Positions 1 to 64,000 of a DNA stretch of 64,000 nucleotides are shown here, piece after piece. The DNA is taken from assembly GCF_022763245.1 (NCBI RefSeq), contig NZ_JALEGV010000042.1:1-64000 (forward strand), written 5' to 3'. Each line of letters starts with the position of its first letter. Positions within the stretch are counted from its first letter, which is position 1. The notes under the pieces were generated by a model that was not told where the DNA came from, ran no database searches, and saw only the letters and a list, made by a program, of their open reading frames with translations. This DNA comes from Oricola sp. (GTDB taxonomy: Bacteria; Pseudomonadota; Alphaproteobacteria; Rhizobiales; Rhizobiaceae). Both the position numbers and the translations under genes were made by a program.

Positions 1-1189
1 GAGACCAGAGGTCGCAGAGCGCGGAGGCCAGATGGTCGATGTCGGCCTGCGTGTGCAGCGGCGTCGGCGTGATGCGCAGCCGCTCCGTCTTCACCGGCAC
101 CGTCGGATAGTTGATCGGCTGCACATAGATCCCGTACTGGTCCAGGAGGATGTCGGAGATCCATTTGCACTTCTTCGCGTCGCCCACCATCACCGGAACG
201 ATGTGCGATGGGTTCGGCATGTGCGGGATGCCGCGCGCATCCAGCGCCGCGCGCACCTGCGCCACATTGGCCTTGTGCATCTCGCGCTCGGCACGGCTTT
301 CCTTCAGATGCCGGATCGAGGCCGTCGCGCCGGCGGCGAGCGCCGGCGGCAGCGCCGTCGTGAAGATGAAGCCGGACGCGAACGACCGCACGAAGTCGAT
401 CAGGTTCGACGATCCGGTGATGTAGCCGCCCATCACGCCGAAGGCCTTGCCGAGCGTCCCCTCGATCACCGTCACCCGGTCCATCAGGCCCTCGCGCTCG
501 GCAACACCGCCGCCGCGCGGGCCGTACATGCCGACCGCATGAACCTCGTCCAGATAGGTCATCGCATTGTGCTTGTCGGCGATGTCGCAGATCTCGGCGA
601 TCGGCGCGATGTCGCCATCCATCGAATAGACGCTCTCGAAGGCCACCAGCTTCGGCGCCGCCGGATCGTCCTGGCTCATCAGCCGGTCGAGATCGCGCCA
701 GTCATTGTGCTTGAAGATGCGCTTCTCGCAACGGGAATGGCGGATGCCCTCGATCATCGAGGCGTGGTTCAGCGCATCCGAATAGACGATGACGCCGGGA
801 ATCTTAGAGGCCAGCGTGCCGAGCGCGGCCCAGTTGGAGACATAGCCCGAGGTGAAGATCAGCGCGGCTTCCTTGCCATGCAGGTCGGCCAGCTCGCGCT
901 CCAGCATGACATGATAGTGGTTGGTGCCGGAAATGTTGCGCGTGCCGCCTGCCCCGGTGCCGCATTTGTCGATCGCCTCGTGCATCGCGGCGACGACCTT
1001 CTCGTTCTGGCCCATGCCCAGATAGTCGTTCGAGCACCACACCGTGACGTCCTGCGTCGAGCCGTCGGCGCGGTAGCGCGTCGCCTTCGGGAACTGACCC
1101 GCATGGCGCTCGAGATCCGCAAACACGCGATAGTTCCCGTCATCGCGCAATGTCGACAAACGATCGGAGAAGAAATTCTCGAAATGCAT
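1..1189 (-). CDS. hemA: 5-aminolevulinate synthase (3' end cut by window edge)
   Basis: PLP enzyme that condenses glycine and succinyl-CoA to 5-aminolevulinate, the first step of the C4 heme route, in the cytosol. From the ATG at 1189-1187 the minus-strand frame stays open for 396 codons to the window edge. The family is about 400-410 residues, so only some ten C-terminal residues are missing. Visible motifs are SNDYLG (about 53-58), DEVHAVG (214-220) and the PLP lysine K248 in EGTLGKAFG, the same number as in the Rhodobacter enzyme. The gene is transcribed out of the window and has no operon partner here. The family is well conserved; the only close alternatives are other alpha-oxoamine synthases such as KBL or BioF, which the overall motif set disfavours. 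Confidence 0.95.
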
Positions 1190-1365
1190 AGCGATTTCCC
1201 TATGTGTTGAAGGAAAATGCGACACGCCTCCCGGCACGTCAACCGGGATTCGTTGCTGCACCGCACCCATAGCCAGCACGCCCGCGAGGGTCCAGACCGG
1301 AATCAATCTTTCAGGATTGACAGGCAAGCTCTTGATTTGACGGGCGCGCGAACCCGGCAGGAAAA
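1190..1365. promoter_or_regulatory. hemA leader / intergenic region with a small dyad
   Basis: This 176-base gap lies between the end of the GH43 gene and the start of hemA, both on the minus strand. No gene is seen. It holds a perfect 6-bp inverted repeat (TCAATC, six-base spacer, GATTGA) at 1303-1320. I could not place a convincing -35/-10 pair. The dyad could be a regulator site for hemA or a weak hairpin after the sugar operon; it has no T-run, so it is not a clear terminator. Confidence 0.3.
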
Positions 1366-2973
1366 TCAGCCCGGACGATAATCAAACCGCGAAAAGCGGG
1401 CCTCCCGGCCCTGTCCGGTGATATCGAAAGCGAGCATGCCGACGAAGGCGCCCGTGAACGAGCCATGCTCGCCGCGTCCGCCTTCGTCGGAAATCACCGA
1501 GGCGTCGAGCACGGGGCCAACCGCCTGCCAGTCATCGCCACCCTGCCGCCAGAAGAATTGCTGGCTCGCGTGGTCGACCTCCACACGCAGTTCCACCGCC
1601 CCTTCGCCAATCGGCACGGGCGTCTGCAGCGGTTGCGTCAACGCGCCATCCGGCCAGTCGCCACTGCAAGACAGGATCGTCAGCGCTCGACCGACATCCG
1701 GCTCGCTGGTCACCAGCAAGGCGTGGAACTTGTGCCGATTGTAATAGGTCGTCAGGCCGGCCGCCTGCTGGTAGGTCTCGGGTTCGAAGGTCACATCGGT
1801 CTCGGCTGCGTAGACGAGATGCTCCTGGCGACGGGCCACCAGCGCCTGCTCGAACCAGCTCCCGACGCTCTCCCGGCCGATCAGCGTCAATGCGCCACCG
1901 TCAAGCCTGAAGATGCGATCGGTGTCGGGCGTGCGTAGCCACTGGAACTCCATCGGAAGGCTGTCGCCGTCGAAAACACGGCAGATCGGCTGCGGCGGCT
2001 CAGGCTGAGTAACGGTCGGCGACGGCACGTCGAGCCGCGGCAGCAATCCGCCCTCTCCCAGATAGAGCCAGTCGTCTTCGCCCCAGACACATCGCTCGAT
2101 CCCCGTTTCACGCCCCAACGGACAGAAGCGCCCTGTCCCGTCCGGCCCGGCAATCGGACGTCCCATCAGGAAGGTGTGATAGATTTCGCCCCAATGGGTC
2201 TCCACATACTGGCCGTGACCGGTGCGCTGGATCGGATGTTCAGGGTCTGCGGCCGTGCAGATCAGATGCTTGTGCGGATGATCCTCGTAAGGTCCGTCGA
2301 TGCTGCGCGACCGCGCCATCGTGACCGCATGGCCGTAGCCCGTGCCGCCCTCGGCGGTCGTCAGGTAATACCAACCCTTGCGCTTGAAGAGATGCGGCGC
2401 TTCCGTCAGCCCGCGGTCAGTGCCCGCATAGATGTTCTTCACAGGCCCCATGAGCCCCTGCTGCGGGCTCCATTCCTGCAAGAGGATGCCGTCGAAGGAG
2501 GCGTGCTTCGGGTTACCGCCGGTCCCGGGACCGCGATGGTTCCACTGCATGTTGACGAACCATTTGCGCCCGTCCTCGTCGTGAAACAGCGACGGGTCGA
2601 AGCCCGACGAATTCACATACCAGGGATCGGACCACCGGCCGTCGATCGTCTCGCAACTCGTGATGTAATTGTGCGCATCCTTGAAGTTGCCGTCGAGCCG
2701 CTTGACGTCCGTGTAGACCAGCCAGAACCGGCCGTCGGCATGGGAGAGGCATGGCGCCCAGATTCCGCAACTGTCGGGATTGCCGCGCATGTCGAGCAAC
2801 GCCGCGCGGTCGAGCGGCCGCGAGACCAGCGTCCAGTTCACAAGATCGCGCGAATGATGGATCGGCACGCCCGGATACCACTCGAAGGTCGATGTCGCGA
2901 TGTAGTAGTCCTCTCCGACCCGGCAAAAGGACGGATCGGGGTTGAAGCCGGGCAGGATCGGATTGCGGATCAT
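1366..2973 (-). CDS. Glycoside hydrolase family 43 beta-xylosidase (XynB-like)
   Basis: Probable exo-acting beta-D-xylosidase (possibly with alpha-L-arabinofuranosidase side activity) that releases xylose from imported xylo-oligosaccharides. No signal peptide is seen, so it should act in the cytosol. From the ATG at 2973 (535 residues) the N-terminus reads [16 protein letters not shown] with the catalytic base at D13. The pKa-modulating Asp is D126 (SGFDPSLF) and the general acid E191 (LTEAPHLF), the order and spacing of GH43 five-bladed propellers. The C-terminal half (about residues 320-535) fits the beta-sandwich domain of GH43 xylosidases. An in-frame ATG at 3003 would add ten residues; I prefer 2973 because AGGGG lies ten bases upstream. 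It is the last gene of the sugar operon. Confidence 0.88.
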
Positions 2974-3043
2974 CGCGCTCTCGCCCCTTTCACGAACATG
3001 CAAACCATCTGCGCCTCCTCCCCCATGACGTCTTGAAACCTAG

Positions 3044-4174
3044 TCAGGCCATCAGCGCGCGAGCCTCGTCCGGCGACAGGGCCGCCGGCCGTTCGCAACG
3101 CGTCGACAACTCCACGAACGCGCCCGTCTCGCCAGATTTCAGGATCGAGGTCATCACGTCGACGGCGTGGATCGCGAGATCGAGCGAGCAGCGGTGGTCG
3201 CGCCCTTCGACGATCGCCTGCGCCATGTCGGCAAGCCCGGCCGCGCGATAGTTCGCCCTCGCTCCGGCCGGGTGATCCTCGTTGGCGCGGGCAAAGGGGT
3301 GGTCCCACTTGGGCAACGGCGCAATCTTGCCGTCGCGGCCGGCATGTTCGACATCGCCGCCGAAGAAATTCGGGTCGGGCAGGAAGAGAGAGCCGTCCAC
3401 GCCGTAGAGCTCCATATTGGCATGGCGATGCGCCCAGACATCCCAGCTCGCCGACAAGGTGATCGTCGCGCCCGTTTCGAATTCCAGCAGCGCGTGGATG
3501 TTCGTGGGCGTCTCGACGGTGATGATCTCTCCCTTGCGCGGCGGCGACAGGATGGTGCGGGTCGGCGTGGCCGATGACGTCAGCGCGGCAACCCGCTTCA
3601 CCGGGCCGATCAGCTGGATGAGGTTGGTGACGTAGTACGGCCCGATATCGAGCACCGGACCGGCCCCGGGCTTGAAGAAGAAGTCCGGGTTGGGATGCCA
3701 GTGCTCCATGCCATGCGACATGACGTGGCAGGTGCCGGCCACGACGTCGCCAATGAGGCCTTCGTCGAGCTCTGCCCGGGCGAGCTGGTGTGCGCCGCCG
3801 AGGAACGTGTCCGGCGCCGAGCCGACCCGCAGCCCCTTTGCCTGCGCCAGCGCGCGCAAAGCCTCGCCGTCCTCCAGGCTCAGCACCAGCGGCTTTTCGG
3901 AATAGGCGTGCTTGCCGGCTTCCAGGATGGAGCGGGTGACTGCGAAATGCGCGTCGGGAACCGTCAGATTGACGACGACGTCGATGTCCTTGGCCGCAAG
4001 CAATTCGTCGACAGAGGCCGCCTTGACCCCGAACTCGTCCCCCCTCGCCTTCGCGGCGCCCATGTTGACGTCGGCGACGGCACGAACCTCCAGCGCCTTG
4101 AACAGAGGCGCCAGGCGCAGATACGCGGTCGAGATGTTACCGCATCCGATGATGCCGACGCCGAGCTTTTCCAT
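3044..4174 (-). CDS. Gfo/Idh/MocA family NAD(P)-dependent oxidoreductase
   Basis: Rossmann-fold sugar or inositol dehydrogenase of the Gfo/Idh/MocA family, 376 residues. The N-terminus carries the nucleotide motif GVGIIGCGNIS (5-15), and the family lysine motif EKP is at about 93-95 (HAYSEKPLVLS). The C-terminal half fits the alpha/beta substrate domain. The start was set at the ATG at 4174, which has GTGAGG nine bases upstream; a GTG at 4189 overlaps the stop of the upstream gene (GTGA), so the two genes are probably translationally coupled. Placed with a sugar epimerase-like gene and glycosidases, it probably oxidises or epimerises a sugar released by them. The exact substrate cannot be read from sequence. 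Confidence 0.85.
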   Translation of the reverse strand: MEKLGVGIIGCGNISTAYLRLAPLFKALEVRAVADVNMGAAKARGDEFGVKAASVDELLAAKDIDVVVNLTVPDAHFAVTRSILEAGKHAYSEKPLVLSLEDGEALRALAQAKGLRVGSAPDTFLGGAHQLARAELDEGLIGDVVAGTCHVMSHGMEHWHPNPDFFFKPGAGPVLDIGPYYVTNLIQLIGPVKRVAALTSSATPTRTILSPPRKGEIITVETPTNIHALLEFETGATITLSASWDVWAHRHANMELYGVDGSLFLPDPNFFGGDVEHAGRDGKIAPLPKWDHPFARANEDHPAGARANYRAAGLADMAQAIVEGRDHRCSLDLAIHAVDVMTSILKSGETGAFVELSTRCERPAALSPDEARALMA

Positions 4175-4185
4175 CGCAGTCATCC

Positions 4186-4941
4186 TCACAGCGTCCGGGC
4201 GGATTCGATCGAGCGACGCGCGAAGCGGGCATGATCGGTGGGATTGTCATGCTCCATGACGAACCAGCGCGCTTGAGTCTTGCGCAGCGCCGCCATGATC
4301 GTCGGCCAATCCATGACGCCATGGCCGACATCGGCCCAGCCATCCTCGTCGACGCACTCGCCTTCCGCGGCGATGTCCTTGACATGGGCGGCCACGATGC
4401 GATCCGCGTATTTCTCGATCCAGACCAGCGGATCCTGCCCGCCCTTCACCGACCAGGCGACGTCGAACTCCAGCACCAGACGGGGATCGCCGGCGAGGAT
4501 CAGATCGAGCGGCATTTCCCCGGTTTCCGTTTCGACGAATTCAAAGGCGTGATTGTGCCAGCCGAAAGACAGGCCGGCCTCCCAGTAGGGCTTCGCCGCT
4601 GCGGCGAGATCCGCGCCCAGCGCCCGCCAGCCGGCGGCATCCTTCTCACGCTCTTCGGCAGGCACGGCCGGCACGAACACGGCCTCGATCCCGAGAGCCT
4701 CCGCGATCGCGAGCACCCGATCCGGCTGGTCACGCACCATGTCGAGGCCGAAATGTCCGGTCGGCATGGCAAGGCCGTTAGCGCCGAGATCGCGCTTCAG
4801 CTCGTCCAGCGCTTCCAGATCGGCAAACAGCCCGCCGAACCCCTCGACCTGGGCGTATCCGAGCGCGCCCAGCATGCGAAGCGTATCCGCAAGCGGCGGG
4901 AAGTTGCGGGAACTGTAGAGCTGGTAGGAAAACGCGGTCAT
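4186..4941 (-). CDS. Sugar phosphate isomerase/epimerase (xylose-isomerase-like TIM barrel)
   Basis: A 251-residue AP-endonuclease-2/xylose-isomerase-like TIM barrel. Metal-site motifs of the family are visible: GWHNHAFEF (about 127-135), LEFDVAWSVKGG, HVKDI and FVMEHDNP near the C-terminus. Such proteins isomerise or epimerise sugars or keto-sugars, and they are often paired with a Gfo/Idh dehydrogenase, as here (GTG/TGA overlap with the downstream gene). It lies 21 bases after the D-lyxose isomerase gene in the same operon. The precise substrate is unknown; hydroxypyruvate isomerase or inosose dehydratase activity cannot be excluded. Confidence 0.82.
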   Translation of the reverse strand: MTAFSYQLYSSRNFPPLADTLRMLGALGYAQVEGFGGLFADLEALDELKRDLGANGLAMPTGHFGLDMVRDQPDRVLAIAEALGIEAVFVPAVPAEEREKDAAGWRALGADLAAAAKPYWEAGLSFGWHNHAFEFVETETGEMPLDLILAGDPRLVLEFDVAWSVKGGQDPLVWIEKYADRIVAAHVKDIAAEGECVDEDGWADVGHGVMDWPTIMAALRKTQARWFVMEHDNPTDHARFARRSIESARTL

Positions 4942-4962
4942 GAAGACATCCTTCGATGCGGC

Positions 4963-5652
4963 TCATCGGAGCCAAGTGTCGTAATCGGAAACGAGCAGAT
5001 GCAACGGGTCGGCGTCTTCCTCGATCTGCGAGAAACGGCCGATGGGTTCGCGGAAAATGTTGTCCGTCAGGTCGTCATTGACGTTGGAGACCTCGCCGAT
5101 CAGGACCTTGCCGCCCTCGCCCCAAAAGGCGTGCCAGGTATCCGGTTCGAGCGTCACGCTCTCCCCCGGCGCGAGCTTCAGATGCCCGCCCGCCGGCAGG
5201 CTGCGAAGCGAGCCGTCGGTCAGGACACGGACTTCGGCATCGTCGCTGATGGAACCGTCCGGATTGGCCTTGAACAGCTCCAGCACCAGGGTCCCGCCAC
5301 CGCGGTTGATGATGTCCTCGGTCTTCAGAACGTGCCGATGCATCGGCGAGATCTGGTTCTCGCCGGAGATCATGATCTTCTCGGCATAGAGCATACCCCG
5401 GCCTCGCTCGACATTGGAATTGTTGCCGTTGCGCACGGTGAAGAGGAACAGGCCGAGTTCGTCGAACCGGCCCTGGCCGTAATCGGTGATGTCCCAGCCG
5501 AGCCGGTGCTCGAGAATGCGGGCACTGTCGCTCGCCGTCTTTGCCTTCATCTCCTGCGGAGACCAGTAGGCAAAAGGCGGCATGACATAGCCGAATGAGC
5601 GGATGAAGGCGTCGCTTTCGTGTATAATGTCGTTGATGATGGAGCGTTTCAT
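4963..5652 (-). CDS. D-lyxose ketol-isomerase (cupin type)
   Basis: Cupin-fold isomerase of 229 residues resembling D-lyxose isomerase (EC 5.3.1.15), which interconverts D-lyxose with D-xylulose and D-mannose with D-fructose. The putative metal ligands are visible: H105 and H107 (ISPMHRHVL), E112 (KTED) and H174 (DTWHAFWG), in the order of the characterised family. The start is the ATG at 5652, which overlaps the stop of the beta-mannosidase gene by four bases (ATGA); upstream in-frame extensions run into that gene and are rejected. Next to a beta-mannosidase, the mannose-to-fructose activity would feed released mannose into glycolysis; this is inference. Confidence 0.83.
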   Translation of the reverse strand: MKRSIINDIIHESDAFIRSFGYVMPPFAYWSPQEMKAKTASDSARILEHRLGWDITDYGQGRFDELGLFLFTVRNGNNSNVERGRGMLYAEKIMISGENQISPMHRHVLKTEDIINRGGGTLVLELFKANPDGSISDDAEVRVLTDGSLRSLPAGGHLKLAPGESVTLEPDTWHAFWGEGGKVLIGEVSNVNDDLTDNIFREPIGRFSQIEEDADPLHLLVSDYDTWLR

Positions 5653-8090
5653 GGCGAACCGTATGTTGCAGAGTACAGATCGCGGACGGTGAAGCGGGGT
5701 GGCCTGCCGCCGTCGCGCGGCGCGAAGGTGATCTCGGCATCCCTGCCCGCCAGAAGCGGGAAGGCGTTGTCGGAGAATCGACCCGGTATATCGGCTTCCA
5801 GCGCGACAAAGAAGGCGGGCGTTTCCGTACGTAACGTCAAATGCCGCAAAGGCCCGTCCTCGCGGACATCCAGCGAGATCGAGGGCGCCTGCAGATCGTA
5901 GGACTTGAACGGCTTCGGCGCATGCAGATCCATGCCCGCGCCGCCGTCGGAAGACCGCCACGTCCAGACGAGCACCTCGTCCCCGGCAAGCGCGGGGACG
6001 GACAGCAGCGCCTGCGCCGCATCCGGCGAGACGACCGCCTCCGTCGAACCGAGCGTGCGCTCATCACCGGCCGGCGTGACGGCGATGGCCTCGAGCGACA
6101 GGGAAACCGGCGCGCCCGTGTCGTTGACGCCCTTCAGCACGAAACCTTCCGCCTCCGGCACGACGCAGACCGTCACCGGGGCGAAGAACCGGCGCGCCAT
6201 GTGATGCAGGAGCTTCCAGCCGCCGCCATGGTCGAGCGACGACCAGCTCGCCACCGGCCAGGTGTCGTTCAATTGCCAGTAGAGCGTGCCCATGCAATGC
6301 GGCTTGAGGCTGCGCCAGTGGGTGACGGCGGTCTTGATCGCCAGCCCCTGCTGCACCTGGGACAGGTAGACGAAATTCTCGAAATCATGCGGAAAGCGGA
6401 AATAGCGGAACATCGTCTCGGCGATGCGCGCATTGCCGCCGGCGTTCTTCTGGTGGCTTTCCAGAACCGGTGCCGCGATGTTGAAGTCCTTCGGCTCGGC
6501 GAACGACCGGATGACCTCCATCGACGGATAGGACTGGAAACCGAATTCCGAGCAGAAGCGCGGGGAAACGTCGCGGTAATGCTCGAAATCCCTGCCCTCG
6601 TGCCAGACGGACCAGAAATGCATGTCGCCGGACGTGTCGTCATGCCAGGCGTCGCCGAAATTCAGATATCCCGGCGACGGCGATGACGGCCACCAATTGG
6701 CGTCCGGCGCCGTCTCCTTCAACGCCGTCTCGACCGTGCGATTGAGGCGGTCATAGGCGACGAGATACCGGTCGCGGTTGTTGCGGCTTTCCTCGAACCA
6801 GTTGAGCGCGCCGAGAAGCTCGTTGTCGCCGCACCAGAGCGCCAGGCAGGCATGGTGCGCGATGCGCAGCACGGCCTCGCGGACCTCGGCATCGACCTCG
6901 GCCAGGAATTCCGGCGTGGCGGGGTAGAGATTGCAGGCGAACATGAAATCCTGCCAGACCAACAGGCCAAGTTCGTCGCATATGTCGTAGAACCAGTCCG
7001 GCTCGTAGCGCCCCCCGCCCCACACGCGGATCATGTTCATGTTGGCATCGACGGCCGATTGCAGGAGGTCGCGCGTCGCCTCCGGCGTGATCCGGCCGGG
7101 CAGCGCGTCGGCGGGGATCCAGTTGGCCCCGCGCGCAAAGACATCGCGCCCGTTGACGCGGAAGCCGAAGGCGGTTCCCGCAGCGTCGTCCTGCACGACA
7201 AGGTCGATCGCCCGCAGCCCGACTCGGCGACGCAAGATCTGATCGTCCATGCGCACGACAAGGTCGTGCAGGGTCTGCGCCCCGACCCCCGCCGGCCACC
7301 AGAGATCCGGCGCCTCGATCACCATCTCGGCGACGGCCCGATCGCCGTCCACCGTCGTGCTGACGGACTGGCCGCCGATCGCGAATTCGATTCCGTTTCC
7401 AGACGCTTCGCCCTCGATCCTCGCAGTCAGGGTGAGCGTGACGCGACCCTCGCCATGCGCCTGCGCGACCGTCACCCCGGCGAGCCGCGCCTGACGCGTC
7501 GGCTCCAGGCGGATGGCACCGTGAACGCCGAGCGGCGCCAGGGCGATGTTCCAGTCCCAGCCGAAATCGCATTGCGGTTTGCGCAGCATGTTGCCGTTCG
7601 GGATCGGGCAATTGCCCTTGTGCCAGGGGACGTAGAAGGGCTGCGCGGCCTGCCGCTCCTCAGCCGCGGCGACGCTTGACCGGATGACGATCTCGATCCG
7701 GTTGGTCCCGACGACGGCGGCACGAGAGAGGTCGGCCCGCCATGTCCGGAACGCGTTGGCGGCTTCCAGAACGCGTTCCCCGTTGACGCGAATCTCCGCC
7801 ACGGTGTCGAGACTGTCGATCACCAGCGTGACAGCCGGATCCGCCAGTTCGAATTCGCGCGACAGCACCCAGTCGCGCTCAGCGACCCAGCGCACGTCGT
7901 ATTCGTTGCGCCCGACATAGGGATCGGGGATCAAATCCGCCGCGAGAAGCGCCGAATGCACGTCGCCGGGAAGCGCGATCGTCGTCGCATGACCGCCCTG
8001 CCCGTCGGCGAGCGCCCACGATCCGGCGAGATCGAGCGATCCCGGTGCCTGCTGCGACACGGCCGCGACTGATGAGGTCCCTGCATTCAT
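5649..8090 (-). CDS. Glycoside hydrolase family 2 beta-mannosidase
   Basis: Large GH2 enzyme, 813 residues, normal for bacterial beta-mannosidases. Domains in order: sugar-binding jelly roll (about 20-200, containing QCDFGWDW, typical of GH2 mannosidases), immunoglobulin-like domain (200-300), catalytic TIM barrel (about 300-620) and C-terminal beta domains. The general acid is E424 in WCGDNE and the nucleophile E515 in CSEFGFQSYPS. No signal peptide is seen, so it should cleave imported manno-oligosaccharides in the cytosol. It overlaps the lyxose isomerase gene (ATGA) and follows the transporter ATPase gene by 15 bases. Other GH2 activities (beta-galactosidase, glucuronidase) are less likely given the mannosidase-type N-terminal motif. 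Confidence 0.9.
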   Translation of the reverse strand: MNAGTSSVAAVSQQAPGSLDLAGSWALADGQGGHATTIALPGDVHSALLAADLIPDPYVGRNEYDVRWVAERDWVLSREFELADPAVTLVIDSLDTVAEIRVNGERVLEAANAFRTWRADLSRAAVVGTNRIEIVIRSSVAAAEERQAAQPFYVPWHKGNCPIPNGNMLRKPQCDFGWDWNIALAPLGVHGAIRLEPTRQARLAGVTVAQAHGEGRVTLTLTARIEGEASGNGIEFAIGGQSVSTTVDGDRAVAEMVIEAPDLWWPAGVGAQTLHDLVVRMDDQILRRRVGLRAIDLVVQDDAAGTAFGFRVNGRDVFARGANWIPADALPGRITPEATRDLLQSAVDANMNMIRVWGGGRYEPDWFYDICDELGLLVWQDFMFACNLYPATPEFLAEVDAEVREAVLRIAHHACLALWCGDNELLGALNWFEESRNNRDRYLVAYDRLNRTVETALKETAPDANWWPSSPSPGYLNFGDAWHDDTSGDMHFWSVWHEGRDFEHYRDVSPRFCSEFGFQSYPSMEVIRSFAEPKDFNIAAPVLESHQKNAGGNARIAETMFRYFRFPHDFENFVYLSQVQQGLAIKTAVTHWRSLKPHCMGTLYWQLNDTWPVASWSSLDHGGGWKLLHHMARRFFAPVTVCVVPEAEGFVLKGVNDTGAPVSLSLEAIAVTPAGDERTLGSTEAVVSPDAAQALLSVPALAGDEVLVWTWRSSDGGAGMDLHAPKPFKSYDLQAPSISLDVREDGPLRHLTLRTETPAFFVALEADIPGRFSDNAFPLLAGRDAEITFAPRDGGRPPRFTVRDLYSATYGSP

Positions 8091-8105
8091 GATCGGCGCA
8101 ATGCC

Positions 8106-9197
8106 CTACATGCGGTCTTCGGTTTGCCTGTCGAAAACCGAAGTCATCGGCAGATTGAATGCGACGCGCACCTCGTCTCCGCGACGGAACCGGCGTGACG
8201 CCTCCACGCGGGCCGAGAGCTGCTGGCCTTCGAGCGTCATCCAGACCAGGCTGTCCGCGCCCATCGGCTCCTCCAGATCGACGACCGCCGGAAAGGTCGG
8301 CTTGGAGCCGTCGGCATCGCCCTGGAAGACTTCGACATGTTCCGGCCTGACGCCGAACACGGCGTTCGCCGCCGGCCGCAGGTCGATATCGGCAACATAG
8401 TCCTGCAACGGCACCTCGTGCGACCCCAGGCGGAACACGAGCCCGCCATCCTGCGCCACGATCTCTCCGTCAAGGAAGTTCATCGAGGGAGAGCCGATGA
8501 ATCCGGCCACATAGAGGTTGCGCGGCCGGTTGTAGATCGTGTGCGGCACGTCGAGTTGCTGGATGACGCCGCCCTTCATGACCGCGATGCGGTCGGCCAG
8601 CGTCAGCGCCTCGATCTGGTCATGCGTCACGTAGATCATCGTGTTGGTGAGCTTCTGGTGCAGGCGCTTGATCTCGACGCGCAGTTCGGAGCGCAGCTTC
8701 GCGTCCAGGTTGGACAACGGCTCGTCGAACAGGAACACCTCGGCATCGCGCACCAGCGCCCGGCCGATCGCGACACGCTGACGCTGTCCGCCCGAGAGTT
8801 GCGCCGGCTTGCGCGCCAGCAGGTTTTCGATCTGCAGCATCTTCGCCGCCCGGTCGACGCGTTCGCGCACCTTGTCGCGCGCCATGCCCTGGTTGCGCAG
8901 ACCGAAGCTGAGGTTCCCCTCAACCGACATCTGCGGATAGAGCGCGTAGGACTGGAACACCATGCCGATGCCGCGGTCCTTCGGCTCCTGCCAGGTGACG
9001 TTGCGGCCCTTGATGAAGATCTGGCCGTCGGAGACGTCGAGCAGACCGGCAATGCAGTTGAGAAGCGTGGACTTGCCGCAGCCGGACGGGCCGAGCAGCA
9101 CCAGGAACTCGCCCTCCTCCACTTCGAGATTGAGATCCTGCAGCACGCGGATGGCGCCAAAATTCAGGGAAATGTCACGGACGGACACACTGGACAT
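8106..9197 (-). CDS. Sugar ABC transporter ATP-binding protein (MalK/UgpC type)
   Basis: Cytoplasmic ATPase of a CUT1 carbohydrate importer, 363 residues. Walker A GPSGCGKST lies at about 36-44, followed by the LSGGQRQR signature, Walker B with VFLFDEPLSNLD and the switch histidine in YVTHDQ. The C-terminal third (from about 240) is the extra TOBE/OB regulatory domain typical of MalK/UgpC. It is the third position of the transporter set, four bases after the MalG-type permease gene, and completes the importer whose binding protein and permeases lie upstream. ATPases of this group can serve several CUT1 transporters, so sharing is possible. Confidence 0.93.
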   Translation of the reverse strand: MSSVSVRDISLNFGAIRVLQDLNLEVEEGEFLVLLGPSGCGKSTLLNCIAGLLDVSDGQIFIKGRNVTWQEPKDRGIGMVFQSYALYPQMSVEGNLSFGLRNQGMARDKVRERVDRAAKMLQIENLLARKPAQLSGGQRQRVAIGRALVRDAEVFLFDEPLSNLDAKLRSELRVEIKRLHQKLTNTMIYVTHDQIEALTLADRIAVMKGGVIQQLDVPHTIYNRPRNLYVAGFIGSPSMNFLDGEIVAQDGGLVFRLGSHEVPLQDYVADIDLRPAANAVFGVRPEHVEVFQGDADGSKPTFPAVVDLEEPMGADSLVWMTLEGQQLSARVEASRRFRRGDEVRVAFNLPMTSVFDRQTEDRM

Positions 9198-9201
9198 GGG
9201 G

Positions 9202-10098
9202 TCAACCTTTCACCGCGCCGGCTGCGATGCCGCGCACGAAGAGCTTGCCGGAAACGAAATAGATGACGAGGGGAACGAGGCCGGTCAGGAGCGTCGCGGC
9301 CATGTTCACATTGTATTCTTTCACGCCCTGCACCGAGTTGACGATGTTGTTGAGCTGCACCGTCATCGGATAGTTTTCGGGCTTGGTGTAGACGACGCCG
9401 AACAGGAAGTCGTTCCAGATGCCCGTCACCTGCAGGATGATCGCAACCACGAAGATCGGCAGGCTCATCGGCAGCATGATCCGGAAATAGATGCCCCAGA
9501 AACCGGCGCCATCCACCCGGGCGGCCTTGAACAGGTCCTCCGGCACGGTCGTGAAGTAGTTGCGAAACAGGAGCGTCAGGATCGGCATGCCGAAGATCGT
9601 GTGGACGATCACCAGGCCGAACAGGTCGGTGTAGAGCCCGACCTCCCTCAGGAGGATGACGATCGGGTAGATCATCACCTGATAGGGGATGAAGGCGCCG
9701 AAGATCAGGATCGTGAAGAACAGGTCTGCACCGCGGAACCGCCAGTTCGCCAGCGCATAGCCGTTCACCGATGCGATCGCGATGGACATCACCACGGACG
9801 GAACAAGGATGCGCACCGAGTTCCAGAAGCCGCGGCTGAGCCCGTCGCAGTTGAGACCCGTGCAGGCCGACGACCACGCCTTCACCCAAGGCTCGAACGT
9901 CACCTCCACCGGCGGCGAGAAGATGTTGCCGAGGCGGATTTCGGGCATGCCCTTCAACGAGGTGACGATCATCACGTAAAGCGGCAGCAGGTAATAGACC
10001 GAGACCACCAGCAGCGTGCCGTACAGAAAGACGTTTCGGCGTGAGAGGGCGGGTCGGGGCTTCGGCCCGCGCGGAGCGTCAAGCGCGGCGTCAGTCAC
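9202..10098 (-). CDS. Carbohydrate ABC transporter permease, MalG type
   Basis: Inner-membrane permease, 298 residues, with about six hydrophobic segments, the first at roughly 25-45. The EAA loop for ATPase contact is visible as EDLFKAARVDGAGFWGIYF. The N-terminus is cytosolic and rich in Pro/Arg. The start overlaps the end of the upstream permease gene by eight bases, and the ATPase gene follows after four bases. It pairs with the MalF-type subunit. The partner glycosidases suggest a mannose- or xylose-containing oligosaccharide as cargo; this is inference. Confidence 0.93.
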   Translation of the reverse strand: MTDAALDAPRGPKPRPALSRRNVFLYGTLLVVSVYYLLPLYVMIVTSLKGMPEIRLGNIFSPPVEVTFEPWVKAWSSACTGLNCDGLSRGFWNSVRILVPSVVMSIAIASVNGYALANWRFRGADLFFTILIFGAFIPYQVMIYPIVILLREVGLYTDLFGLVIVHTIFGMPILTLLFRNYFTTVPEDLFKAARVDGAGFWGIYFRIMLPMSLPIFVVAIILQVTGIWNDFLFGVVYTKPENYPMTVQLNNIVNSVQGVKEYNVNMAATLLTGLVPLVIYFVSGKLFVRGIAAGAVKG

Positions 10099-11020
10099 GG
10101 CGTTTTCCTCCGAATTCGAGATAGGCCCAGGGGATCAGCACGATCAGCACCGACAGGAGCATCATGGTCGAGGCGGCGAAGCCCTGGCCGAGATTGGTCC
10201 GGCCGAACATGAAGTCGTAGACATATTTGGCGGGCACTTCGGAAGCGATGCCCGGCCCGCCGGAGGTCTGCGCGACCACGAGGTCGTAGACCTTGATGAT
10301 GCCGCTCGCGATGAGCACGAGCGTGGTGATGAACACCGCCCGCATCATCGGAATGATGACGAAGACATAGGTCTTCCATTTCGGAATGCCGTCGATGCGC
10401 GCGGCGTTCCAGATGTCCTCGTCGATCCCGCGCATGCCGGCGAGCATCAGGCACATGATCAGGCCCGTTCCCTGCCAGAGCCCTGCGATCAGGACGCCGT
10501 AGATCACCGTTTCGGCATTGTTGAGCGGATTGAAGACGAAGCCCTCCCAGCCGAGATCGCGCACCACTTTCTGGATGCCGAAATCGGGATTGAGGATCCA
10601 CTGCCAGACAAGGCCGGTGACGATGAAGCTCAGCGCGAACGGATAGAGCAGGATCGTGCGGAAGGTGTTTTCGAAACGGATCTTCTGGTCGAGCAGCGCG
10701 GCGAGCACGAAGCCGATCACCAGCGAGAAGATCGCCGAGAGGATGCCGTAGATCGCCAGGTTCTCGATCGAGATGAGCCAGCGATTGGTGGACCACAGGC
10801 GCTCATACTGGTCGAAGCCGACGAATTTCAGCCGCGGTATCGAGCGCGTGGATGTGAATGAATAGACGACCGTCCATATGGTGCAGCCGACGAAGATGAC
10901 CGATGCGGTCAGGACCATCGGAATGGCCGCGATCTTGGCCGTCAGGTTGCGCGTCAGCGGGTTGGGACGGCCCTTCGTGCGCGCGGACGACGCTGACGAC
11001 ACGGCGGTAACTTCAGCCAA
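10091..11020 (-). CDS. Carbohydrate ABC transporter permease, MalF type
   Basis: Inner-membrane permease, 309 residues, with about six predicted membrane segments and the EAA-type loop DEDIWNAARIDGIPKWKTYV. The extended, Ser/Thr/Lys-rich N-terminus precedes the first membrane helix at about 30-55. It lies 123 bases after the binding-protein gene; that gap holds two hairpins. It is the first permease of the operon and overlaps the second by eight bases. Confidence 0.93.
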   Translation of the reverse strand: MAEVTAVSSASSARTKGRPNPLTRNLTAKIAAIPMVLTASVIFVGCTIWTVVYSFTSTRSIPRLKFVGFDQYERLWSTNRWLISIENLAIYGILSAIFSLVIGFVLAALLDQKIRFENTFRTILLYPFALSFIVTGLVWQWILNPDFGIQKVVRDLGWEGFVFNPLNNAETVIYGVLIAGLWQGTGLIMCLMLAGMRGIDEDIWNAARIDGIPKWKTYVFVIIPMMRAVFITTLVLIASGIIKVYDLVVAQTSGGPGIASEVPAKYVYDFMFGRTNLGQGFAASTMMLLSVLIVLIPWAYLEFGGKRRD

Positions 11021-11059
11021 GAAACGATCTCCTCACACAGCATGCTGTCCGCCGCAGCC

Positions 11060-11121
11060 GTGGCGCCCCCGAAGGGCGACGCCACGGCGCGGGCAAGGTG
11101 GCCGGGGACCAGGGTCCGGCC
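11060..11121 (-). terminator. Tandem hairpins between binding-protein and permease genes
   Basis: Two strong GC hairpins sit in the 123-base gap after the binding-protein stop. One pairs GTGGCG (11060-11065) with CGCCAC (11080-11085). The other pairs GGCCGG (11100-11105) with CCGGCC (11116-11121). Neither has a T-run. Such structures after a solute-binding-protein gene usually protect its mRNA or reduce read-through into the permeases, giving an excess of binding protein. The structure is seen; the role is inferred. Confidence 0.55.
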
Positions 11122-11143
11122 GCCCTGCGTACGGCGCCCTCGC

Positions 11144-12382
11144 CTATTCGGCTTCGGACATGATCTGCACGAACTGCTTGTGTGCCTCTTCCGGCGTGAT
11201 CGACTTGTCGAACCAGAACTCGACCCAGAGATCCTCCAGACGACCTTCGGTGTCCGGATTGTTCAACTGTTCGGTGTTCGGCATGACGTTGCCGGCCTTG
11301 AGGATTTCGAGACCTTTCTTCATGCAGGCGTTGGCCGCCTCCAGGTCGACGTCGTTGCGCACCGGCAGCGACCCCTTCTTCAGGTTGAACGCAACCTGGA
11401 CTTCCGGCGAGATCAGCAGCGCCGCGAGTTCCTTCTGCGCGGCCTCGACCTCGGCGTCCTTGCTGACGGGGAAGTAGAAGCTGTCGCCGCCCGTATCGAG
11501 GATCTCGTGCAGGCCGAGACCCGGAAGGCAGTCATAGTCCTTGCCGGCGACTTCACCCGCCACCGAGAACTCGCCCTGCGCCCAGTCGCCCATGATCTGC
11601 GCGGCAGCCTGGTCCGTGATGACGAGATTGGTCGCCTGGTTCCAGTCCTGCACGGCGCTGTCGGCCGCGAATTCGCGCGCCGCGCCGAAGGCCTCGATGA
11701 TCTTGCCCATCTCTTCGCCGGCCGCGGCATCCATGTCGCGGTCGCGATAGATCTTCATCTTCAGATCGACGCCGCCCAGGCCGGTTTCCAGCACGCCGAA
11801 CGCGCCCGACGACTGCCAGGACTGCTGCCCCATCGCCAGCGGGATGATCCCGGCTTCCTTGAGCTTCGGCACCGCCGCGACGAACTCGTACCAATCCTTC
11901 GGCGGCTCCACGCCGGCCTTCTCGAAGGCGGTGCGCGACGTCCACATCCACTGCCAGGAATGGATGTTCACCGGAACGCAGTAATAGCGCCCCTCGAACT
12001 TGCAGTTCTCGAACAGGCCCGGGGCCGATTCCACGTCGAGAACGCCGCTTGCCTCGACGACGTCCGTGATGTCGAGCATCAGGCCGGCTTCGACCATTTC
12101 CTCGGCGTCGCGGCCGGTGTTCATCATCGTCGCGCCCATCGGCTCACCGCCGAGAATGCGGTTGGCGATGACCGGGTTGGCCGCGCCCGAACCGCCGGCG
12201 ATCGCGCCGTCGACCCAGTTGTGCTCGGTCTTCTCGTTGAACGCCTTGGCGAATTCGGCGACCGCGGCAGCCTCGCCGCCGGACGTCCACCAGTGGGTGA
12301 CCTCCAGATCGACCGCACCCGCATTGGCGACCGGCAGCACGGCCGAAGCGGCCAGCGCCGCAATCATTCCACGTAAACGCAT
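11144..12382 (-). CDS. Sugar ABC transporter substrate-binding protein
   Basis: Periplasmic binding protein of the CUT1 family, 412 residues. The ATG at 12382 is preceded by the strong ribosome site GGGAGGAGA, which decides the start; longer frames are spurious. The N-terminus is a signal peptide ending near PVANAGA (about 23), followed by VDLEVTHWWTSGGEAAAV, typical of oligosaccharide-binding proteins. It is the first gene of the sugar operon and is divergent from the lacI-type regulator. The ligand is unknown; the downstream beta-mannosidase, xylosidase and lyxose isomerase point to hemicellulose fragments. Confidence 0.92.
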   Translation of the reverse strand: MRLRGMIAALAASAVLPVANAGAVDLEVTHWWTSGGEAAAVAEFAKAFNEKTEHNWVDGAIAGGSGAANPVIANRILGGEPMGATMMNTGRDAEEMVEAGLMLDITDVVEASGVLDVESAPGLFENCKFEGRYYCVPVNIHSWQWMWTSRTAFEKAGVEPPKDWYEFVAAVPKLKEAGIIPLAMGQQSWQSSGAFGVLETGLGGVDLKMKIYRDRDMDAAAGEEMGKIIEAFGAAREFAADSAVQDWNQATNLVITDQAAAQIMGDWAQGEFSVAGEVAGKDYDCLPGLGLHEILDTGGDSFYFPVSKDAEVEAAQKELAALLISPEVQVAFNLKKGSLPVRNDVDLEAANACMKKGLEILKAGNVMPNTEQLNNPDTEGRLEDLWVEFWFDKSITPEEAHKQFVQIMSEAE

Positions 12383-12399
12383 GTTCTCCTCCCTGAAAA

Positions 12400-12429
12400 C
12401 TGTAACGTTGCAGTAAAACTGTATGCCAA
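12400..12429 (-). promoter_or_regulatory. Promoter and LacI-type operator of the sugar operon
   Basis: On the minus strand a sigma-70-like pair is seen: TTGGCA (12429-12424), 17-base spacer, GTTACA (12406-12401). A near-palindrome CTGTAACGTTGCAG (12400-12413, 12 of 14 positions symmetric around AACGTT) covers the -10 element. A central CG flanked by symmetric arms is the usual form of LacI-family operators, so the divergent LacI protein probably represses here. Confidence 0.6.
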
Positions 12430-12603
12430 GCGATTTCGCCGCGCAACCAGCTTTGGAAAAAATTCTTCGAGCCTCGAATAAATTGAAATTTTCGGCAGGA
12501 AAGCCTTTTAAAATCATGTTTTTGATAGGAATTTCGGCCTCGATGCCCGCCTCATACATACCCGGCTTCGGCATCGCAGCACGGCGCTTCGCAATGCAAC
12601 ATA

Positions 12604-12617
12604 CTTTAACGTTTGTG
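12604..12617 (+). promoter_or_regulatory. Second AACGTT site before the lacI-type gene
   Basis: The sequence CTTTAACGTTTGTG has the same AACGTT core as the operator at 12400-12413 and lies about 80 bases before the regulator start. It probably serves autoregulation or forms a looped complex with the first site across the roughly 200-base divergent region. The arms are less symmetric than in the first site. The rest of the 12430-12694 gap holds no gene that I can support. Confidence 0.4.
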
Positions 12618-12694
12618 CAGACGCGGCGCGAAGGTGTTGAATCAGGCCCGCCGGGCGGCCTATAGTCCGCCGCAGGCTAAGGGGCCGCACTGCA

Positions 12695-13774
12695 ATGGCA
12701 AGAAAAACACAGAAAAAAGAGGCAGATGCGGCGGATCTCGTTGCGGGCCCACCCACCCTCAAATCGATCGCCTTCATCACCGGCTACTCGATCACCACCG
12801 TCTCGCGCGCCCTGAAGGACGCCCCCGACATCGGGCAGGAGGCGAAAGACCGCGTGCGGCTGGTCGCCAAGCAGATCGGCTACCGCCCCAACCGCGCCGG
12901 CGTGCGCCTGCGCACGGGCAAGACGAATGTCATCAGCCTCGTCCTCAACACCGAGGAGGAGGTCATGGGCCTGACGTCGCAGATGGTCTTCGGCATCTCC
13001 GAAGTGCTGCGCGACACGCCCTATCACCTCGTCGTCACCCCCTACTCCCTGCAGAACGACCCGATGGACCCCGTCCGATATGTCGTCGAGACCGGCTCGG
13101 CCGACGGCATCATCCTGTCGCGCATGGAGTTGCAGGACCGGCGCGTGCGCTACCTCACCGAACACGGCATGCCGTTCGCGACGCACGGGCGCACCGACAT
13201 GGGCATCGAACACCCGTGGCACGACTTCGACAATGAGCGCTTCGGCCGCGACGCGGTCGCCAGGCTCGCCCGCCACGGCGTCAGGCGCGCCGCCCTCATC
13301 GCCCCGCCCGACATCCTCACCTATGCCCGCCACATCAAGACCGGCTTCGCCGCCGGCCTGCGCGAACACCGCATCCAGCAGACGCTCATCGACACCATCA
13401 CGGTCGACGACAATCTCGACACGATGCAATCCGGCGTCTGCGAGATGATGCGGTCGCCCGAACGCCCCGACGGCATCGTCTGCAGCAGCGGCAGCGCCGC
13501 CATCGCCGCCACCGCCGGTATCGAAGAGGCCGGTTTCGTCGTCGGGCGCGACGTGCACATCGTGTCCAAGCAGCACACCAACATCCTGAAGCGGTTCCGC
13601 CAGGACATCGAAGTCATCAACGAGGACGTGCGCCAGGGCGGCCGGGATCTCGCGACCTGCGTGATCCGCTCGATCGAGGGCGTGCCCGCGAGCGATCTGC
13701 ACTACCTGTCCTATCCCGACGCGCCGGCCGACGATCTCGAGGCGGCGACGCCCACCGCCCGCGCGGCGGTCTAG
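12695..13774 (+). CDS. LacI family transcriptional regulator
   Basis: DNA-binding repressor, 359 residues. The helix-turn-helix is at about 22-45 (LKSIAFITGYSITTVSRALK), followed by the hinge (IGYRPNRAGVRLRTGKTN) and a periplasmic-binding-protein-like sensor domain. Unusually, about twenty charged residues (Lys/Glu/Asp-rich) precede the HTH, which normally begins within the first few residues of LacI proteins. It is divergent from the sugar operon and is its probable regulator, with a mono- or oligosaccharide of the pathway as inducer. It is convergent with the flavodoxin-like gene, and the two stop codons share the palindrome CTAG at 13771-13774. Confidence 0.92.
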   Translation: MARKTQKKEADAADLVAGPPTLKSIAFITGYSITTVSRALKDAPDIGQEAKDRVRLVAKQIGYRPNRAGVRLRTGKTNVISLVLNTEEEVMGLTSQMVFGISEVLRDTPYHLVVTPYSLQNDPMDPVRYVVETGSADGIILSRMELQDRRVRYLTEHGMPFATHGRTDMGIEHPWHDFDNERFGRDAVARLARHGVRRAALIAPPDILTYARHIKTGFAAGLREHRIQQTLIDTITVDDNLDTMQSGVCEMMRSPERPDGIVCSSGSAAIAATAGIEEAGFVVGRDVHIVSKQHTNILKRFRQDIEVINEDVRQGGRDLATCVIRSIEGVPASDLHYLSYPDAPADDLEAATPTARAAV

Positions 13775-14358
13775 AAGCCGCGCATCCTGCGTTCGACGCG
13801 AGCGAGGAAATCCGCGCGCGACTGCGGGGTCGAGACGTCCATGAGGTAGTGGGCGAGGAAGAGCGTCTTGCAGCGGCGGGCAAACAGGGCACGCATGCCG
13901 CGCATGATGGTGCGCTTGCCGGGATGTCCGACCATGTAGGACCACCAGCGCGGCGCGCCGCAGGTCGTGACGATGGCGAGCTTGCGGATATGCTGCATCA
14001 TCGGCCGGATGCGTTTCGTGTCCGGCGCGATGGAAAACGTGATGTCCGGCGTCCAGACCCGGTCGAGCCACCCCTTCAGCATGGCGGGCAGCCCGTACCA
14101 CCATGTCGGATAGACGAAGACGATCCCTTCGGCCCACTCCAGATGAGCCGCATGCTCCGGAACCGGATGCTGGCCGCGATCCATCTCGTTGTAGATCCGT
14201 CGCTCGTCGCAGCCCATCACCGGATCGAACCCCTCGGCATAGAGGTCGAGCAGACGGATGTCGTTGCCGGCTTCCGTCAGCGCCTTGACGACGACATCCC
14301 GCAGGGCCGCACCGAAGCTCTCGGGAACCGGATGGCAGTAGACCACGAGGAGGCGCAT
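13771..14358 (-). CDS. Flavodoxin-like NAD(P)H:quinone/FMN oxidoreductase (copy 2)
   Basis: 195-residue protein of the flavodoxin-like-fold NAD(P)H dehydrogenase (quinone) family. The N-terminus RLLVVYCHPVPESF is the family FMN-phosphate loop. EGIVFVYPTWWYGLPAMLKG is the second FMN-binding segment, and VTTCGAPRWW the third. The ATG at 14358 overlaps the stop of copy 1 (TGATG), so the two are translationally coupled. It is the last gene of the heterocycle operon. It may supply reduced flavin to, or reoxidise, the linked oxidoreductase; the partner is unknown. Confidence 0.83.
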   Translation of the reverse strand: MRLLVVYCHPVPESFGAALRDVVVKALTEAGNDIRLLDLYAEGFDPVMGCDERRIYNEMDRGQHPVPEHAAHLEWAEGIVFVYPTWWYGLPAMLKGWLDRVWTPDITFSIAPDTKRIRPMMQHIRKLAIVTTCGAPRWWSYMVGHPGKRTIMRGMRALFARRCKTLFLAHYLMDVSTPQSRADFLARVERRMRGF

Positions 14359-14939
14359 CAAAAGGCGTCCATCGCCTCTCCGACCTTCGTGATGAAGCGC
14401 TGGCGCGTCTCATCGGTCGAGCGGTTCATGTCGTAATGCGCCAGATAGGTGAACGGCGCGGCCGGCTTGACGATCGCCCGCAGCACGCGATTGACCGACT
14501 TGCGCGGCGGATCGCCGACAAGCACCGCGCGCAGGCGCGACCCGCCATAGGTCGTCACGACGCCCACCTTGCGAATGTTGTGCAGGCAGGGCTTCACCTT
14601 GCCGTCGGCCATCTTGAACGACACGCCCGGCAGGAAAACCCGGTCGAAGAAGCCTTTCAGGATCGCCGGATAGCCGAAGTTCCACACCGGATAGCTCATC
14701 ACCAAGGCCTCGGCCGCCTGCACCCTTTCCACGTAGCCCTTCACCGGTTCGATGTTCGGGCCGATATCGTGATAAGCGAGACGTTCCTCGCGCGTCAGCC
14801 GAGGGTCGAAATCCTCCGCATAGAGGTTGCAGTCATCGACGTCGTGACCCTTGGCCTTCAGCCGCTCGACGATCAATCCGTGCAGGAAGCCGTTGTAGCT
14901 TTCAGCGACCGGATGGGCATGCAGCACCAGAACGCGCAT
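14358..14939 (-). CDS. Flavodoxin-like NAD(P)H:quinone/FMN oxidoreductase (copy 1)
   Basis: 193-residue paralogue of the next gene. FMN motifs are VLVLHAHPVAESY (3-15), ALVMSYPVWNFGYPAILKG and VTTYGGSRLR. The two copies share layout and the LYAEDFDP/LYAEGFDP block, so they probably arose by tandem duplication and may form a heterodimer. The gene starts four bases after the stop of the FAD-linked oxidoreductase gene in the same operon. Confidence 0.83.
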   Translation of the reverse strand: MRVLVLHAHPVAESYNGFLHGLIVERLKAKGHDVDDCNLYAEDFDPRLTREERLAYHDIGPNIEPVKGYVERVQAAEALVMSYPVWNFGYPAILKGFFDRVFLPGVSFKMADGKVKPCLHNIRKVGVVTTYGGSRLRAVLVGDPPRKSVNRVLRAIVKPAAPFTYLAHYDMNRSTDETRQRFITKVGEAMDAF

Positions 14940-14943
14940 CGCT

Positions 14944-16350
14944 TCAACCCGCTTTCTGGAGACCCTTGAACAGCCACACGCCGCCCGTGTCGTAATCGTA
15001 TTCCGGGTTCTCCCAGGCGATCATCTTGCCGGGGTTCAAGAGGCCCTTCGGATCGGCCTCGCGCTTGAAGGCCAACTGGATGTCGTCGGTCTGCTTCATG
15101 CCGCCCTCTTCAAGCGTGTAACGGTGCGGATTGAAGATCGGCGCGCCCTCGGCGTTGAAGGTCGCCATGATTTCCTCCAGCCGTTCCTCGGTCGAATAGC
15201 GCACCATCGGCAGGCCGAAACAGGTGATGTCGCCGTCGAAGCGCACGAACTCCAGATGGTCGATGATCTCGCCCTCGAACATGCCGTGCAGCTTCTCGAC
15301 AAGCGCCAGCTGGTTCGGGAACGGGTAGAGCACCTGCAAGTAGGTGATCGCCGGATCGATGCGCAGCCCGCGCAGCGTCGTGTGGTTCCACGCAAGCTCG
15401 TAGGCGATCGGCAGACCCCGAAGCTCCTCCTCGGTCATGGCCGCCTTGTTGAACGCGACCCGGCCGCCCTCGCGCGCCGTGAAGGCGAGGAATGCGTCCA
15501 GCGACTGTGGCGCGACCATGCAGATGACGACGCTTTCGCCTTCCTTCAGGAACTTCTGGTGGCGCTTGAAATAATCGAACGGCGCCGGCGCCGAGACCAC
15601 GGTGTTGAGTTTCAGCAGGACGCCGTCGAGGCGGCCGAGCGTGTTCGCATAGGTGGCCGCTTCCATGAAATCGTCGAAGGCCACGATCACGTCGACCCAG
15701 TCATAGGCCGACGTCAGGGGCAGCTCGACCTCGCTGATGATGCCGTTCGTGCCGTAGGCATGCGTGACCTTGTGCAGGTCCGCGCCCGTCAGTTCGAGGA
15801 CGCGCGGCTCCTCCTCCATCGTCACGACGCGCAGCCGGATGACATTGCCGAAATCGCGCAGGCCGCCCCAGCGCGTCGACCCGATCCCGCCCGAACCGCC
15901 GGCGATGAAGCCGCCGACGGTCGCGGTATGCGCGGTCGACGGGTGCATGCGCATCTCCTGGCCGGAGTGCTCGCGCGCCGCCTTGTCGAGGTCGGAGCAG
16001 ATGACGCCCGGACCGACGACCGCCCGACCGGGAGCGATCTCCTTGATCTCGTTCATGTCGGCCAGCGACAGCACGACACCGCCCGAAAGCGGCATGGCCT
16101 GGCCGTAATTGCCGGTGCCCGTGCCGCGCGGCGTCACCGGAACGCCGTGCCTGTAGCAGGCCTTCAGCACGCGGATCAGCTCTTCCTCGGTCTTCGGCGA
16201 AACGATCAGGTCGCCGGTGACATGATCGAGGCGCTCCTTGAGAACCGGGGAGTACCAGTAGAAATCGCGGCTCTTCTGCTGGACGATCTTGTCGTTGTCT
16301 TCGACCTTGATCCCGTCGATATCCGCCTTGAGTGCCTGCAAGTCAGCCAT
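14944..16350 (-). CDS. FAD-binding (PCMH-type) oxidoreductase
   Basis: Cytosolic flavoprotein of the FAD_binding_4 group (glycolate oxidase GlcD / D-lactate dehydrogenase-like), 468 residues. The FAD domain spans about 40-220 and shows TPRGTGTGNYGQAMPLSGG and the glycine-rich GGFIAGGSGGIGSTRWG. A C-terminal substrate/cap domain follows, ending with the family motif LLNPGKM. It lies between the amidohydrolase gene (three-base gap) and the flavodoxin-like pair (four-base gap), so it is part of the heterocycle operon. It may oxidise a 2-hydroxy acid or the ring product made by the amidohydrolase; the substrate is not deducible. Confidence 0.87.
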   Translation of the reverse strand: MADLQALKADIDGIKVEDNDKIVQQKSRDFYWYSPVLKERLDHVTGDLIVSPKTEEELIRVLKACYRHGVPVTPRGTGTGNYGQAMPLSGGVVLSLADMNEIKEIAPGRAVVGPGVICSDLDKAAREHSGQEMRMHPSTAHTATVGGFIAGGSGGIGSTRWGGLRDFGNVIRLRVVTMEEEPRVLELTGADLHKVTHAYGTNGIISEVELPLTSAYDWVDVIVAFDDFMEAATYANTLGRLDGVLLKLNTVVSAPAPFDYFKRHQKFLKEGESVVICMVAPQSLDAFLAFTAREGGRVAFNKAAMTEEELRGLPIAYELAWNHTTLRGLRIDPAITYLQVLYPFPNQLALVEKLHGMFEGEIIDHLEFVRFDGDITCFGLPMVRYSTEERLEEIMATFNAEGAPIFNPHRYTLEEGGMKQTDDIQLAFKREADPKGLLNPGKMIAWENPEYDYDTGGVWLFKGLQKAG

Positions 16351-16353
16351 TCA

Positions 16354-17667
16354 TCACTCCATCAAATGATCCAGTTCCTCATAGGCGGGCAGCGTGCGGT
16401 CGATCACCGCGCCTCCACGCACCACGATGCGCCCGCTCTCCGGGCGTGACAGCACCTCGGTCCAGGAGCGTCCCTCGCAGATCACGAAATCCGCGGGCCC
16501 GCCCGTCACAAGTTTGCCGTAGCTCTCGTCCAATCCCATCGCCCCGGCCGGATTGGCCAGCACCGTCTTCGGCCAGTCCGCGACGGGGTGATCGAAATGG
16601 ATCGTCCGCGTCGCCATGCGATACACCTCGATCATGTCGAGATCGCCATAGGCATAGAAGGGGTCGCGGGTGTTGTCGGAGGCGACGCAGACGTTGATGC
16701 CGCGCGCCTTCATCTCGTGCAACAGCGTGACGCCGCGCCAGCGCGGCGTCGTCCCGTCGAAGCGACGGTCCTGCAGGTACATGTTGCACATCGGCAGAGA
16801 GACGACGGAAATGTTGCAGTCGGCAACGGCGTCCAGCGTGCGCAGCACCTCGTCGTCGGGCTGACGGGCGAGCGCACAGCAATGGCCGATCAGGATGCGA
16901 CCTTCATAGCCGTGCCGCTTCGCCGCCTCTGCGATCTTGCGCAGCGAGACCGCTTCAAGGGCGTCCGTTTCGTCGGCGTGAAAATCGAGATGCAGATCAT
17001 GCTCGATTGCGGCGCGGAAGATCATGTCGAGCAACTCGTCCATGTCCGGCACCATGTAGGTCACCGCGCCGAGCACGCCGCCGGCCTTGCGGACACGGTC
17101 GACCAGCGTGTTGAACCAGGCCTCGTCGCGCCCCGTGTCGATGCCGAAAAGGCACGCGCCCTGCAGATCGATCCGCCCCGCCCAGCGCTCGCGCATCATT
17201 TCGAAGACCGGCCAGGAAATCGTCTCCTGCGGCGGCAGGGAGTCCAGATGGGTGCGGATCGCCTTCGTGCCGTACGCCCAGGCGCATTTCAGCGCGAATT
17301 CCATGCGCGCCTCGATGTCCTCGGCCGTCCACTTGGCGGGACGGTCGGCGCCGACCGCCTCCAGCGCCCCGTTGAACGAGCCGTCGCGATTGGGACGGCG
17401 CGGCCAGATGTGCCCCTTGTCGAGATGGGTGTGGCAATCGACGAAAGCGGGCATGACGACACGGCGACGCATATCGTTCTCTGCGCCTTCGCTCTGTATG
17501 CCCGAAGGCGTGATCGCCGCGATGCGGCCGTTCTCGACGGTCAGGTCGTAAACCGCGAAGCCGTCGCGATCATGTTCGCCGCCCGCATCGTCGATCCAGG
17601 ATTCGTGCAGGTTCGCCCGATGCAGCGTGAAACCCGTATCGGTTCGAAGGATGGTACCGCCAGACAT
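16354..17667 (-). CDS. Cytosine-deaminase-like metal-dependent amidohydrolase
   Basis: 437-residue amidohydrolase of the CodA/cytosine deaminase subgroup, cytosolic. The metal and catalytic residues are in place: H79 and H81 (CHTHLDKGH), H229 and E232 (DFHADET), H261 (IGHCCAL) and D330 (VASDN). The H229/E232 spacing equals that of E. coli cytosine deaminase (H214/E217). The ATG at 17667 overlaps the stop of the permease gene (TGATG), so it is coupled to the importer. The enzyme probably deaminates or hydrolyses an imported N-heterocycle; cytosine, creatinine or isoguanine-type substrates are possible, but sequence alone does not decide. Confidence 0.85.
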   Translation of the reverse strand: MSGGTILRTDTGFTLHRANLHESWIDDAGGEHDRDGFAVYDLTVENGRIAAITPSGIQSEGAENDMRRRVVMPAFVDCHTHLDKGHIWPRRPNRDGSFNGALEAVGADRPAKWTAEDIEARMEFALKCAWAYGTKAIRTHLDSLPPQETISWPVFEMMRERWAGRIDLQGACLFGIDTGRDEAWFNTLVDRVRKAGGVLGAVTYMVPDMDELLDMIFRAAIEHDLHLDFHADETDALEAVSLRKIAEAAKRHGYEGRILIGHCCALARQPDDEVLRTLDAVADCNISVVSLPMCNMYLQDRRFDGTTPRWRGVTLLHEMKARGINVCVASDNTRDPFYAYGDLDMIEVYRMATRTIHFDHPVADWPKTVLANPAGAMGLDESYGKLVTGGPADFVICEGRSWTEVLSRPESGRIVVRGGAVIDRTLPAYEELDHLME

Positions 17668-18536
17668 CAATGCTCCTGTTTCAGCGCGCTCTCGTGCCAG
17701 CGATGCAGGATCCGGTTCGCGAACCAGCTCAGTACGAGGAAGATGAGAATGCCCGTGAACGAGATCAGGATCAGCGCGGCGAAGAGCCGCGGCGCGTTCA
17801 GGCGATAACCGGCCTCGATGATGCGGCTGGCAAGCCCCGAGGACTGGCCCGACGCGCCCGCGACGAATTCGGCGACGACAGCGCCGATCAGCGACAGACC
17901 GCCCGCGATCTTCAATCCGCCGAGGAAATAGGGCATCGAAGCGGGCAGCCGCAGATGCCACAGCGTTTGCCAGCGCGACGCGCCGTTGAGCTTGAACAGG
18001 TCCAGCAGGTTGCGATCGACCGAGTTCAGGCCAAGCGTCGTGTTCGACAGGATCGGGAAGAAGGCGACGATCCAGGCGCACAGCAGGAGCTTGGCGGTCT
18101 GGTTGTCCACATAGATGTTGATCAGCGGGAAGATCGCCACGATCGGCGTCACCTGCAGCACGACCGCGAACGGAAAGAAGCTCATCTCGATCCACTTCGA
18201 CTGCGTGAACAGCACCGAGAGCCCGACGCCGCCGATCACGGCGAGCGCCAGCGACAGGAAGGTGATCTTGAGCGTGGTCACCAGCGAGGAAAACAGCAGC
18301 CCGCTATCCGCGATGAGCGTCGCAAGCACCTCGCCCGGGCGCGGCAGGATGTAGCGCGGGATCTCGTTCCAGACGCAGATCCGGTCCCACATGACGATCG
18401 CCAGCACCATGATCAGGATCGGCAGCACCCATTTGCCCGTCTTCTCGAGCTTGCGCTGACGCGCGCGGCGCGCCTCTTCGGCATCGACCATGACGGTCAG
18501 GTCACCGCCCTGCGGTGTGGCTTCAGTGGAGGACAT
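17667..18536 (-). CDS. ABC transporter permease (SsuC/TauC/ThiX type)
   Basis: Inner-membrane permease of an NMT1-linked importer, 289 residues, with about six membrane helices starting near residue 35. The coupling loop reads NLLDLFKLNGASRWQTLWHLRLPASMPYFLGG, the typical form for taurine/nitrate/pyrimidine-precursor permeases, shown here only as residues of the EAA-like region. It overlaps the ATPase gene by 14 bases at its start and the amidohydrolase gene by TGATG at its end. A paralogous system lies at 34182-38553. Confidence 0.9.
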   Translation of the reverse strand: MSSTEATPQGGDLTVMVDAEEARRARQRKLEKTGKWVLPILIMVLAIVMWDRICVWNEIPRYILPRPGEVLATLIADSGLLFSSLVTTLKITFLSLALAVIGGVGLSVLFTQSKWIEMSFFPFAVVLQVTPIVAIFPLINIYVDNQTAKLLLCAWIVAFFPILSNTTLGLNSVDRNLLDLFKLNGASRWQTLWHLRLPASMPYFLGGLKIAGGLSLIGAVVAEFVAGASGQSSGLASRIIEAGYRLNAPRLFAALILISFTGILIFLVLSWFANRILHRWHESALKQEH

Positions 18537-19341
18537 GATCGCCCCCTCCCTCGCCTTCCAGACCCATTGCCGTGCGCAGGAGCGAGGACGCCTTGCGCGT
18601 CAGATGCGCATAGGCCTCCGACGTCCGGAACTTCTCGTCGCGCGGATAAGGCGCGTCCACCACCATCTCGCCGAACACGCGGCCGGGATGGGCGGCCATG
18701 ACGACGATGCGGTTCGACAGGAAGACGCTCTCGAACACGCTGTGGGTCACGAAGATCACGGTGAAGCGCTCGCGTTCCCACAGCGCCAGAAGGTCGCTGT
18801 TCAGCTGGAAGCGGGTGATCTCGTCGAGCGCGGCGAAGGGTTCGTCCATGAGCAGGACGCGCGGCCGCGTCACCAGCCCGCGCGCGATCGACACGCGCAT
18901 CTTCATGCCGCCGGAAAGTTCGCGCGGCACCGCGTCCTCGAAGCCCGTCAGGTTCACCTGCGCGAGGACTTTCTTCACCTGCGGCTCGGCCTGGGCGCGC
19001 GACACGCCCTGCAGGCGCAGCGGCAGCCAGACATTGTCGAAGACGCTCGCCCAGGGCATCAGCGTCGGCTCCTGGAAGACGAAACCGATATCGGCCTTGC
19101 CCATCGGCGCGCCGTGCCAGTCGAGCAACCCGGAGGTCGGCGACGACAGGCCCGCGATCAGCCGGAGCGCGGTGGATTTGCCGCAGCCCGACGGACCCAG
19201 AAGGCTGAGGAAATCGCCGTGATTGATGGTCATGTTGACGTCGCTCAGAGCGACGACATCATTTCCGAAGGTCTTGCCGACGGACCGCAGGATAAGCTGC
19301 GCCCCGCCGGTTTGAGGCTTTTCGGCCAGTTGCATGTCCAC
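18523..19341 (-). CDS. ABC transporter ATP-binding protein (SsuB/TauB type)
   Basis: 272-residue cytosolic ATPase. Walker A GPSGCGKST, the signature ELSGGMKMR, Walker B VLLMDEPFAALDE and the switch histidine in VTHSVFE are all present. The start is a GTG at 19341 with AAGG nine bases upstream; an ATG at 19335 is the alternative. It lies 20 bases after the binding-protein gene and overlaps the permease gene by 14 bases. Confidence 0.91.
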   Translation of the reverse strand: MDMQLAEKPQTGGAQLILRSVGKTFGNDVVALSDVNMTINHGDFLSLLGPSGCGKSTALRLIAGLSSPTSGLLDWHGAPMGKADIGFVFQEPTLMPWASVFDNVWLPLRLQGVSRAQAEPQVKKVLAQVNLTGFEDAVPRELSGGMKMRVSIARGLVTRPRVLLMDEPFAALDEITRFQLNSDLLALWERERFTVIFVTHSVFESVFLSNRIVVMAAHPGRVFGEMVVDAPYPRDEKFRTSEAYAHLTRKASSLLRTAMGLEGEGGGDHVLH

Positions 19342-19361
19342 GAGGAAATGCCTTTTCGCAG

Positions 19362-20357
19362 TTACTTCTTCAGGTCGAGCCCGACGCCCTTGTTGACGAA
19401 GTCCAGCGTGTAGGCCTTCTCGATGTCGATGCCCGCAGCCATGACGCCGGCATCGACCATCTTGCCGTAGAACTCGGCGATATGCTCGGCGGTCATCGCG
19501 CCGATGCCCATGGTCTCGGTGTCACCGGAATCGACGATGCCGAATTCCTTCATCTTCTCGATGGAGAAGGCGATCTGCTCGTCCGTGATGTCCGGATTGT
19601 CCTTCTTGATCATCTCGTTGGCGGCGGCGTTGTCGCCGTAGAGATAGTTGTACCAGCCCTTGGCGGAGCCATCGACGAAGCAGGCCACGACTTCCGGACG
19701 CTCGTCGATCGTCTTCTGCATGGTTTCCACGGTGGTCGCGTAGGTGGTGAAGCCGTAGTCGGCCAGGAGGAAGAGGTTCGGCTTGAAACCGCCCTCACGC
19801 TCGACCGCATAGGGCTCGGAGGTCACGTAGCCCTGCTGCACCGACTTCGGGTTGGCGATGAAGGGCGCCGGGTTGAAGGTGTAGGGAATGCGCTTCGAGG
19901 CGTCGAAGCCGAAATCCTTGATCATCCACTGGAAGTAGGTCTGGAAGCCCTCGTCGCCGAGGATGTACTGCTCGGCATCCTTCAGCTCTTCCCAGGTGTC
20001 CAACCCTTCGCCGGGATGGCTCATGAGCACCTGCGGCTCCTTCTGGAAATGCGCCGCGACGACCTTGAGCGGGATCTCCTGCTCGACGGCCGAGAAGGCC
20101 TGCAGGAGGTTGCCGCCCATGTAGAAGTCGATCTTGCCGGCCAGCATCAGCGGACGACCGGAAACCTGCGGTCCGCCCGGCATGATTTCGACCTCGAGGC
20201 CGCACGCTTCATAGGTGCCGTCGGCAACCGCCTGGTAGTAGCCGCCATGCTCGGCCTGAGCGAGCCAGTTGGTGCCGAAGGTCACCTTCTCGGCAGCGCC
20301 AGCCTGCGTTGAAAGAACCGCGAAAACGGCCGTGCTTGCCAGAAGAATCCGTTTCAT
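19362..20357 (-). CDS. NMT1/ThiY-type ABC transporter substrate-binding protein
   Basis: Periplasmic binding protein, 331 residues. The start is the ATG at 20357 with GAGAGG seven bases upstream. A signal peptide ends near STQAGA (about 20), and the mature start EKVTFGTNWLAQAEHGGYY is typical of the NMT1/THI5-like fold. This fold binds small heterocycles (pyrimidine, riboflavin or thiamine precursors), sulfonates or nitrate. It is the first gene of the heterocycle operon and is divergent from ridA/creatininase. It is clearly related to the protein at 34182-35153. The ligand is unknown. Confidence 0.88.
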   Translation of the reverse strand: MKRILLASTAVFAVLSTQAGAAEKVTFGTNWLAQAEHGGYYQAVADGTYEACGLEVEIMPGGPQVSGRPLMLAGKIDFYMGGNLLQAFSAVEQEIPLKVVAAHFQKEPQVLMSHPGEGLDTWEELKDAEQYILGDEGFQTYFQWMIKDFGFDASKRIPYTFNPAPFIANPKSVQQGYVTSEPYAVEREGGFKPNLFLLADYGFTTYATTVETMQKTIDERPEVVACFVDGSAKGWYNYLYGDNAAANEMIKKDNPDITDEQIAFSIEKMKEFGIVDSGDTETMGIGAMTAEHIAEFYGKMVDAGVMAAGIDIEKAYTLDFVNKGVGLDLKK

Positions 20358-20591
20358 GTTCACACCTCTCTGCTGATGCATGGTCGTGAGCGCCATGCGT
20401 TTGATCCTCGGTCCCGAATGCAAGTGATATGCCACCCGCAGCAACGCCCGGGAGGCATCAAATCCACTGTGCGCCCCACAATGCCCCCTTCCGGGCCAGC
20501 CCAGTATTAGCGCAAGATGCTCAAAAAAACAGCACGCTTGTGTTTGCCTTTGCGCTTTGCATTATGGGCCCGCAATCGAGCGGAGAAGCCC
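20358..20591. promoter_or_regulatory. Divergent promoter region of the heterocycle cluster
   Basis: This 234-base region lies between the binding-protein gene (minus) and the RidA gene (plus). On the plus strand a sigma-70-like pair TTGTGT (20538-20543), 16-base spacer, CATTAT (20560-20565) would start transcription near 20572, just before the TTG start at 20592. I could not identify the minus-strand promoter or an operator. No regulator gene is linked to this cluster. Confidence 0.45.
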
Positions 20592-21005
20592 TTGTTCACG
20601 CACCTCACCCCGGCCGACATCCGGCCGCCTTTCGCCAAATACAGCCATGGAATCGAAGTGCCGGAAGGCATGCGCCTCGTGTTTTGCTCGGGCCAGCTCG
20701 GCATCGACACCGACGACGGCATTCCTGCCGAAACGGAAGCCCAGACGCGGCTCTGCTTCGCCAATGTCGAATCGATCCTGAAGGATGCCGGGCTCGGGCT
20801 TGGCGACATCGTGCGCATCAACGCCTATGTCACCGGGCGCGAACATCTGAAGCCCTACATGGCGGTGCGCGACGAACTGTTCGCCGATCCGGCCCCCGCC
20901 TCGACGCTGATGATCGTCTCCGGCTTTGCGAGACCCGAATTCACGGTCGAGATCGAGGTGATCGCGGCCGGACCCGCAACGACTGGCGAAGGGAGCGGCA
21001 AATGA
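20592..21005 (+). CDS. RidA/YjgF/YER057c/UK114 family protein
   Basis: RidA-fold protein, 137 residues. RidA hydrolyses reactive enamine/imine intermediates, and paralogues in catabolic clusters act as deaminases on pathway intermediates. Seen: LVFCSGQLGIDTDDG, NVESILKDAGLGLGDIV, INAYVTGREH and the conserved arginine and glutamate in ARPEFTVEIEVIA. I chose the TTG at 20592 with GGAG six bases upstream because a promoter lies just before it and the family starts at this point. An ATG at 20517 would add 25 atypical residues. It overlaps the creatininase gene by ATGA. Confidence 0.85.
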   Translation: MFTHLTPADIRPPFAKYSHGIEVPEGMRLVFCSGQLGIDTDDGIPAETEAQTRLCFANVESILKDAGLGLGDIVRINAYVTGREHLKPYMAVRDELFADPAPASTLMIVSGFARPEFTVEIEVIAAGPATTGEGSGK

Positions 21006-21805
21006 CCCGGCGTTTCTGGTGGGGCGACTTCACGTCGCGCGAATTCGACAATCTCGACGCGGATGCCGTCATTGCCGTCCTGCCCATCGCGGCGACCGAA
21101 CAGCACGGCCCGCATCTGCCGGTCTCGACCGACCACTCGATCATGGCCGGCATGCTGGAAACCGTCTTCCCGCTGATGCCGGACGGGGTCGACATGCGCG
21201 TTCTGCCGATCCAGTCGGTCGGCAAGTCGAACGAGCACATCCGCTCGCCCGGCACGCTCACCATCTCGGCGACGACGCTGATCGACCATTGGTGCGATCT
21301 CGGCGCCTCGGTCGCCCGTGCCGGAATCCGAAAGCTCGTCATCGTGAATTCGCATGGCGGCAACGAGGAGGTCATGGGGATCGTCGCGCGCGAATTGCGC
21401 GTGCGCCACGACATGATGGTCGCCAAGACCTCCTGGATGCGCTTCGGCCTGCCGGAGAACCTCTATGGCGATTACGAGCGCAAATACGGCATCCATGGCG
21501 GCGACGTCGAGACGTCGCTGATGCTGCATTTCACCGCCGACACGGTGAAGATGGACAAGGCCGAGGACTTCACCTCCCGTGTCGCCGCGGCCCAGCAGCA
21601 GTTCACCCACATCGCCCATACCGGCCCGAACGCCTTCGCCTGGATCGCCCCCGACGTCAATCCGGCCGGCGCCATCGGCGAGGCGGCCAAGGCCACGGCC
21701 GAGAAGGGCCGCCTGACCGCCGAACACCAGGCGAAAGGCTTCGTCGAACTGATCGGCGACATGGCCCAGGCCAAACTCGCCGACTGGATCGTCGCGAAGA
21801 GCTAG
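21002..21805 (+). CDS. Creatininase family amidohydrolase
   Basis: 267-residue enzyme of the creatininase/FAPy-deformylase (ArfB-like) family, which hydrolyses cyclic or formyl amides. The metal ligands are all visible: E33, H35 and D44 (EQHGPHLPVSTDH), plus H118 and E122 (NSHGGNEE), aligning with E34, H36, D45, H120 and E122 of Pseudomonas creatininase. The ATG overlaps the RidA stop (ATGA). With RidA and the divergent deaminase-like amidohydrolase it suggests stepwise ring opening of an N-heterocycle. Its stop shares CTAG (21802-21805) with the convergent cueR. True creatinine hydrolysis is one option but unproven. Confidence 0.85.
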   Translation: MTRRFWWGDFTSREFDNLDADAVIAVLPIAATEQHGPHLPVSTDHSIMAGMLETVFPLMPDGVDMRVLPIQSVGKSNEHIRSPGTLTISATTLIDHWCDLGASVARAGIRKLVIVNSHGGNEEVMGIVARELRVRHDMMVAKTSWMRFGLPENLYGDYERKYGIHGGDVETSLMLHFTADTVKMDKAEDFTSRVAAAQQQFTHIAHTGPNAFAWIAPDVNPAGAIGEAAKATAEKGRLTAEHQAKGFVELIGDMAQAKLADWIVAKS

Positions 21806-22200
21806 GCGGAAACGCCCTCCCCGGCCAGATCGTCGATGATCGGACAATCCGGCCGGCCGTCGCCGTGGCAATGGCGCGCGAGCGTCGAGAGCGTGTCGCG
21901 CAGCGATTGCAGGTCCGCGATTTTGCGCTCGATCTCGGCGACCTTCTCCAGCGCCATCGCCTTCACGTCGGCGCTGGCGCGCTGCTTGTCGTCATAGAGC
22001 GACAACAAGAGCCGGCATTCGTCGATCGTGAAGCCGAGGCTGCGCGAGCGCTGCAGGAAACGCAGCCGGTGCACGTCGTTGTCGGAGTAGTCGCGATAGC
22101 CGTTTTCCGCCCGTCCCGGCGTGATCAGGCCGATCTCCTCGTAATAGCGGATCGTCTTGGCCGGCAGGCTGGCCTTCTCGGCCGCGTTTCCGATATTCAT
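21802..22200 (-). CDS. cueR: CueR, copper-responsive MerR-family activator
   Basis: 132-residue MerR-family regulator. The N-terminal winged HTH reads IGNAAEKASLPAKTIRYYEE. A dimerisation helix follows, and the metal loop carries C111 and C119 in CHGDGRPDC, matching C112 and C120 of E. coli CueR, with a serine at 76 as in +1-ion sensors. The ATG at 22200 has GGGAGG upstream; a GTG at 22206 is less likely. It lies 11 bases after the CopA ATPase stop on the same strand, so it is probably co-transcribed with the pump it activates. Confidence 0.93.
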   Translation of the reverse strand: MNIGNAAEKASLPAKTIRYYEEIGLITPGRAENGYRDYSDNDVHRLRFLQRSRSLGFTIDECRLLLSLYDDKQRASADVKAMALEKVAEIERKIADLQSLRDTLSTLARHCHGDGRPDCPIIDDLAGEGVSA

Positions 22201-22211
22201 CGCCACCTCCC

Positions 22212-24593
22212 CTAGAGCTTCAGCGACCGCAGCCGCAGCGCGTTCGAAATCACCGAGACCGACGACAGGCTCATCGCCGCAGCCGCGATCATCGGCGACA
22301 GGAGCGTGCCCGTCAGCGGATAGAGAATGCCGGCCGCCACCGGAACGCCGATCGTGTTGTAGGCGAAGGCGAAGAACAGGTTCTGCCGGATGTTGGCGAG
22401 CGTCGCCTGCGCCAGCTTGCGCGCCTTGGCCACGCCCTGCAGGTCGCCCTTCAGGAGCGTGATGCCCGCGCTCTCCATCGCCACGTCGGCTCCGGTGCCC
22501 ATGGCGATGCCGACATCGGCCGCGGCCAGCGCCGGCGCGTCATTGACGCCGTCTCCGGCCATGGCGACGCTGCGCCCCTGGGCTTGCAGTTCCGCGACAA
22601 GCGCCTGCTTGTCCTCGGGAAGGACGCCGGCGCGCACCTCGTCGATGCCGAGTGCGGCCGCCACGGCGTTGGCCGTGCGCTCATTGTCGCCGGTCGCCAT
22701 GATGACGCGCAATCCCGCCTCGTGGAGCGCCTTGATGGCGCCGGCCGTCGTCTGCTTGACCGGATCGGCGACCGCCACGAGACCGGCGATCTCGCCGTCG
22801 ACGGCGATGAGCATCACGGTCTTGCCCTCGCCGCGCAACGCATCGGCCTTCTGCGCAGCCGCGCCGGACTGGACGCCTTCGGCCTCCATCATCGCCGCAT
22901 TGCCGAGCGCAACCGCCCTGCCGCCGACAGAGCCCTTCACGCCCTTGCCGGTGAGCGCCTCGAAGCCCGAAGCCGAACCGGCGGCGATGCCGCGCTCCGA
23001 CGCGCCAGAGACGATCGCCTCCGCCAGCGGGTGTTCGGACCCCTTCTCAAGCGCCGCGGCGAGAGCGAGCACGTCGTCCTCGGAAACTGAGCCGAGCGCG
23101 ACGACATCAGTCAGCTTCGGTTTGCCTTCGGTCAGCGTGCCGGTCTTGTCGACGATCACCGTGTCGACGGCCGCCATGCGTTCCAGCGCACCGGCCTCGC
23201 GCACCAGGACGCCGGCCTGCGCGCCGCGTCCGGTGGCGGTCATGATCGACATCGGCGTCGCCAGACCGAGCGCACAGGGACAGGCGATGATCAGCACCGA
23301 AACGGCCGACACGATGGCGAAGACGAACGCCGGCTGCGGGCCCCAGACCAGCCAGGCGACGAAGGCTAGGACCGCGACGCTGACGACCGCCGGCACGAAA
23401 TAGGAGGCCACGCGGTCGGCGAGACCCTGGATCGGCGCACGCGAGCGCTGCGCCGACGCGACCATCTCGACGATATGCGAGAGCATCGTGTCCGAACCGA
23501 CCTTCGTCGCCTCGATCACCAGCGTGCCGTTCTTGTTGATCGTGCCGCCGGTGACCGTGTCGCCTTCGGACTTCTCCACGGGCACCGGTTCGCCGGTGAT
23601 CATGCTCTCGTCGACCGCCGTGTGGCCGTCCAGCACGACCGCATCGACAGGGATGCTGTCGCCGGGCCGCACGCGCATCCGGTCGCCTTCGATGATGTTG
23701 TCCAGCGGCGCGTCATATTCGTCGCCGTCGGGCGTGATGCGCCGCGCCGTCTTCGGCGCAAGGTCGAGCAGCGCCTTGATGGCGTCGCCGGTGCGTTCGC
23801 GGGCACGCAGTTCAAGCACCTGACCGACGAAGACCAGTGCGATGATCACCACCGCGGCCTCGAAATAGACCGGCACATGACCGCCGGCCATGCGCATGGT
23901 GTCGGGAAACAGTCCCGGCACGAAGGTCGCCACCACGCTGTAGGCATAGGCCGCCGCCACGCCGAGCATGATCAGCGTCCACATGTTGAAGTTGCGCGTC
24001 ACGATCGACATCCAGCCGCGCTGGAAGAACGGCCGTGCCGCCCACAGCACCACCGGCGTCGCCAGCACGAATTCGGCATAGAGGGCGACGCGCTCGCCGA
24101 TCCATTCGCGCACCGGCAGGCCGACCATCGCGCCCATGGTCAGGATCAGGAGCGGGATCGCCGCGCCGGCGCTGACCCAGAGACGCCGGGTGAAGTCGAT
24201 CAGCTCTTCGTTCGGCCCTTCCGAAACGCCGCTCATCGGCTCCAGCGCCATGCCGCAGATCGGACAGGTGCCGGGCCCTTCCTTGACGATCTCCGGATCC
24301 ATCGGACAGGTGTAGAGGGCGTTGGCGGGCGCGGTCTTCTTCTTCTTTTTGTTGTTGCCCGACAGGAAGAAATAGGGATCGGCCTCGAAGCGGTCGTAGC
24401 ACTTCGGATTGCAGAAATGATACTCCTCGCCCTTGTATTTCAACGAGGGCTTGCCGGCGTTCAGCTTCACCGTCATTCCGCAGACGGGATCGATGGCGGT
24501 CGCTCCATCCGGCGGCGGGGTCTCCGTCTTGGCGGAACCGCAGCAGCCGCCGTCATGCTTGTGCTCGTGATGAGCGTGATCGTGATGGTCCAT
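22212..24593 (-). CDS. copA: Copper-exporting P1B-type ATPase CopA
   Basis: 793-residue inner-membrane pump that exports Cu(I). In place of the usual N-terminal CxxC metal domain it has a His-rich head (residues 1-14), a YHS-type domain (DPVCGMTV to CNPKCYDRF, about 35-75) and a heavy-metal-binding segment (TCPMDP... [10 protein letters not shown], 95-119). The P-type core shows TGE (333-335), the membrane CPC (438-440), the phosphorylated D482 in [17 protein letters not shown] and GDGVND. The start is the ATG at 24593, directly after a CueR-type promoter; longer frames run through that promoter and are wrong. Confidence 0.93.
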
Positions 24594-24621
24594 CGTCAAA
24601 CCTTCCAGTCTTGGCAACCCT

Positions 24622-24652
24622 GAGATAGGGCTTCCAGTAACTGGAAGGTCAA
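24622..24652 (-). promoter_or_regulatory. CueR-activated promoter of copA-cueR
   Basis: On the minus strand: -35 TTGACC (24652-24647), a 19-base spacer, -10 TATCTC (24627-24622). The over-long 19-base spacer is the mark of MerR-activated promoters. The spacer holds the perfect 15-bp palindrome TTCCAGTTACTGGAA (24646-24632), close to known CueR operators. Transcription would start about 20 bases before the copA ATG. Confidence 0.88.
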
Positions 24653-24721
24653 GCGCCTTTATTTCGATGCCCTTTTTCTGCGCCTGAGCGTCGCGCAGCT
24701 GGACCAGATGCCCTGCCGAGG

Positions 24722-25159
24722 TCAGACCTGAAGGCGCTCCAGCGCCTCCCGGCACGTCGCATCGAGCGGCGCCGGCCGGCGTGTCTTCGCATCCACATAG
24801 ACATGCACGAAGAAGCCCTCGGCAGCGGCCGTTTCCTCGTCATTGCGGAAGAGGCCGACCTCGTATCGCACCGAGCTCGTGCCGAGCCGGGTCACCTTGA
24901 TGCCTGCGTGGACGGTGTCGGGAAACGCCATCTCGGCATGGTAGCGGCAGCCCGTCTCGACAACGAGACCGATCGTTTCGCTGCTGGTCGGGTCAAGCAG
25001 GCCGTTCTCGATCAGCCAGCCATTCACGGCCGTGTCGAAGAGCGAATAATGCACGACATTGTTCATGTGGCCGTAGACGTCATTGTCCATCCACCGGGTC
25101 GTGATGACCCGGAAGACGGCATAGTCCGCGCGCATTGTCGGTTTCGGCCGATCACCCAT
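24722..25159 (-). CDS. Acyl-CoA thioesterase, 4-hydroxybenzoyl-CoA thioesterase-like hotdog
   Basis: 145-residue single-hotdog protein. The family block [23 protein letters not shown] contains the catalytic Asp region; [15 protein letters not shown] and [17 protein letters not shown] follow in order. It probably cleaves acyl-CoA thioesters in the cytosol; the substrate is unknown. The start is the ATG at 25159, with a GTG directly before it at 25162. It stands alone: the urt operon terminator lies downstream of its 5' side, and the cop promoter lies past its 3' end. The 25160-25322 stretch holds no gene and no promoter that I could define. Confidence 0.82.
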
Positions 25160-25322
25160 CACAACGCCGCCCTGTCATTCGCAAATACATCCTGTTGCGC
25201 CGGACGCAGGCGCGCCCGGCCTCCCTCCCCGAGACATTCCACCGCCGCCCGAAGCAGCGATGAATCGCGCCATTGTGGTCCGGCGTCAGCGACGTGGCAA
25301 GAACGCGCCTGCGGCCATTTTC

Positions 25323-25350
25323 AGAGAGAAAGGGGCCCGGACGCCCCGGG
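25323..25350 (-). terminator. Rho-independent terminator of the urt operon
   Basis: On the minus strand GGGGC (25347-25343), a six-base loop and GCCCC (25336-25332) are followed by TTTCTCTC. The structure begins within six bases of the urtE stop codon. Stem plus short T-rich tail fits an intrinsic terminator. Confidence 0.65.
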
Positions 25351-25352
25351 AA

Positions 25353-26051
25353 TCAGACCGTCAAATGACGCCGCACCGCCGGGTCGTCCAGGCTCTCGGC
25401 GGCGCCTTCGTGCACGATCTCGCCGCGGTCCATGATGTAGACCTTGTCGGCAAGCTCCCGGCAGAAATCGAGATATTGCTCGACCAGCAGGATCGAGATG
25501 CCCTTCTCGTCGCGCAGATAGGTGAGCGCCCGGCCGATATCCTTGATGATCGACGGCTGGATGCCTTCCGTCGGCTCGTCGAGGACGAGCACCTTCGGTC
25601 GCGTCACCAGCGCCCGGCCGATCGCCAATTGCTGTTGCTGACCACCCGACAGGTCACCGCCGCGCCGCGACAGCATGCTCTTGAGGACGGGAAACAATTC
25701 GAACACCTCGGCCGGCACGGTGCGTTCGCCGCGCGGCAGCCGCGCATAGCCGGTTTCCAGGTTTTCCTTCACCGTGAGCAGCGGGAAGATCTCGCGGCCC
25801 TGCGGCACATAGGCGAGCCCCCTGCCCGCCCGCGCATGCGGCGCGCCGGCGAGTTTCTCCTCGTCGAGCGAGATATCGCCCTTGCGGATCGGCTGGTGCC
25901 CCATGATCGCGCGCAGGAGCGATGACTTGCCGACGCCGTTGCGCCCGAGGATGCAGGTGATCTTGCCCGACTCGGCCTTTGCCGAGACGCCGCGAAGCGC
26001 CTGCGCCGCGCCATAGAACAGATCGATGTTGTTTACGGACAAAGCGGTCAT
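25353..26051 (-). CDS. urtE: Urea ABC transporter ATP-binding subunit UrtE
   Basis: 232-residue LivF-type ATPase, last gene of urtABCDE. Walker A is GRNGVGKSS, the signature DLSGGQQQQLAIGRAL and Walker B KVLVLDEPTEGIQPS; the Q-rich signature and TEGIQPSII are characteristic of UrtE. The ATG at 26051 overlaps the urtD stop (TGATG). Together with UrtD it powers high-affinity urea uptake. The terminator at 25323-25350 follows at once. No urease gene is in the window. Confidence 0.93.
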   Translation of the reverse strand: MTALSVNNIDLFYGAAQALRGVSAKAESGKITCILGRNGVGKSSLLRAIMGHQPIRKGDISLDEEKLAGAPHARAGRGLAYVPQGREIFPLLTVKENLETGYARLPRGERTVPAEVFELFPVLKSMLSRRGGDLSGGQQQQLAIGRALVTRPKVLVLDEPTEGIQPSIIKDIGRALTYLRDEKGISILLVEQYLDFCRELADKVYIMDRGEIVHEGAAESLDDPAVRRHLTV

Positions 26052-26803
26052 CAGCGCCCCAGATAGCTTTCGATCACGCGCTCGTCGGCGCTGACATGGT
26101 CGAGCGACCCTTCGGCCAGGACCGACCCTTCGGCCAGAACCGTGACCTTGACGTCGAGGTCGCGAATGAAGGTCATGTCGTGCTCGACCACGATGACGGC
26201 CTTCTCGCCGGCGATGCGGCGCAACAGCTTGGCCGTCTCCACCGTCTCCGCGTCGGTCATGCCGGCGACCGGCTCGTCGACCAGCAGCAGCTTCGGATCC
26301 TGCGCCAGCAGCATGCCGATCTCCAGCCACTGCTTCTGACCATGCGACAGGTCGGCGGCCAGGTGGCTGCGCCGCTCCGTCAGGCGGATCTCGTCGAGGA
26401 TCTCGTCGATCCGGTCCTTCTGTTCCTTCGAGGTGTCGTGGAACAGCGTCGCGATGATGCCGTGGTCGCGTTTCAGAGCCAGTTCCAGATTGTCCTGAAC
26501 CGTGTGGCTCTCGAACACGGTCGGCTTCTGGAACTTGCGGCCGATCCCGAGCAGCGCGATGGCCGACTCGTCATGCCGCGTCAGGTCGATCTCGCCCTCG
26601 AACAGCACCGTGCCCTTGTCGGGCCTGGTCTTGCCCGTGATGATGTCCATCATCGTCGTCTTGCCGGCACCGTTCGGGCCGATGATGGCCCGCATCTCGC
26701 CATGCTCGACGGTGAGCGACAGGTCGTTGATCGCCTTGAACCCGTCGAAGGCGACGGAGACACCATCGAGATAGAGCAGCGCGTCGGTGAGCTTCTCGGT
26801 CAT
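26051..26803 (-). CDS. urtD: Urea ABC transporter ATP-binding subunit UrtD
   Basis: 250-residue LivG-type ATPase. Walker A GPNGAGKTTMMDIITGKTRP, the signature DLSHGQKQWLEIGMLL (LSHGQ instead of LSGGQ, typical of UrtD) and Walker B LLLVDEPVAGMTDAE are present. The ATG at 26803 overlaps the urtC stop (ATGA). A near-exact duplicated phrase, VLAEGSVLAEGS, occurs near the C-terminus (also visible as a tandem DNA repeat at 26112-26141). Confidence 0.93.
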   Translation of the reverse strand: MTEKLTDALLYLDGVSVAFDGFKAINDLSLTVEHGEMRAIIGPNGAGKTTMMDIITGKTRPDKGTVLFEGEIDLTRHDESAIALLGIGRKFQKPTVFESHTVQDNLELALKRDHGIIATLFHDTSKEQKDRIDEILDEIRLTERRSHLAADLSHGQKQWLEIGMLLAQDPKLLLVDEPVAGMTDAETVETAKLLRRIAGEKAVIVVEHDMTFIRDLDVKVTVLAEGSVLAEGSLDHVSADERVIESYLGR

Positions 26804-27954
26804 TGCGCCGCCTCCGTTCCGGGTTGCAGGGTTTCCTCGACCCGGTCGGCCTCACGCGGACCGCGCAGCTTGGCAAACCCGCTCGAAACCAGGCCGACGA
26901 TGCCCTTGGGCAGGAACAGCGTGGTCGCGACGAACAGCCCGCCCAGCGCGAACAGCCAGAACTCGGGGAACGCCGCGGTGAAATAGCTCTTGCCGCCATT
27001 GACCGCGATGGCGCCGATGATCGGCCCGATCAGCGATCCGCGTCCGCCGACCGCCGTCCAGATGACGACCTCGATGGAGTTGGCCGGCGCGAATTCGCCC
27101 GGATTGATGATGCCGACCTGCGGCACGTAGAGCGCGCCGGCGACACCGGCCATCATGGCCGAGACCACGAAGGCGAAGAGCTTGATGTGCTCCACCCGGT
27201 AGCCGATGAAGCGCGTCCGGCTCTCGGCGTCGCGCACGCAGACCAGCACCTTGCCGAAGCGCGAATTGACGATGCCCGAACAGATCACGAAAGCGATGGC
27301 GAGCGCGATCGCGGTCGCGGCGAACAGCGACGCGCGAGTCGTCTGCGCCTGCACGGAATAGCCGAGAATGTCCTTGAAGTCGGTCAGGCCGTTATTGCCG
27401 CCGAAGCCCATCTCGTTGCGGAAGAAGGCCAGAAGCAGGGCGTAGGTCAGGGCCTGGGTGATGATCGACAGATAGACGCCGGACACGCGGCTTCTGAAGG
27501 CGAACCAGCCGAACACGAAGGCGAGCGCGCCGGGCACCAGCAGGATCATCAGCGCGGCAAACCAGAACTGGTCGAAGCCGTACCAGTACCAGGGCAGTTC
27601 CTTCCAGTTCAGGAAGACCATGAAATCCGGGAGGATCGGATGGCCGTAGACGCCCCGCGTGCCGATCTGGCGCATCAGATACATGCCCATCGCGTAGCCG
27701 CCGAGCGCGAAGAACGCGCCATGGCCGAGCGAGAGGATGCCGCAATAGCCCCAGACCAGGTCCAGCGCCAGCGCAAGCAGCGCATAGGTCAGATACTTGC
27801 CGAACAGCGCCATGATGTGCGTCGGCACATGCAGCGGATGGCTGACCGGCAGCATGAGGTTGGACACAGGCACGGCGACGGCGATCGCCAGCAGGATGAG
27901 CGCGACGAGAATGGCCTTGCGGTCAAGCGCGCGGAACAGAAATCCGGTGATCAT
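26800..27954 (-). CDS. urtC: Urea ABC transporter permease UrtC
   Basis: 384-residue LivM-type inner-membrane permease with eight to ten hydrophobic segments. The N-terminal part (LVWGYCGILSLGHGAFFALGGYAMGMY) and the IIGAIAVNGGKSYF block near the C-terminus are typical of UrtC. The ATG at 27954 overlaps the urtB stop (ATGA), which excludes the longer in-frame extension. It forms the channel with UrtB. Confidence 0.93.
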   Translation of the reverse strand: MITGFLFRALDRKAILVALILLAIAVAVPVSNLMLPVSHPLHVPTHIMALFGKYLTYALLALALDLVWGYCGILSLGHGAFFALGGYAMGMYLMRQIGTRGVYGHPILPDFMVFLNWKELPWYWYGFDQFWFAALMILLVPGALAFVFGWFAFRSRVSGVYLSIITQALTYALLLAFFRNEMGFGGNNGLTDFKDILGYSVQAQTTRASLFAATAIALAIAFVICSGIVNSRFGKVLVCVRDAESRTRFIGYRVEHIKLFAFVVSAMMAGVAGALYVPQVGIINPGEFAPANSIEVVIWTAVGGRGSLIGPIIGAIAVNGGKSYFTAAFPEFWLFALGGLFVATTLFLPKGIVGLVSSGFAKLRGPREADRVEETLQPGTEAAQ

Positions 27955-29567
27955 GCCTCGACGGACCTTCCCTTGAGCGCGAACAGCCCGCGCGGACGTT
28001 TCTGGATGAAGAGGATGATCAGGACGAGGATGAAGATCTTGGCAAGCACGGCACCGGCATAGGGTTCGAGGAACTTGTTGGCCACGCCGAGCGTCATCGC
28101 GCCGACGAGAGTGCCCCAGAGATTGCCGACCCCGCCGAACACCACGACCATGAACGAGTCGATGATGTAGCCCTGGCCGAGATTCGGCGAGACGTTGTCG
28201 ATCTGGCTGAGCGCCACACCGGCGATGCCGGCGATGCCCGAACCGAGCGCGAAGGTGAAGGCGTCGACCCAGGGCGTCGCGATGCCCATCGACGAGGCCA
28301 TCGGCCGGTTCTGGGTGACCGCGCGCATCTGCAGGCCGAAGCGGGTGCGTTTCAGCACCAGAAGCAGGACCGCGAAGACGAACAGCGAGAAGACGACGAT
28401 CCACAACCGGTTGGTCGTGATCAGCAATTCGCCGACCTCGAACGAGCCGGACATCCAGGACGGATTGCCGACCTCCCGGTTGGTCGGGCCGAACACGGTG
28501 CGCACCGCCTGTTGAAGGACCAGCGACACGCCCCATGTGGCGAGCAGCGTTTCCAGCGGGCGTCCGTAGAGGAAGCGGATGATGCCGCGCTCGAGCACGA
28601 GCCCGACCGAGCCGGAGACGAGGAAGGCGAGCGGCAACGCGATCGCCAGCGAATAGTCGAACAGGCCGGGCGCGGAGTTGCGGATGAACTCCTGCACCAC
28701 GAAGGTCGTGTAGGCGCCGAGCATCACCATTTCGCCATGCGCCATGTTGATGACGCCCATCACGCCGAAGGTGATGGCAAGGCCGATGGCGGCGAGGAGA
28801 AGAACGGAGCCGAGCGAGATGCCGTACCAGATGTTCTGCCCGGCGGCCCAGAACATCAGGTTTTCCTCGACGGCGGAGATGGCGTTGAGCGCCGCGCCGG
28901 CGACCGCCTCGTCTTCCGAGGTGCTGACGGAGGTCAGGATCGGCAGGACGTCGCGTCCGCCGCGGGCGCGGAGCACGGCGACGGCCTCGACCTTTTCTTC
29001 GGAACTCAGGTCGGAGTCGAGCACCGCGGCGGCGCGCGCCTCGATGAAGGCCTGCTTGACGCGCGGATCGGCCTCGTCGGCGATCACGGCGTCCAGCGTT
29101 TCGATGATTTCGGGATCGGGCCGCGAGAAGATCGTCGCCGCGGCCTGCAGCCGGACCTTCGGATCGCTGGCGCGCAGAGTCAGGCCGGAGACGACGTCGG
29201 CGATCTGGCGGCGAATGGAGTTCTTGACCTTGACCTTGCTCAGTTCATCTTCGGGAGCCGAACCGACGGCTTCGAGCGTGACGGGGTCGAGCAGTTCGAG
29301 CGGGTCCTTGGTGCCGCGAATGATGAAGACCGCGCCGTCGCTCTCGCGCACCATAAGCACGCCTTCGGACAGGGCGTTGAGCGCAGGCGCGGCAGCCGGA
29401 TCGCCCAGTGCGGCGATCTCCTCGATGACGGCTTCGGTCTGCGAAAACTTCTTTGCTTCGGAAAACTTGGCGATGGCGGCCCGCAATTCGGCTTCATCGG
29501 CCGTGGCCGGCAGGGCTGCTGAAAAGAGCGTGGCGAGCAAGCCGAGAAGAATGACGATCAGCCGCAT
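27951..29567 (-). CDS. urtB: Urea ABC transporter permease UrtB
   Basis: 538-residue LivH-type permease. As usual for UrtB it has a signal-like N-terminus (about 1-23) and a long periplasmic alpha-helical, HEAT-like region (about 25-240) before the membrane domain with GVMGVINMAHGEMVMLGAY and VVFGGVGNLWGTLVGA. It follows urtA after 85 bases, a gap containing a hairpin. It overlaps urtC by ATGA. Confidence 0.92.
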   Translation of the reverse strand: MRLIVILLGLLATLFSAALPATADEAELRAAIAKFSEAKKFSQTEAVIEEIAALGDPAAAPALNALSEGVLMVRESDGAVFIIRGTKDPLELLDPVTLEAVGSAPEDELSKVKVKNSIRRQIADVVSGLTLRASDPKVRLQAAATIFSRPDPEIIETLDAVIADEADPRVKQAFIEARAAAVLDSDLSSEEKVEAVAVLRARGGRDVLPILTSVSTSEDEAVAGAALNAISAVEENLMFWAAGQNIWYGISLGSVLLLAAIGLAITFGVMGVINMAHGEMVMLGAYTTFVVQEFIRNSAPGLFDYSLAIALPLAFLVSGSVGLVLERGIIRFLYGRPLETLLATWGVSLVLQQAVRTVFGPTNREVGNPSWMSGSFEVGELLITTNRLWIVVFSLFVFAVLLLVLKRTRFGLQMRAVTQNRPMASSMGIATPWVDAFTFALGSGIAGIAGVALSQIDNVSPNLGQGYIIDSFMVVVFGGVGNLWGTLVGAMTLGVANKFLEPYAGAVLAKIFILVLIILFIQKRPRGLFALKGRSVEA

Positions 29568-29600
29568 GGTTCGATCATATGCGCCTTAAGGGACAAAGGG

Positions 29601-29637
29601 AAAAACGGGACGGGGAAGCCGGCAGACCGGCCTCCCC
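29601..29637 (-). terminator. Attenuating hairpin between urtA and urtB
   Basis: On the minus strand GGGGAGGCCGG and CCGGCTTCCCC (29637-29612) can pair around a short loop; CGTCCCG and five T residues (29605-29601) follow. It looks like a partial intrinsic terminator that lets most transcripts end after urtA, giving an excess of binding protein over permease. The tail is offset from the stem by about six bases, so it is probably leaky. Confidence 0.6.
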
Positions 29638-29652
29638 TGATCGGCAGTCGCC

Positions 29653-30942
29653 TTACATGGCGCCGAGGCACTTCTCGGTTTCGGTGTTGTAGTTGCCGCA
29701 CTTCAGCTCGACCCAGTCGGACTTGAGCGGCTTGGACTCCGGCAGGAAGTCCGACCATGCGTCGCCCGGAACGAGGTCTTCGGTCTCGGACACGACTTCG
29801 AACTGGCCGTCGGCCTGGATTTCACCGATCAGCACCGGCTTGGTGATGTGGTGGTTCGGCAGCATGGTGGAGATGCCACCGGTCAGGTTCGGCGTTTCGA
29901 TGCCCGGCAGGGCGTCGATGACGGCGTCGGCATCGGTGGTGCCGGCGGCCTCGACGGCCTTAACCCACATGTTGAAGCCGATATAATGGGCTTCCATCGG
30001 GTCGTTGGTCACGCGCTCTTCGCCCATGCGCTCTTTCCAGGCAGCGATGAACGCCTCGTTTTCCGGCGTGTCGACGGACTGGAAGTAGTTCCAGGCGGCA
30101 AGGTGGCCGACCAGCGGAGCGGTGTCGAGACCGGCGAGCTCTTCTTCGCCGACCGAGAAGGCGACGACCGGGATGTCGGAAGCTTCGATGCCCTGGTTGC
30201 CGAGTTCCTTGTAGAACGGAACGTTGGCATCGCCGTTGATGGTGGAGACCACGGCGGTCTTCTTGCCGGCCGAACCGAAGGCCTTGATGTCAGCCACGAT
30301 CGTCTGCCAGTCGGAATGACCGAACGGCGTGTAGTTGATCATGATGTCTTCTTCGGCAACGCCCTTGTCCTTGAGGTAGGCCTCGAGGATCTTGTTGGTC
30401 GTGCGCGGATAGACGTAGTCGGTGCCGGCGAGAACCCAGCGCTCGACGCTTTCCTCTTCCATCAGGTAATCGACGGCCGGAATGGCCTGCTGGTTCGGAG
30501 CGGCACCGGTGTAGAACACGTTGCGCTGCGACTCTTCACCCTCGTACTGGACGGGGTAGAACAGGATCGAGTTCAGTTCCTCGAAGACCGGCAGAACGGA
30601 TTTGCGCGAGACCGAGGTCCAGCAGCCGAACACGGCGGCGACGCCGTTGCCCGTGATCAGTTCGCGAGCCTTTTCGGCGAACAGCGGCCAATCGGAAGCC
30701 GGATCGACGACGACGGCTTCAAGCTTCTTGCCGAGAAGCCCGCCCTTGGCGTTCTGCTCGTCGATGAGCATTTCCATGACGTCCTTGAGGGTCGTCTCGG
30801 AAATCGCCATCGTGCCCGACAGCGAGTGGAGAATACCGACCTTGATGGTGTCTTCCTGCGCGCTGGCCGCCGGCACAAGGGCCGACGCGGCGATCGCTGC
30901 GCTGGCAAGCACACCGGTCAGAGTTTTACGGATGAATCTCAT
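29653..30942 (-). CDS. urtA: Urea ABC transporter substrate-binding protein UrtA
   Basis: 429-residue periplasmic urea-binding protein. The signal peptide runs to about residue 27 (VPAASA), and mature QEDTIKVGILHSLSGTMAIS follows. AVFGCWTSVSRKSVLPVFEE and LFYPVQYEGEESQRNVFYTG are UrtA hallmarks that separate it from Liv binding proteins. The ATG at 30942 has AGGAG seven bases upstream; the longer frame reads through the leader and is rejected. A sigma-54 promoter lies about 35 bases before the start, so nitrogen control is likely. Confidence 0.95.
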   Translation of the reverse strand: MRFIRKTLTGVLASAAIAASALVPAASAQEDTIKVGILHSLSGTMAISETTLKDVMEMLIDEQNAKGGLLGKKLEAVVVDPASDWPLFAEKARELITGNGVAAVFGCWTSVSRKSVLPVFEELNSILFYPVQYEGEESQRNVFYTGAAPNQQAIPAVDYLMEEESVERWVLAGTDYVYPRTTNKILEAYLKDKGVAEEDIMINYTPFGHSDWQTIVADIKAFGSAGKKTAVVSTINGDANVPFYKELGNQGIEASDIPVVAFSVGEEELAGLDTAPLVGHLAAWNYFQSVDTPENEAFIAAWKERMGEERVTNDPMEAHYIGFNMWVKAVEAAGTTDADAVIDALPGIETPNLTGGISTMLPNHHITKPVLIGEIQADGQFEVVSETEDLVPGDAWSDFLPESKPLKSDWVELKCGNYNTETEKCLGAM

Positions 30943-30977
30943 GGAAAGCTCCTGACAATTGACAACAGCCGGTAAAC

Positions 30978-30993
30978 AGCAATCGCCATGCCA
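30978..30993 (-). promoter_or_regulatory. Sigma-54 (-24/-12) promoter of urtABCDE
   Basis: The minus strand reads TGGCATGGCGATTGCT at 30993-30978. This matches the sigma-54 consensus TGGCACG-N4-TTGC(A/T) at every fixed position except one C to T, with the correct spacing between GG and GC. The start point would fall near 30966, about 25 bases before urtA. A perfect dyad AAGGTA-CTT-TACCTT (31016-31030) lies just upstream and could bind a regulator. I saw no clear NtrC site (GCACC-N5-GGTGC) in 31030-31206. The rest of 31031-31206 holds no supportable gene. Confidence 0.75.
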
Positions 30994-31206
30994 ACCACTG
31001 AACAACCTGCGGCAAAAGGTACTTTACCTTACGTTTTCAATGCGTTGCAGAAGAAACCGGACTCAAGCTTCAAGGAATTGTCACATTGCGGCCGCTGCTT
31101 TGGAATTCAGCAGAACAGAGTCGGCTGCACAATATTTGATCACTGAATCATACATGCAATAATTTTCAACTGTTGCAGGCCGATGGCATGCCGCCCAATT
31201 GGGCAA

Positions 31207-31413
31207 TCATTTGGCCCCGGCGCGCGCCGTCGCCAACGCGGTGGTCAGCAGGTCGCGGTCGCCGATGCGGCTCGCGAGGATGAGGATCAGCCGCACGTCC
31301 ATGCGCACGCACTGCTCGAGCGTCAGGCCCTCATGCGCCGCCAGAAGCGCTTCGTGGAACGCCTCCGCATCGGCCTCCCGACGCTCTTTCGCCATGTCGC
31401 GCTTGTCGCTCAT
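31207..31413 (-). CDS. Small protein, possibly DUF2783-like
   Basis: 68-residue cytosolic protein of unknown function. From the ATG at 31413 (GGGGAGG three to five bases upstream) it reads MSDKRDMAKE..., then FHEALLAAHEGLTLEQCVRMDVRLILILASRIGD (residues about 20-53), then TTALATARA. The pattern AAHEGL...RL.LLLA..IGD recalls short alphaproteobacterial DUF2783 proteins from memory, which is not verified. It is a stand-alone gene between urtA and the SH3 protein gene. The helix-rich, charged sequence and a good ribosome site support a real gene. Confidence 0.6.
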   Translation of the reverse strand: MSDKRDMAKERREADAEAFHEALLAAHEGLTLEQCVRMDVRLILILASRIGDRDLLTTALATARAGAK

Positions 31414-31536
31414 AGGCCTCCCCGCCACTGCAATCGCGCATAAGCCTAACACTGCCGGCCGGTGCCCGCCACTCAATGGAAAAGCGGGCCGCATCGCAGC
31501 CCGCTTCTCGTGCCTTTCGCGGCTCAGAAAGCCGGA

Positions 31537-32208
31537 CTACCAGCTGCGCGTTCCGTGGATCACCCTCCCGGCCGGGCCCGTGCGCGTGACGGTGCAGTTC
31601 CTGTCCTGCGGGCTGCAATTGCGCGTCCGGCTCGCCGTGGCGCCGGCGGGGCCGACGGTCTGCCGCGTGGCCGTGCAGCTGCCATCGGCGCATGTCCGCG
31701 TCTGGCTGGCGGAACCGCCATAAATTCCCGTCGCGTTGCGGGTCGCCGTGCAGCTGCCGTCGGCGCAATCCACCGTCCGGCTGTGCGAGGTCACGCGCGG
31801 CGCGACATAGGCCGGATAGGCCGCCCAGCGCGCATGCCAGGGATAGCCGACATAGTAGGTGTCCCAGTAGGCCTTGCTGTAACCGACCACGACGATGCCG
31901 GCCTGCGTCGCGACCGGCGCCGTGACGATCACCGGCGCGCCGTTGTAGATGACCTGCATGTATCCGGCGGAAAGCCAGCCGCGATAGCCGGCGAATCCGA
32001 CGTCGCACCAGCGGTAGTCGGCGACACAGCCATACGTGACGATCCGCGCGCCATGCGGCACGACGGTCACCACCGGATAGGCCGTCGACGGGCCGGCCCG
32101 CAGATTGACATCGGCCGTGGCGACGGCCTGCGTGGCCGCCGCGGCGGAGTTGACGGCGAAACCGAGAAACAAGAGCCCGGAAGCGACCAGGAGGAGGAAG
32201 CGTGTCAT
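31537..32208 (-). CDS. Secreted SH3-domain protein with Cys-containing repeats
   Basis: 223-residue exported protein. The signal peptide spans 1-24 (VNSAAAA), and an SH3b domain covers about 28-90 (ADVNLRAGPSTAYPVV, the bacterial SH3 opening). A Tyr/Trp-rich middle follows. The C-terminal third holds three related repeats, DCADGSCTATR, TCADGSCTATR and NCSPQDRNCTVTR, each with two cysteines. SH3b domains often bind peptidoglycan or other envelope ligands. The repeat function is unknown; the paired cysteines suggest disulfide-stapled loops in the periplasm. The ATG at 32208 follows a plausible ribosome site (AAAGGAC). Confidence 0.75.
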   Translation of the reverse strand: MTRFLLLVASGLLFLGFAVNSAAAATQAVATADVNLRAGPSTAYPVVTVVPHGARIVTYGCVADYRWCDVGFAGYRGWLSAGYMQVIYNGAPVIVTAPVATQAGIVVVGYSKAYWDTYYVGYPWHARWAAYPAYVAPRVTSHSRTVDCADGSCTATRNATGIYGGSASQTRTCADGSCTATRQTVGPAGATASRTRNCSPQDRNCTVTRTGPAGRVIHGTRSW

Positions 32209-32337
32209 GTTCAGTCCTTTCGGTGGGGCGCACGGACAAGACGTCCGCATCTGCCCCTGACACGCAGGCAAACGGCACCTCCTACGCAGGCGGCGCAACA
32301 TTTCTTCAGCCCCCGAGCGACAAGCCCACGCCACCGT

Positions 32338-33276
32338 TTACTGCGAGGCCTGCGCCTCCGGCATGACGTCGCTCTCTCGGCCCGCCATGCGCATGAACCG
32401 GCCGGGCGGCAGGCCCACATGGCGGCTGAACGCGGTGCTGAAGGTGCTGGCCGAGCCATAGCCGATCCGCCTGGCCACTTCGTCGAGCGCCAGGTTGCCG
32501 CCCCGCAGCAGGTCCTTCGCCACCGCCATGCGCCAGTTCAGGAGATATTCCATAGGCCTGACGCCGACGGCGCGGGCAAACCGGCCGAAGAAGGCCGAAC
32601 GGGACATTCCCGCGGCGAGCGCGAGATCCGGCACGGTCCAGGGCCGCTCCACATCCGCGTGCATCTTCCGCAGCGCTGCCGATATCCGGGCATCCGCGAG
32701 CCCCCGCAACAGCCCCGGCTCGGCGGTGTCGCCCGGAACGGAGCGCAAGGCCTCGATCAGCAGGATCTCCACCAGGCGGGTGAGAATGAGGTCGCGGCCG
32801 ATGTCCTCCGTCGCACTCTCCTCCCCGACCAGCCGCACGAGCTGCGCCAGCCTCGGCACACCCCGGATGTGGACCATGCGCGGCAGCAGCGAGACGAGAA
32901 GCGCCGCATCGGGCGTGTCGAAAACGAAGTATCCGCCGAACTGCCGGACGTCCGCCGGGCCGGCCTGTCGGCCGTAGCGCGCCTCCCCGGCCGGTGCCGG
33001 TGCCCGATTGGGATCGATCAGCGTCGGCGTCGCCGGCTCGAAGCCGGACATGGTGAAAGCCGGCGTCGCCGGCAGGAGCACGAAGTCGCCCTCCTCCAGA
33101 ACGACCGGCTCTTCTCCGTCGACGGCGAGCCGGCAGCGCCCGTCGATCATGGCGCAAAAGCCGGGTTGGCCGAATTCGGTGTAGCGCACAGCCCAGCGAC
33201 CGGCGCCGCTGATCCCCTTGGAAAACACCGCGCGCGGTCGCAGGAGCTCGATCACTTCGGACAATGGGTCGCTCAT
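32338..33276 (-). CDS. AraC family regulator with cupin domain
   Basis: 312-residue regulator. The N-terminal cupin_6-type sensor (about 15-190) carries GFCAMIDGRCRLAVDGEEPV. The C-terminal double HTH (about 205-300) shows WTVPDLALAAGMSRSAFFGRF and LALDEVARRIGYGSASTFSTAF. It is divergent from an SDR gene and probably controls it. A perfect 12-bp inverted repeat at 33275-33326 overlaps its start codon. This cupin-AraC type often responds to small organic or electrophilic compounds; the inducer is unknown. Confidence 0.9.
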   Translation of the reverse strand: MSDPLSEVIELLRPRAVFSKGISGAGRWAVRYTEFGQPGFCAMIDGRCRLAVDGEEPVVLEEGDFVLLPATPAFTMSGFEPATPTLIDPNRAPAPAGEARYGRQAGPADVRQFGGYFVFDTPDAALLVSLLPRMVHIRGVPRLAQLVRLVGEESATEDIGRDLILTRLVEILLIEALRSVPGDTAEPGLLRGLADARISAALRKMHADVERPWTVPDLALAAGMSRSAFFGRFARAVGVRPMEYLLNWRMAVAKDLLRGGNLALDEVARRIGYGSASTFSTAFSRHVGLPPGRFMRMAGRESDVMPEAQASQ

Positions 33277-33326
33277 CAGGACTATCTCAAACGAAATATG
33301 GATCTTGGATCGATGATAGTCCTGAT
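33275..33326. promoter_or_regulatory. 12-bp inverted repeat in the araC-SDR divergent region
   Basis: ATCAGGACTATC (33275-33286) and GATAGTCCTGAT (33315-33326) form a perfect 12-bp inverted repeat with a 28-base spacer. The left arm overlaps the araC-type start codon and the right arm lies about 50 bases before the SDR start. Two inverted arms with about four helical turns between centres fit binding of an AraC dimer to both promoters. Confidence 0.55.
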
Positions 33327-33374
33327 CATGCCGGTTATCTCTGGTTCGTCAACATTGAAAACAGGAGACCCGAC

Positions 33375-34112
33375 ATGAACACCGTCCTGATCACCGGCTG
33401 CTCTTCCGGCTACGGGCTGGAAACCGCCCGCCACTTCCACGCTCAAGGATGGAGCGTGATCGCCACCATGCGCGCGCCCCGCCAGGGCCTGCTTCCCGCG
33501 TCCGTCCGCATCCTGCCGCTGGACGTCACCGTGCCCGAGAGCGTCGCCGCCGCGCTTGAAGCGGCGGGACCGGTCGACGCCCTCGTCAACAATGCCGGCA
33601 TCGGCGTCGTCGGCGCCTTCGAGGCGACGCCGATGACCCACATCCGCAAGGTCTTCGAGACCAACACATTCGGCACCATGGCAATGACCCAGGCGGTGAT
33701 CCCACAGATGCGGGCGCGCAGGTCAGGCGTGATCGTCAACGTCACCTCCAGCGTGACGCTGGCCGCGCATCCCCTGGCTGCCGCCTACACCGCCAGCAAG
33801 CAGGCGATCGAGGGCTTCACGGGATCGCTGGCCCACGAGCTCGGCGCGTTCGGCGTGCGCGCGAAGCTGGTCGAACCCGGCTACGCGCCAACGACGCGCT
33901 TCGCCGCAAACACCGACATCGCGGTCGCCGACCTCATTCCCGAGGCCTATGCCGCCTATGCGGGACCGATCTTCGAAGGTTTTGCCAATCCGCCGCTGCT
34001 GACCAGGGAAAGCGACGTGGCCGAGGCGGTGTGGCGGGCCGCCAACGACACCTCCGACAGGCTCAGATACCCGGCGGGCGCCGACGCGGTCGCCCTGGCT
34101 GCGGCAAGCTGA
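33375..34112 (+). CDS. Short-chain dehydrogenase/reductase (SDR)
   Basis: Classical SDR, 245 residues, cytosolic NAD(P)-dependent oxidoreductase. Cofactor motif TGCSSGYG is at 7-14, NNAG at 72-75, and catalytic S125/S126, Y138 and K142 (YTASK) are in order. The ATG at 33375 has GGAG eight bases upstream; earlier in-frame codons overlap the operator region. The family is known for very broad substrates (ketones, steroids, sugars), so no substrate is given. It is probably regulated by the divergent AraC protein, and a bidirectional terminator follows. Confidence 0.9.
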   Translation: MNTVLITGCSSGYGLETARHFHAQGWSVIATMRAPRQGLLPASVRILPLDVTVPESVAAALEAAGPVDALVNNAGIGVVGAFEATPMTHIRKVFETNTFGTMAMTQAVIPQMRARRSGVIVNVTSSVTLAAHPLAAAYTASKQAIEGFTGSLAHELGAFGVRAKLVEPGYAPTTRFAANTDIAVADLIPEAYAAYAGPIFEGFANPPLLTRESDVAEAVWRAANDTSDRLRYPAGADAVALAAAS

Positions 34113-34127
34113 CCCGCGAACGAGAAA

Positions 34128-34160
34128 GGGCGGAACCGCTCCCGCGGTCCCGCCCCTTTT
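34128..34160. terminator. Bidirectional intrinsic terminator
   Basis: GGGCGG (34128-34133) pairs with CCGCCC (34150-34155) through a GC-rich stem and is followed by CTTTT on the plus strand. On the minus strand the same stem is followed by TTTCTC. It separates the convergent SDR gene and the pyrimidine transporter operon. Confidence 0.75.
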
Positions 34161-34181
34161 CGGTGGCCGAAGAAGCGATGC

Positions 34182-35153
34182 CTATTTCAGCGCTTCGTCG
34201 GTGATCTCATGCGTCCAGGCGCCTTCCGGCTGCTTCTCGATGATGCCCTGGTCGAGGAGCGCCTGAGCGGTACGCTCATAGACGTCTTCCTTGAGCACGC
34301 CGTCGCCGTCGCCGATCAGCTTGGCGACTTCGCCCATCATGCGCTTCTGGTGGTTCTCGTCCTGGCCGCCATTGTCCATGACGATCTCGGCGGCTTCGTC
34401 CGGGTTCTCAAGCGCGTATTTCCAGCCCTTCATGGAGGCGCGCACGAAGCGGACCATCTTGTCCTTGAAGGCCGGATCGGCAAGGTCGGTCTCCAGCGCG
34501 TAGAGGCCGTCCTCGAGCAGGTCGTTGCCCATTTCCGAGTAGTTGAAGACAATCAGGTCATCGGCGGAATAGCCGGCGTCGATCAGCTGCCAATACTCGT
34601 TGTAGGTCATGACCGAGATGCAGTCGGCCTGCTTCTGGATCAGCGGCTGCACGTCGAAGGACTGCTTCAGCACCGTGACGCCGTCATCGCCGCCCTCGGT
34701 GGAGTAGCCGAGCTTGTTCATCCACGCGAAGAACGGATACTCGTTGCCATAGAACCAGACGCCGAGCGTGTGGCCCGGGAAATCGTCGGTCGTCTGCACC
34801 GGGCCGTCCTTCGGGCAGACCATTTCCATTCCGGCCTTCTCGTAGGGCTGGGCGATGTTGACGAGCGGAACGCCCTTTTCGCGAGCGACGAGCGCGCCAC
34901 CCATCCAGTCGACGATCACGTCGGCGCCGCCGCCGGCGATCACCTGTTCCGGCGCGATGTCGGGACCGCCCGGCTTGATGGTGACGTCAAGGCCTTCCTC
35001 TTCGTAGAAGCCCTTGTCGAGGGCCACGAAATAGCCGCCGAACTGACCCTGGGCGACCCATTTCAGCTGCAGCGTCACCGCGTCGGCGGCCATGGCCTGC
35101 GCTGCCGCGAGCGACATCGCGCCCGCCATCAGAGATACCATCAGTTTCTTCAT
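34182..35153 (-). CDS. NMT1/ThiY-type ABC substrate-binding protein (pyrimidine block)
   Basis: 323-residue periplasmic binding protein. The signal peptide ends near QAMA (about 22), and mature ADAVTLQLKWVAQGQFGGYF is the NMT1/THI5-like opening. It is the last gene of a five-gene ABC operon beside the uracil/thymine degradation genes, so a pyrimidine or related base is the likely ligand. It is related to the protein at 19362-20357. A 66-base gap separates it from the permease gene. A bidirectional terminator follows. Confidence 0.87.
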   Translation of the reverse strand: MKKLMVSLMAGAMSLAAAQAMAADAVTLQLKWVAQGQFGGYFVALDKGFYEEEGLDVTIKPGGPDIAPEQVIAGGGADVIVDWMGGALVAREKGVPLVNIAQPYEKAGMEMVCPKDGPVQTTDDFPGHTLGVWFYGNEYPFFAWMNKLGYSTEGGDDGVTVLKQSFDVQPLIQKQADCISVMTYNEYWQLIDAGYSADDLIVFNYSEMGNDLLEDGLYALETDLADPAFKDKMVRFVRASMKGWKYALENPDEAAEIVMDNGGQDENHQKRMMGEVAKLIGDGDGVLKEDVYERTAQALLDQGIIEKQPEGAWTHEITDEALK

Positions 35154-35219
35154 TGTTCTTCCTTTCGCCTTTCCCTCAAGAGTTGGCGCGCCCGCCCGCG
35201 GACGGACACCGGTTTGCGT

Positions 35220-36347
35220 CTATCCACCCCGGACAGACGGATGCCAGAATGTCGTCGCCCGCTCCGCAAGTGCGATGACACCATAGAAGACCGAGCCGGC
35301 CAGCGCCGCAACCGCGATCTCGGCCCAGACCATGTCGAGGTTCAAACGGCCGATCTCGGTGGAGATGCGGAAGCCCATGCCGACGATCGGCGTGCCGAAG
35401 AACTCAGCGACGATCGCGCCGATCAGCGCCAGGGTCGAGTTGATCTTCAGCGCGTTGAAGATGAACGGCATCGCCGCCGGCAGCCGGAGCTTGAACAGCG
35501 TCTGCCAGTAGTCCGATGCGTAGGTGCGCATCAGGTCGCGCTCCATGTGGCCGGCGGCACCCAGCCCTGCCACCGTGTTCACCAGCATCGGGAAGAAGGT
35601 CATGATGATGACGACGGCCGCCTTGGAATGCCAGTCGAAGCCGAACCAGATCACCATGATCGGCGCGATGCCGATGATCGGCAGCGCCGACACGAAATTG
35701 CCGATCGGCAGCAGCCCGCGGCGCAGGAAATCGACACGGTCGGCCAGGATGGCGACCGCGAAGCCGGCGCCGGAACCGACGACATAGCCGAACAGGACGG
35801 CCTTGAAGATCGTCTGCTGCACGTCGGCGGCCAGCGTCGGCAATGACGATGCGATGCGGGCGCCGATGGCCGAAGGCGGCGGCAACAGGATGAAGGGAAT
35901 GCCGAAGCCGCGTGTCGCGGCCTCCCAGATGATCAGGATCCAGGCGCCGAAGATCGCCGGAATGAGCAGCCGCAGGAACGTCGCCACCGGGCGGGAACGT
36001 GGGCTGAGCGCCGAAAGATGCGTGACGCACGCCCAGGCCAGCAGCCAGTTCGCCGCAACCAGCAGGAAGAACGGCGCGCGCGCCTGCGCCTCGTTGCCCG
36101 AAAGCGAGGACAGCAACAGCCACGCGCCCGCATGGGCGGCAATGAGCAGCACGAAGGCCAGAACCGCCCGGCCGATCGGCAGAAACGCGGCCACCGAGCC
36201 GGCGACGGCGAGGAGCACGATGACGGATACGGTTGCCGTCTCCGGTGCATTGGCGGCGGTTTCGGCGAAGAGCGGCATCTTGATCAGCGCGATCGCGGTC
36301 AGAAGCAGCGCGACGGCCGATTGCCATGAGCGAAGCAACGCCGTCAT
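35220..36347 (-). CDS. ABC transporter permease with extra N-terminal membrane helices
   Basis: 375-residue inner-membrane protein, longer than the usual 250-290 residues of this permease family. An N-terminal block of about four to five hydrophobic helices (residues about 8-145) precedes the standard permease domain, which starts near IFGAWILIIWEAATRGF. The coupling loop shows RDLMRTYASDYWQTLFKLRL. The ATG at 36347 overlaps the stop of the second permease gene (ATGA). The role of the extra helices is unknown. Confidence 0.87.
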   Translation of the reverse strand: MTALLRSWQSAVALLLTAIALIKMPLFAETAANAPETATVSVIVLLAVAGSVAAFLPIGRAVLAFVLLIAAHAGAWLLLSSLSGNEAQARAPFFLLVAANWLLAWACVTHLSALSPRSRPVATFLRLLIPAIFGAWILIIWEAATRGFGIPFILLPPPSAIGARIASSLPTLAADVQQTIFKAVLFGYVVGSGAGFAVAILADRVDFLRRGLLPIGNFVSALPIIGIAPIMVIWFGFDWHSKAAVVIIMTFFPMLVNTVAGLGAAGHMERDLMRTYASDYWQTLFKLRLPAAMPFIFNALKINSTLALIGAIVAEFFGTPIVGMGFRISTEIGRLNLDMVWAEIAVAALAGSVFYGVIALAERATTFWHPSVRGG

Positions 36348-37210
36348 GCCGGCCTCCCGCCCATCAGGCGATTGACGACCCGCGAGACGATGTCGACGGA
36401 AAAGACCAGCAGGGCGGCCAGCACGGACCCGGCGAACAACGCCGCCCACATGTCGATGGTCTGGCTGTAATAAGAACCGGCGAGCAGTTTGGCTCCGATG
36501 CCGGCGACGGCCCCGGTCGGCAGTTCGCCGACGATGGCGCCGACAAGGCTGGCGGCGATGCCGATCTTCATCGAGGTGAAGAGATAGGGCACGGACGCCG
36601 GCACACGCAGCTTCCAGAAGGTCTGGCCGATGGAGGCGTTGTAGGTGCGCATCAGGTCGAGATGCATGGCCTCCGGCGAGCGAAGCCCCTTCACCATGCC
36701 GACGGTCACGGGGAAGAAGGACAGGTAGGTCGAGATCAGCGCCTTCGGAACGAGGCCGGTGATGTTGATCGCCCCGAGCACGACGATCACCATCGGCGCG
36801 ATCGCCAGGATCGGCACGGTCTGGGACGCGATGATCCAGGGCATGAGGCTGCGTTCGAGCGATTTCAGATGCACGATGCCGACCGCGATCGCGATACCCA
36901 GAACGGTGCCGAACCCGAACCCGGCGAGCGTCGAGGCCAGCGTCACCCAGGAGTGATAGACGAGGCTGCGCTTGGAGGTGAGCTTCCGCTTCACCGTGTT
37001 CTCGTAGAAATTCACCGCGATCTGGTGCGGCGCGGGCAGCGTCGGCTTGGCCTGGCTCATGGTCTTCTCGACCAGTTCCCAGGTCGTCGAGGTGACGCCG
37101 GCGCGCTTGTCCATGTCACGCTGCACCGGCGCATTCATGAACACGGCGGCGACATACCAGATGGCGACGATGACCGCGACGACGGTCAGGACGGGAACGA
37201 TGCGCCTCAT
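36344..37210 (-). CDS. ABC transporter permease (SsuC/ThiX type)
   Basis: 288-residue permease with a membrane anchor at about 5-25, a periplasmic stretch to about 80 and then the permease domain. The coupling loop reads HLDLMRTYNASIGQTFWKLRV. It overlaps both neighbours by ATGA. The presence of two different permease genes suggests a heterodimeric channel, unlike the single-permease system at 17667-18536. Confidence 0.89.
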   Translation of the reverse strand: MRRIVPVLTVVAVIVAIWYVAAVFMNAPVQRDMDKRAGVTSTTWELVEKTMSQAKPTLPAPHQIAVNFYENTVKRKLTSKRSLVYHSWVTLASTLAGFGFGTVLGIAIAVGIVHLKSLERSLMPWIIASQTVPILAIAPMVIVVLGAINITGLVPKALISTYLSFFPVTVGMVKGLRSPEAMHLDLMRTYNASIGQTFWKLRVPASVPYLFTSMKIGIAASLVGAIVGELPTGAVAGIGAKLLAGSYYSQTIDMWAALFAGSVLAALLVFSVDIVSRVVNRLMGGRPA

Positions 37211-37770
37211 GCCAGAGACCTCGCCTTGCCGAGCCGGCGGCGAACCGCGGCGACCACGACGTCCGCGTCCTCGCGCGTGATGCCGCTGACAAGCCTGAAC
37301 GAGCCCGTGGTCGCGCGCACCGTCAGCGCCGACTGCGGAATGCGCCTGCCATTGACCTTCACCCGTCTGGACGGATCGTCCGGCAGGAAGCTCAGCCCGG
37401 AAAACGCCGATGCGGGCACCGTCGAGCGCGGACCGAAGAAGAGGATCTTGCGCGCCACCGACAGGCCGGTCGCCCGCGCCTCGACGACGATGCGCCCGAA
37501 CAGCCGCCAGGCGATCGTGAGAAGAAAGACGATCTCGGCAACGACCCAGGCCACCAGCCAGATCCGGAAGAAGGCGCCCGAGTCGCCGTTGCGGTTGGCC
37601 ACCTCGAGCATCAGCATGGCGAACAGGCCGCCGAAGGACCAGAACGCGAAGACCGCGAGCATCGCCACGAAGGAGACCACGCCTGTCCGCGGAACGATGA
37701 CCACGGTCGTGACCCCCTGCCCGGGAATGACGCGCACGCGCGGACTGGAAGACGTAAGCGCCAGCGCCAT
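37207..37770 (-). CDS. Two-helix membrane protein of unknown function within ABC operon
   Basis: 187-residue protein without a recognised family. Two hydrophobic helices are seen at about 30-55 and 68-92. A C-terminal beta-rich soluble part follows (KILFFGPRSTVPASAFSGL, then RIPQSALTVRATTGSFRLVSG, then a terminal helix). Layout and size recall bacterial PH-like (YdbS/bPH) membrane proteins, but I cannot confirm this. It begins directly after the ATPase stop (TGA ATG) and overlaps the permease gene by ATGA, so it is made with the transporter and may be an accessory subunit. Confidence 0.7.
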   Translation of the reverse strand: MALALTSSSPRVRVIPGQGVTTVVIVPRTGVVSFVAMLAVFAFWSFGGLFAMLMLEVANRNGDSGAFFRIWLVAWVVAEIVFLLTIAWRLFGRIVVEARATGLSVARKILFFGPRSTVPASAFSGLSFLPDDPSRRVKVNGRRIPQSALTVRATTGSFRLVSGITREDADVVVAAVRRRLGKARSLA

Positions 37771-38553
37771 TCAGACGTCCTCATAGCTGTGTCCCGCCCT
37801 GAGGCCGTCGCGCACACGATGCGCGATTTTGAGGAATTCCGGCGTTTCGCGGATGTCGAGCGGCCGCTCGTCGCCGAGGTCGCAATCGATGACGTCGTGG
37901 ATCCGGCCCGGCCGCGGGCTCATCACCACGATCTTCGTCGACAGGAACACCGCTTCGGGAATCGAGTGGGTAACGAAGACCACCGTCTTCTTGGTCGCCG
38001 CCCACAGTTTCAGAAGCTGTTCGTTGAGGTGGTCGCGCACGATCTCGTCCAGCGCGCCGAAAGGCTCGTCCATCAGGAGCATGTCGGGCTGGACCGCCAG
38101 AGCGCGCGCGATGGAGGCGCGCTGCTGCATGCCGCCCGACAATTGCCACGGATATTTCTTGCCGAACCCGGCCAGGTCGACCAGTTCGAGGTTCTCGGCG
38201 ATGCGCTTGTCGCGCTCCGCCTTGTGGACGCCCATCACCTCCAGCGGCAGGGCGATGTTGTCGGAAATGGTGCGCCAGGGAAACAGCGCGGCCGCCTGGA
38301 AGACATAGCCATAGGCGCGCTTCAGCCGCGCCTCCTCCGGCGTCATGCCGTTGACGGTGATCGAGCCGCCGGTCGGCTGCTCAAGGTCGGCGATGACGCG
38401 CAGAAGCGTGGTCTTGCCGCAGCCCGACGGCCCGATCAGCGAGACGAATTCGCCCCTTTCGATGTCGAGATCGATATTCGACAACGCATGCACCGGACCA
38501 TCATTGGTCTGGAAGGTCAGGTTGAGTTTGTCGGCTGATATGACCGTATTCAT
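37771..38553 (-). CDS. ABC transporter ATP-binding protein (SsuB/TauB type)
   Basis: 260-residue ATPase, first gene of the operon 38553 to 34182. Walker A GPSGCGKTT, signature QLSGGMQQRASIARAL, Walker B MLLMDEPFGALDE and switch VTHSIPEAV are present. The start is the ATG at 38553. The 38554-38636 gap is divergent with a small plus-strand gene. No RutR box was found there, so the link of this transporter to pyrimidine control is positional only. Confidence 0.91.
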   Translation of the reverse strand: MNTVISADKLNLTFQTNDGPVHALSNIDLDIERGEFVSLIGPSGCGKTTLLRVIADLEQPTGGSITVNGMTPEEARLKRAYGYVFQAAALFPWRTISDNIALPLEVMGVHKAERDKRIAENLELVDLAGFGKKYPWQLSGGMQQRASIARALAVQPDMLLMDEPFGALDEIVRDHLNEQLLKLWAATKKTVVFVTHSIPEAVFLSTKIVVMSPRPGRIHDVIDCDLGDERPLDIRETPEFLKIAHRVRDGLRAGHSYEDV

Positions 38554-38636
38554 CGCGCCGCCGAACTCTTTTTTCTTGTCATATTCACTTCACTCTGCGT
38601 TGAAATACTTCTCAAGCCAATTGAGGAGGATTGAAA

Positions 38637-38858
38637 ATGGCAAAAAAGGCGACCCAATGCAGCATACCAACCGTCACGTTGCAGTTTACGGGTGAAAAAG
38701 CCCAACAACTCGCCGATCATTTTTGGATCGATTGGCTTGATGGCGGGCTCGATCAGACGTGGGAAAGCAACCTCAGCCTTCAGGGCATTGCGGAGGCTAT
38801 TGAATACGACTGGGATCCAGACACCCGTACGATCGTCATTCGCGCCGACGACAGCTAG
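38637..38858 (+). CDS. Small hypothetical protein (73 aa)
   Basis: I do not recognise this gene. The ATG at 38637 has a strong ribosome site, GAGGAGG, about seven bases upstream, which supports a real start. The protein is acidic (many Asp/Glu) and Trp-rich for its size, and has no signal peptide or membrane helix. It opens with a strand-like block (TVTLQFTGEKAQQLADHF) and closes with another (PDTRTIVIRADDS). Base composition is visibly more AT-rich than the flanking genes. It is the only plus-strand gene in the block and lies between the transporter and hydA operons. Confidence 0.6.
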   Translation: MAKKATQCSIPTVTLQFTGEKAQQLADHFWIDWLDGGLDQTWESNLSLQGIAEAIEYDWDPDTRTIVIRADDS

Positions 38859-38879
38859 CGTAGCCTCCGCTGACATCAA

Positions 38880-40334
38880 TTACACCCCGCTCGCCGGAAT
38901 GCCGGTGCGCTCGACGGGGCGCGGGGCGACAAGTTCCTTCCAGGTCGACAGCGCCTTGTTGACCGCCTGGAACGGCTCGCGCGAAACGAACTTGCCGTGG
39001 CCTTCCTCGGTGCGGATCTCGCCGTCATGGACGACCACCTTGCCGCGCGAGAGCGTGAAGCGCGGCAGGCCCTTCACATGCTTGCCCTCGAAGACGTTGT
39101 AGTCGATCGCCGACTGCTGGGTCGAAGCCGAGATCGTCTTCTCCTTGTTCGGGTCGAGCACGACGATGTCGGCATCGGCCCCGACCAGGATCGCGCCCTT
39201 TTTCGGGTACATGTTCAGGATCTTTGCGATGTTCGTTGACGTGACCGCGACGAACTCGTTCGGGGTCAGCCGGCCGGTCGAGACGCCATAGGTCCACAGC
39301 ATCGGCAACCGGTCTTCGAGGCCGCCCGTGCCGTTCGGGATCTTGGTGAAATCGCCGACGCCGTAGCGCTTCTGGTCGGTGGTGAAGGCGCAGTGGTCGG
39401 TTGCGACCACGCTGAGCGAGCCGGCCTGCAGGCCCGCCCACAGCGAATCCTGGTGCTTCTTGTTGCGGAAGGGCGGGCTCATGACGCGGCGCGCCGAATG
39501 ATCCCAGTCCTTGTCGAAATATTCGCTCTCATCGAGCGTCAGGTGCTGGATCAGCGGCTCGCCATAGGCCCGGATGCCGTTCTGGCGGGCCCGGCGGATC
39601 GCCTCATGCGCCTGCTCGCAGGAGGTGTGCACGATATAGACCGGCACACCGGCCATGTCGGCGATCATGATGGCGCGGTTGGTCGCCTCGCCCTCCACCT
39701 CGGCGGGACGCGAATAGGCGTGGCCCTCCGGCCCGTTATTGCCCTCGGCCAGCAGCTTCTGCTGCATGGTGGCGACAACGTCGCCATTCTCGGCGTGGAC
39801 GAGCGGCAGCGCGCCCAGTTCGGCGCAGCGCGAGAACGACGCGAACATCTCGTCGTCATTGACCATCAGCGCGCCCTTGTAGGCCATGAAGTGCTTGAAG
39901 GTGTTGATGCCCTTCTCGCGGACGACCGTCTCCATCTCGTTGAAGACCTGCTCGCCCCACCAGGTGATCGCCATGTGGAAGGAATAATCGCAATTGGCGC
40001 GCGTCGACTTGTTGTCCCAGCGCTTCAGCGCGTCAAGCAGCGACTGGCCCGGGTCGGGCAGGCAGAAATCGACTACCATCGTGGTGCCGCCAGCAAGGCC
40101 CGCACGCGTGCCGCTCTCGAAATCATCGGCCGAATAGGTGCCCATGAACGGCATTTCGAGATGCACATGCGGATCGATGCCGCCCGGCATGACATAGCAG
40201 CCCGTCGCGTCCAGTTCCTCGCCACCCGACAGGTTCGGCCCGATCTCGGTGATCACGCCGTCCTCGATCTTCACGTCCGCCTTGTAGGTCAGGTCGGCGG
40301 TGACGACGGTTCCGTTCTTGATGACCTTGCTCAT
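38880..40334 (-). CDS. hydA: Dihydropyrimidinase
   Basis: 484-residue zinc amidohydrolase (EC 3.5.2.2) that opens dihydrouracil/dihydrothymine to N-carbamoyl-beta-amino acids in the cytosol. Metal ligands: H56 and H58 (DPHVHLE), the carbamylated lysine in MAYKGALM (about K153), H180 (LVHAENGD), H236 (IVHTSCE) and the Asp in VVATDHCAF. The length and the C-terminal region are normal for D-hydantoinase/dihydropyrimidinase. It is the last gene of the catabolic operon that starts at 45974. It could also act on hydantoins. Confidence 0.93.
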   Translation of the reverse strand: MSKVIKNGTVVTADLTYKADVKIEDGVITEIGPNLSGGEELDATGCYVMPGGIDPHVHLEMPFMGTYSADDFESGTRAGLAGGTTMVVDFCLPDPGQSLLDALKRWDNKSTRANCDYSFHMAITWWGEQVFNEMETVVREKGINTFKHFMAYKGALMVNDDEMFASFSRCAELGALPLVHAENGDVVATMQQKLLAEGNNGPEGHAYSRPAEVEGEATNRAIMIADMAGVPVYIVHTSCEQAHEAIRRARQNGIRAYGEPLIQHLTLDESEYFDKDWDHSARRVMSPPFRNKKHQDSLWAGLQAGSLSVVATDHCAFTTDQKRYGVGDFTKIPNGTGGLEDRLPMLWTYGVSTGRLTPNEFVAVTSTNIAKILNMYPKKGAILVGADADIVVLDPNKEKTISASTQQSAIDYNVFEGKHVKGLPRFTLSRGKVVVHDGEIRTEEGHGKFVSREPFQAVNKALSTWKELVAPRPVERTGIPASGV

Positions 40335-40394
40335 ATCGCGTTCTCCCGTAATTCTTCATCAATCTGCATGATCGGCCCGACTGCGTTCGCAAAC

Positions 40395-40715
40395 TCAGTT
40401 TGCGGCTTCAGGAATAGGGCTCTTATGCCAGCATCCATCTTCCAATCGTTCGGCCTGCCACCCATCGAATAGTTCCCCGATTTCCAGGATATCCGGCTGC
40501 CGTTTGATCAGATGCGCAAGCCCGACAACCTTGTAGTCTCTGGCTGACTCCTCATGATCGTAGCATCCACACAGGAGGCTCAAATCCCCGTCTTCGACCA
40601 CGACATAGGCAACAGGTCTGTCGGTGTTGAAGACATGTTTGCAAATATACGTCTTATGGTTGGATGGGAGCTTTTCCAGATCCAACGTCTCCGATCCTGC
40701 GACACTACTCCGCAT
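40395..40715 (-). CDS. Hypothetical protein (106 aa) within pyrimidine operon
   Basis: I do not recognise this protein. The frame of 106 residues starts at the ATG at 40715, overlapping the aldolase stop by 11 bases; a TTG ten codons in (after GGATCGGAG) is an alternative. It has cysteines at 25, 49 and 51 (LLCGCYDHEE), no signal peptide or membrane segment, and a middle part VAYVVVEDGDLSLLCGCYD that looks like a small beta sheet. The base composition is lower in GC than its neighbours. A 17-bp palindrome CGCAAACTGAGTTTGCG (40404-40388) covers its stop codon. Confidence 0.65.
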   Translation of the reverse strand: MRSSVAGSETLDLEKLPSNHKTYICKHVFNTDRPVAYVVVEDGDLSLLCGCYDHEESARDYKVVGLAHLIKRQPDILEIGELFDGWQAERLEDGCWHKSPIPEAAN

Positions 40716-41454
40716 AGGACGGGTCCTCGCGATCCAGAATGCGCTTCATTTCGGCGAAGTGAGCGTGCTCGGCGTCCTTGTAGACGTCCCACTCACGCGC
40801 CGTCGCCTCCGCCAGTTCGTCGCTCATGATGTTGAGCGGCTGGCCGGTCTGGTAGGCCAGCACCAATTGCCGGGCGGCGCGTTCGAGATGGTACATGGCG
40901 TCGAAGGCTTCGGCGACAGTCGGCGCGACGGTGGTCACGCCGTGATTACCCATCATGACCGCGGAGTGATTGCCGATGGACGCCGCGATGCGCTCGCCCT
41001 CGGCCTCCTCGGTCGCAATGCCGCCGAAACTCAGATCATAGGCGATGCGCCGGAAAAACCGTGCCGTCACCTGGTCAATCGGGTAGATCGCCGGGTCCTT
41101 CAACGTCGCCAGCGTGGTCGCATAGGGCGGATGCAGATGCAGCGCCACGCGGGCATGCGGCAGGTTGCGGTGAATGGCCGAATGGATCGACCACGCCGAC
41201 GGATCGGGCGCATCGGGACGATTCATCGTCTCCGGATCGTCGGCATCGACCAGCAGCAGTTCCGACGCCGTCGCCATGGAGAAATGCTTCCAGCGCGGAT
41301 TGACGAGGAACGTCCTTCCATCCGGCGAGACGGCGGCCGAGAAATGGTTCGCCACGCCCTCGTGCCAGTCATTGCGCGCAGAAAGCCGCAGGGCGGCTGC
41401 GAGGTCGATGCGAAGCTGCATCTCGTTCGTGTGGATGGGTGCGTGGGCGTTCAT
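40705..41454 (-). CDS. Class II aldolase/adducin family protein
   Basis: 249-residue zinc-aldolase-fold protein. Motifs are WHEGVANHFSAAV, the metal histidines in ALHLHPPYAT, GNHGVTTVAPTVAEAFDAMY and HLERAARQL. The family includes L-fuculose-phosphate and other aldolases as well as decarboxylases. No aldol step is needed in the reductive pyrimidine path, so its role here is not clear; it may process a semialdehyde or malonyl derivative. It lies between the 6-Cys protein gene and the 106-residue protein gene. Confidence 0.87.
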   Translation of the reverse strand: MNAHAPIHTNEMQLRIDLAAALRLSARNDWHEGVANHFSAAVSPDGRTFLVNPRWKHFSMATASELLLVDADDPETMNRPDAPDPSAWSIHSAIHRNLPHARVALHLHPPYATTLATLKDPAIYPIDQVTARFFRRIAYDLSFGGIATEEAEGERIAASIGNHSAVMMGNHGVTTVAPTVAEAFDAMYHLERAARQLVLAYQTGQPLNIMSDELAEATAREWDVYKDAEHAHFAEMKRILDREDPSYAE

Positions 41455-41484
41455 TCGTTCCTGAAGTCCTCGCCCAAATCCGAA

Positions 41485-41853
41485 TCAGTTACGCGCATCG
41501 CTGCATTGCTCAAGTTTGACGAGGTCATTATTGGAAACCATCAGAAGATCGTGCCCGCCATTCGAGTTGGATGTGAAGACGAACATCGCCCTGTAGACGC
41601 TGCTTCCCCAATCGCCTTTACATTCGACATCATACAAGCTGGCGTTCATACCTCGAACTTTGACGGGGGCACTGATTTCGCAAGAGCTTTCACACTCGTT
41701 CCACGAGTTCCCTGCAATCGGCTTCTGCTCACCCATGCACGCGTCGGATGGCAAACACCAACCATTGGGATCGGCCGCGATCGCAAGACTGGGCGCAACC
41801 CCAGCGAACGATGACGCAAGCGCGATCACCGCGAATGGTCGTACTTCATTCAC
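41485..41853 (-). CDS. Secreted six-cysteine small protein
   Basis: 122-residue protein of unknown function. The GTG start at 41853 overlaps the hydrolase stop (GTGA), with GCGGAG eight bases upstream, which decides the start; a longer frame is spurious. A signal peptide (about 1-27, ending LAIAA) precedes a mature part with six cysteines at 33, 39, 54, 58, 78 and 117, an even number suggesting three disulfides. No family is recognised. It is more AT-rich than its neighbours, so it may be a later insertion into the operon. Confidence 0.68.
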   Translation of the reverse strand: MNEVRPFAVIALASSFAGVAPSLAIAADPNGWCLPSDACMGEQKPIAGNSWNECESSCEISAPVKVRGMNASLYDVECKGDWGSSVYRAMFVFTSNSNGGHDLLMVSNNDLVKLEQCSDARN

Positions 41854-43106
41854 TCCACGATCTCCGCGGTCTCGACCACCGCATGGAACAGCACGTCGCA
41901 ACCGGCCCGCGCCCATTCGAGCGAGATGTCCTCGGCCTCGTTGTGGCTCAATCCGTCGACGCAGGGGCACATGACCATGGCCGTCGGCGCGACGCGGTTG
42001 ATCCAGCAGGCGTCATGGCCGGCGCCTGAGATGATGTTGCGGTGCGAGTAGCCGAGCCGTTCGGCGGCGTCGCGGATCGCCTTGACGCAGTCATGGTCGA
42101 ACTCGACCGGATCGAAGCCGCCGACCTTCTCGAACTCGATGCCGAGGCCCATCTCGTCGCAGATTTCCTTCGCGCCGATCTTCAGCCGCTGCTCCATGTC
42201 CTGGATCACGGCGAGGTCCGGCGAGCGGAAATCGACGGTGAAGACGACCTTGCCGGGGATGACGTTGCGCGAATTCGGATAGACGTCGATGTGGCCGGCC
42301 GCGCCGACGGCGTGCGGCGCGTGGCTCCACGCGATCTCGTCGACCAGCTGCAGCACCTTGGCCATGCCGAGCCCGGCATTCTTGCGCATCGGCATCGGCG
42401 TGGAGCCGGTATGGGCGTCCTTGCCGGTGATCGTCACCTGCGTCCAGGACAGCCCCTGCCCGTGCGTGACGACGCCGATGTCCTTGCCCTCGGCCTCCAG
42501 GATCGGACCCTGCTCGATATGCAGTTCGAAGAAGGCCTTCATCTTGTCCTTGCGCGCGCCGACCTCCTCGTCGCCCTTCCAGCCGATGCGCTCCAGCTCG
42601 TCGCCGAATTTCAGGCCCTTGGCGTCCTCGCGGTCATAAGCCCAGTCCTGTTCGTGGATGCCGGCGAAGACGCCGGAGGCGAGCATGGCCGGCGCGAAGC
42701 GCGTGCCTTCCTCGTTGGTCCAGTTGGTGACGACGATCGGGTGCTTCGTCTTGATGCCGAGATCGTTGAGCGTGCGCACGACCTCGAGACCGGCCAGCAC
42801 GCCGAGCACGCCGTCATACTTGCCGCCGGTCGGCTGCGTGTCGAGATGCGAACCGACATAGACCGGCAGCGCGTCCGGGTCCGCACCTTCACGCCGCATG
42901 AACATGTTTCCCATGGTGTCGACGCCCATGGTGCAGCCGGCGTCCTCGCACCATTTCTGGAACAACTTGCGGCCTTCGCCGTCCTCGTCGGTCACGGTCT
43001 GGCGGTTGTTGCCGCCGGCGACGCCGGGGCCAATCTTCGCCATGTCCATCAGGGAGTCCCAGAGCCGGTCCCCGTTGATCCTGAGGTTTTCGCCCGGTGC
43101 AGCCAT
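41850..43106 (-). CDS. N-carbamoyl-beta-alanine / N-carbamoyl-amino acid hydrolase
   Basis: 418-residue M20-type zinc hydrolase of the allantoate amidohydrolase/HyuC/PydC group. It should convert N-carbamoyl-beta-alanine to beta-alanine, CO2 and ammonia. Metal-site motifs are GSHLDTQPTGGKYDG, TNWTNEEGTRFAPAM (the catalytic Glu pair) and LHIEQGPILE. The dimerisation lid shows GKDAHTGSTPM, and the C-terminal site SGAGHDACW. It lies between mmsA and the 6-Cys gene, and follows mmsA after 24 bases. The beta-ureidopropionase assignment rests on the pathway context. Confidence 0.92.
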   Translation of the reverse strand: MAAPGENLRINGDRLWDSLMDMAKIGPGVAGGNNRQTVTDEDGEGRKLFQKWCEDAGCTMGVDTMGNMFMRREGADPDALPVYVGSHLDTQPTGGKYDGVLGVLAGLEVVRTLNDLGIKTKHPIVVTNWTNEEGTRFAPAMLASGVFAGIHEQDWAYDREDAKGLKFGDELERIGWKGDEEVGARKDKMKAFFELHIEQGPILEAEGKDIGVVTHGQGLSWTQVTITGKDAHTGSTPMPMRKNAGLGMAKVLQLVDEIAWSHAPHAVGAAGHIDVYPNSRNVIPGKVVFTVDFRSPDLAVIQDMEQRLKIGAKEICDEMGLGIEFEKVGGFDPVEFDHDCVKAIRDAAERLGYSHRNIISGAGHDACWINRVAPTAMVMCPCVDGLSHNEAEDISLEWARAGCDVLFHAVVETAEIVE

Positions 43107-43130
43107 GATGAAGTATCCTCTCGTCTGTGC

Positions 43131-44627
43131 CTATTTCATGCTCGGGAACGTGAAGACCGCGCCCTCGTGAATGTCGTCCGGCCAGCGCGTCGTCACCGTC
43201 TTCAGACGGGTGTAGAAGCGCACGCCCTCCGAACCGTAGATCGAATGGTCGCCGAAGAGCGACCGTTTCCAGCCGCCGAAGGAATGATAGGCCACCGGCA
43301 CGGGGATCGGCACGTTGACGCCGACCATGCCGACCTCAATGCGGTCGGCGAAATCGCGCGCGGCGTCGCCGTTGCGGGTGAAGATCGCGGTGCCGTTGCC
43401 GTACTCGTGCTTGTCGATCATCGCCACGGCTTCCTCGTAGGACTCCGTGCGCACCACCGACAGGACCGGCCCGAAGATCTCTTCCTTGTAGATGGTCATG
43501 TCCGTCGTGACGCGGTCGAACAGCGTGCCGCCGACGAAATAGCCGTCCTCGTAGCCCTGCAGCGAGAAGCCGCGCCCGTCGACGACGAGATCGGCGCCTT
43601 CCTCGACACCCCTGTCGATATAGCCGAGCACCCGCTCCTGGGCCTGCTTGGTCACCAGCGGCCCCATTTCCGCGTCGGGATCGCTGGAAGGCCCGATCTT
43701 CAGCGCCTCCACCTTGGGCTTCAGCGCCGAAACCAGCCGGTCCGCCGTTTCCTCGCCCACGGGAACCGCGACCGAGATCGCCATGCAGCGCTCGCCGGCG
43801 GACCCGTATCCGGCGCCCATCAGCGCGTCGGCGGCCTTGTCCATGTCGGCGTCGGGCATGACCACCATGTGGTTCTTGGCCCCGCCCAGTGCCTGGACGC
43901 GCTTTCCGGCGGCCGTGCCGCGCGAATAGACATATTCGGCGATCGGCGTGGAGCCGACGAAGGACACGGCCTTGATGTCCGGGTGATCGAGGATCGCGTC
44001 CACAATTTCCTTGTCGCCATGCACGACGTTCAGGACGCCGTCCGGGAAGCCGGCCTGCTTGAACAGTTCGTAGACCAGCATCGGCGCCGACGGGTCGCGC
44101 TCGGAAGGCTTGAGGATGAAGGTGTTTCCGCAGGCGACCGCGATCGGATACATCCAAAGTGGCACCATTGCCGGGAAGTTGAACGGCGTGATGCCCGCGA
44201 CGACGCCGAGCGGCTGGCGGTCGGCATGCGAATCGATCGACGGGCCGACATTGCGCGAGAACTCGCCCTTCAGGAGATGCGGGATGCCGCAGGCGAACTC
44301 GACGACCTCCACCCCGCGCGCGACCTCGCCCAGCGCGTCGTCATGGGTCTTGCCGTGTTCCTTGGAGATCGCGCGCGCGATGTCGTCGACATGCGCGTCG
44401 AGCAGTTCCTTGAACTTGAACATGTAGCGCGCGCGCTTCAGCGGCGGCATGTCGCGCCAGGCCGGCAGCGCCGCCTTGGCAGCAGCCACCGCCTCGTCGA
44501 GTTCCGCCGCCGTCGACAGCGGCAGCACCGCGCTTTCCTCGCCCGTCGCGGGGTTGAAGACGGGCTGTGAGCGTGTCGAGGACGAGAGGGCGAGTTTGCC
44601 GTTGATGGCGTTGCGGATCGTTTCCAT
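43131..44627 (-). CDS. mmsA: CoA-acylating (methyl)malonate-semialdehyde dehydrogenase
   Basis: 498-residue aldehyde dehydrogenase of the MmsA class (EC 1.2.1.27). It converts malonate semialdehyde to acetyl-CoA and methylmalonate semialdehyde to propionyl-CoA, with NAD+ and CoA. The active-site cysteine is C281 in [26 protein letters not shown] and the C-terminal [14 protein letters not shown] are typical of MmsA. It lies 21 bases after the aminotransferase gene and handles its product, closing the uracil/thymine route. Confidence 0.94.
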
Positions 44628-44648
44628 GGTCTCCCCCTTTGTCGTTCC

Positions 44649-45974
44649 TCAGTCGATGGCGTTGAGGACGCCGCGCAGCGTGTCGAACAACTCGTCGATC
44701 TGCGCCTTCGTGATGATCAGCGGCGGCGACAGGGCGATGATGTCGCCCGTCGTGCGGATCAGCAGCCCCCGCTCATAGGCCTCCAGGAAGGCCGAGAAGG
44801 CGCGCTTGGTCGGCGCGCCGGCGATCGGCTCCAGCTCGATCGCGCCGATCAGACCGAGATTGCGGATGTCGATGACATGCGGGCAGTCCTTCAGCGAATG
44901 CACCGCATCCTCCCAGTAGGAGGCGAGCTCGGCCGCGCGGGTCAGAAGGCCCTCTTCCTCGTAGGTGTCGAGCGTGCCGAGCGCCGCGGCGCAGGCGATC
45001 GGATGCGCCGAATAGGTGTAGCCGTGGAACAGTTCGATCATGTTCTCCGGGCCGGTCATGAAGGCGTCGTAGATGTCCGACGTGCAGAACACCGCGCCCA
45101 TCGGTATCGTGCCCGAAGTGATCCCCTTGGCGGTCGTGATCAGGTCCGGCACGACGTCGAAATATCCGGTAGCGAACGGCGCGCCGAGACGGCCGAACCC
45201 GGTGATGACCTCGTCGAAGATCAAAAGGATGCCGTGCTGGTCGCAGATCTCACGCAGCTTCTTCAGATAGCCCTTCGGCGGGATCAGCACGCCGGTCGAA
45301 CCCGCGACGGGCTCAACGATCACGGCGGCGATGGTCGACGGGTCGTGCAGGGTGATGACGGAGATCAGGTCGTCGGCGAATTCCACGCCGTGCTCCGGCA
45401 CGCCGCGCGTGAACGCGTTGCGGGCGATATCATGGGTGTGGCGGATGTGATCGACGCCGGTCAGCATGGTGCCGAAGGTACGGCGGTTGGAGACGATGCC
45501 GCCGACGGAGATGCCGCCGAAGCCGACGCCGTGGTAGCCGCGCTCGCGGCCGATCAGGCGGGTGCGCGTGCCCTGCCCGATCTGGCGCTGATAGGCGAGC
45601 GCGATCTTCAGTGCGGTGTCGACGCTTTCGGAGCCGGAATTGGTGAAGAAGACATGGTCGAGCGGCTTGGGCAGCATCGCCGCCAGCCGGGCGGCCAGTT
45701 CGAAGGCCTTGGGATGGCCCATCTGGAAGGCCGGCGCATAGTCGAGCTCGGCCACCTGCTTCTGGATCGCCTCGACGATCTTCGGACGGCCGTGACCGGC
45801 ATTGCAGCACCAGAGGCCGGCCGTGCCGTCGAGCACCTGGCGGCCGTCGGACGTGGTGTAATGCATGTCCTTCGCGGCCGTGAACATGCGCGGATTGGCC
45901 TTGAATTGCCGGTTGGCCGTAAACGGCATCCAGAATGCATCAAGATTATTCGGCGCCACTGCTCGATCGGACAT
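44649..45974 (-). CDS. Class III aminotransferase (beta-alanine:pyruvate type)
   Basis: 441-residue PLP enzyme of the omega-amino acid:pyruvate aminotransferase group. The PLP lysine is K283 (TTAKGITSG); DEVITGFGRLG binds the cofactor ring, and the N-terminal AFWMPFTANRQFK is characteristic of the beta-alanine enzymes. It should transfer the amino group of beta-alanine or beta-aminoisobutyrate to pyruvate, giving the semialdehyde for MmsA. The ATG at 45974 is preceded by a GTG. It is the first gene of the catabolic operon and is divergent from rutR with a RutR-like box between. Confidence 0.92.
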   Translation of the reverse strand: MSDRAVAPNNLDAFWMPFTANRQFKANPRMFTAAKDMHYTTSDGRQVLDGTAGLWCCNAGHGRPKIVEAIQKQVAELDYAPAFQMGHPKAFELAARLAAMLPKPLDHVFFTNSGSESVDTALKIALAYQRQIGQGTRTRLIGRERGYHGVGFGGISVGGIVSNRRTFGTMLTGVDHIRHTHDIARNAFTRGVPEHGVEFADDLISVITLHDPSTIAAVIVEPVAGSTGVLIPPKGYLKKLREICDQHGILLIFDEVITGFGRLGAPFATGYFDVVPDLITTAKGITSGTIPMGAVFCTSDIYDAFMTGPENMIELFHGYTYSAHPIACAAALGTLDTYEEEGLLTRAAELASYWEDAVHSLKDCPHVIDIRNLGLIGAIELEPIAGAPTKRAFSAFLEAYERGLLIRTTGDIIALSPPLIITKAQIDELFDTLRGVLNAID

Positions 45975-46094
45975 CACTGCACCACCCCTGCCTGTACGGC
46001 TCTACGGCCCTGTTCGGTTTCTTGCTTTTCTTCCGCGGCGCGTCTACGGCTACGCGGAAAACCTAACCGGTGTCGGAAAGTTTTCCACATCCGC

Positions 46095-46110
46095 TTGACC
46101 GTTTGGTCAA
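46095..46110. promoter_or_regulatory. RutR-like operator before aminotransferase operon and rutR
   Basis: TTGACCGTTTGGTCAA matches the RutR consensus TTGACCANNTGGTCAA except for one A to G. The first TTGACC may also be the -35 of the plus-strand promoter, with CTAAAA as -10 after an 18-base spacer, so RutR could repress itself here. The site lies about 120 bases before the divergent aminotransferase gene. Confidence 0.78.
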
Positions 46111-46144
46111 AACAGACGCTAAAAGAGCTTTCGAAGCCGGTCAA

Positions 46145-46849
46145 GTGGCTTTACCATCGCACAAAAAGGCCTCCACGAGGAAGAACAAGAAGGCGCCCTT
46201 GTCCCGATCGAAAAGCGACGAAGCGCAGCAGGCAAAACCGCTCTCGCGCATCCAGGAAACCAACCGGAAAGCCATCCTGGAAGCGGCGCTCGACGTCTTC
46301 GCCATCTCCGGTTTCCGCGGCGCGACCATCGACGAGATCGCCACCAAGGCGGGCATGTCGAAGCCCAACCTGCTTTACTATTTCAAGAGCAAGCGCGCGA
46401 TCTACCAGCAGGTGCTGGAACAGACCCTTTCCGACTGGCTGGCGCCCTTCGCCGAGCTCGATCCGACGGGCGACCCGGTGGAGGAACTGCGGCGTTACAT
46501 CACAGCCAAGCTGAAGATGTCGGAGAAGAATCCGAACGCCTCCAAGCTCTTCGCCAACGAGATCATTCATGGCGCGCCGGTGATCGGCGATTTCCTGAAG
46601 ACGTCGCTGAAGACGCTGGTGGACGAGAAGGCCAAGGTGATCCGCTATTGGGTCGGCGAAGGCAAGCTCGCGCCGGTGGATCCCTACCACCTCATCTTCA
46701 TGATCTGGGCGACGACCCAGCATTACGCCGATTTCGACGTGCAGATCCGCGCCGTGGTCGGCTCCCAGGCCGGCCGCCCCGGCTTTGCGGACCAGGCGGC
46801 ACAGGCCGTGCTGACGATTATCCTGAACGGCATCCGGCCGCGCCAATAG
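46145..46849 (+). CDS. rutR: RutR-type TetR family regulator of pyrimidine catabolism
   Basis: TetR-family repressor, about 234 residues. A Lys/Ser-rich tail precedes the HTH (AILEAALDVFAISGFRGATI, KAGMSKPNLLYYF), and the C-terminal domain (about 110-230) fits the RutR ligand domain. The sequence TKAGMSKPNLLYYFKSK is close to RutR of enterics. An upstream GTG at 46070 would place the operator inside the coding frame, so I prefer the GTG at 46145; the ribosome site there is weak, so the start is uncertain. Uracil or thymine is the expected inducer. It is convergent with the ahpD-like gene. Confidence 0.85.
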   Translation: MALPSHKKASTRKNKKAPLSRSKSDEAQQAKPLSRIQETNRKAILEAALDVFAISGFRGATIDEIATKAGMSKPNLLYYFKSKRAIYQQVLEQTLSDWLAPFAELDPTGDPVEELRRYITAKLKMSEKNPNASKLFANEIIHGAPVIGDFLKTSLKTLVDEKAKVIRYWVGEGKLAPVDPYHLIFMIWATTQHYADFDVQIRAVVGSQAGRPGFADQAAQAVLTIILNGIRPRQ

Positions 46850-46881
46850 GGCAGCCGGACAGGCGCGCGCCGACGCTGCGG

Positions 46882-47343
46882 TTACGCTGCCTTGGCAGCG
46901 TCTCGCACAGGATGAACCACATGGAAACTCACGCAGATGCGGTTCCAGGTGTTGATCATGCCGAGCGCGATCGTGAGCTTCGACAGTTCGTCTTCCGAGA
47001 ATTGCTGCCGGGCAGCGGCGAAGACGTCGTCTCCGACACCGCCCTCCGCGATACGGGTCACGGCCTCCGTCCAGGCGAAGGCGGCCCGCTCGCGTTCCGA
47101 GAAGAGCGGCGATTCCTTCCACGCCGCGACCATGTAGAGGCGCTGTTCCGTCTCCCCGTCAGCGCGCGCTTCGTGGGAATGCATATCGACGCAGAAGGAG
47201 CAGCCGTTGATCTGCGAGGCCCTCAGCTTGATCAGGTGCAGCAGGCTCCTTTCGAGACCGCAAGTATCGACCGCCGTATTGAGCGCGTAGAGCGCCTGGA
47301 GGAGCGGGCGGTCGGTTTTGGTGTAGTCGAGACGCGGTTGCAT
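46882..47343 (-). CDS. AhpD-like carboxymuconolactone decarboxylase family protein
   Basis: 153-residue alkylhydroperoxidase AhpD-core protein. The redox motif CxxC with following His is C48-S-F-C51 and H55 (INGCSFCVDMH). NTWNRICVSFHVV near the C-terminus is typical of the carboxymuconolactone-decarboxylase-like AhpD group. The ATG at 47343 has AAAGGA six bases upstream; a longer frame through the regulator gene is rejected. It follows the Rrf2 regulator gene by 20 bases and is probably controlled by it as a peroxide or electrophile defence unit. Confidence 0.88.
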   Translation of the reverse strand: MQPRLDYTKTDRPLLQALYALNTAVDTCGLERSLLHLIKLRASQINGCSFCVDMHSHEARADGETEQRLYMVAAWKESPLFSERERAAFAWTEAVTRIAEGGVGDDVFAAARQQFSEDELSKLTIALGMINTWNRICVSFHVVHPVRDAAKAA

Positions 47344-47363
47344 GGAATGTCCTTTCGTTCGGG

Positions 47364-47870
47364 TTATCGGGATGAGGGCTGCCGCCGCTGGTTGGCCTCC
47401 AGATAGGCGCAGCCCCGCGCCACCGAGCGCGGATCGCCGGTGGCCTGGAAGTCGGCGACGATGTCGGCCAGCGTGGTGCCCGAGAGCGCGTCGCGCCATG
47501 CGGCCTCCGCACGCAGCATCGCGCTTGCGATGCCGCAGGGCCTGACAAAGGCCGACGCGTCGGGCGCGCCCGGCCCGCGCTGGCGGATCTCGCCGCACCG
47601 GAACGCCGGCTGGCGGCCCTCCACCGCGAAAACGATGTCCAGCAATGTGACCTGGTCGGGCCGGCGCGCCAGCCGATAGCCCCCGGCGGGACCGGGAACG
47701 GACTGAAGAACGCCCGCACCGACGAGCGCCTTCAGGTGCTTGAGCAGATAGGTCGGCGAAACGCCGTGAAATTCGGCAAGCGCCGCACCGGGCAGCACGG
47801 CGCCCTCCTCCAGTCCCGCCAGAAAGGCCGTGCAATGAATCGACGCCTCGACACCGTCACCGAGTTTCAT
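47364..47870 (-). CDS. Rrf2 family transcriptional regulator
   Basis: 168-residue Rrf2-type winged-HTH regulator. The HTH region is about 25-50 (LAEFHGVSPTYLLKHLKALV), and the wing is GPAGGYRLARRPDQVTL. Cysteines in the sensor loop (FRCGEIRQRG and VRPCGIA) are spaced more widely than the three-Cys cluster-binding loop of NsrR or IscR, so a thiol-based sensor is more likely than an iron-sulfur cluster. It is transcribed with the ahpD-like gene. A 17-bp palindrome lies 33 bases before its start. Confidence 0.88.
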   Translation of the reverse strand: MKLGDGVEASIHCTAFLAGLEEGAVLPGAALAEFHGVSPTYLLKHLKALVGAGVLQSVPGPAGGYRLARRPDQVTLLDIVFAVEGRQPAFRCGEIRQRGPGAPDASAFVRPCGIASAMLRAEAAWRDALSGTTLADIVADFQATGDPRSVARGCAYLEANQRRQPSSR

Positions 47871-47902
47871 GCCTTCCTCCTATTCATCGATATTTCTTAT
47901 CA

Positions 47903-47919
47903 TGGATATCTTATATCCA
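47903..47919. promoter_or_regulatory. Candidate Rrf2 operator
   Basis: TGGATATCTTATATCCA is a perfect palindrome apart from a three-base centre (7-bp arms), in an AT-rich stretch before the Rrf2 gene start at 47870. Its position fits autoregulation of the Rrf2-AhpD pair. Confidence 0.55.
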
Positions 47920-47967
47920 CAATAGGTGGACAAGTGTCTGGAAGCGCTCGGCGGGTGTGGCCGTCAC

Positions 47968-48687
47968 TCAGTCGTCGAGTTCGGGATAGTGGCGGAAGAT
48001 GCCGGTCTCGTTGAAGGGCAGCCGCCGGTCGCTCTCGAGATAGGCGGACAATTCCGGCTGGTCGGCGACATATTCGCCAAGCTCCTGCACGCAGGGATAT
48101 TCCCCGATCAGCGACGCGAAGGCCCGTGGAAAGGCATAGTCCAGCCCGGCGAGTATGTGGAACAGCGACAGGTCCGCATAGGTCAGGCTGTCGCCGACCA
48201 GGAAGGTCGGGCCATGGGGATTGCGGCGCAGCACCCGCTCGAACCAGCCGAGATATTTCGGCATCCGGTGCTCGCGGAACGAGGCCGAGCGCCTTTCCGC
48301 CTCCCGTTTCTGGTCCTCGTAATAGAGTTCCGGGCCGATCGGATGATGCGTGTCGTGGACCTCGCCCACGAAATCGCCCATCGTCATCTGCACCTGGTGC
48401 AGCCAGAGACGCTCCGCCTCGTCCTGCGGCGCCAGCCAGAGCTTCGGCCCGAGATAGTGCAGGATCAGCGCGGTCTGACCGATGACGATGTCGCCGTCGC
48501 GCAGATAGGGCGGCGCGAAGGCCGGCGTCTTGATCTCCAGGTCGGTGAGGAAATAGGCGACCGCCTCCGGGTCGATCAGCGCGATGTCCTCGTAGTCCAC
48601 GCCGGCATATTCCAGCGCGAGACGCACGAATTCTCCGCGCCCGGGAAGGCCGGGCCAGTAATAGAGCGCGTAGACGCGCCTTACCAC
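47968..48687 (-). CDS. Glutathione S-transferase family protein
   Basis: 239-residue GST. The N-terminal thioredoxin-like domain (about 4-85) shows YYWPGLPGRGEFVRLALEY, IKTPAFAPPYLRDGDIVIGQ and the SNAIL-like position GQTALILHYL. An all-helical C-terminal domain with FLVGDSLTYADLSLFHIL follows. No ATG exists near the domain start; the GTG at 48687 is my choice, 17 bases after the preA stop, with only a weak ribosome site, so it may be translated by read-through from preA. Its link to the dihydropyrimidine dehydrogenase genes is unexplained. Confidence 0.83.
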   Translation of the reverse strand: MVRRVYALYYWPGLPGRGEFVRLALEYAGVDYEDIALIDPEAVAYFLTDLEIKTPAFAPPYLRDGDIVIGQTALILHYLGPKLWLAPQDEAERLWLHQVQMTMGDFVGEVHDTHHPIGPELYYEDQKREAERRSASFREHRMPKYLGWFERVLRRNPHGPTFLVGDSLTYADLSLFHILAGLDYAFPRAFASLIGEYPCVQELGEYVADQPELSAYLESDRRLPFNETGIFRHYPELDD

Positions 48688-48703
48688 CGATGCGGGGCGG
48701 CGG

Positions 48704-50017
48704 TCATTCCGCCGCCTCCTTGGCCCAGACGGCCGGGTTGTTCGGATGCGTCGTCCAGTTGGCGTAGTCCGGATCGATCGGCTTCTTGGTGCGCGGATCG
48801 ACGCCGGCGATCTGCTCCATGGAGATGCAGTTCTCGACCGGGCAGACATTGACGCAGAGATTGCAGCCGACGCATTCCTCCTCGATCACCTCGAAGTGGC
48901 GCACGCCGTCGACCATGTTGGTGATCGCCTGGTGCGAGGTGTCCTCGCAGGCGATGTGGCAACGGCCGCACTTGATGCACTTGTCCTGGTCGATCTTCGC
49001 CTTGGTGACGTAATTGAGGTTCAGATACTGCCAGTCGGTGACGTTCGGCACGGCGCGGCCGCGGAAATCCTCGATCGTCGCATAGCCCTTCTCGTCCATG
49101 TAATTCTCAAGCCCGGCAATCATTTCCTGCACGACCTTGAATCCATATGTCATCGCCGCGGTGCAGACCTGGACGGTGCCGCAGCCAAGCGCGATGAACT
49201 CCGCGGCGTCACGCCAGGTGGTCACGCCGCCGATGCCGGAGATCGGCATGCCGGCGGTCTCGGGATTGCGCGCGATCTCGGAGACCATCGACAGCGCGAT
49301 CGGCTTGACCGCCGGTCCGCAATAGCCGCCATGCGATCCCTTGCCGTCGATCGTCGGCTCGGGCGCGAAACTGTCGAGATCGACCGAGGTGATCGAGTTG
49401 ATCGTGTTGATCAGGCTGACCGCGTCCGCCCCGCCGCGCTTGGCGGCTTCCGCCGGTCGGCGGATGTCGGTGATGTTCGGCGTCAGCTTGACGATCACCG
49501 GCATGTCGGTGTGCTGCTTGCACCATTCGGCGACCATCTGGATATATTCGGGCACCTGCCCCACGGCCGATCCCATGCCGCGCTCGCTCATGCCGTGCGG
49601 GCAGCCGAAATTCAGTTCCACCCCGTCGGCGCCGGTCTCGGCGACGCGGCCGAGGATCTTCTTCCAGGGATCCTCCTCGCAGGGCACCATCAGCGAGACG
49701 ACGACGGCGCGGTCGGGCCAGTTCTTCTTGGTCGCCTTGATCTCCTGCAGATTGATCTCCAGGTCGCGGTCGGTGATCAGCTCGATATTGTTCAGGCCGA
49801 GCAGGCGCCGGTCGGCGCCCCAGACCGCGCCGTAGCGCGGACCATTGACGTTGACGACGGGCGGACCCGCCTCGCCCAGCGTCTTCCAGACGACACCGCC
49901 CCAGCCGACCTCGAAGGCACGCTCGACATTGTACTGCTTGTCGGTCGGCGGCGCGGATGCGAGCCAGAACGGGTTGGGCGACGTGATGCCGACGAAATTC
50001 GTGGAAAGATCAGCCAT
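48704..50017 (-). CDS. preA: NAD-dependent dihydropyrimidine dehydrogenase subunit PreA
   Basis: 437-residue catalytic subunit that reduces uracil and thymine to the 5,6-dihydro forms. The FMN TIM barrel covers about 1-310 (LNFGCPHGMSERGMGS with the active-site region, and GIGGVTTW). The C-terminal ferredoxin-like domain has two 4Fe-4S motifs, CIKCGRCHIACEDTSHQAI and CVGCNLCVNVCP, near 340-400. It follows preT by 15 bases. The PreT-PreA two-subunit layout of bacteria replaces the single eukaryotic enzyme. Confidence 0.94.
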   Translation of the reverse strand: MADLSTNFVGITSPNPFWLASAPPTDKQYNVERAFEVGWGGVVWKTLGEAGPPVVNVNGPRYGAVWGADRRLLGLNNIELITDRDLEINLQEIKATKKNWPDRAVVVSLMVPCEEDPWKKILGRVAETGADGVELNFGCPHGMSERGMGSAVGQVPEYIQMVAEWCKQHTDMPVIVKLTPNITDIRRPAEAAKRGGADAVSLINTINSITSVDLDSFAPEPTIDGKGSHGGYCGPAVKPIALSMVSEIARNPETAGMPISGIGGVTTWRDAAEFIALGCGTVQVCTAAMTYGFKVVQEMIAGLENYMDEKGYATIEDFRGRAVPNVTDWQYLNLNYVTKAKIDQDKCIKCGRCHIACEDTSHQAITNMVDGVRHFEVIEEECVGCNLCVNVCPVENCISMEQIAGVDPRTKKPIDPDYANWTTHPNNPAVWAKEAAE

Positions 50018-50032
50018 GTCGTGTCCTCCTCA

Positions 50033-51355
50033 TCAGGCGCTCAGGGCGCGATGAATGCTTTCGGCTGCGTCGCGCCCCTGCGACACGGCCGTGACGGTCA
50101 GGTCGTCGCCGGCATTGACGCAGTCGCCGCCCGCCCAGACCTTCGCCATGGTCGTCTTGCCGTCAGCATCCACCTTGATCCGCCCGCCGTCCAGCGCAAT
50201 CGTTTCGCCCGATCCGTTCAGGCTGTCGGCCGCGAAGCTCTGCCCGATCGCTTTCATCACCTGGTCGCAGCGAACCATCACGGTCTCGCCGTCGCGGTCG
50301 AATTCCACGCCGGCCACTTCGCCGTCAGCGGCCACCACCCGTATCGGCGTCATGTGATAGCGGATCGCCACCCCGCGCACCTGGGCGATTTCCTGCTCGT
50401 ATTTGGAGGCCTTCATCCGCTCCTTCGGTCCACGGTAGCAGATCGTCACCTCGTCGGCGCCGAGTGCCTTGGCCTGCACGGCGGCGTCCACGGCGGTCAT
50501 GCCGCCGCCGATCACGACGACGCGGCGCCCGACCGGAACGGAGGCGACGTCGTCGGCCTGACGAAGACCCTCGATCCACTCGACCGCGTCGATGCTGCCT
50601 GCCGCGTCGGCTTCGGGCACGCTGAGCGCGTTCACGCCTGCAAGCCCCATGCCGAGGAACACTGCGTCATGGTCCGCCGCCAGCGCGTCGAGCGACAGGT
50701 CGGCGCCAAGCGCCTTCTCGTAATGCACGGTGATGCCGCCGATGGCGGTGATGTAGTCCACCTCGCGCTGGGCGAACCCGCCCGGCGTCTTGTAGGAGGC
50801 GATGCCGTATTCGTTCAGCCCGCCGGCCTTCGCATGCGCTTCGTAGACATCGACATCGTGGCCGTGCATGGCGAGGCGATGCGCGCAGGCCAGCCCCGCC
50901 GGCCCTGCCCCGATCACGGCGACCTTCTTTCCGGTCGAGGCGGCACGGGTGTAATACTGCTTGTCCGCCGCCATCGCCGCGTCGGTCGCGTAACGCTGCA
51001 GAAGACCGATCTTGACCGGCTTGCCTTCCGCCGTCTCGCGCACGCACACCTCTTCACAAAGCGTCTCCGTCGGGCAGACGCGGGCACACATGCCGCCGAA
51101 GATGTTCTGGTTGAAGATCGTCTTGGCCGCCGCCAGCGGGTTACCGGTCGAGATCTCGCGAATGAAGAGCGGGATGTCGATGGAAGTCGGACAGGCCGTC
51201 ATGCACGGCGCGTCGTAGCAGAAGTAGCAGCGATCGGCCTCGACATGGGCCTCATGCGCATCCAGCGGCGGATGGAGATCGGAGAACAGATCCACGTAGG
51301 CTTCAGCTTCGAGCCGCCCCGCCTGGACGTCCCGGACATATCGATCGGCATTCAT
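50033..51355 (-). CDS. preT: NAD-dependent dihydropyrimidine dehydrogenase subunit PreT
   Basis: 440-residue flavoprotein subunit that takes electrons from NADH for PreA. The N-terminal GltD-like part has eight cysteines for two 4Fe-4S clusters (CYFCYDAPCMTACP, CARVCPTETLCEEVC). The FAD motif is VAVIGAGPAGLACAHRL and the NAD motif VVVIGGGMTAVDAA. The ATG at 51355 with GGAGGGAG upstream decides the start; longer frames run into the promoter. A RutR-like box lies 67 bases upstream. PreT and PreA, with the GST gene, form one operon. Confidence 0.93.
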   Translation of the reverse strand: MNADRYVRDVQAGRLEAEAYVDLFSDLHPPLDAHEAHVEADRCYFCYDAPCMTACPTSIDIPLFIREISTGNPLAAAKTIFNQNIFGGMCARVCPTETLCEEVCVRETAEGKPVKIGLLQRYATDAAMAADKQYYTRAASTGKKVAVIGAGPAGLACAHRLAMHGHDVDVYEAHAKAGGLNEYGIASYKTPGGFAQREVDYITAIGGITVHYEKALGADLSLDALAADHDAVFLGMGLAGVNALSVPEADAAGSIDAVEWIEGLRQADDVASVPVGRRVVVIGGGMTAVDAAVQAKALGADEVTICYRGPKERMKASKYEQEIAQVRGVAIRYHMTPIRVVAADGEVAGVEFDRDGETVMVRCDQVMKAIGQSFAADSLNGSGETIALDGGRIKVDADGKTTMAKVWAGGDCVNAGDDLTVTAVSQGRDAAESIHRALSA

Positions 51356-51422
51356 GCGGCACTCCCTCCACATTGCGTTGCCTGCGGTGAATTTGCACCG
51401 CATGCAGGGAGGATGACTGAAT

Positions 51423-51438
51423 TTGATCAAAAGGTCAA
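51423..51438. promoter_or_regulatory. RutR-like operator before preTA
   Basis: TTGATCAAAAGGTCAA matches the RutR consensus TTGACCANNTGGTCAA at 14 of 16 positions counting N as free, and is nearly symmetric. It lies 67 bases before preT on the divergent region shared with the MaoC-Pta gene. The rest of the 400-base gap (51356-51755) shows no gene I can support; both open frames there are extensions of antisense frames. Confidence 0.65.
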
Positions 51439-51755
51439 ATTTATCGACGCCCGGCGTAAAACACCTGTCATGGTGGCGATCTACGCTGCGCCATTGAAGG
51501 AACGCGCCGTCACCAGTCCCCACGCCAGGGCTCAGACAAACGTATCGACCCGGGAACCGTCTCTATCGATGGACAGCGGCGCTCCTGCCCTTATGATCCA
51601 TGGGCGAACACTGATCTCCCATGCCGAACCGGACCTCTCAATGATGACATCGCCCCCGCTGCCGACGTCGCCCGCCGACGGGACAGCGGCTCTCGGACCC
51701 ATGAAGGACATCGTCGGCGACCTCGCCGCAATCTAACCGCGCAGGAAGCCACCGA

Positions 51756-53141
51756 ATGACCCTCTACATCAACACGCCCTATGACGAACTCGCAGTCGGC
51801 ATGCAGGCGGAAATCAAGCGCCTCTGCCGGGCGGAGGATTTCTTCGTCTTCGCCAACTCGTCGGGCAACCATAATCCGGTGCACCTGCCGCACGAGGACC
51901 ATGACGGCGACGGCCTCGACGACGAGCCGATGGCTCCGTCCATGTGGGTGGCGTCGCTGTTCTCGGCCGTGCTCGGCAACATGCTGCCCGGACCGGGCTC
52001 GCTCTACAGGCAGCAGACCCTGCGCTTCCTCGGCCGCGCCAAGGCCGGCGACGAACTGACCGTCAAGGTGCACCTGACCGAACTCAAGCCGGACCGGATC
52101 GCCTGTTTCGACACCTGGGTCGAGGGCCCCGACGGCAACCGCATCGTCGAGGGCGAGGCCGAGGTGATCGCGCCGGCAAAGACGGTCATGTTCAACGACG
52201 AGGACCTGCCGGGCCTGACCGTGCGCCGCCACGTGCATTTCGACCACCTCTTGGGCCTGGCCGAACCTCTGGACCCGATCCCCACCGCGGTCGTCGCGCC
52301 GGAGGAGGAACAGGCGCTCGGCGGCGCGGTCCTCGCGGCCCAGCACACGCTGATCCGCCCGATCCTGATCGGCGACCGCGAGAAGATCGCCGACATCGCG
52401 CGGTCCATCGGCGCCGACCTCACCGGGATCGAACTCATCGACGAGCCGGACCATGACGCGGCCGCGGCGATGGGCGTCCAGCTCATCCACGAGGGACGCG
52501 CCAAGGCGCTGATGAAGGGCCACCTTCACACCAACGTGCTGCTCCGCCACGTCGTCAAGCGCACCGGCGGCCTGCGCACCACGCGCCGCCTGAGCCATGT
52601 CTTCGTCATGGACACGCCCGGCCTCGACCATCTGCTCCTCGTCACCGACGCGGCGATCAACATCGCGCCGACGCTGGAGGAGAAGGTCGACATCACCCAG
52701 AACGCGATCGACCTCGCATTGGCGCTCGGCATCGAGGAACCGAAGGTCGGCGTTCTCTCGGCGGTCGAAACGGTCAACCCGGCCATCCCCTCGACGCTCG
52801 ATGCGGCCGTCCTGTCCAAGATGGCCGAGCGCGGCCAGATCAAGGGCGGCATCGTCGACGGGCCTCTCGCCATGGACAATGCGGTCGATGTCGAGGCGGC
52901 GAAGACCAAGGGCATCCACTCGCTGGTCGCCGGCCATGCCGACATCCTCGTCGTGCCGAACATGGAAGCCGGCAACATGCTGGCCAAGGAACTGACCTTC
53001 GTCGCCCACGCCGAAGCCGGCGGCCTGGTCATGGGCGCGCTCTGCCCGATCATCCTGACCAGCCGCGCCGACGACGACAAGGCGCGCCTCGCCTCCTGCG
53101 CGATCGCCGCCCTCTATCACGAATGGAGAAAGCGGCCATGA
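51756..53141 (+). CDS. Bifunctional MaoC-type hydratase / phosphate acetyltransferase
   Basis: 461-residue fusion. The N-terminal hotdog domain (about 1-150) is MaoC-like enoyl-CoA hydratase (NHNPVHLPHED holds the catalytic His-Asp pattern). The C-terminal part (about 165-460) is a phosphate acetyl/butyryltransferase with PILIGDREKIADIA, ALMKGHLHTNVLL and KTKGIHSLVAGHADILVVPN. It makes acyl phosphate from acyl-CoA, here handed to the next gene product, acetate kinase. It may serve overflow or short-chain acyl-CoA turnover. The ATG has AGGAAG upstream. Confidence 0.9.
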   Translation: MTLYINTPYDELAVGMQAEIKRLCRAEDFFVFANSSGNHNPVHLPHEDHDGDGLDDEPMAPSMWVASLFSAVLGNMLPGPGSLYRQQTLRFLGRAKAGDELTVKVHLTELKPDRIACFDTWVEGPDGNRIVEGEAEVIAPAKTVMFNDEDLPGLTVRRHVHFDHLLGLAEPLDPIPTAVVAPEEEQALGGAVLAAQHTLIRPILIGDREKIADIARSIGADLTGIELIDEPDHDAAAAMGVQLIHEGRAKALMKGHLHTNVLLRHVVKRTGGLRTTRRLSHVFVMDTPGLDHLLLVTDAAINIAPTLEEKVDITQNAIDLALALGIEEPKVGVLSAVETVNPAIPSTLDAAVLSKMAERGQIKGGIVDGPLAMDNAVDVEAAKTKGIHSLVAGHADILVVPNMEAGNMLAKELTFVAHAEAGGLVMGALCPIILTSRADDDKARLASCAIAALYHEWRKRP

Positions 53142-54304
53142 CGTCCGGCGTGATCCTCACCCTCAACGCCGGCTCCTCCTCCATCAAGTTCTCCCTCTAC
53201 GCCGCCGGCGACGAGCCGGAAGAGCAGTTGCGCGGCGAAGTGGAGGATATCGGCGACGCTCAGGCCTATCTGATCATCGAGCCGGATCACGGCAACAAGA
53301 CGCGCATCGCGATCGGCCCCGCCGACCACGCGGCAGCGCTGGCCGCGATCCTGGACCATGCCGGCGACGCGCTCGGCGGACGCCCTGTCGCCGGCATCGG
53401 CCACCGGGTCGTCCATGGCGGCACGGACTATGCCGCGCCGGTGCGCCTCGACGACGCGACGATCGACTATCTGACGACGCTGGAGCCGCTGGCGCCGCTG
53501 CACCAGCCGCACAATCTCGCCGCCGTGCGCGCCGCCCGCGCCGCCTTTCCCGACGCCATTCAGGTCGCCTGCTTCGACACGGCCTTCCACCGGGCCCACC
53601 CCTGGGTGAACGACACCTTCGCCCTGCCACGCGAATGGTATGATCGCGGCGTGCGGCGCTACGGGTTCCACGGCCTCTCCTACGAATTCATCTCCGGCGA
53701 ACTCGCACGCATCGCGCCGGACCTGCGCCATGGCCGCGTCGTGATCGCCCATCTCGGCAATGGTGCGTCGATGTGCGCGGTGCGCGACGGCAGAAGCGTC
53801 GCCTCGACCATGGGCTTCACCGCGCTGGACGGCCTGCCGATGGGCACGCGCAGCGGCCAGCTCGATCCCGGCGTCCTGCTCTACATGATGGACCACGAGA
53901 AGATGACGTCGGCCGAGATCGCCAATCTCCTCTACAAGCAAAGCGGGCTGAAGGGGCTGTCCGGCATATCGAACGACATGCGCGAACTGGAAGCCTCCGA
54001 CAGGCCGGAGGCCGCCGAGGCGATCGAGTATTTCGTGTTCCGCATCCGCCGCGAACTGGGCGCGCTCGCCGCCGTCCTCGGCGGCCTCGACGGGCTCGTC
54101 TTCACCGGCGGAATCGGCGAGCACTCGGCCCATATCCGCCGCAAGGTCTGCGAAGGCATGGAATGGCTGGGCATCGAGATCGACGACGCCGGCAATGCCG
54201 GCAACGCGACCGATCTCGGCACGGCCGCCACCCGCGTGATGGTGATCCCGACGGACGAGGAACGCGTGATCGCGAGGGCTGTGAACGCCGCGTTGAACGG
54301 CTAG
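53138..54304 (+). CDS. ackA: Acetate kinase
   Basis: 388-residue ASKHA-fold kinase (EC 2.7.2.1) that converts acetyl phosphate and ADP to acetate and ATP. Signatures are ILTLNAGSSSIKFSLY (N-terminal) and ACFDTAFHRAHPWVNDTFAL with RRYGFHGLSYEF. VFTGGIGEHSAHIRRKVCEG is the second nucleotide site. The ATG at 53138 overlaps the Pta stop (ATGA). Butyrate or propionate kinase activity is possible. Confidence 0.94.
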   Translation: MTSGVILTLNAGSSSIKFSLYAAGDEPEEQLRGEVEDIGDAQAYLIIEPDHGNKTRIAIGPADHAAALAAILDHAGDALGGRPVAGIGHRVVHGGTDYAAPVRLDDATIDYLTTLEPLAPLHQPHNLAAVRAARAAFPDAIQVACFDTAFHRAHPWVNDTFALPREWYDRGVRRYGFHGLSYEFISGELARIAPDLRHGRVVIAHLGNGASMCAVRDGRSVASTMGFTALDGLPMGTRSGQLDPGVLLYMMDHEKMTSAEIANLLYKQSGLKGLSGISNDMRELEASDRPEAAEAIEYFVFRIRRELGALAAVLGGLDGLVFTGGIGEHSAHIRRKVCEGMEWLGIEIDDAGNAGNATDLGTAATRVMVIPTDEERVIARAVNAALNG

Positions 54305-54313
54305 ACTGCCCGG

Positions 54314-55192
54314 ATGGCCAAATACGAACTGACCGCGTCGTCGATCATTCACCTGACGCACACGCTCTACCGCATCCGGGCACTCGCCGATTTCGGCAGC
54401 GTCCGCATAGGCCAGCTCGGCGGCTTCGTCCACTCGACGGACAACCTCGCCCAGGACGGCGAAGCGTGGATCGCCGACGACGCGAAGGTCTTCATGGACG
54501 CCCGGATATCGGACAACGCCCGGATCTCCGGCGACGCGCAGGTCCATGGCGAAGCCGCGATCCGCGGCAACGCCATGATCGCGGACGACGCACGGGTGTC
54601 CGGCAACGCGGTCGTCGATCGCAAGGCCCGCATTCTCGGACAGGCGGAGGTGACCGGCCACGCCAGGGTCCGTGGCGACGTCGAAATCTCCGGCAAGGCC
54701 AGCGTCTCCGGCCAGGCGCATGTCACGGACAACGCTTGCGTGACGGACGACGCCCGCCTCTACGAGCATGGCTGGGCCTTCGGCGATTGCCGCATTTCCG
54801 GAAGCGCCCGCATCCACGGCCACGCGAAGATTTCCGGCAGCGCCCGGATTTCCGGCAACGCAGACATCCATGGCGATGCCGCCGTCTATGGCGACGCCCG
54901 GGCCGACAGCTCCGCCCGCATCTTCGGCCATGCCGCGATCTTCGGCGACGCGCGTGTCGGCAAGCCGCTCGTCACGGCGACCCGCAGCGACGGCGAGACA
55001 TTCTCCCTGGTCGCGACGCCCCGGGGCCCGCGCGTCATCGCCGCCTATGAGTATCTCGATTTCGCCGCGGCCCGGGACCACTGGACCGCCTCCGACGAAG
55101 ACGCCGCCGTGATCGCGGAGAGCCTCGCGATCATCGACCACTTCGCCCGCATCGCCCCGATCACGGGACTGGACCGCCCCATGCCGGACTGA
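54314..55192 (+). CDS. Hexapeptide-repeat (left-handed beta-helix) protein, YdcK-like
   Basis: 292-residue protein. About 25 tandem hexapeptide-like repeats (residues 30-215) of the type A-x-[IV]-x-G-x/D-A read GDAQVHGEAAIRGNAMIADD and similar. A short alpha/beta C-terminal domain (about 220-292) follows, containing DHWTASDEDA. Such repeats form a left-handed beta-helix as in acyltransferases, but no catalytic His of an acyltransferase is obvious. Layout resembles E. coli YdcK. It starts nine bases after ackA and converges on putA. Function unknown; a scaffold or binding role is plausible. Confidence 0.82.
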   Translation: MAKYELTASSIIHLTHTLYRIRALADFGSVRIGQLGGFVHSTDNLAQDGEAWIADDAKVFMDARISDNARISGDAQVHGEAAIRGNAMIADDARVSGNAVVDRKARILGQAEVTGHARVRGDVEISGKASVSGQAHVTDNACVTDDARLYEHGWAFGDCRISGSARIHGHAKISGSARISGNADIHGDAAVYGDARADSSARIFGHAAIFGDARVGKPLVTATRSDGETFSLVATPRGPRVIAAYEYLDFAAARDHWTASDEDAAVIAESLAIIDHFARIAPITGLDRPMPD

Positions 55193-55201
55193 TTGCGGAC
55201 C

Positions 55202-58200
55202 TCAAGCGTTCGCGGCCAGAAGCGCCGCGTTGCCGCCCGCCGCCGTCGTGTCGATGCAAACATGGCGCTCCAGGATCAGCCGATCGGCCGGATCGGCCTC
55301 CATGATCAGCGGAATGATCGGCCCCTGCCTCCTGGCGAGCGCGACACGCGCCGCGCGCAGGTCGGCCTCGTCGCTCCACAGCATCACCGCATCGAAGCCC
55401 TCGAGCGTCGCCAGCGCGTCGCGTTCGAGGAAGAAGGGAATGGCGTCGCTGCCGCTCGCCTCCGGCGCGACGATCAGCGGCGCGCAGCCGGCCGCCCTGG
55501 CCAGCCGCGCCTGTTCGTCGGCCTGCGCGGCGTCCGGCCCGAGGCAAAGCACGACGCCGCGGCCGAAGGCCGAGAGCCGGTTCGATTCCCCCGTGACACC
55601 CGGCATCGCCGTCGTCGCCTGAACCGCAGCGCGGGCGAAACGCAACGGGTCGAGCCGCGCCTGAACCGCCGTCAAATCGGCCCCGATCGCCTCCTGCGGG
55701 GTCCCGCTCCTTGTTTCGGCGCGCATGAAGCGGGAGAGATAATGCGGCCCGCCGGCCTTCGGGCCCGTCCCGGACAGCCCCTCTCCCCCAAACGGCTGCG
55801 ACGCGACGACCGCGCCGATCTGGTTGCGGTTGATGTAGACATTGCCGACCCGGATCCGCGACGTGATCTGCTCGACCCGATCGTCGATGCGGCTGTGCAG
55901 GCCGAAGGTGAGCCCGTATCCCGACGCGTTGATGTCGGCGACCACGCGGCCGATTTTCGAGGCCTTGAAGGTCGCCACATGCAGCACCGGGCCGAAGATC
56001 TCGCGCTCCAGGTCGCCGATGCCCTTGACGCGGATCACGGTCGGCGCGACGAACGTGCCTTCACCCGGCACGTCAAGTTCCTTGATCAAGCGATTCTGCG
56101 CGCGTGCCTTTTCGACATGATCGGCAATGGTCCGACGCGCATCCTCGTCGATGACAGGCCCGATGTCGGTCGCCAGATCCCAGGGGTTGCCGGCACGCAA
56201 CGCGTCCATCGCTCCGGAGAGCATTTCGAGAATGCCGTCAGCCACGTCTTCCTGCACGTAGAGCACGCGCAACGCCGAGCATCGCTGCCCGGCCGACTGG
56301 AAGGCCGACGACACGATGTCCCGCACCGCCTGTTCCGGCAGCGCGGTGGAATCGACGATCATCGCGTTCAATCCGCCGGTCTCGGCGATCAGCGGCGCGT
56401 CGGGCGCGAGGGTCTGCGCCATCGCCTGGTTGATCGCCTGCGCGGTTTCGGTCGAGCCCGTGAAGCAGACCCCGTCGATGCGCGGATCGGATGTCAGTGC
56501 CGCGCCCACCGTCGCGCCGTCGCCGGGCAGCAATTGCAGGACATTGCGAGGCACGCCGGCCTCATGCATCAGCCGGACCGCCAGCGCGGCGATCAGCGGC
56601 GTCTGCTCGGCGGGTTTGGCCAGCACGCCGTTGCCGGCGGCAAGCGCCGCGGCGAACTGGCCGGTGAAGATCGCCAGCGGAAAGTTCCATGGCGAGATAC
56701 AGGCAAATCGCCCGCGCGGTCTGGTCTCGCCCGCCCGCTCGGCCTCGCCGGCATAGTAGCGCAGGAAGTCCGCGGCCTCGCGCAACTCGCCGACGGCGTC
56801 GAGCTGCGTCTTGCCCGCCTCGCGCGCCAGAATGGCGAAGATCGGGCCGAAATTCTCCTCATAGAGATCGGCGGCATGGCGCAGGATGCGCGCGCGCTCT
56901 TCTGTCGGGCAATCCGCCCAGTCCTGCGCCGCGTCGAGCGCCGTGCGCACGTCCTGCGGGCTCGCCTCGACGACCGTTCCGACGATGTCCGACGGGTCGG
57001 CCGGGTTGACCACCGGCCTCGCCTTGCCCTTGCCCCGCCCGCCCGCAAGCATGGGTGCGGCTTCGAACGCCTCTGCGCGCAGCGGCGATCGCGCCGCTTC
57101 GATGCGCTCCAGATCGTCCCGGCTGCGCAGGTCGAAGCCCTTCGAATTGCCGCGCAGCGGAAGAAACACCTCGGCCGGCTTGCGGATGCGCGGATTGGCG
57201 CCCGGCTCGGCTTCCCATTCGGAGACGGGATCGGCGACGATATCGCCGACAGGCACGGACGTGTCGACGATCTGGTTGACGAAGGAGGAGTTCGCGCCGT
57301 TTTCCAGCAGGCGGCGCACCAGATAGGCGAGCAGGTCCCGATGCGCGCCGACCGGCGCATAGATTCGGCACCGCGTTCCCTCGCCCTCCAGCACCAGCCG
57401 ATGCAACGCCTCGCCCATGCCGTGCAGGCGCTGGAACTCGAACGTGTCGCGATTGTCCGCCATTTCCAGGATCGAGGCCACGCTGTGCGCATTGTGCGTG
57501 GCGAATTGCGGATAGATCCGGTCGGTCAGGCCGAGCAGCTTCTTTGCGCACGCGATGTAGGAGACGTCGCTCGCCGTCTTGCGGGTGAAGACGGGAAAAT
57601 CCTCTACACCGTCGATCTGCGCCCGCTTGATCTCCGTGTCCCAATAGGCGCCCTTGACGAGCCGGACCATGATGCGCCGGTCATGCTTCTCGGCCAGGGC
57701 GTGCAGCCAGTCGATCACCGGCGCCGCCCGCTTGCCATAGGCCTGCACGACGACACCGAAACCGTCCCAGCCCGCAAGACGCGGGTCCGCCAGCACCGCC
57801 TCGATCACGTCGAGCGAAAGATCGAGCCGATCCGCCTCCTCCGCGTCGATGTTGAAGCCCATGCGTGCCTCGGCCGCCATCGCCGCGAGTTCGGCGACGC
57901 GCGGCACGAGTTCGGCCATCACGCGGTCATGTTGCGCCACCTCGTAGCGCGGATGCAGCGCCGACAGCTTGACCGAGATGCCGGGGTTGCAGCGGATGTC
58001 GTCGAAGCGGCACCGCGCCGCGATCGCCTTGATCGCCGCGGCATAGGCGTCGAAATACGCCTTGGCGTCGTCGCCGGTCAGCGCCGCCTCGCCCAGCATG
58101 TCGTAGGAATAGCTGTAGCCCTTCGCCTCCATCGCCGCGCCGCGCTGCATCGCCGCCTGGATGGTCTCGCCCAGCACGAACTGGCTGCCCAGTTCCTTCA

Positions 58201-58690
58201 TCGCCTGGCGCACGGCCGTGCGGATCACCGGTTCGCCCAGCCGCTTGACGGCGCCCCGCAAGACGCCCGCCACGCCGCGCGAGCGGTCGGCGTCGAGCAC
58301 CTTGCCCGTCAGCATCAGCGCCCAGGTCGAGGCATTGACCAGCGAGGAGTTGGAATGGCCGAGATGCCGGCCCCATTGCGACGGCGCGATCTTGTCCTCG
58401 ATCAGCTCGTCGATCGTGTCCGCGTCCGGCACCCGCAGCAGCGCCTCCGCCAGGCACATCAGCGCAACGCCCTCCTCGGTCGACAGGCCGTATTCGGCGA
58501 GGAACACCTCCATCAGCCCGGGACGCTTGTCGGCACGGATCGCCTTCACCAACGCCGCCGCCCTCGCAACGGCCCGCTCACGCGTCGCGTCGTCGAGGCT
58601 CGCGCCCGCTATCAGATCCCTGACGATACCCGCTTCATCGGCGCGATGCGCCGCGCGCATGGCGGAACGGGCAGAAACAAGAGCATCCAT
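55202..58690 (-). CDS. putA: Bifunctional proline dehydrogenase / P5C dehydrogenase
   Basis: 1162-residue inner-membrane-associated enzyme that oxidises proline to glutamate in two coupled steps. The PRODH barrel (about 100-480) shows GISVKLSALHPRYE, VVVQAYGKRA and KGAYWDTEIKRAQ. The aldehyde dehydrogenase domain (about 570-1010) shows CISPWNFPLAIFTGQ, FTGSTETAQAI and the cysteine in SAGQRCSALR. A C-terminal extension follows. There is no N-terminal ribbon-helix-helix domain, so it is not its own repressor; control passes to the divergent AsnC-type gene. The start is the ATG at 58690 with GGAGAT upstream. Confidence 0.95.
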   Translation of the reverse strand: MDALVSARSAMRAAHRADEAGIVRDLIAGASLDDATRERAVARAAALVKAIRADKRPGLMEVFLAEYGLSTEEGVALMCLAEALLRVPDADTIDELIEDKIAPSQWGRHLGHSNSSLVNASTWALMLTGKVLDADRSRGVAGVLRGAVKRLGEPVIRTAVRQAMKELGSQFVLGETIQAAMQRGAAMEAKGYSYSYDMLGEAALTGDDAKAYFDAYAAAIKAIAARCRFDDIRCNPGISVKLSALHPRYEVAQHDRVMAELVPRVAELAAMAAEARMGFNIDAEEADRLDLSLDVIEAVLADPRLAGWDGFGVVVQAYGKRAAPVIDWLHALAEKHDRRIMVRLVKGAYWDTEIKRAQIDGVEDFPVFTRKTASDVSYIACAKKLLGLTDRIYPQFATHNAHSVASILEMADNRDTFEFQRLHGMGEALHRLVLEGEGTRCRIYAPVGAHRDLLAYLVRRLLENGANSSFVNQIVDTSVPVGDIVADPVSEWEAEPGANPRIRKPAEVFLPLRGNSKGFDLRSRDDLERIEAARSPLRAEAFEAAPMLAGGRGKGKARPVVNPADPSDIVGTVVEASPQDVRTALDAAQDWADCPTEERARILRHAADLYEENFGPIFAILAREAGKTQLDAVGELREAADFLRYYAGEAERAGETRPRGRFACISPWNFPLAIFTGQFAAALAAGNGVLAKPAEQTPLIAALAVRLMHEAGVPRNVLQLLPGDGATVGAALTSDPRIDGVCFTGSTETAQAINQAMAQTLAPDAPLIAETGGLNAMIVDSTALPEQAVRDIVSSAFQSAGQRCSALRVLYVQEDVADGILEMLSGAMDALRAGNPWDLATDIGPVIDEDARRTIADHVEKARAQNRLIKELDVPGEGTFVAPTVIRVKGIGDLEREIFGPVLHVATFKASKIGRVVADINASGYGLTFGLHSRIDDRVEQITSRIRVGNVYINRNQIGAVVASQPFGGEGLSGTGPKAGGPHYLSRFMRAETRSGTPQEAIGADLTAVQARLDPLRFARAAVQATTAMPGVTGESNRLSAFGRGVVLCLGPDAAQADEQARLARAAGCAPLIVAPEASGSDAIPFFLERDALATLEGFDAVMLWSDEADLRAARVALARRQGPIIPLIMEADPADRLILERHVCIDTTAAGGNAALLAANA

Positions 58691-58814
58691 TGGGCGATCT
58701 CCATCGACGGACAGTCCATGGCTCATGATAGCATTGACCGAGAAGGCGGTTTTCCCTACCTCGGCAGATTGAAGGGAAGGTTTCCCGCATTTTCGACCAA
58801 TACAGGGCAGATCA
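58691..58814. promoter_or_regulatory. Divergent putA / putR control region
   Basis: This 124-base region lies between the putA and regulator starts. It holds a small dyad GGGAA-GGT-TTCCC (58774-58786) and other AT-rich half-sites such as TTTTCCC, plausible for Lrp/AsnC-type binding, which needs several spaced sites. I could not fix -35/-10 elements. Confidence 0.35.
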
Positions 58815-59297
58815 ATGGAATCGAAAGCCGACAGCGAAACACTCGACCGCCACGACCGGCGGATGATCGCGATCCTGGAGACCGAGGGTCGGCTGCCGGT
58901 CACGGAGCTCGCCCGCCGCGTCGGCCTGTCCAAGAGCCCCTGCCAGGTCCGGCTGAAGCGCCTTGTCGAGGACGGCTACATACTCGGCTTCCGCGCCGTG
59001 CTGGACATGGCCAAGATCGGCCGCGAGCATGTCGCCTTCACCGAGGTCAAACTCTCCGACACCACGGAAAAGGCGCTGGCCGCCTTCAACGCGGCGGTCA
59101 AGCGGATCGCGGAAGTGGAGCAGTGCCACATGATCGCCGGTCCGTTCGACTTCCTCCTGAAGGTGCGCACCCGCGACATCGCTGCCTATCGGCGCGTCCT
59201 CGGCGAGTCGATTTCCGCCCTGCCCCACGTCGCCAACACCTCCACCTACGTGTCGATGCAAGCCGTCAAGGACGGGCCTCTGGACGCCCTTGATTGA
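58815..59297 (+). CDS. putR: Lrp/AsnC family regulator (PutR-like)
   Basis: 160-residue Lrp/AsnC regulator. The N-terminal HTH (about 15-60) reads LPVTELARRVGLSKSPCQVRLKRL, a form seen in proline-responsive regulators of putA. The C-terminal RAM domain covers about 75-150 (VAFTEVKLSD, GPFDFLLKVRTRD). It is divergent from putA and is expected to activate it with proline. The symbol rests on this arrangement. It ends 46 bases before pobA. Confidence 0.87.
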   Translation: MESKADSETLDRHDRRMIAILETEGRLPVTELARRVGLSKSPCQVRLKRLVEDGYILGFRAVLDMAKIGREHVAFTEVKLSDTTEKALAAFNAAVKRIAEVEQCHMIAGPFDFLLKVRTRDIAAYRRVLGESISALPHVANTSTYVSMQAVKDGPLDALD

Positions 59298-59343
59298 GTG
59301 ACCACGCGCCTGCGATAGAGGGAGCCGGACGGCAGGGGGAATC

Positions 59344-60516
59344 ATGCGCACACAGGTTTGCATCATCGGCGGCGGCCCGGCCGGGCTCTTTCTCTCGCAT
59401 GTTCTGCATGAAGCCGGGATCGCGTCCATCGTCATCGAGAGGCAGACCAAGGCGCATGTCCTCGGCCGCATCCGCGCCGGCGTGCTGGAGGCGGGCACGG
59501 TCGAGTTGCTGCGCCGATACGGGCTGGCCGAGCGGATGGATCGCGACGGCATGCCCAAGGACGGCACGCGCATCTTCTGGGAAGGCAAGGACGACTTCTT
59601 CATCGACGTCATCCGCTGGACCGGTCGCCAGATGATGGTCTGGGGCCAGACGCAGATCACCGAGGACCTCTACGCCGCACGCGAGCGCGATGGCGCCGCC
59701 ATGCTCTTCGAGGTCGAGAACGTCGCATTGCACGACGTCGAGGCGTCTCCCTTCGTCACCTTCGAACAAGATGGCGAAACGAAGCGCATCGATTGCGACT
59801 TCATCGCCGGCTGCGACGGCTTCCACGGCCCGAGCCGCATGGCGATACCGGCCGACATCCGCCGTGAATATGAGCGCGTCTACCCGTTCGGCTGGCTCGG
59901 CATCATGGTCGAGCGCCCGCCCATGAAGGAACTGGCCTACGCCTACCACTCCGAGGGCTTCGCGATGGCCTCGCGCCGCAATCCGATGCTCAGCCGCTAC
60001 TATGTGCAGGTGCCCGCCACGGACCGCGTCGAGGACTGGTCGGACGACCGGTTCTGGGAAGCGCTCCACCGCAGGCTGCCCGAACACGTCCATGGCGAGA
60101 TCGAGACCGGCCCGTCGATCGAGAAATCGATCGCGCCGCTGCGCTCCTTCGTCGCCGAGCCGATGCGATGGGGAAAGCTGTTCCTCGCCGGCGACGCCGC
60201 CCATATCGTGCCGCCGACGGGCGCCAAGGGCCTCAACCTGGCCTTTTCGGACGTGTTCTACCTCAGCCGCGCGCTGATCACCCATTATGCCGAGGGCAGC
60301 GATCACTATCTCGACAGCTATTCGGCGATGGCGTTGCGCCGGGTGTGGGCGGCCGAGAACATCTCCTGGCGCATGACCAGGCTGCTGCATGTCTTTCCGG
60401 GCGAGGATCCCTTCGACCAGAAGATCCGCCAGAACGATTTCGACCTGCTGGTCGGGTCGCAAGACGTCCAGCGGGCGTTCGCCTTCGAATATATGGGCTT
60501 GCCCTTCGAGGACTGA
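59344..60516 (+). CDS. pobA: 4-hydroxybenzoate 3-monooxygenase
   Basis: 390-residue FAD-dependent aromatic hydroxylase (EC 1.14.13.2) that makes protocatechuate from 4-hydroxybenzoate with NADPH and O2. Motifs are CIIGGGPAGLFLSHVLH (FAD GxGxxG), RIRAGVLEAGTVELL, CDGFHGPSR (DG motif) and LFLAGDAAHIVPPTGAKGLN (GD motif). Length and the PobA phrase RAGVLEAGTV are diagnostic. No pobR or pca genes are in the window, so its regulator and downstream path lie elsewhere. It is convergent with phnN. Confidence 0.94.
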   Translation: MRTQVCIIGGGPAGLFLSHVLHEAGIASIVIERQTKAHVLGRIRAGVLEAGTVELLRRYGLAERMDRDGMPKDGTRIFWEGKDDFFIDVIRWTGRQMMVWGQTQITEDLYAARERDGAAMLFEVENVALHDVEASPFVTFEQDGETKRIDCDFIAGCDGFHGPSRMAIPADIRREYERVYPFGWLGIMVERPPMKELAYAYHSEGFAMASRRNPMLSRYYVQVPATDRVEDWSDDRFWEALHRRLPEHVHGEIETGPSIEKSIAPLRSFVAEPMRWGKLFLAGDAAHIVPPTGAKGLNLAFSDVFYLSRALITHYAEGSDHYLDSYSAMALRRVWAAENISWRMTRLLHVFPGEDPFDQKIRQNDFDLLVGSQDVQRAFAFEYMGLPFED

Positions 60517-60529
60517 GGAACGCCCGGCG

Positions 60530-61126
60530 CTAGGCCCGCAACGCGGCGCCGGGTTTCTCGATCGCGCCGAAATGGTCGCGCAGAAGCGCAAGAAATGCCT
60601 GTCCCGCCGCTTCGATCCGGCCGGAATTGTCGATTTCGACGACTTGGGCGCAGTGCGGCAACGGTTCGTCGCTTCGCGCCAGCCGCCGCTCGATCTCGGC
60701 GGCCGTCTCGCGCCCGCGTCCCGCAAGCCTCTCGGCCAGGACGTGCCGGTCGACCGTCAGCCTGACGACGAGCAGGTCGCCGAAAACCCGCTCGATCTCG
60801 CCCAACGCGCGGCGCGACCCGTTGGCGATCGCGATGCCGCCGTTTTCGACATGATGCAATGCGGCCGCGGGAATGCCGTAGCGCAGCCCGTGCGCCTCCC
60901 AGCAGACGGCGAAGCGCCCGGCTTCTTCTTCATTTGCAAAGGCCTCGCGGTCGAGCGTGGCATGATCCTCGGTCGACCCGTCGGCGTCGCGCGTCACCGT
61001 CCGGCGCACGAACATCACGCCGGGCTGCCCCGCGAGCCGGGGCTTCAGCCATTCGATCAGCGTGTCCTTGCCCGAGCCGCTCGGCCCGACCACGGCGATG
61101 AAACAGCCCCGACGCGCCTGCATCAC
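60530..61126 (-). CDS. phnN: Ribose 1,5-bisphosphate phosphokinase PhnN
   Basis: 198-residue P-loop kinase, guanylate-kinase-like. The P-loop is VVGPSGSGKDTLIEWL; VMFVRRTVTRDADGSTEDH matches PhnN. It turns ribose 1,5-bisphosphate into PRPP at the end of the C-P lyase path. It follows phnM by three bases. Confidence 0.93.
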   Translation of the reverse strand: MMQARRGCFIAVVGPSGSGKDTLIEWLKPRLAGQPGVMFVRRTVTRDADGSTEDHATLDREAFANEEEAGRFAVCWEAHGLRYGIPAAALHHVENGGIAIANGSRRALGEIERVFGDLLVVRLTVDRHVLAERLAGRGRETAAEIERRLARSDEPLPHCAQVVEIDNSGRIEAAGQAFLALLRDHFGAIEKPGAALRA

Positions 61127-61129
61127 GGA

Positions 61130-62320
61130 TCAGGCCACGCGATGGCCGGCGCGCCAGACGCCGCGCACCACGGGCACGTGCTCCGGATGCTCGGGATCGT
61201 GATGGACGCGCACGAGATCGGCCCGCTTGCCGACCGCGATTTCGCCGCGATCGGCCAGGCCCACCGTTTCCGCGGGCGTCTTCGTGACCATGCGCATCGC
61301 CTGCGGCAGAGACATCGTGTCGATGTCGCGCGCGATGACGAACACCGAGTGCAGCAGGCTGAACGGGATGTAGTCCGACGACAGAACGTCGAGAATGCCG
61401 AGCCGGGCCAGATCGATCGCCGCGACATTGCCGGAATGCGACCCGCCGCGCACGATGTTCGGCGCCCCCATCAAGACGCTCATGCCCGCTTCGTGCGACG
61501 CCTTGGCGGCCTCGATCGAGGTCGGAAATTCGGCGAGCTTGACGCCCAGCCGGATCGCGTCGTCGACATGCTCCAGCGTCGCGTCGTCATGGGAAGCGAT
61601 CGTGATGCCCATGTCGTGGCAATGTTCGGCGATCTCGGCGCGGTGCTTGTCGGAATAGCGCGCCGACTCGTCCTGCCGCCGCTTCACGAACTCGTCGAAC
61701 TCGGCATCGGTCAGACCGCGCTTCTTCTTGTAGTAGAGGATGTATTTGTCCATCGTCTGGAACTGCCGCTGGCCCGGCGCGTGGTCCATCAGCGAGGCGA
61801 TGCCGACAAGGCCCTCGTCGCGGAACTCTTCCAGCTCCTCGATCACGTTGTGCGCCGACACTTCGCAGCGCAGGTGGATGCGGTGTTCGGCGCGCAGGCG
61901 GCCCTTCGCCTGCGCCGCCTTGAGCGCGTCGGCCAGGCCGCGCATCTCGCCCGGCCCGTAGCCATTGTCCTCGTCGCTGCCCATGCGGAAACAGTCGAAC
62001 ACGGTGGTGATGCCGGATGTCGCGATCTGCGCGTCATAGGCCTGCACCGACGCCATCAGGCTCCACACCACGCCCGGGCGCGGGCTGTAATGGGTCTCCA
62101 GATGGTCCGTGTGCAGTTCGACCAGTCCGGGCGTCAGGTAGTCGCCCTCCATGTCATGCGCCGGCACGGCGGTGTGGCCGGCCTGCACGTCGGCGATCAA
62201 TCCGTCGCGCACGAGGACGGCGCCCTCGACGACCTCGTCGGCGAGAACGACGCGGGCGTTGGAAAACACGTCCTCCCGCCCGGACGTGGCAAAGGCTGAG
62301 GCTGCCCGTATCTCGTTCAT
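61130..62320 (-). CDS. phnM: RPnTP hydrolase PhnM
   Basis: 396-residue amidohydrolase-fold enzyme (alpha-D-ribose 1-methylphosphonate 5-triphosphate diphosphatase) of the C-P lyase pathway. Metal motifs: TPGLVELHTDHLETHYSPRP with the HxDH pattern, and ASHDDATLEHV, then GAPNIVRGGSHSGN. It is upstream of phnN in one operon and follows phnE by 27 bases. Confidence 0.94.
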   Translation of the reverse strand: MNEIRAASAFATSGREDVFSNARVVLADEVVEGAVLVRDGLIADVQAGHTAVPAHDMEGDYLTPGLVELHTDHLETHYSPRPGVVWSLMASVQAYDAQIATSGITTVFDCFRMGSDEDNGYGPGEMRGLADALKAAQAKGRLRAEHRIHLRCEVSAHNVIEELEEFRDEGLVGIASLMDHAPGQRQFQTMDKYILYYKKKRGLTDAEFDEFVKRRQDESARYSDKHRAEIAEHCHDMGITIASHDDATLEHVDDAIRLGVKLAEFPTSIEAAKASHEAGMSVLMGAPNIVRGGSHSGNVAAIDLARLGILDVLSSDYIPFSLLHSVFVIARDIDTMSLPQAMRMVTKTPAETVGLADRGEIAVGKRADLVRVHHDPEHPEHVPVVRGVWRAGHRVA

Positions 62321-62347
62321 GAAAAAGGCTTTCTGCTTGTATTGATA

Positions 62348-63931
62348 TTACCGGCCGGCCGCCGGCTCCACCAGCCGGCTGCGAAGCGCATTCGAAATAT
62401 TGTCGAAAACAAAGACGACAATGAGGATGAGAATCACCATGTAGGCGACGTTTTCCCAGTCCGCATTGGTGCGCATTGCTTCCCAGAGTTTCAAGCCGAT
62501 GCCGCCCGCACCGACGGCGCCGATGATGGTCGCGGAGCGGGTGTTCGACTCCCAGAAATAGAGCGCCTGCGAGATGAAGACCGGCAGAACCTGCGGCACC
62601 ACGCCGAAGCGCTGAACCGCCATCGGCGACGCGCCGACCGATCGCACGCCCTCGCGCTGCTTGTCATCCACATTCTCCAGCGCCTCGGCATAGAGCTTTC
62701 CGAACGTGCCGGTGTCGGTGAAGAAGATCGCCGAAATGCCGGCCAGCGGCCCCGGACCGAAGGCCCGCGTGAAGAACAGCGCCCAGATCAGCATGTCGAC
62801 GGAGCGCTGGAAATCGAACCAGCGCTTCAGCACCTGGTTCAGGAACGGATTGGGCGTGATGTTGCGCGCCGCAAGGAACGACAGCGGAAAGGCGATCATC
62901 ACGGCAAACAGCGTGCCGACGAAGGCCATGACGATCGTCTGCAACAGCTTGATCCAGACATCGCCATGCTGCCACTCGGCGTTGTTGACGATGTTGTCCC
63001 ACATGACTGCGAGGTTCGACCGATCGGGATCGATCCGCTCGCCGGAAAAGGCGAGCGCCATGACCTCCCCGAAGGACTTGCCCCAATAGGGAGACATCGT
63101 GTCGAACCAGAAATTCTCCCAGCCGAGGAACCGGCGCCAGACCTTCACCTCGTACCAGCGCACCTCGGCGCGGCCGGCAAAGCCGAAATCGAGCAGGACC
63201 TTTTCGCCGTGCGCCTTCTGCGCGACCCAGCCGGGCAGCGCGCCGACCGGGGTCACCGTCTCGTTTTCCCGGTCGATCGTCAGGACGAGCGCTTCGCTTC
63301 CGCGGGTCACCCGAATCTCGTCGGCGGTGACATCGACCTTCGCCGTCGAGGAAATCTCCACGGTCGCCTCGGCGATCCCTTCACGGGTCTCGGTAACAGT
63401 GGTCGTTTCCGTGTTCGCGTCCGCGCTGCCGCCCATGCTCGACGCGTCCGAACTCGGCGACATGAAACTGTTCATGAGACCGCTGCCGCCGGTGTTGGTG
63501 GCGTCCGATGTCGGCGACATGAAGCTGCCGCCGACCCCTGCCCCTCCGGTGCTCGCCGGCTTGGAGTCGGTGTTGTCGGCCCCTTCGACCGAGACCGTCA
63601 CAAGGCCGCGTTCCGTCGTGATCCACGACGGATCGGGATTTTCGCCGAGCGGCGAGAAGCGCGGATAGGTGATCTCGATGTCGCCGGTCTTGTATTCGAC
63701 GTCCGGGCGGACCTCGTAGGACACCCAGTCGGCCAGATAGGCGCCGGCGATGTTCCAGTTGCCGTTCGAAATGACCGAGCCGATGGAGAAGAACCACCAC
63801 GCATAGACGGTGTAGAGCGCCAGTACGACGATGGCGATCGGATAGGCGAAGCGCTTCAGGAACGGTTGGCGGAAGGCGTCCGGGTGGCGTCGTTCGATGT
63901 CGTCGATCTGTTCTGCTGTCAGCGTGGCCAT
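62348..63931 (-). CDS. phnE: Phosphonate ABC transporter permease PhnE with long insert
   Basis: 527-residue permease, longer than usual PhnE (about 260-300) and longer than I expect for rhizobial PhnE2. A first membrane helix (about 28-48) is followed by a periplasmic-type insert of about 210 residues (50-260), then the standard permease domain (from about 320) with FAVMIAFPLSFLAARN. The insert holds two repeats of the form SFMSP[TS]SDA, joined by Gly/Ser/Thr-rich linkers, and a Thr/Glu-rich beta part. It overlaps no gene; two bases separate it from the stop of the next phnE. Confidence 0.88.
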   Translation of the reverse strand: MATLTAEQIDDIERRHPDAFRQPFLKRFAYPIAIVVLALYTVYAWWFFSIGSVISNGNWNIAGAYLADWVSYEVRPDVEYKTGDIEITYPRFSPLGENPDPSWITTERGLVTVSVEGADNTDSKPASTGGAGVGGSFMSPTSDATNTGGSGLMNSFMSPSSDASSMGGSADANTETTTVTETREGIAEATVEISSTAKVDVTADEIRVTRGSEALVLTIDRENETVTPVGALPGWVAQKAHGEKVLLDFGFAGRAEVRWYEVKVWRRFLGWENFWFDTMSPYWGKSFGEVMALAFSGERIDPDRSNLAVMWDNIVNNAEWQHGDVWIKLLQTIVMAFVGTLFAVMIAFPLSFLAARNITPNPFLNQVLKRWFDFQRSVDMLIWALFFTRAFGPGPLAGISAIFFTDTGTFGKLYAEALENVDDKQREGVRSVGASPMAVQRFGVVPQVLPVFISQALYFWESNTRSATIIGAVGAGGIGLKLWEAMRTNADWENVAYMVILILIVVFVFDNISNALRSRLVEPAAGR

Positions 63932-63933
63932 GG

Positions 63934-64000
63934 TCAGCGTCCGAATTCGAAGGCCTGCTTGCCGACGAGCTTCTTGCGCAGCCAGGCCGAGAGCTGGTCG
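63934..64000 (-). CDS. phnE: Second PhnE permease, C-terminal fragment at window edge
   Basis: The last 21 codons and stop of a minus-strand gene are visible. The residues include DQLSAWLRKKLVG and end in FEFGR. LSAWLRKKLV-type ends are typical of PhnE-family permeases, so this is the other member of the tandem phnE pair seen in alphaproteobacteria. The call is based on only 21 residues and gene order. Confidence 0.6.
   Translation of the reverse strand, partial: DQLSAWLRKKLVGKQAFEFGR

Follow-up and report, generated by a model that had tools for sequence, protein, structure and literature searches.

A conserved nine-gene cluster in Oricola for the probable uptake and degradation of a nitrogen heterocycle, most likely part of folate

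The window analysed here is a stretch of 64,000 nucleotides from Oricola sp. (contig NZ_JALEGV010000042.1, positions 1 to 64,000), and it contains nine genes in two divergent units (Table 1). The seven minus-strand genes are separated, in order, by -4, 4, 3, -4, -14, and 20 bases when the amidohydrolase is started at an upstream TTG at position 17670; when its ATG is used, the overlap with the permease gene is 1 base. On the plus strand, the RidA-family and creatininase-family genes are joined by ATGA, and RidA starts either at TTG 20592 or, upstream, at ATG 20517. The coordinates bear out the first-pass annotation, which had placed nine genes on these strands, with gaps of 20 bases or less in the longer unit and an ATGA junction in the shorter. 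The region between the units probably holds the promoters of both. Pfam results match the assigned family names of the cluster proteins, and a sequence search with the binding protein returned one solved chain, 4nmy (E 1.1e-9).

Table 1. Features of the nine-gene cluster, with positions in the window
Feature	Coordinates	Strand	Supporting match or remark
red2, NAD(P)H oxidoreductase, Flavodoxin_2 fold	13771..14361	-	PF02525, 110.9 bits
red1, NAD(P)H oxidoreductase, Flavodoxin_2 fold	14358..14939	-	PF02525, 98.4 bits; 4-base overlap with red2
FAD-binding enzyme (VAO/PCMH-type), close relative of PDB 6v42	14944..16350	-	FAD_binding_4 (Pfam)
CodA-like amidohydrolase	16354..17667	-	NCBIfam PRK07583 (NF005759), labelled cytosine deaminase
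ABC importer permease	17667..18536	-	BPD_transp_1, 82.8 bits
ABC importer ATPase	18523..19341	-	ABC_tran, 114.4 bits
Periplasmic binding protein, NMT1/THI5 family	19362..20357	-	PF09084, 71.3 bits
Divergent intergenic region, 234 bp	20358..20591	.	Gap between both units
RidA-family protein, Ser for Arg105	20592..21005	+	PF01042, 79.6 bits
Creatininase-family metallohydrolase	21002..21805	+	PF02633, 223.4 bits

The nine genes form a real unit, and the set is common to many soil and marine bacteria. An amidohydrolase of at least 45% identity was found in 19 of 61 genomes, and the same 19 encoded RidA; none of the 42 genomes without a close amidohydrolase encoded RidA at at least 45%. The two genes lay no more than 5 kb apart in 18 of the 19. 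Moreover, all seven plasmid regions recovered through matches to the FAD gene, which span alpha-, beta-, and gammaproteobacteria, contained importer, amidohydrolase, FAD, RidA, and creatininase genes. Among 58 full-length neighbourhoods, a reductase (red1 or red2, at least 45% identity) was present in 55, RidA in 46, and creatininase in 42, in several gene orders and strand arrangements, and both RidA and creatininase were absent from nine. The linkage of the two divergent units is thus upheld beyond the window. Paralogous loci have a swapped importer: one (L137) retains amidohydrolase, creatininase, FAD, and RidA genes, and another, in the window's own genome (L117), retains amidohydrolase and FAD genes. 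At the thresholds used, an adjacent LacI gene (3/58) and a MerR gene (6/58) were rejected as members of the cluster.

The FAD protein is 77% identical to PDB entry 6v42 over 465 aligned amino acids (sequence search, E 1.7e-253) and matches its fold over the full length (Foldseek E 7e-67, TM 0.92). The entry is titled "flavin oxygenase with cofactor bound involved in folate catabolism." Of 72 FAD homologues in the comparison, those nearest to 6v42 came from Hoeflea loci (85-89%), and these closest relatives at hand share the window's nine-gene layout wherever the contig is long enough. Thus, on the kinship of its FAD protein to a folate-titled structure, the cluster most likely degrades a pterin, a fragment of folate, and the compound that the first-pass annotation had called unidentified is no longer wholly so. 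Both folate catabolism and the predicted flavin oxygenase role are taken from the 6v42 title only; text searches of the literature for 6v42 and 6v43 found no paper behind that title. The window protein has the same fold as the 6v42/6v43 flavin oxygenase, and its activity is predicted by that kinship. Glycolate oxidase or 2-hydroxyacid dehydrogenase (GlcD) was rejected, as the GlcD equivalog gave 99 bits against a cut-off of 567.9 and Pfam gives FAD_binding_4 only.

The amidohydrolase scores 606 bits against PRK07583 (cut-off, 403), but the label of cytosine deaminase is doubtful. It shares with Escherichia coli CodA the amidohydrolase family, the metal ligands, and the equivalents of Glu217 and Asp313, all kept in 78 of 78 homologues. 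It is, however, 27% identical to CodA, has Asn for Asp314 and Phe for Trp319, and lacks Gln156, which we take to be the number of CodA's intermediate-stabilising glutamine after strand 3. Gln156 is absent in all 78 homologues, with Gly in 67, Pro in 7, and Ala in 4, and we therefore reject an ordinary cytosine deaminase. A glutamine that stabilises the intermediate after strand 3 is required in cytosine deaminase; guanine-like 2-amino-4-oxo rings are by rule substrates of the GuaD cluster, and isocytosine, with the same 2-amino-4-oxo pattern, is accepted by both clusters (PMC12828455). Without the CodA glutamine and under this substrate rule, the window enzyme may not deaminate intact pterin. 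Gln115 is invariant in the 78 close homologues, but the three amidohydrolases of the alignment that diverge most have Ser, Ala, or Thr at its position; that it takes the place of CodA Gln156 is a guess.

The other two enzymes depart from their namesakes as well. RidA Arg105, which we take to be needed for imine deaminase activity, is Ser in 54 of 54 sequences and likewise in single copies from a beta- and a gammaproteobacterium, and the window RidA scores 56.8 bits against TIGR00004 (cut-off, 106.25) and 30 bits against RutC (cut-off, 169). The creatininase-family protein belongs with Pseudomonas creatininase by family and by the equivalents of Glu34, His36, Asp45, and His120, presumably the numbers of the metal ligands, but it is 28% identical, has Gly in place of both Tyr121 and Glu122, and falls below the TIGR04448 cut-off (90.9 bits against 235). 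All four ligands, and both glycines, are kept in 24 of 24 aligned rows, namely the window protein and 23 of the 52 homologues at hand; Trp154 and Trp174, whose placement varies between alignments, were left out of the comparison. Creatinine degradation was rejected on the checked residues and the TIGR04448 score. The initial view that all key catalytic residues are intact thus survives for the metal ligands and the acid/base residues checked but fails for CodA Gln156, RidA Arg105, and creatininase Tyr121 and Glu122. The changes were checked in many alphaproteobacterial copies and one beta copy, and in the gamma copy for RidA only. With these residues altered, imine deaminase, cytosine deaminase, and creatininase activities should not be assumed.

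We conclude that the cluster probably takes up and degrades a heterocyclic nitrogen compound, which supports the earlier proposal that such a compound is imported and its ring opened, and that the substrate is most likely part of folate. We put at roughly 60% the probability that these genes make up a conserved module that degrades a pterin-type compound by a logic like that of the Rut uracil pathway. The NMT1-type ABC importer would take up the compound, and the CodA-like amidohydrolase would hydrolyse a C-N bond in its ring or remove an amino group. Reducing power for the FAD enzyme may come, directly or via free flavin, from the two flavodoxin-fold NAD(P)H reductases, and the FAD enzyme would oxygenate and open the ring. 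Hydrolysis of unstable enamine or imine, amide, or ureido intermediates might then fall to the RidA-like protein and the creatininase-family hydrolase, and ammonia or urea would be released as a nitrogen source. The sequences establish the presence and linkage of the genes, the residue changes, and the kinship to 6v42; in this scheme, we infer the substrate portion of folate, the sequence of reactions, and what the reductases, the RidA-like protein, and the creatininase-family protein do. Besides the reliance of the folate link on a structure title and the missing CodA glutamine, uneven gene content argues against a pterin module: the FAD gene is missing from 2, RidA from 12, and creatininase from 16 of the 58 neighbourhoods, and eight, mostly of Bosea, have only amidohydrolase, FAD, and reductase genes. 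Moreover, amidohydrolase homologues (59-61%) occur in a different setting, without FAD and creatininase genes, in two of two Aminobacter plasmid regions, and creatininase homologues (52-63%) occur in 5 of the 61 genomes without a close amidohydrolase; a sixth such genome has one at 48%.

The Rut pathway (RutA-G, RutR) combines flavin-dependent ring oxygenation and a reductase with RidA-family and amide-hydrolysing partners. The cluster resembles it in these parts and in its importer, and some copies have a RutR-like regulator or a RutB-like gene beside them. RutR-like regulators scoring below the RutR cut-off lie at L117, L137, and L140, and an isochorismatase at L120 is closest to the RutB model, also below cut-off, with 66-69% homologues at L125 and L128. 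The window oxygenase, however, is VAO-type, whereas RutA is luciferase-like, and among the matches listed for the nine proteins (the best 25 for the ATPase and the amidohydrolase) RutC is the one Rut model to appear, and no Rut equivalog reached its cut-off. Tentatively, and at a little under even odds, we suggest a proteobacterial route of pteridine-ring opening, undescribed in the literature searched, that would be a folate-pterin counterpart of Rut. It would pair a VAO-type flavin oxygenase with three re-tooled enzymes: a CodA-like amidohydrolase devoid of the canonical glutamine, a RidA-family member carrying Ser for Arg105, and a creatininase-family protein that lacks Tyr121 and Glu122.

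The first-pass annotation knew of no named pathway with this gene set, and we found no description of the nine-gene set in the literature searched; pterin degradation, which it had listed as a match that would cost the cluster its novelty, is nevertheless the reading now favoured. To our knowledge, little is known of the genes with which bacteria recycle folate's pterin half. The plasmid records examined use the labels cytosine deaminase, creatininase family, and RidA family for these three enzymes, and such automatic names are misleading. If the cluster does act on a pterin, the pathway is present, under such names, in many genomes. One copy lies on plasmid pRL12 of Rhizobium johnstonii 3841, a tractable host in which it is open to direct testing.

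An unlikely but better-placed alternative is that the compound broken down is an oxidised or modified purine, such as 8-oxoguanine or a methylated guanine, in which case the title of 6v42 would reflect a working hypothesis or a single substrate that was assayed. In 13 of 80 loci, RidA has an 8-oxoguanine-deaminase-family gene (PRK08203 type) nearby, and the genome of the window has one beside another creatininase-family gene (C33:559335-561451); a UshA-like nucleotidase occurs near four loci, and one copy has a gene of solute carrier family 23 in its vicinity. The window cluster and the remaining 67 loci, however, lack the 8-oxoguanine-type gene, the PRK08203 enzymes (8-oxoguanine/isocytosine deaminases) form a family separate from the CodA-like enzyme, and 6v42, to which the FAD enzyme is related, carries a title on folate catabolism. 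Moreover, isoxanthopterin deaminase is a relative of the 8-oxoguanine-deaminase family, so such a neighbour does not separate purine from pterin. Less likely still is another cyclic amide or guanidine compound, such as a hydantoin, a creatinine analogue, or a pyrimidine: the creatininase-family, RidA-family, and CodA-like proteins suggest one, as do RutB- and AtzE-like neighbours at some loci, but none of the three proteins keeps all checked residues of its named family, and the lack of any Rut equivalog above its cut-off among the listed matches and the 6v42 title also weigh against it. That the two units are unrelated neighbours is highly improbable, for although RidA and creatininase are both missing beside the amidohydrolase in nine neighbourhoods and one genome (G055) has RidA 1.2 Mb from the amidohydrolase and adjoining a creatininase gene, the co-occurrence and proximity given above hold, and linkage persists through several gene orders and in a copy each from the beta- and gammaproteobacteria.

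In favour of the pterin module, some neighbours elsewhere, the RutR-like, RutB-like, and 8-oxoguanine-deaminase-family genes above among them, fit the opening of a pyrimidine-type ring: urea carboxylase and allophanate hydrolase genes adjoin one Rhizobium copy, a molybdenum hydroxylase gene adjoins another, and L120 has an AtzE-family amidase above cut-off. Against it, some neighbours suggest purines no less than pterins, and a scan of 58 neighbour proteins chosen by hand (311 neighbour families listed) gave no unambiguous gene of folate or pterin metabolism. A homarine pathway was also considered, and nothing relevant was found in the literature. Separately, a glyoxylate-reductase-like gene lies near seven loci, a PRK06107-like aminotransferase near six, and a 2OG-Fe(II) oxygenase (at least 33%) near seven, and Uma2-type genes sit between RidA and the 8-oxoguanine-type gene at L052 and L056.

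What the cluster degrades is indicated by its FAD protein, which is 77% identical over 465 residues (E 1.7e-253) to PDB chain 6v42, an entry released in December 2020 as 'Crystal structure of the flavin oxygenase with cofactor bound involved in folate catabolism'. Moreover, 6v42 was the best Foldseek match (E 7e-67; lactate dehydrogenases next, E 1.5e-21) to a structure model of the FAD protein, built on an alignment of 34 sequences, the window's and 33 of 72 homologues (pLDDT 84.5). No publication behind 6v42 was found in the open-access literature, subscription journals lying mostly outside the search. The nearest to 6v42 among the 72 homologues were Hoeflea loci (85 to 89%), and Hoeflea neighborhoods carried the identical nine genes in identical order where the contig was long enough. 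The first-pass annotation had proposed breakdown of an unidentified N-heterocycle; heterocycle catabolism is supported, but 6v42 narrows the substrate to a probable pterin or folate fragment. We conclude that the cluster is probably a pterin/folate-fragment pathway. Since a PDB title had earlier placed a close relative of the central enzyme in folate catabolism, the pathway is no categorical novelty; the useful additions are the full conserved gene set and three off-family residue signatures.

The nine genes were present as originally annotated, and their strands and tight packing were confirmed. The seven minus-strand genes have intergenic gaps of -14 to 20 bases, and 234 bp separate them from the RidA and creatininase-family genes, which overlap as ATGA. 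Among the NCBIfam matches listed (for the ATPase, the best 25 of 181), the amidohydrolase alone of the nine passed a curated cut-off, that of PRK07583 'cytosine deaminase' (606 bits versus 403).

Genes of the cluster and their Pfam domains
Gene	Strand	Pfam
Flavodoxin-fold reductases (two)	-	Flavodoxin_2, twice
FAD gene	-	FAD_binding_4
Amidohydrolase	-	Amidohydro_3
Permease	-	BPD_transp_1
ATPase	-	ABC_tran
Binding protein	-	NMT1
RidA	+	Ribonuc_L-PSP
Creatininase-family gene	+	Creatininase

A scan with the amidohydrolase gave 80 loci, the best 80 of 525 relatives. The closest matches, in Oricola indica (89%), Oricola nitratireducens (86%), and an 'Ahrensia' MAG (86%), make an Oricola-like bacterium of the Rhizobiales the probable source of the window. 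Full neighborhoods, 19 kb or longer with some 9 kb on either side, numbered 58. At identity thresholds of 45 to 50%, 56 of them had the FAD gene, 55 a flavodoxin-fold reductase, 49 the permease, 49 the ATPase, 48 the binding protein, 46 RidA, and 42 creatininase. RidA and creatininase occurred together in 39 and were both missing from 9; eight neighborhoods, mostly Bosea, had only amidohydrolase, FAD, and reductase genes, and one had the amidohydrolase without any other cluster gene. Gene order differed, with creatininase ahead of RidA, behind the reductases, or upstream, and thus the linkage withstands rearrangement. Of 61 genomes, comprising that of the window and 60 relatives, 19 encode the amidohydrolase (at least 45% identity). 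RidA (at least 45%) is present in these 19 and absent from the remaining 42 (hypergeometric log10 p = -15.5, with genomes counted as independent despite relatedness). The two genes lay within 5 kb in 18 of the 19, the exception being genome G055, where RidA adjoins a creatininase gene 1.2 Mb away. The proposed linkage of the two divergent units is supported by these counts. Creatininase homologues also occurred in genomes lacking a close amidohydrolase, at 52 to 63% in five (G033, G013, G020, G007, and G023) and at 48% in G048, and thus the creatininase family has other partners too. More widely, the FAD gene was found in 149 of 394 same-family genomes (E<=1e-100) and 19 of 385 genomes of the class (E<=1e-60).

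Nine annotated plasmid regions were examined, seven picked by FAD matches and two by amidohydrolase matches. All seven of the former held the three importer genes (binding protein, ATPase, and permease) along with amidohydrolase, FAD, RidA, and creatininase genes; the Klebsiella amidohydrolase (30%) and creatininase (36%) were unannotated and detected by tblastn, and for RidA, the Klebsiella and Comamonadaceae copies were scored by the annotation of the region. FAD and creatininase genes were absent from both amidohydrolase-picked regions, on Aminobacter plasmids. There, amidohydrolase homologues (59 to 61%) sit among isochorismatase, tautomerase, amidohydrolase, and DpsA-like genes, a different catabolic cluster.

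The claim that all key catalytic residues are intact was only partly right. Amidohydrolase residues are numbered as in Escherichia coli cytosine deaminase CodA. In 78 amidohydrolase homologues picked at 50% identity or more, His61, His63, His214, Glu217, His246, and Asp313 were retained throughout, the Gln156 position was Gly in 67, Pro in 7, and Ala in 4, and Asp314 and Trp319 were always Asn and Phe. The creatininase alignment had 24 rows, the window plus 23 of 52 homologues; all 24 retained Glu34, His36, Asp45, and His120, and all had Gly in place of Tyr121 and Glu122. At RidA Arg105, the window and all 53 homologues compared (54 of 54) have Ser, as do a beta and a gamma copy; the RidA beside an Aminobacter amidohydrolase, outside the module, has Arg. 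Thus, the metal and acid/base residues checked stand, and CodA Gln156, RidA Arg105, and creatininase Tyr121/Glu122 do not. Judged by sequence, the three enzymes appear to have been re-tooled together, which would fit one dedicated pathway.

According to PMC12828455, the glutamine, which stabilizes the intermediate, comes after strand 3 in CodA and after strand 1 in guanine deaminase, and enzymes with Asn or Ala in its place are inactive. No glutamine was found in the HTHLDKGHIWPR stretch after strand 1 of the window amidohydrolase, the guanine deaminase position being taken from that paper's description. Gln115 was invariant in all 78 homologues, but the three most divergent amidohydrolases in the alignment have other residues. 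As the CodA catalytic glutamine is absent from 78 of 78 homologues, the equivalog label cytosine deaminase (NCBIfam NF005759, PRK07583) looks wrong for this clade.

How the pathway might proceed can be outlined. After substrate import, the amidohydrolase would perform hydrolytic deamination or ring hydrolysis, the 6v42-type flavoenzyme and NAD(P)H reductases would carry out oxygenation and ring opening, and the RidA-like and creatininase-like proteins would clear enamine/imine and amide or ureido products. The likeness to Rut, the uracil/pyrimidine pathway, is one of logic only, not membership. Step order is the weakest point. Passages of PMC12828455 assign a guanine-like 2-amino-4-oxo ring to GuaD-type enzymes and isocytosine to both GuaD and CodA types. 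By our own extension, a GuaD-type enzyme would handle pterin's 2-amino-4-oxo ring, and therefore the CodA-like enzyme may act on a later or differently tautomerized intermediate.

Neighboring genes add context. An 8-oxoguanine-deaminase-family enzyme (PRK08203), a family whose members, according to PMC6186785, act on isocytosine, lay near RidA in 13 of 80 loci. Elsewhere in the window's own genome (C33:559335-561451), a gene of that family adjoins another creatininase-family gene, a pairing seen in several relatives (e.g., G001, G002, G004, G005, G006, and G009). The own genome also has a second amidohydrolase/FAD pair (C18:739539-742691) beside a 2-aminoethylphosphonate-type ABC importer; this locus (L117, C18:731001-750500), with its unrelated importer type, includes a sulfatase-like protein and a RutR-like regulator. 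Its counterpart in G003 (L137) likewise has a RutR-like regulator and further encodes creatininase, RidA, and a sulfatase-modifying-enzyme-like protein. The RutR-like regulators of L117, L137, and L140 scored below the RutR cut-off. Locus L120 encodes an AtzE-family amidase (above cut-off) and an isochorismatase nearest the RutB model (below cut-off), with homologues at 66 to 69% in L125 and L128. One Rhizobium copy adjoins urea carboxylase and allophanate hydrolase, and another a PaoABC-type molybdenum hydroxylase, which could oxidize a pterin aldehyde or hydroxylate a pterin. These single-case neighbors are suggestive only. Further recurring neighbors (aminotransferase, glyoxylate-reductase-like, 2OG-Fe(II) oxygenase, and UshA-like nucleotidase) indicate no single substrate.

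At 21802-24755 of the window, beside the creatininase gene, lie a MerR-like gene and a minus-strand P-type metal ATPase (the latter read by eye), apparently unrelated to the cluster; a MerR homologue was close to it in 6 of 58 full neighborhoods. On the other side, a LacI-type regulator (12695-13774) is tail to tail with the reductase gene red2, next to what by eye resembles a sugar ABC importer (9202-12574). The LacI gene adjoins the cluster in only 3 of the 58, the closest relatives.
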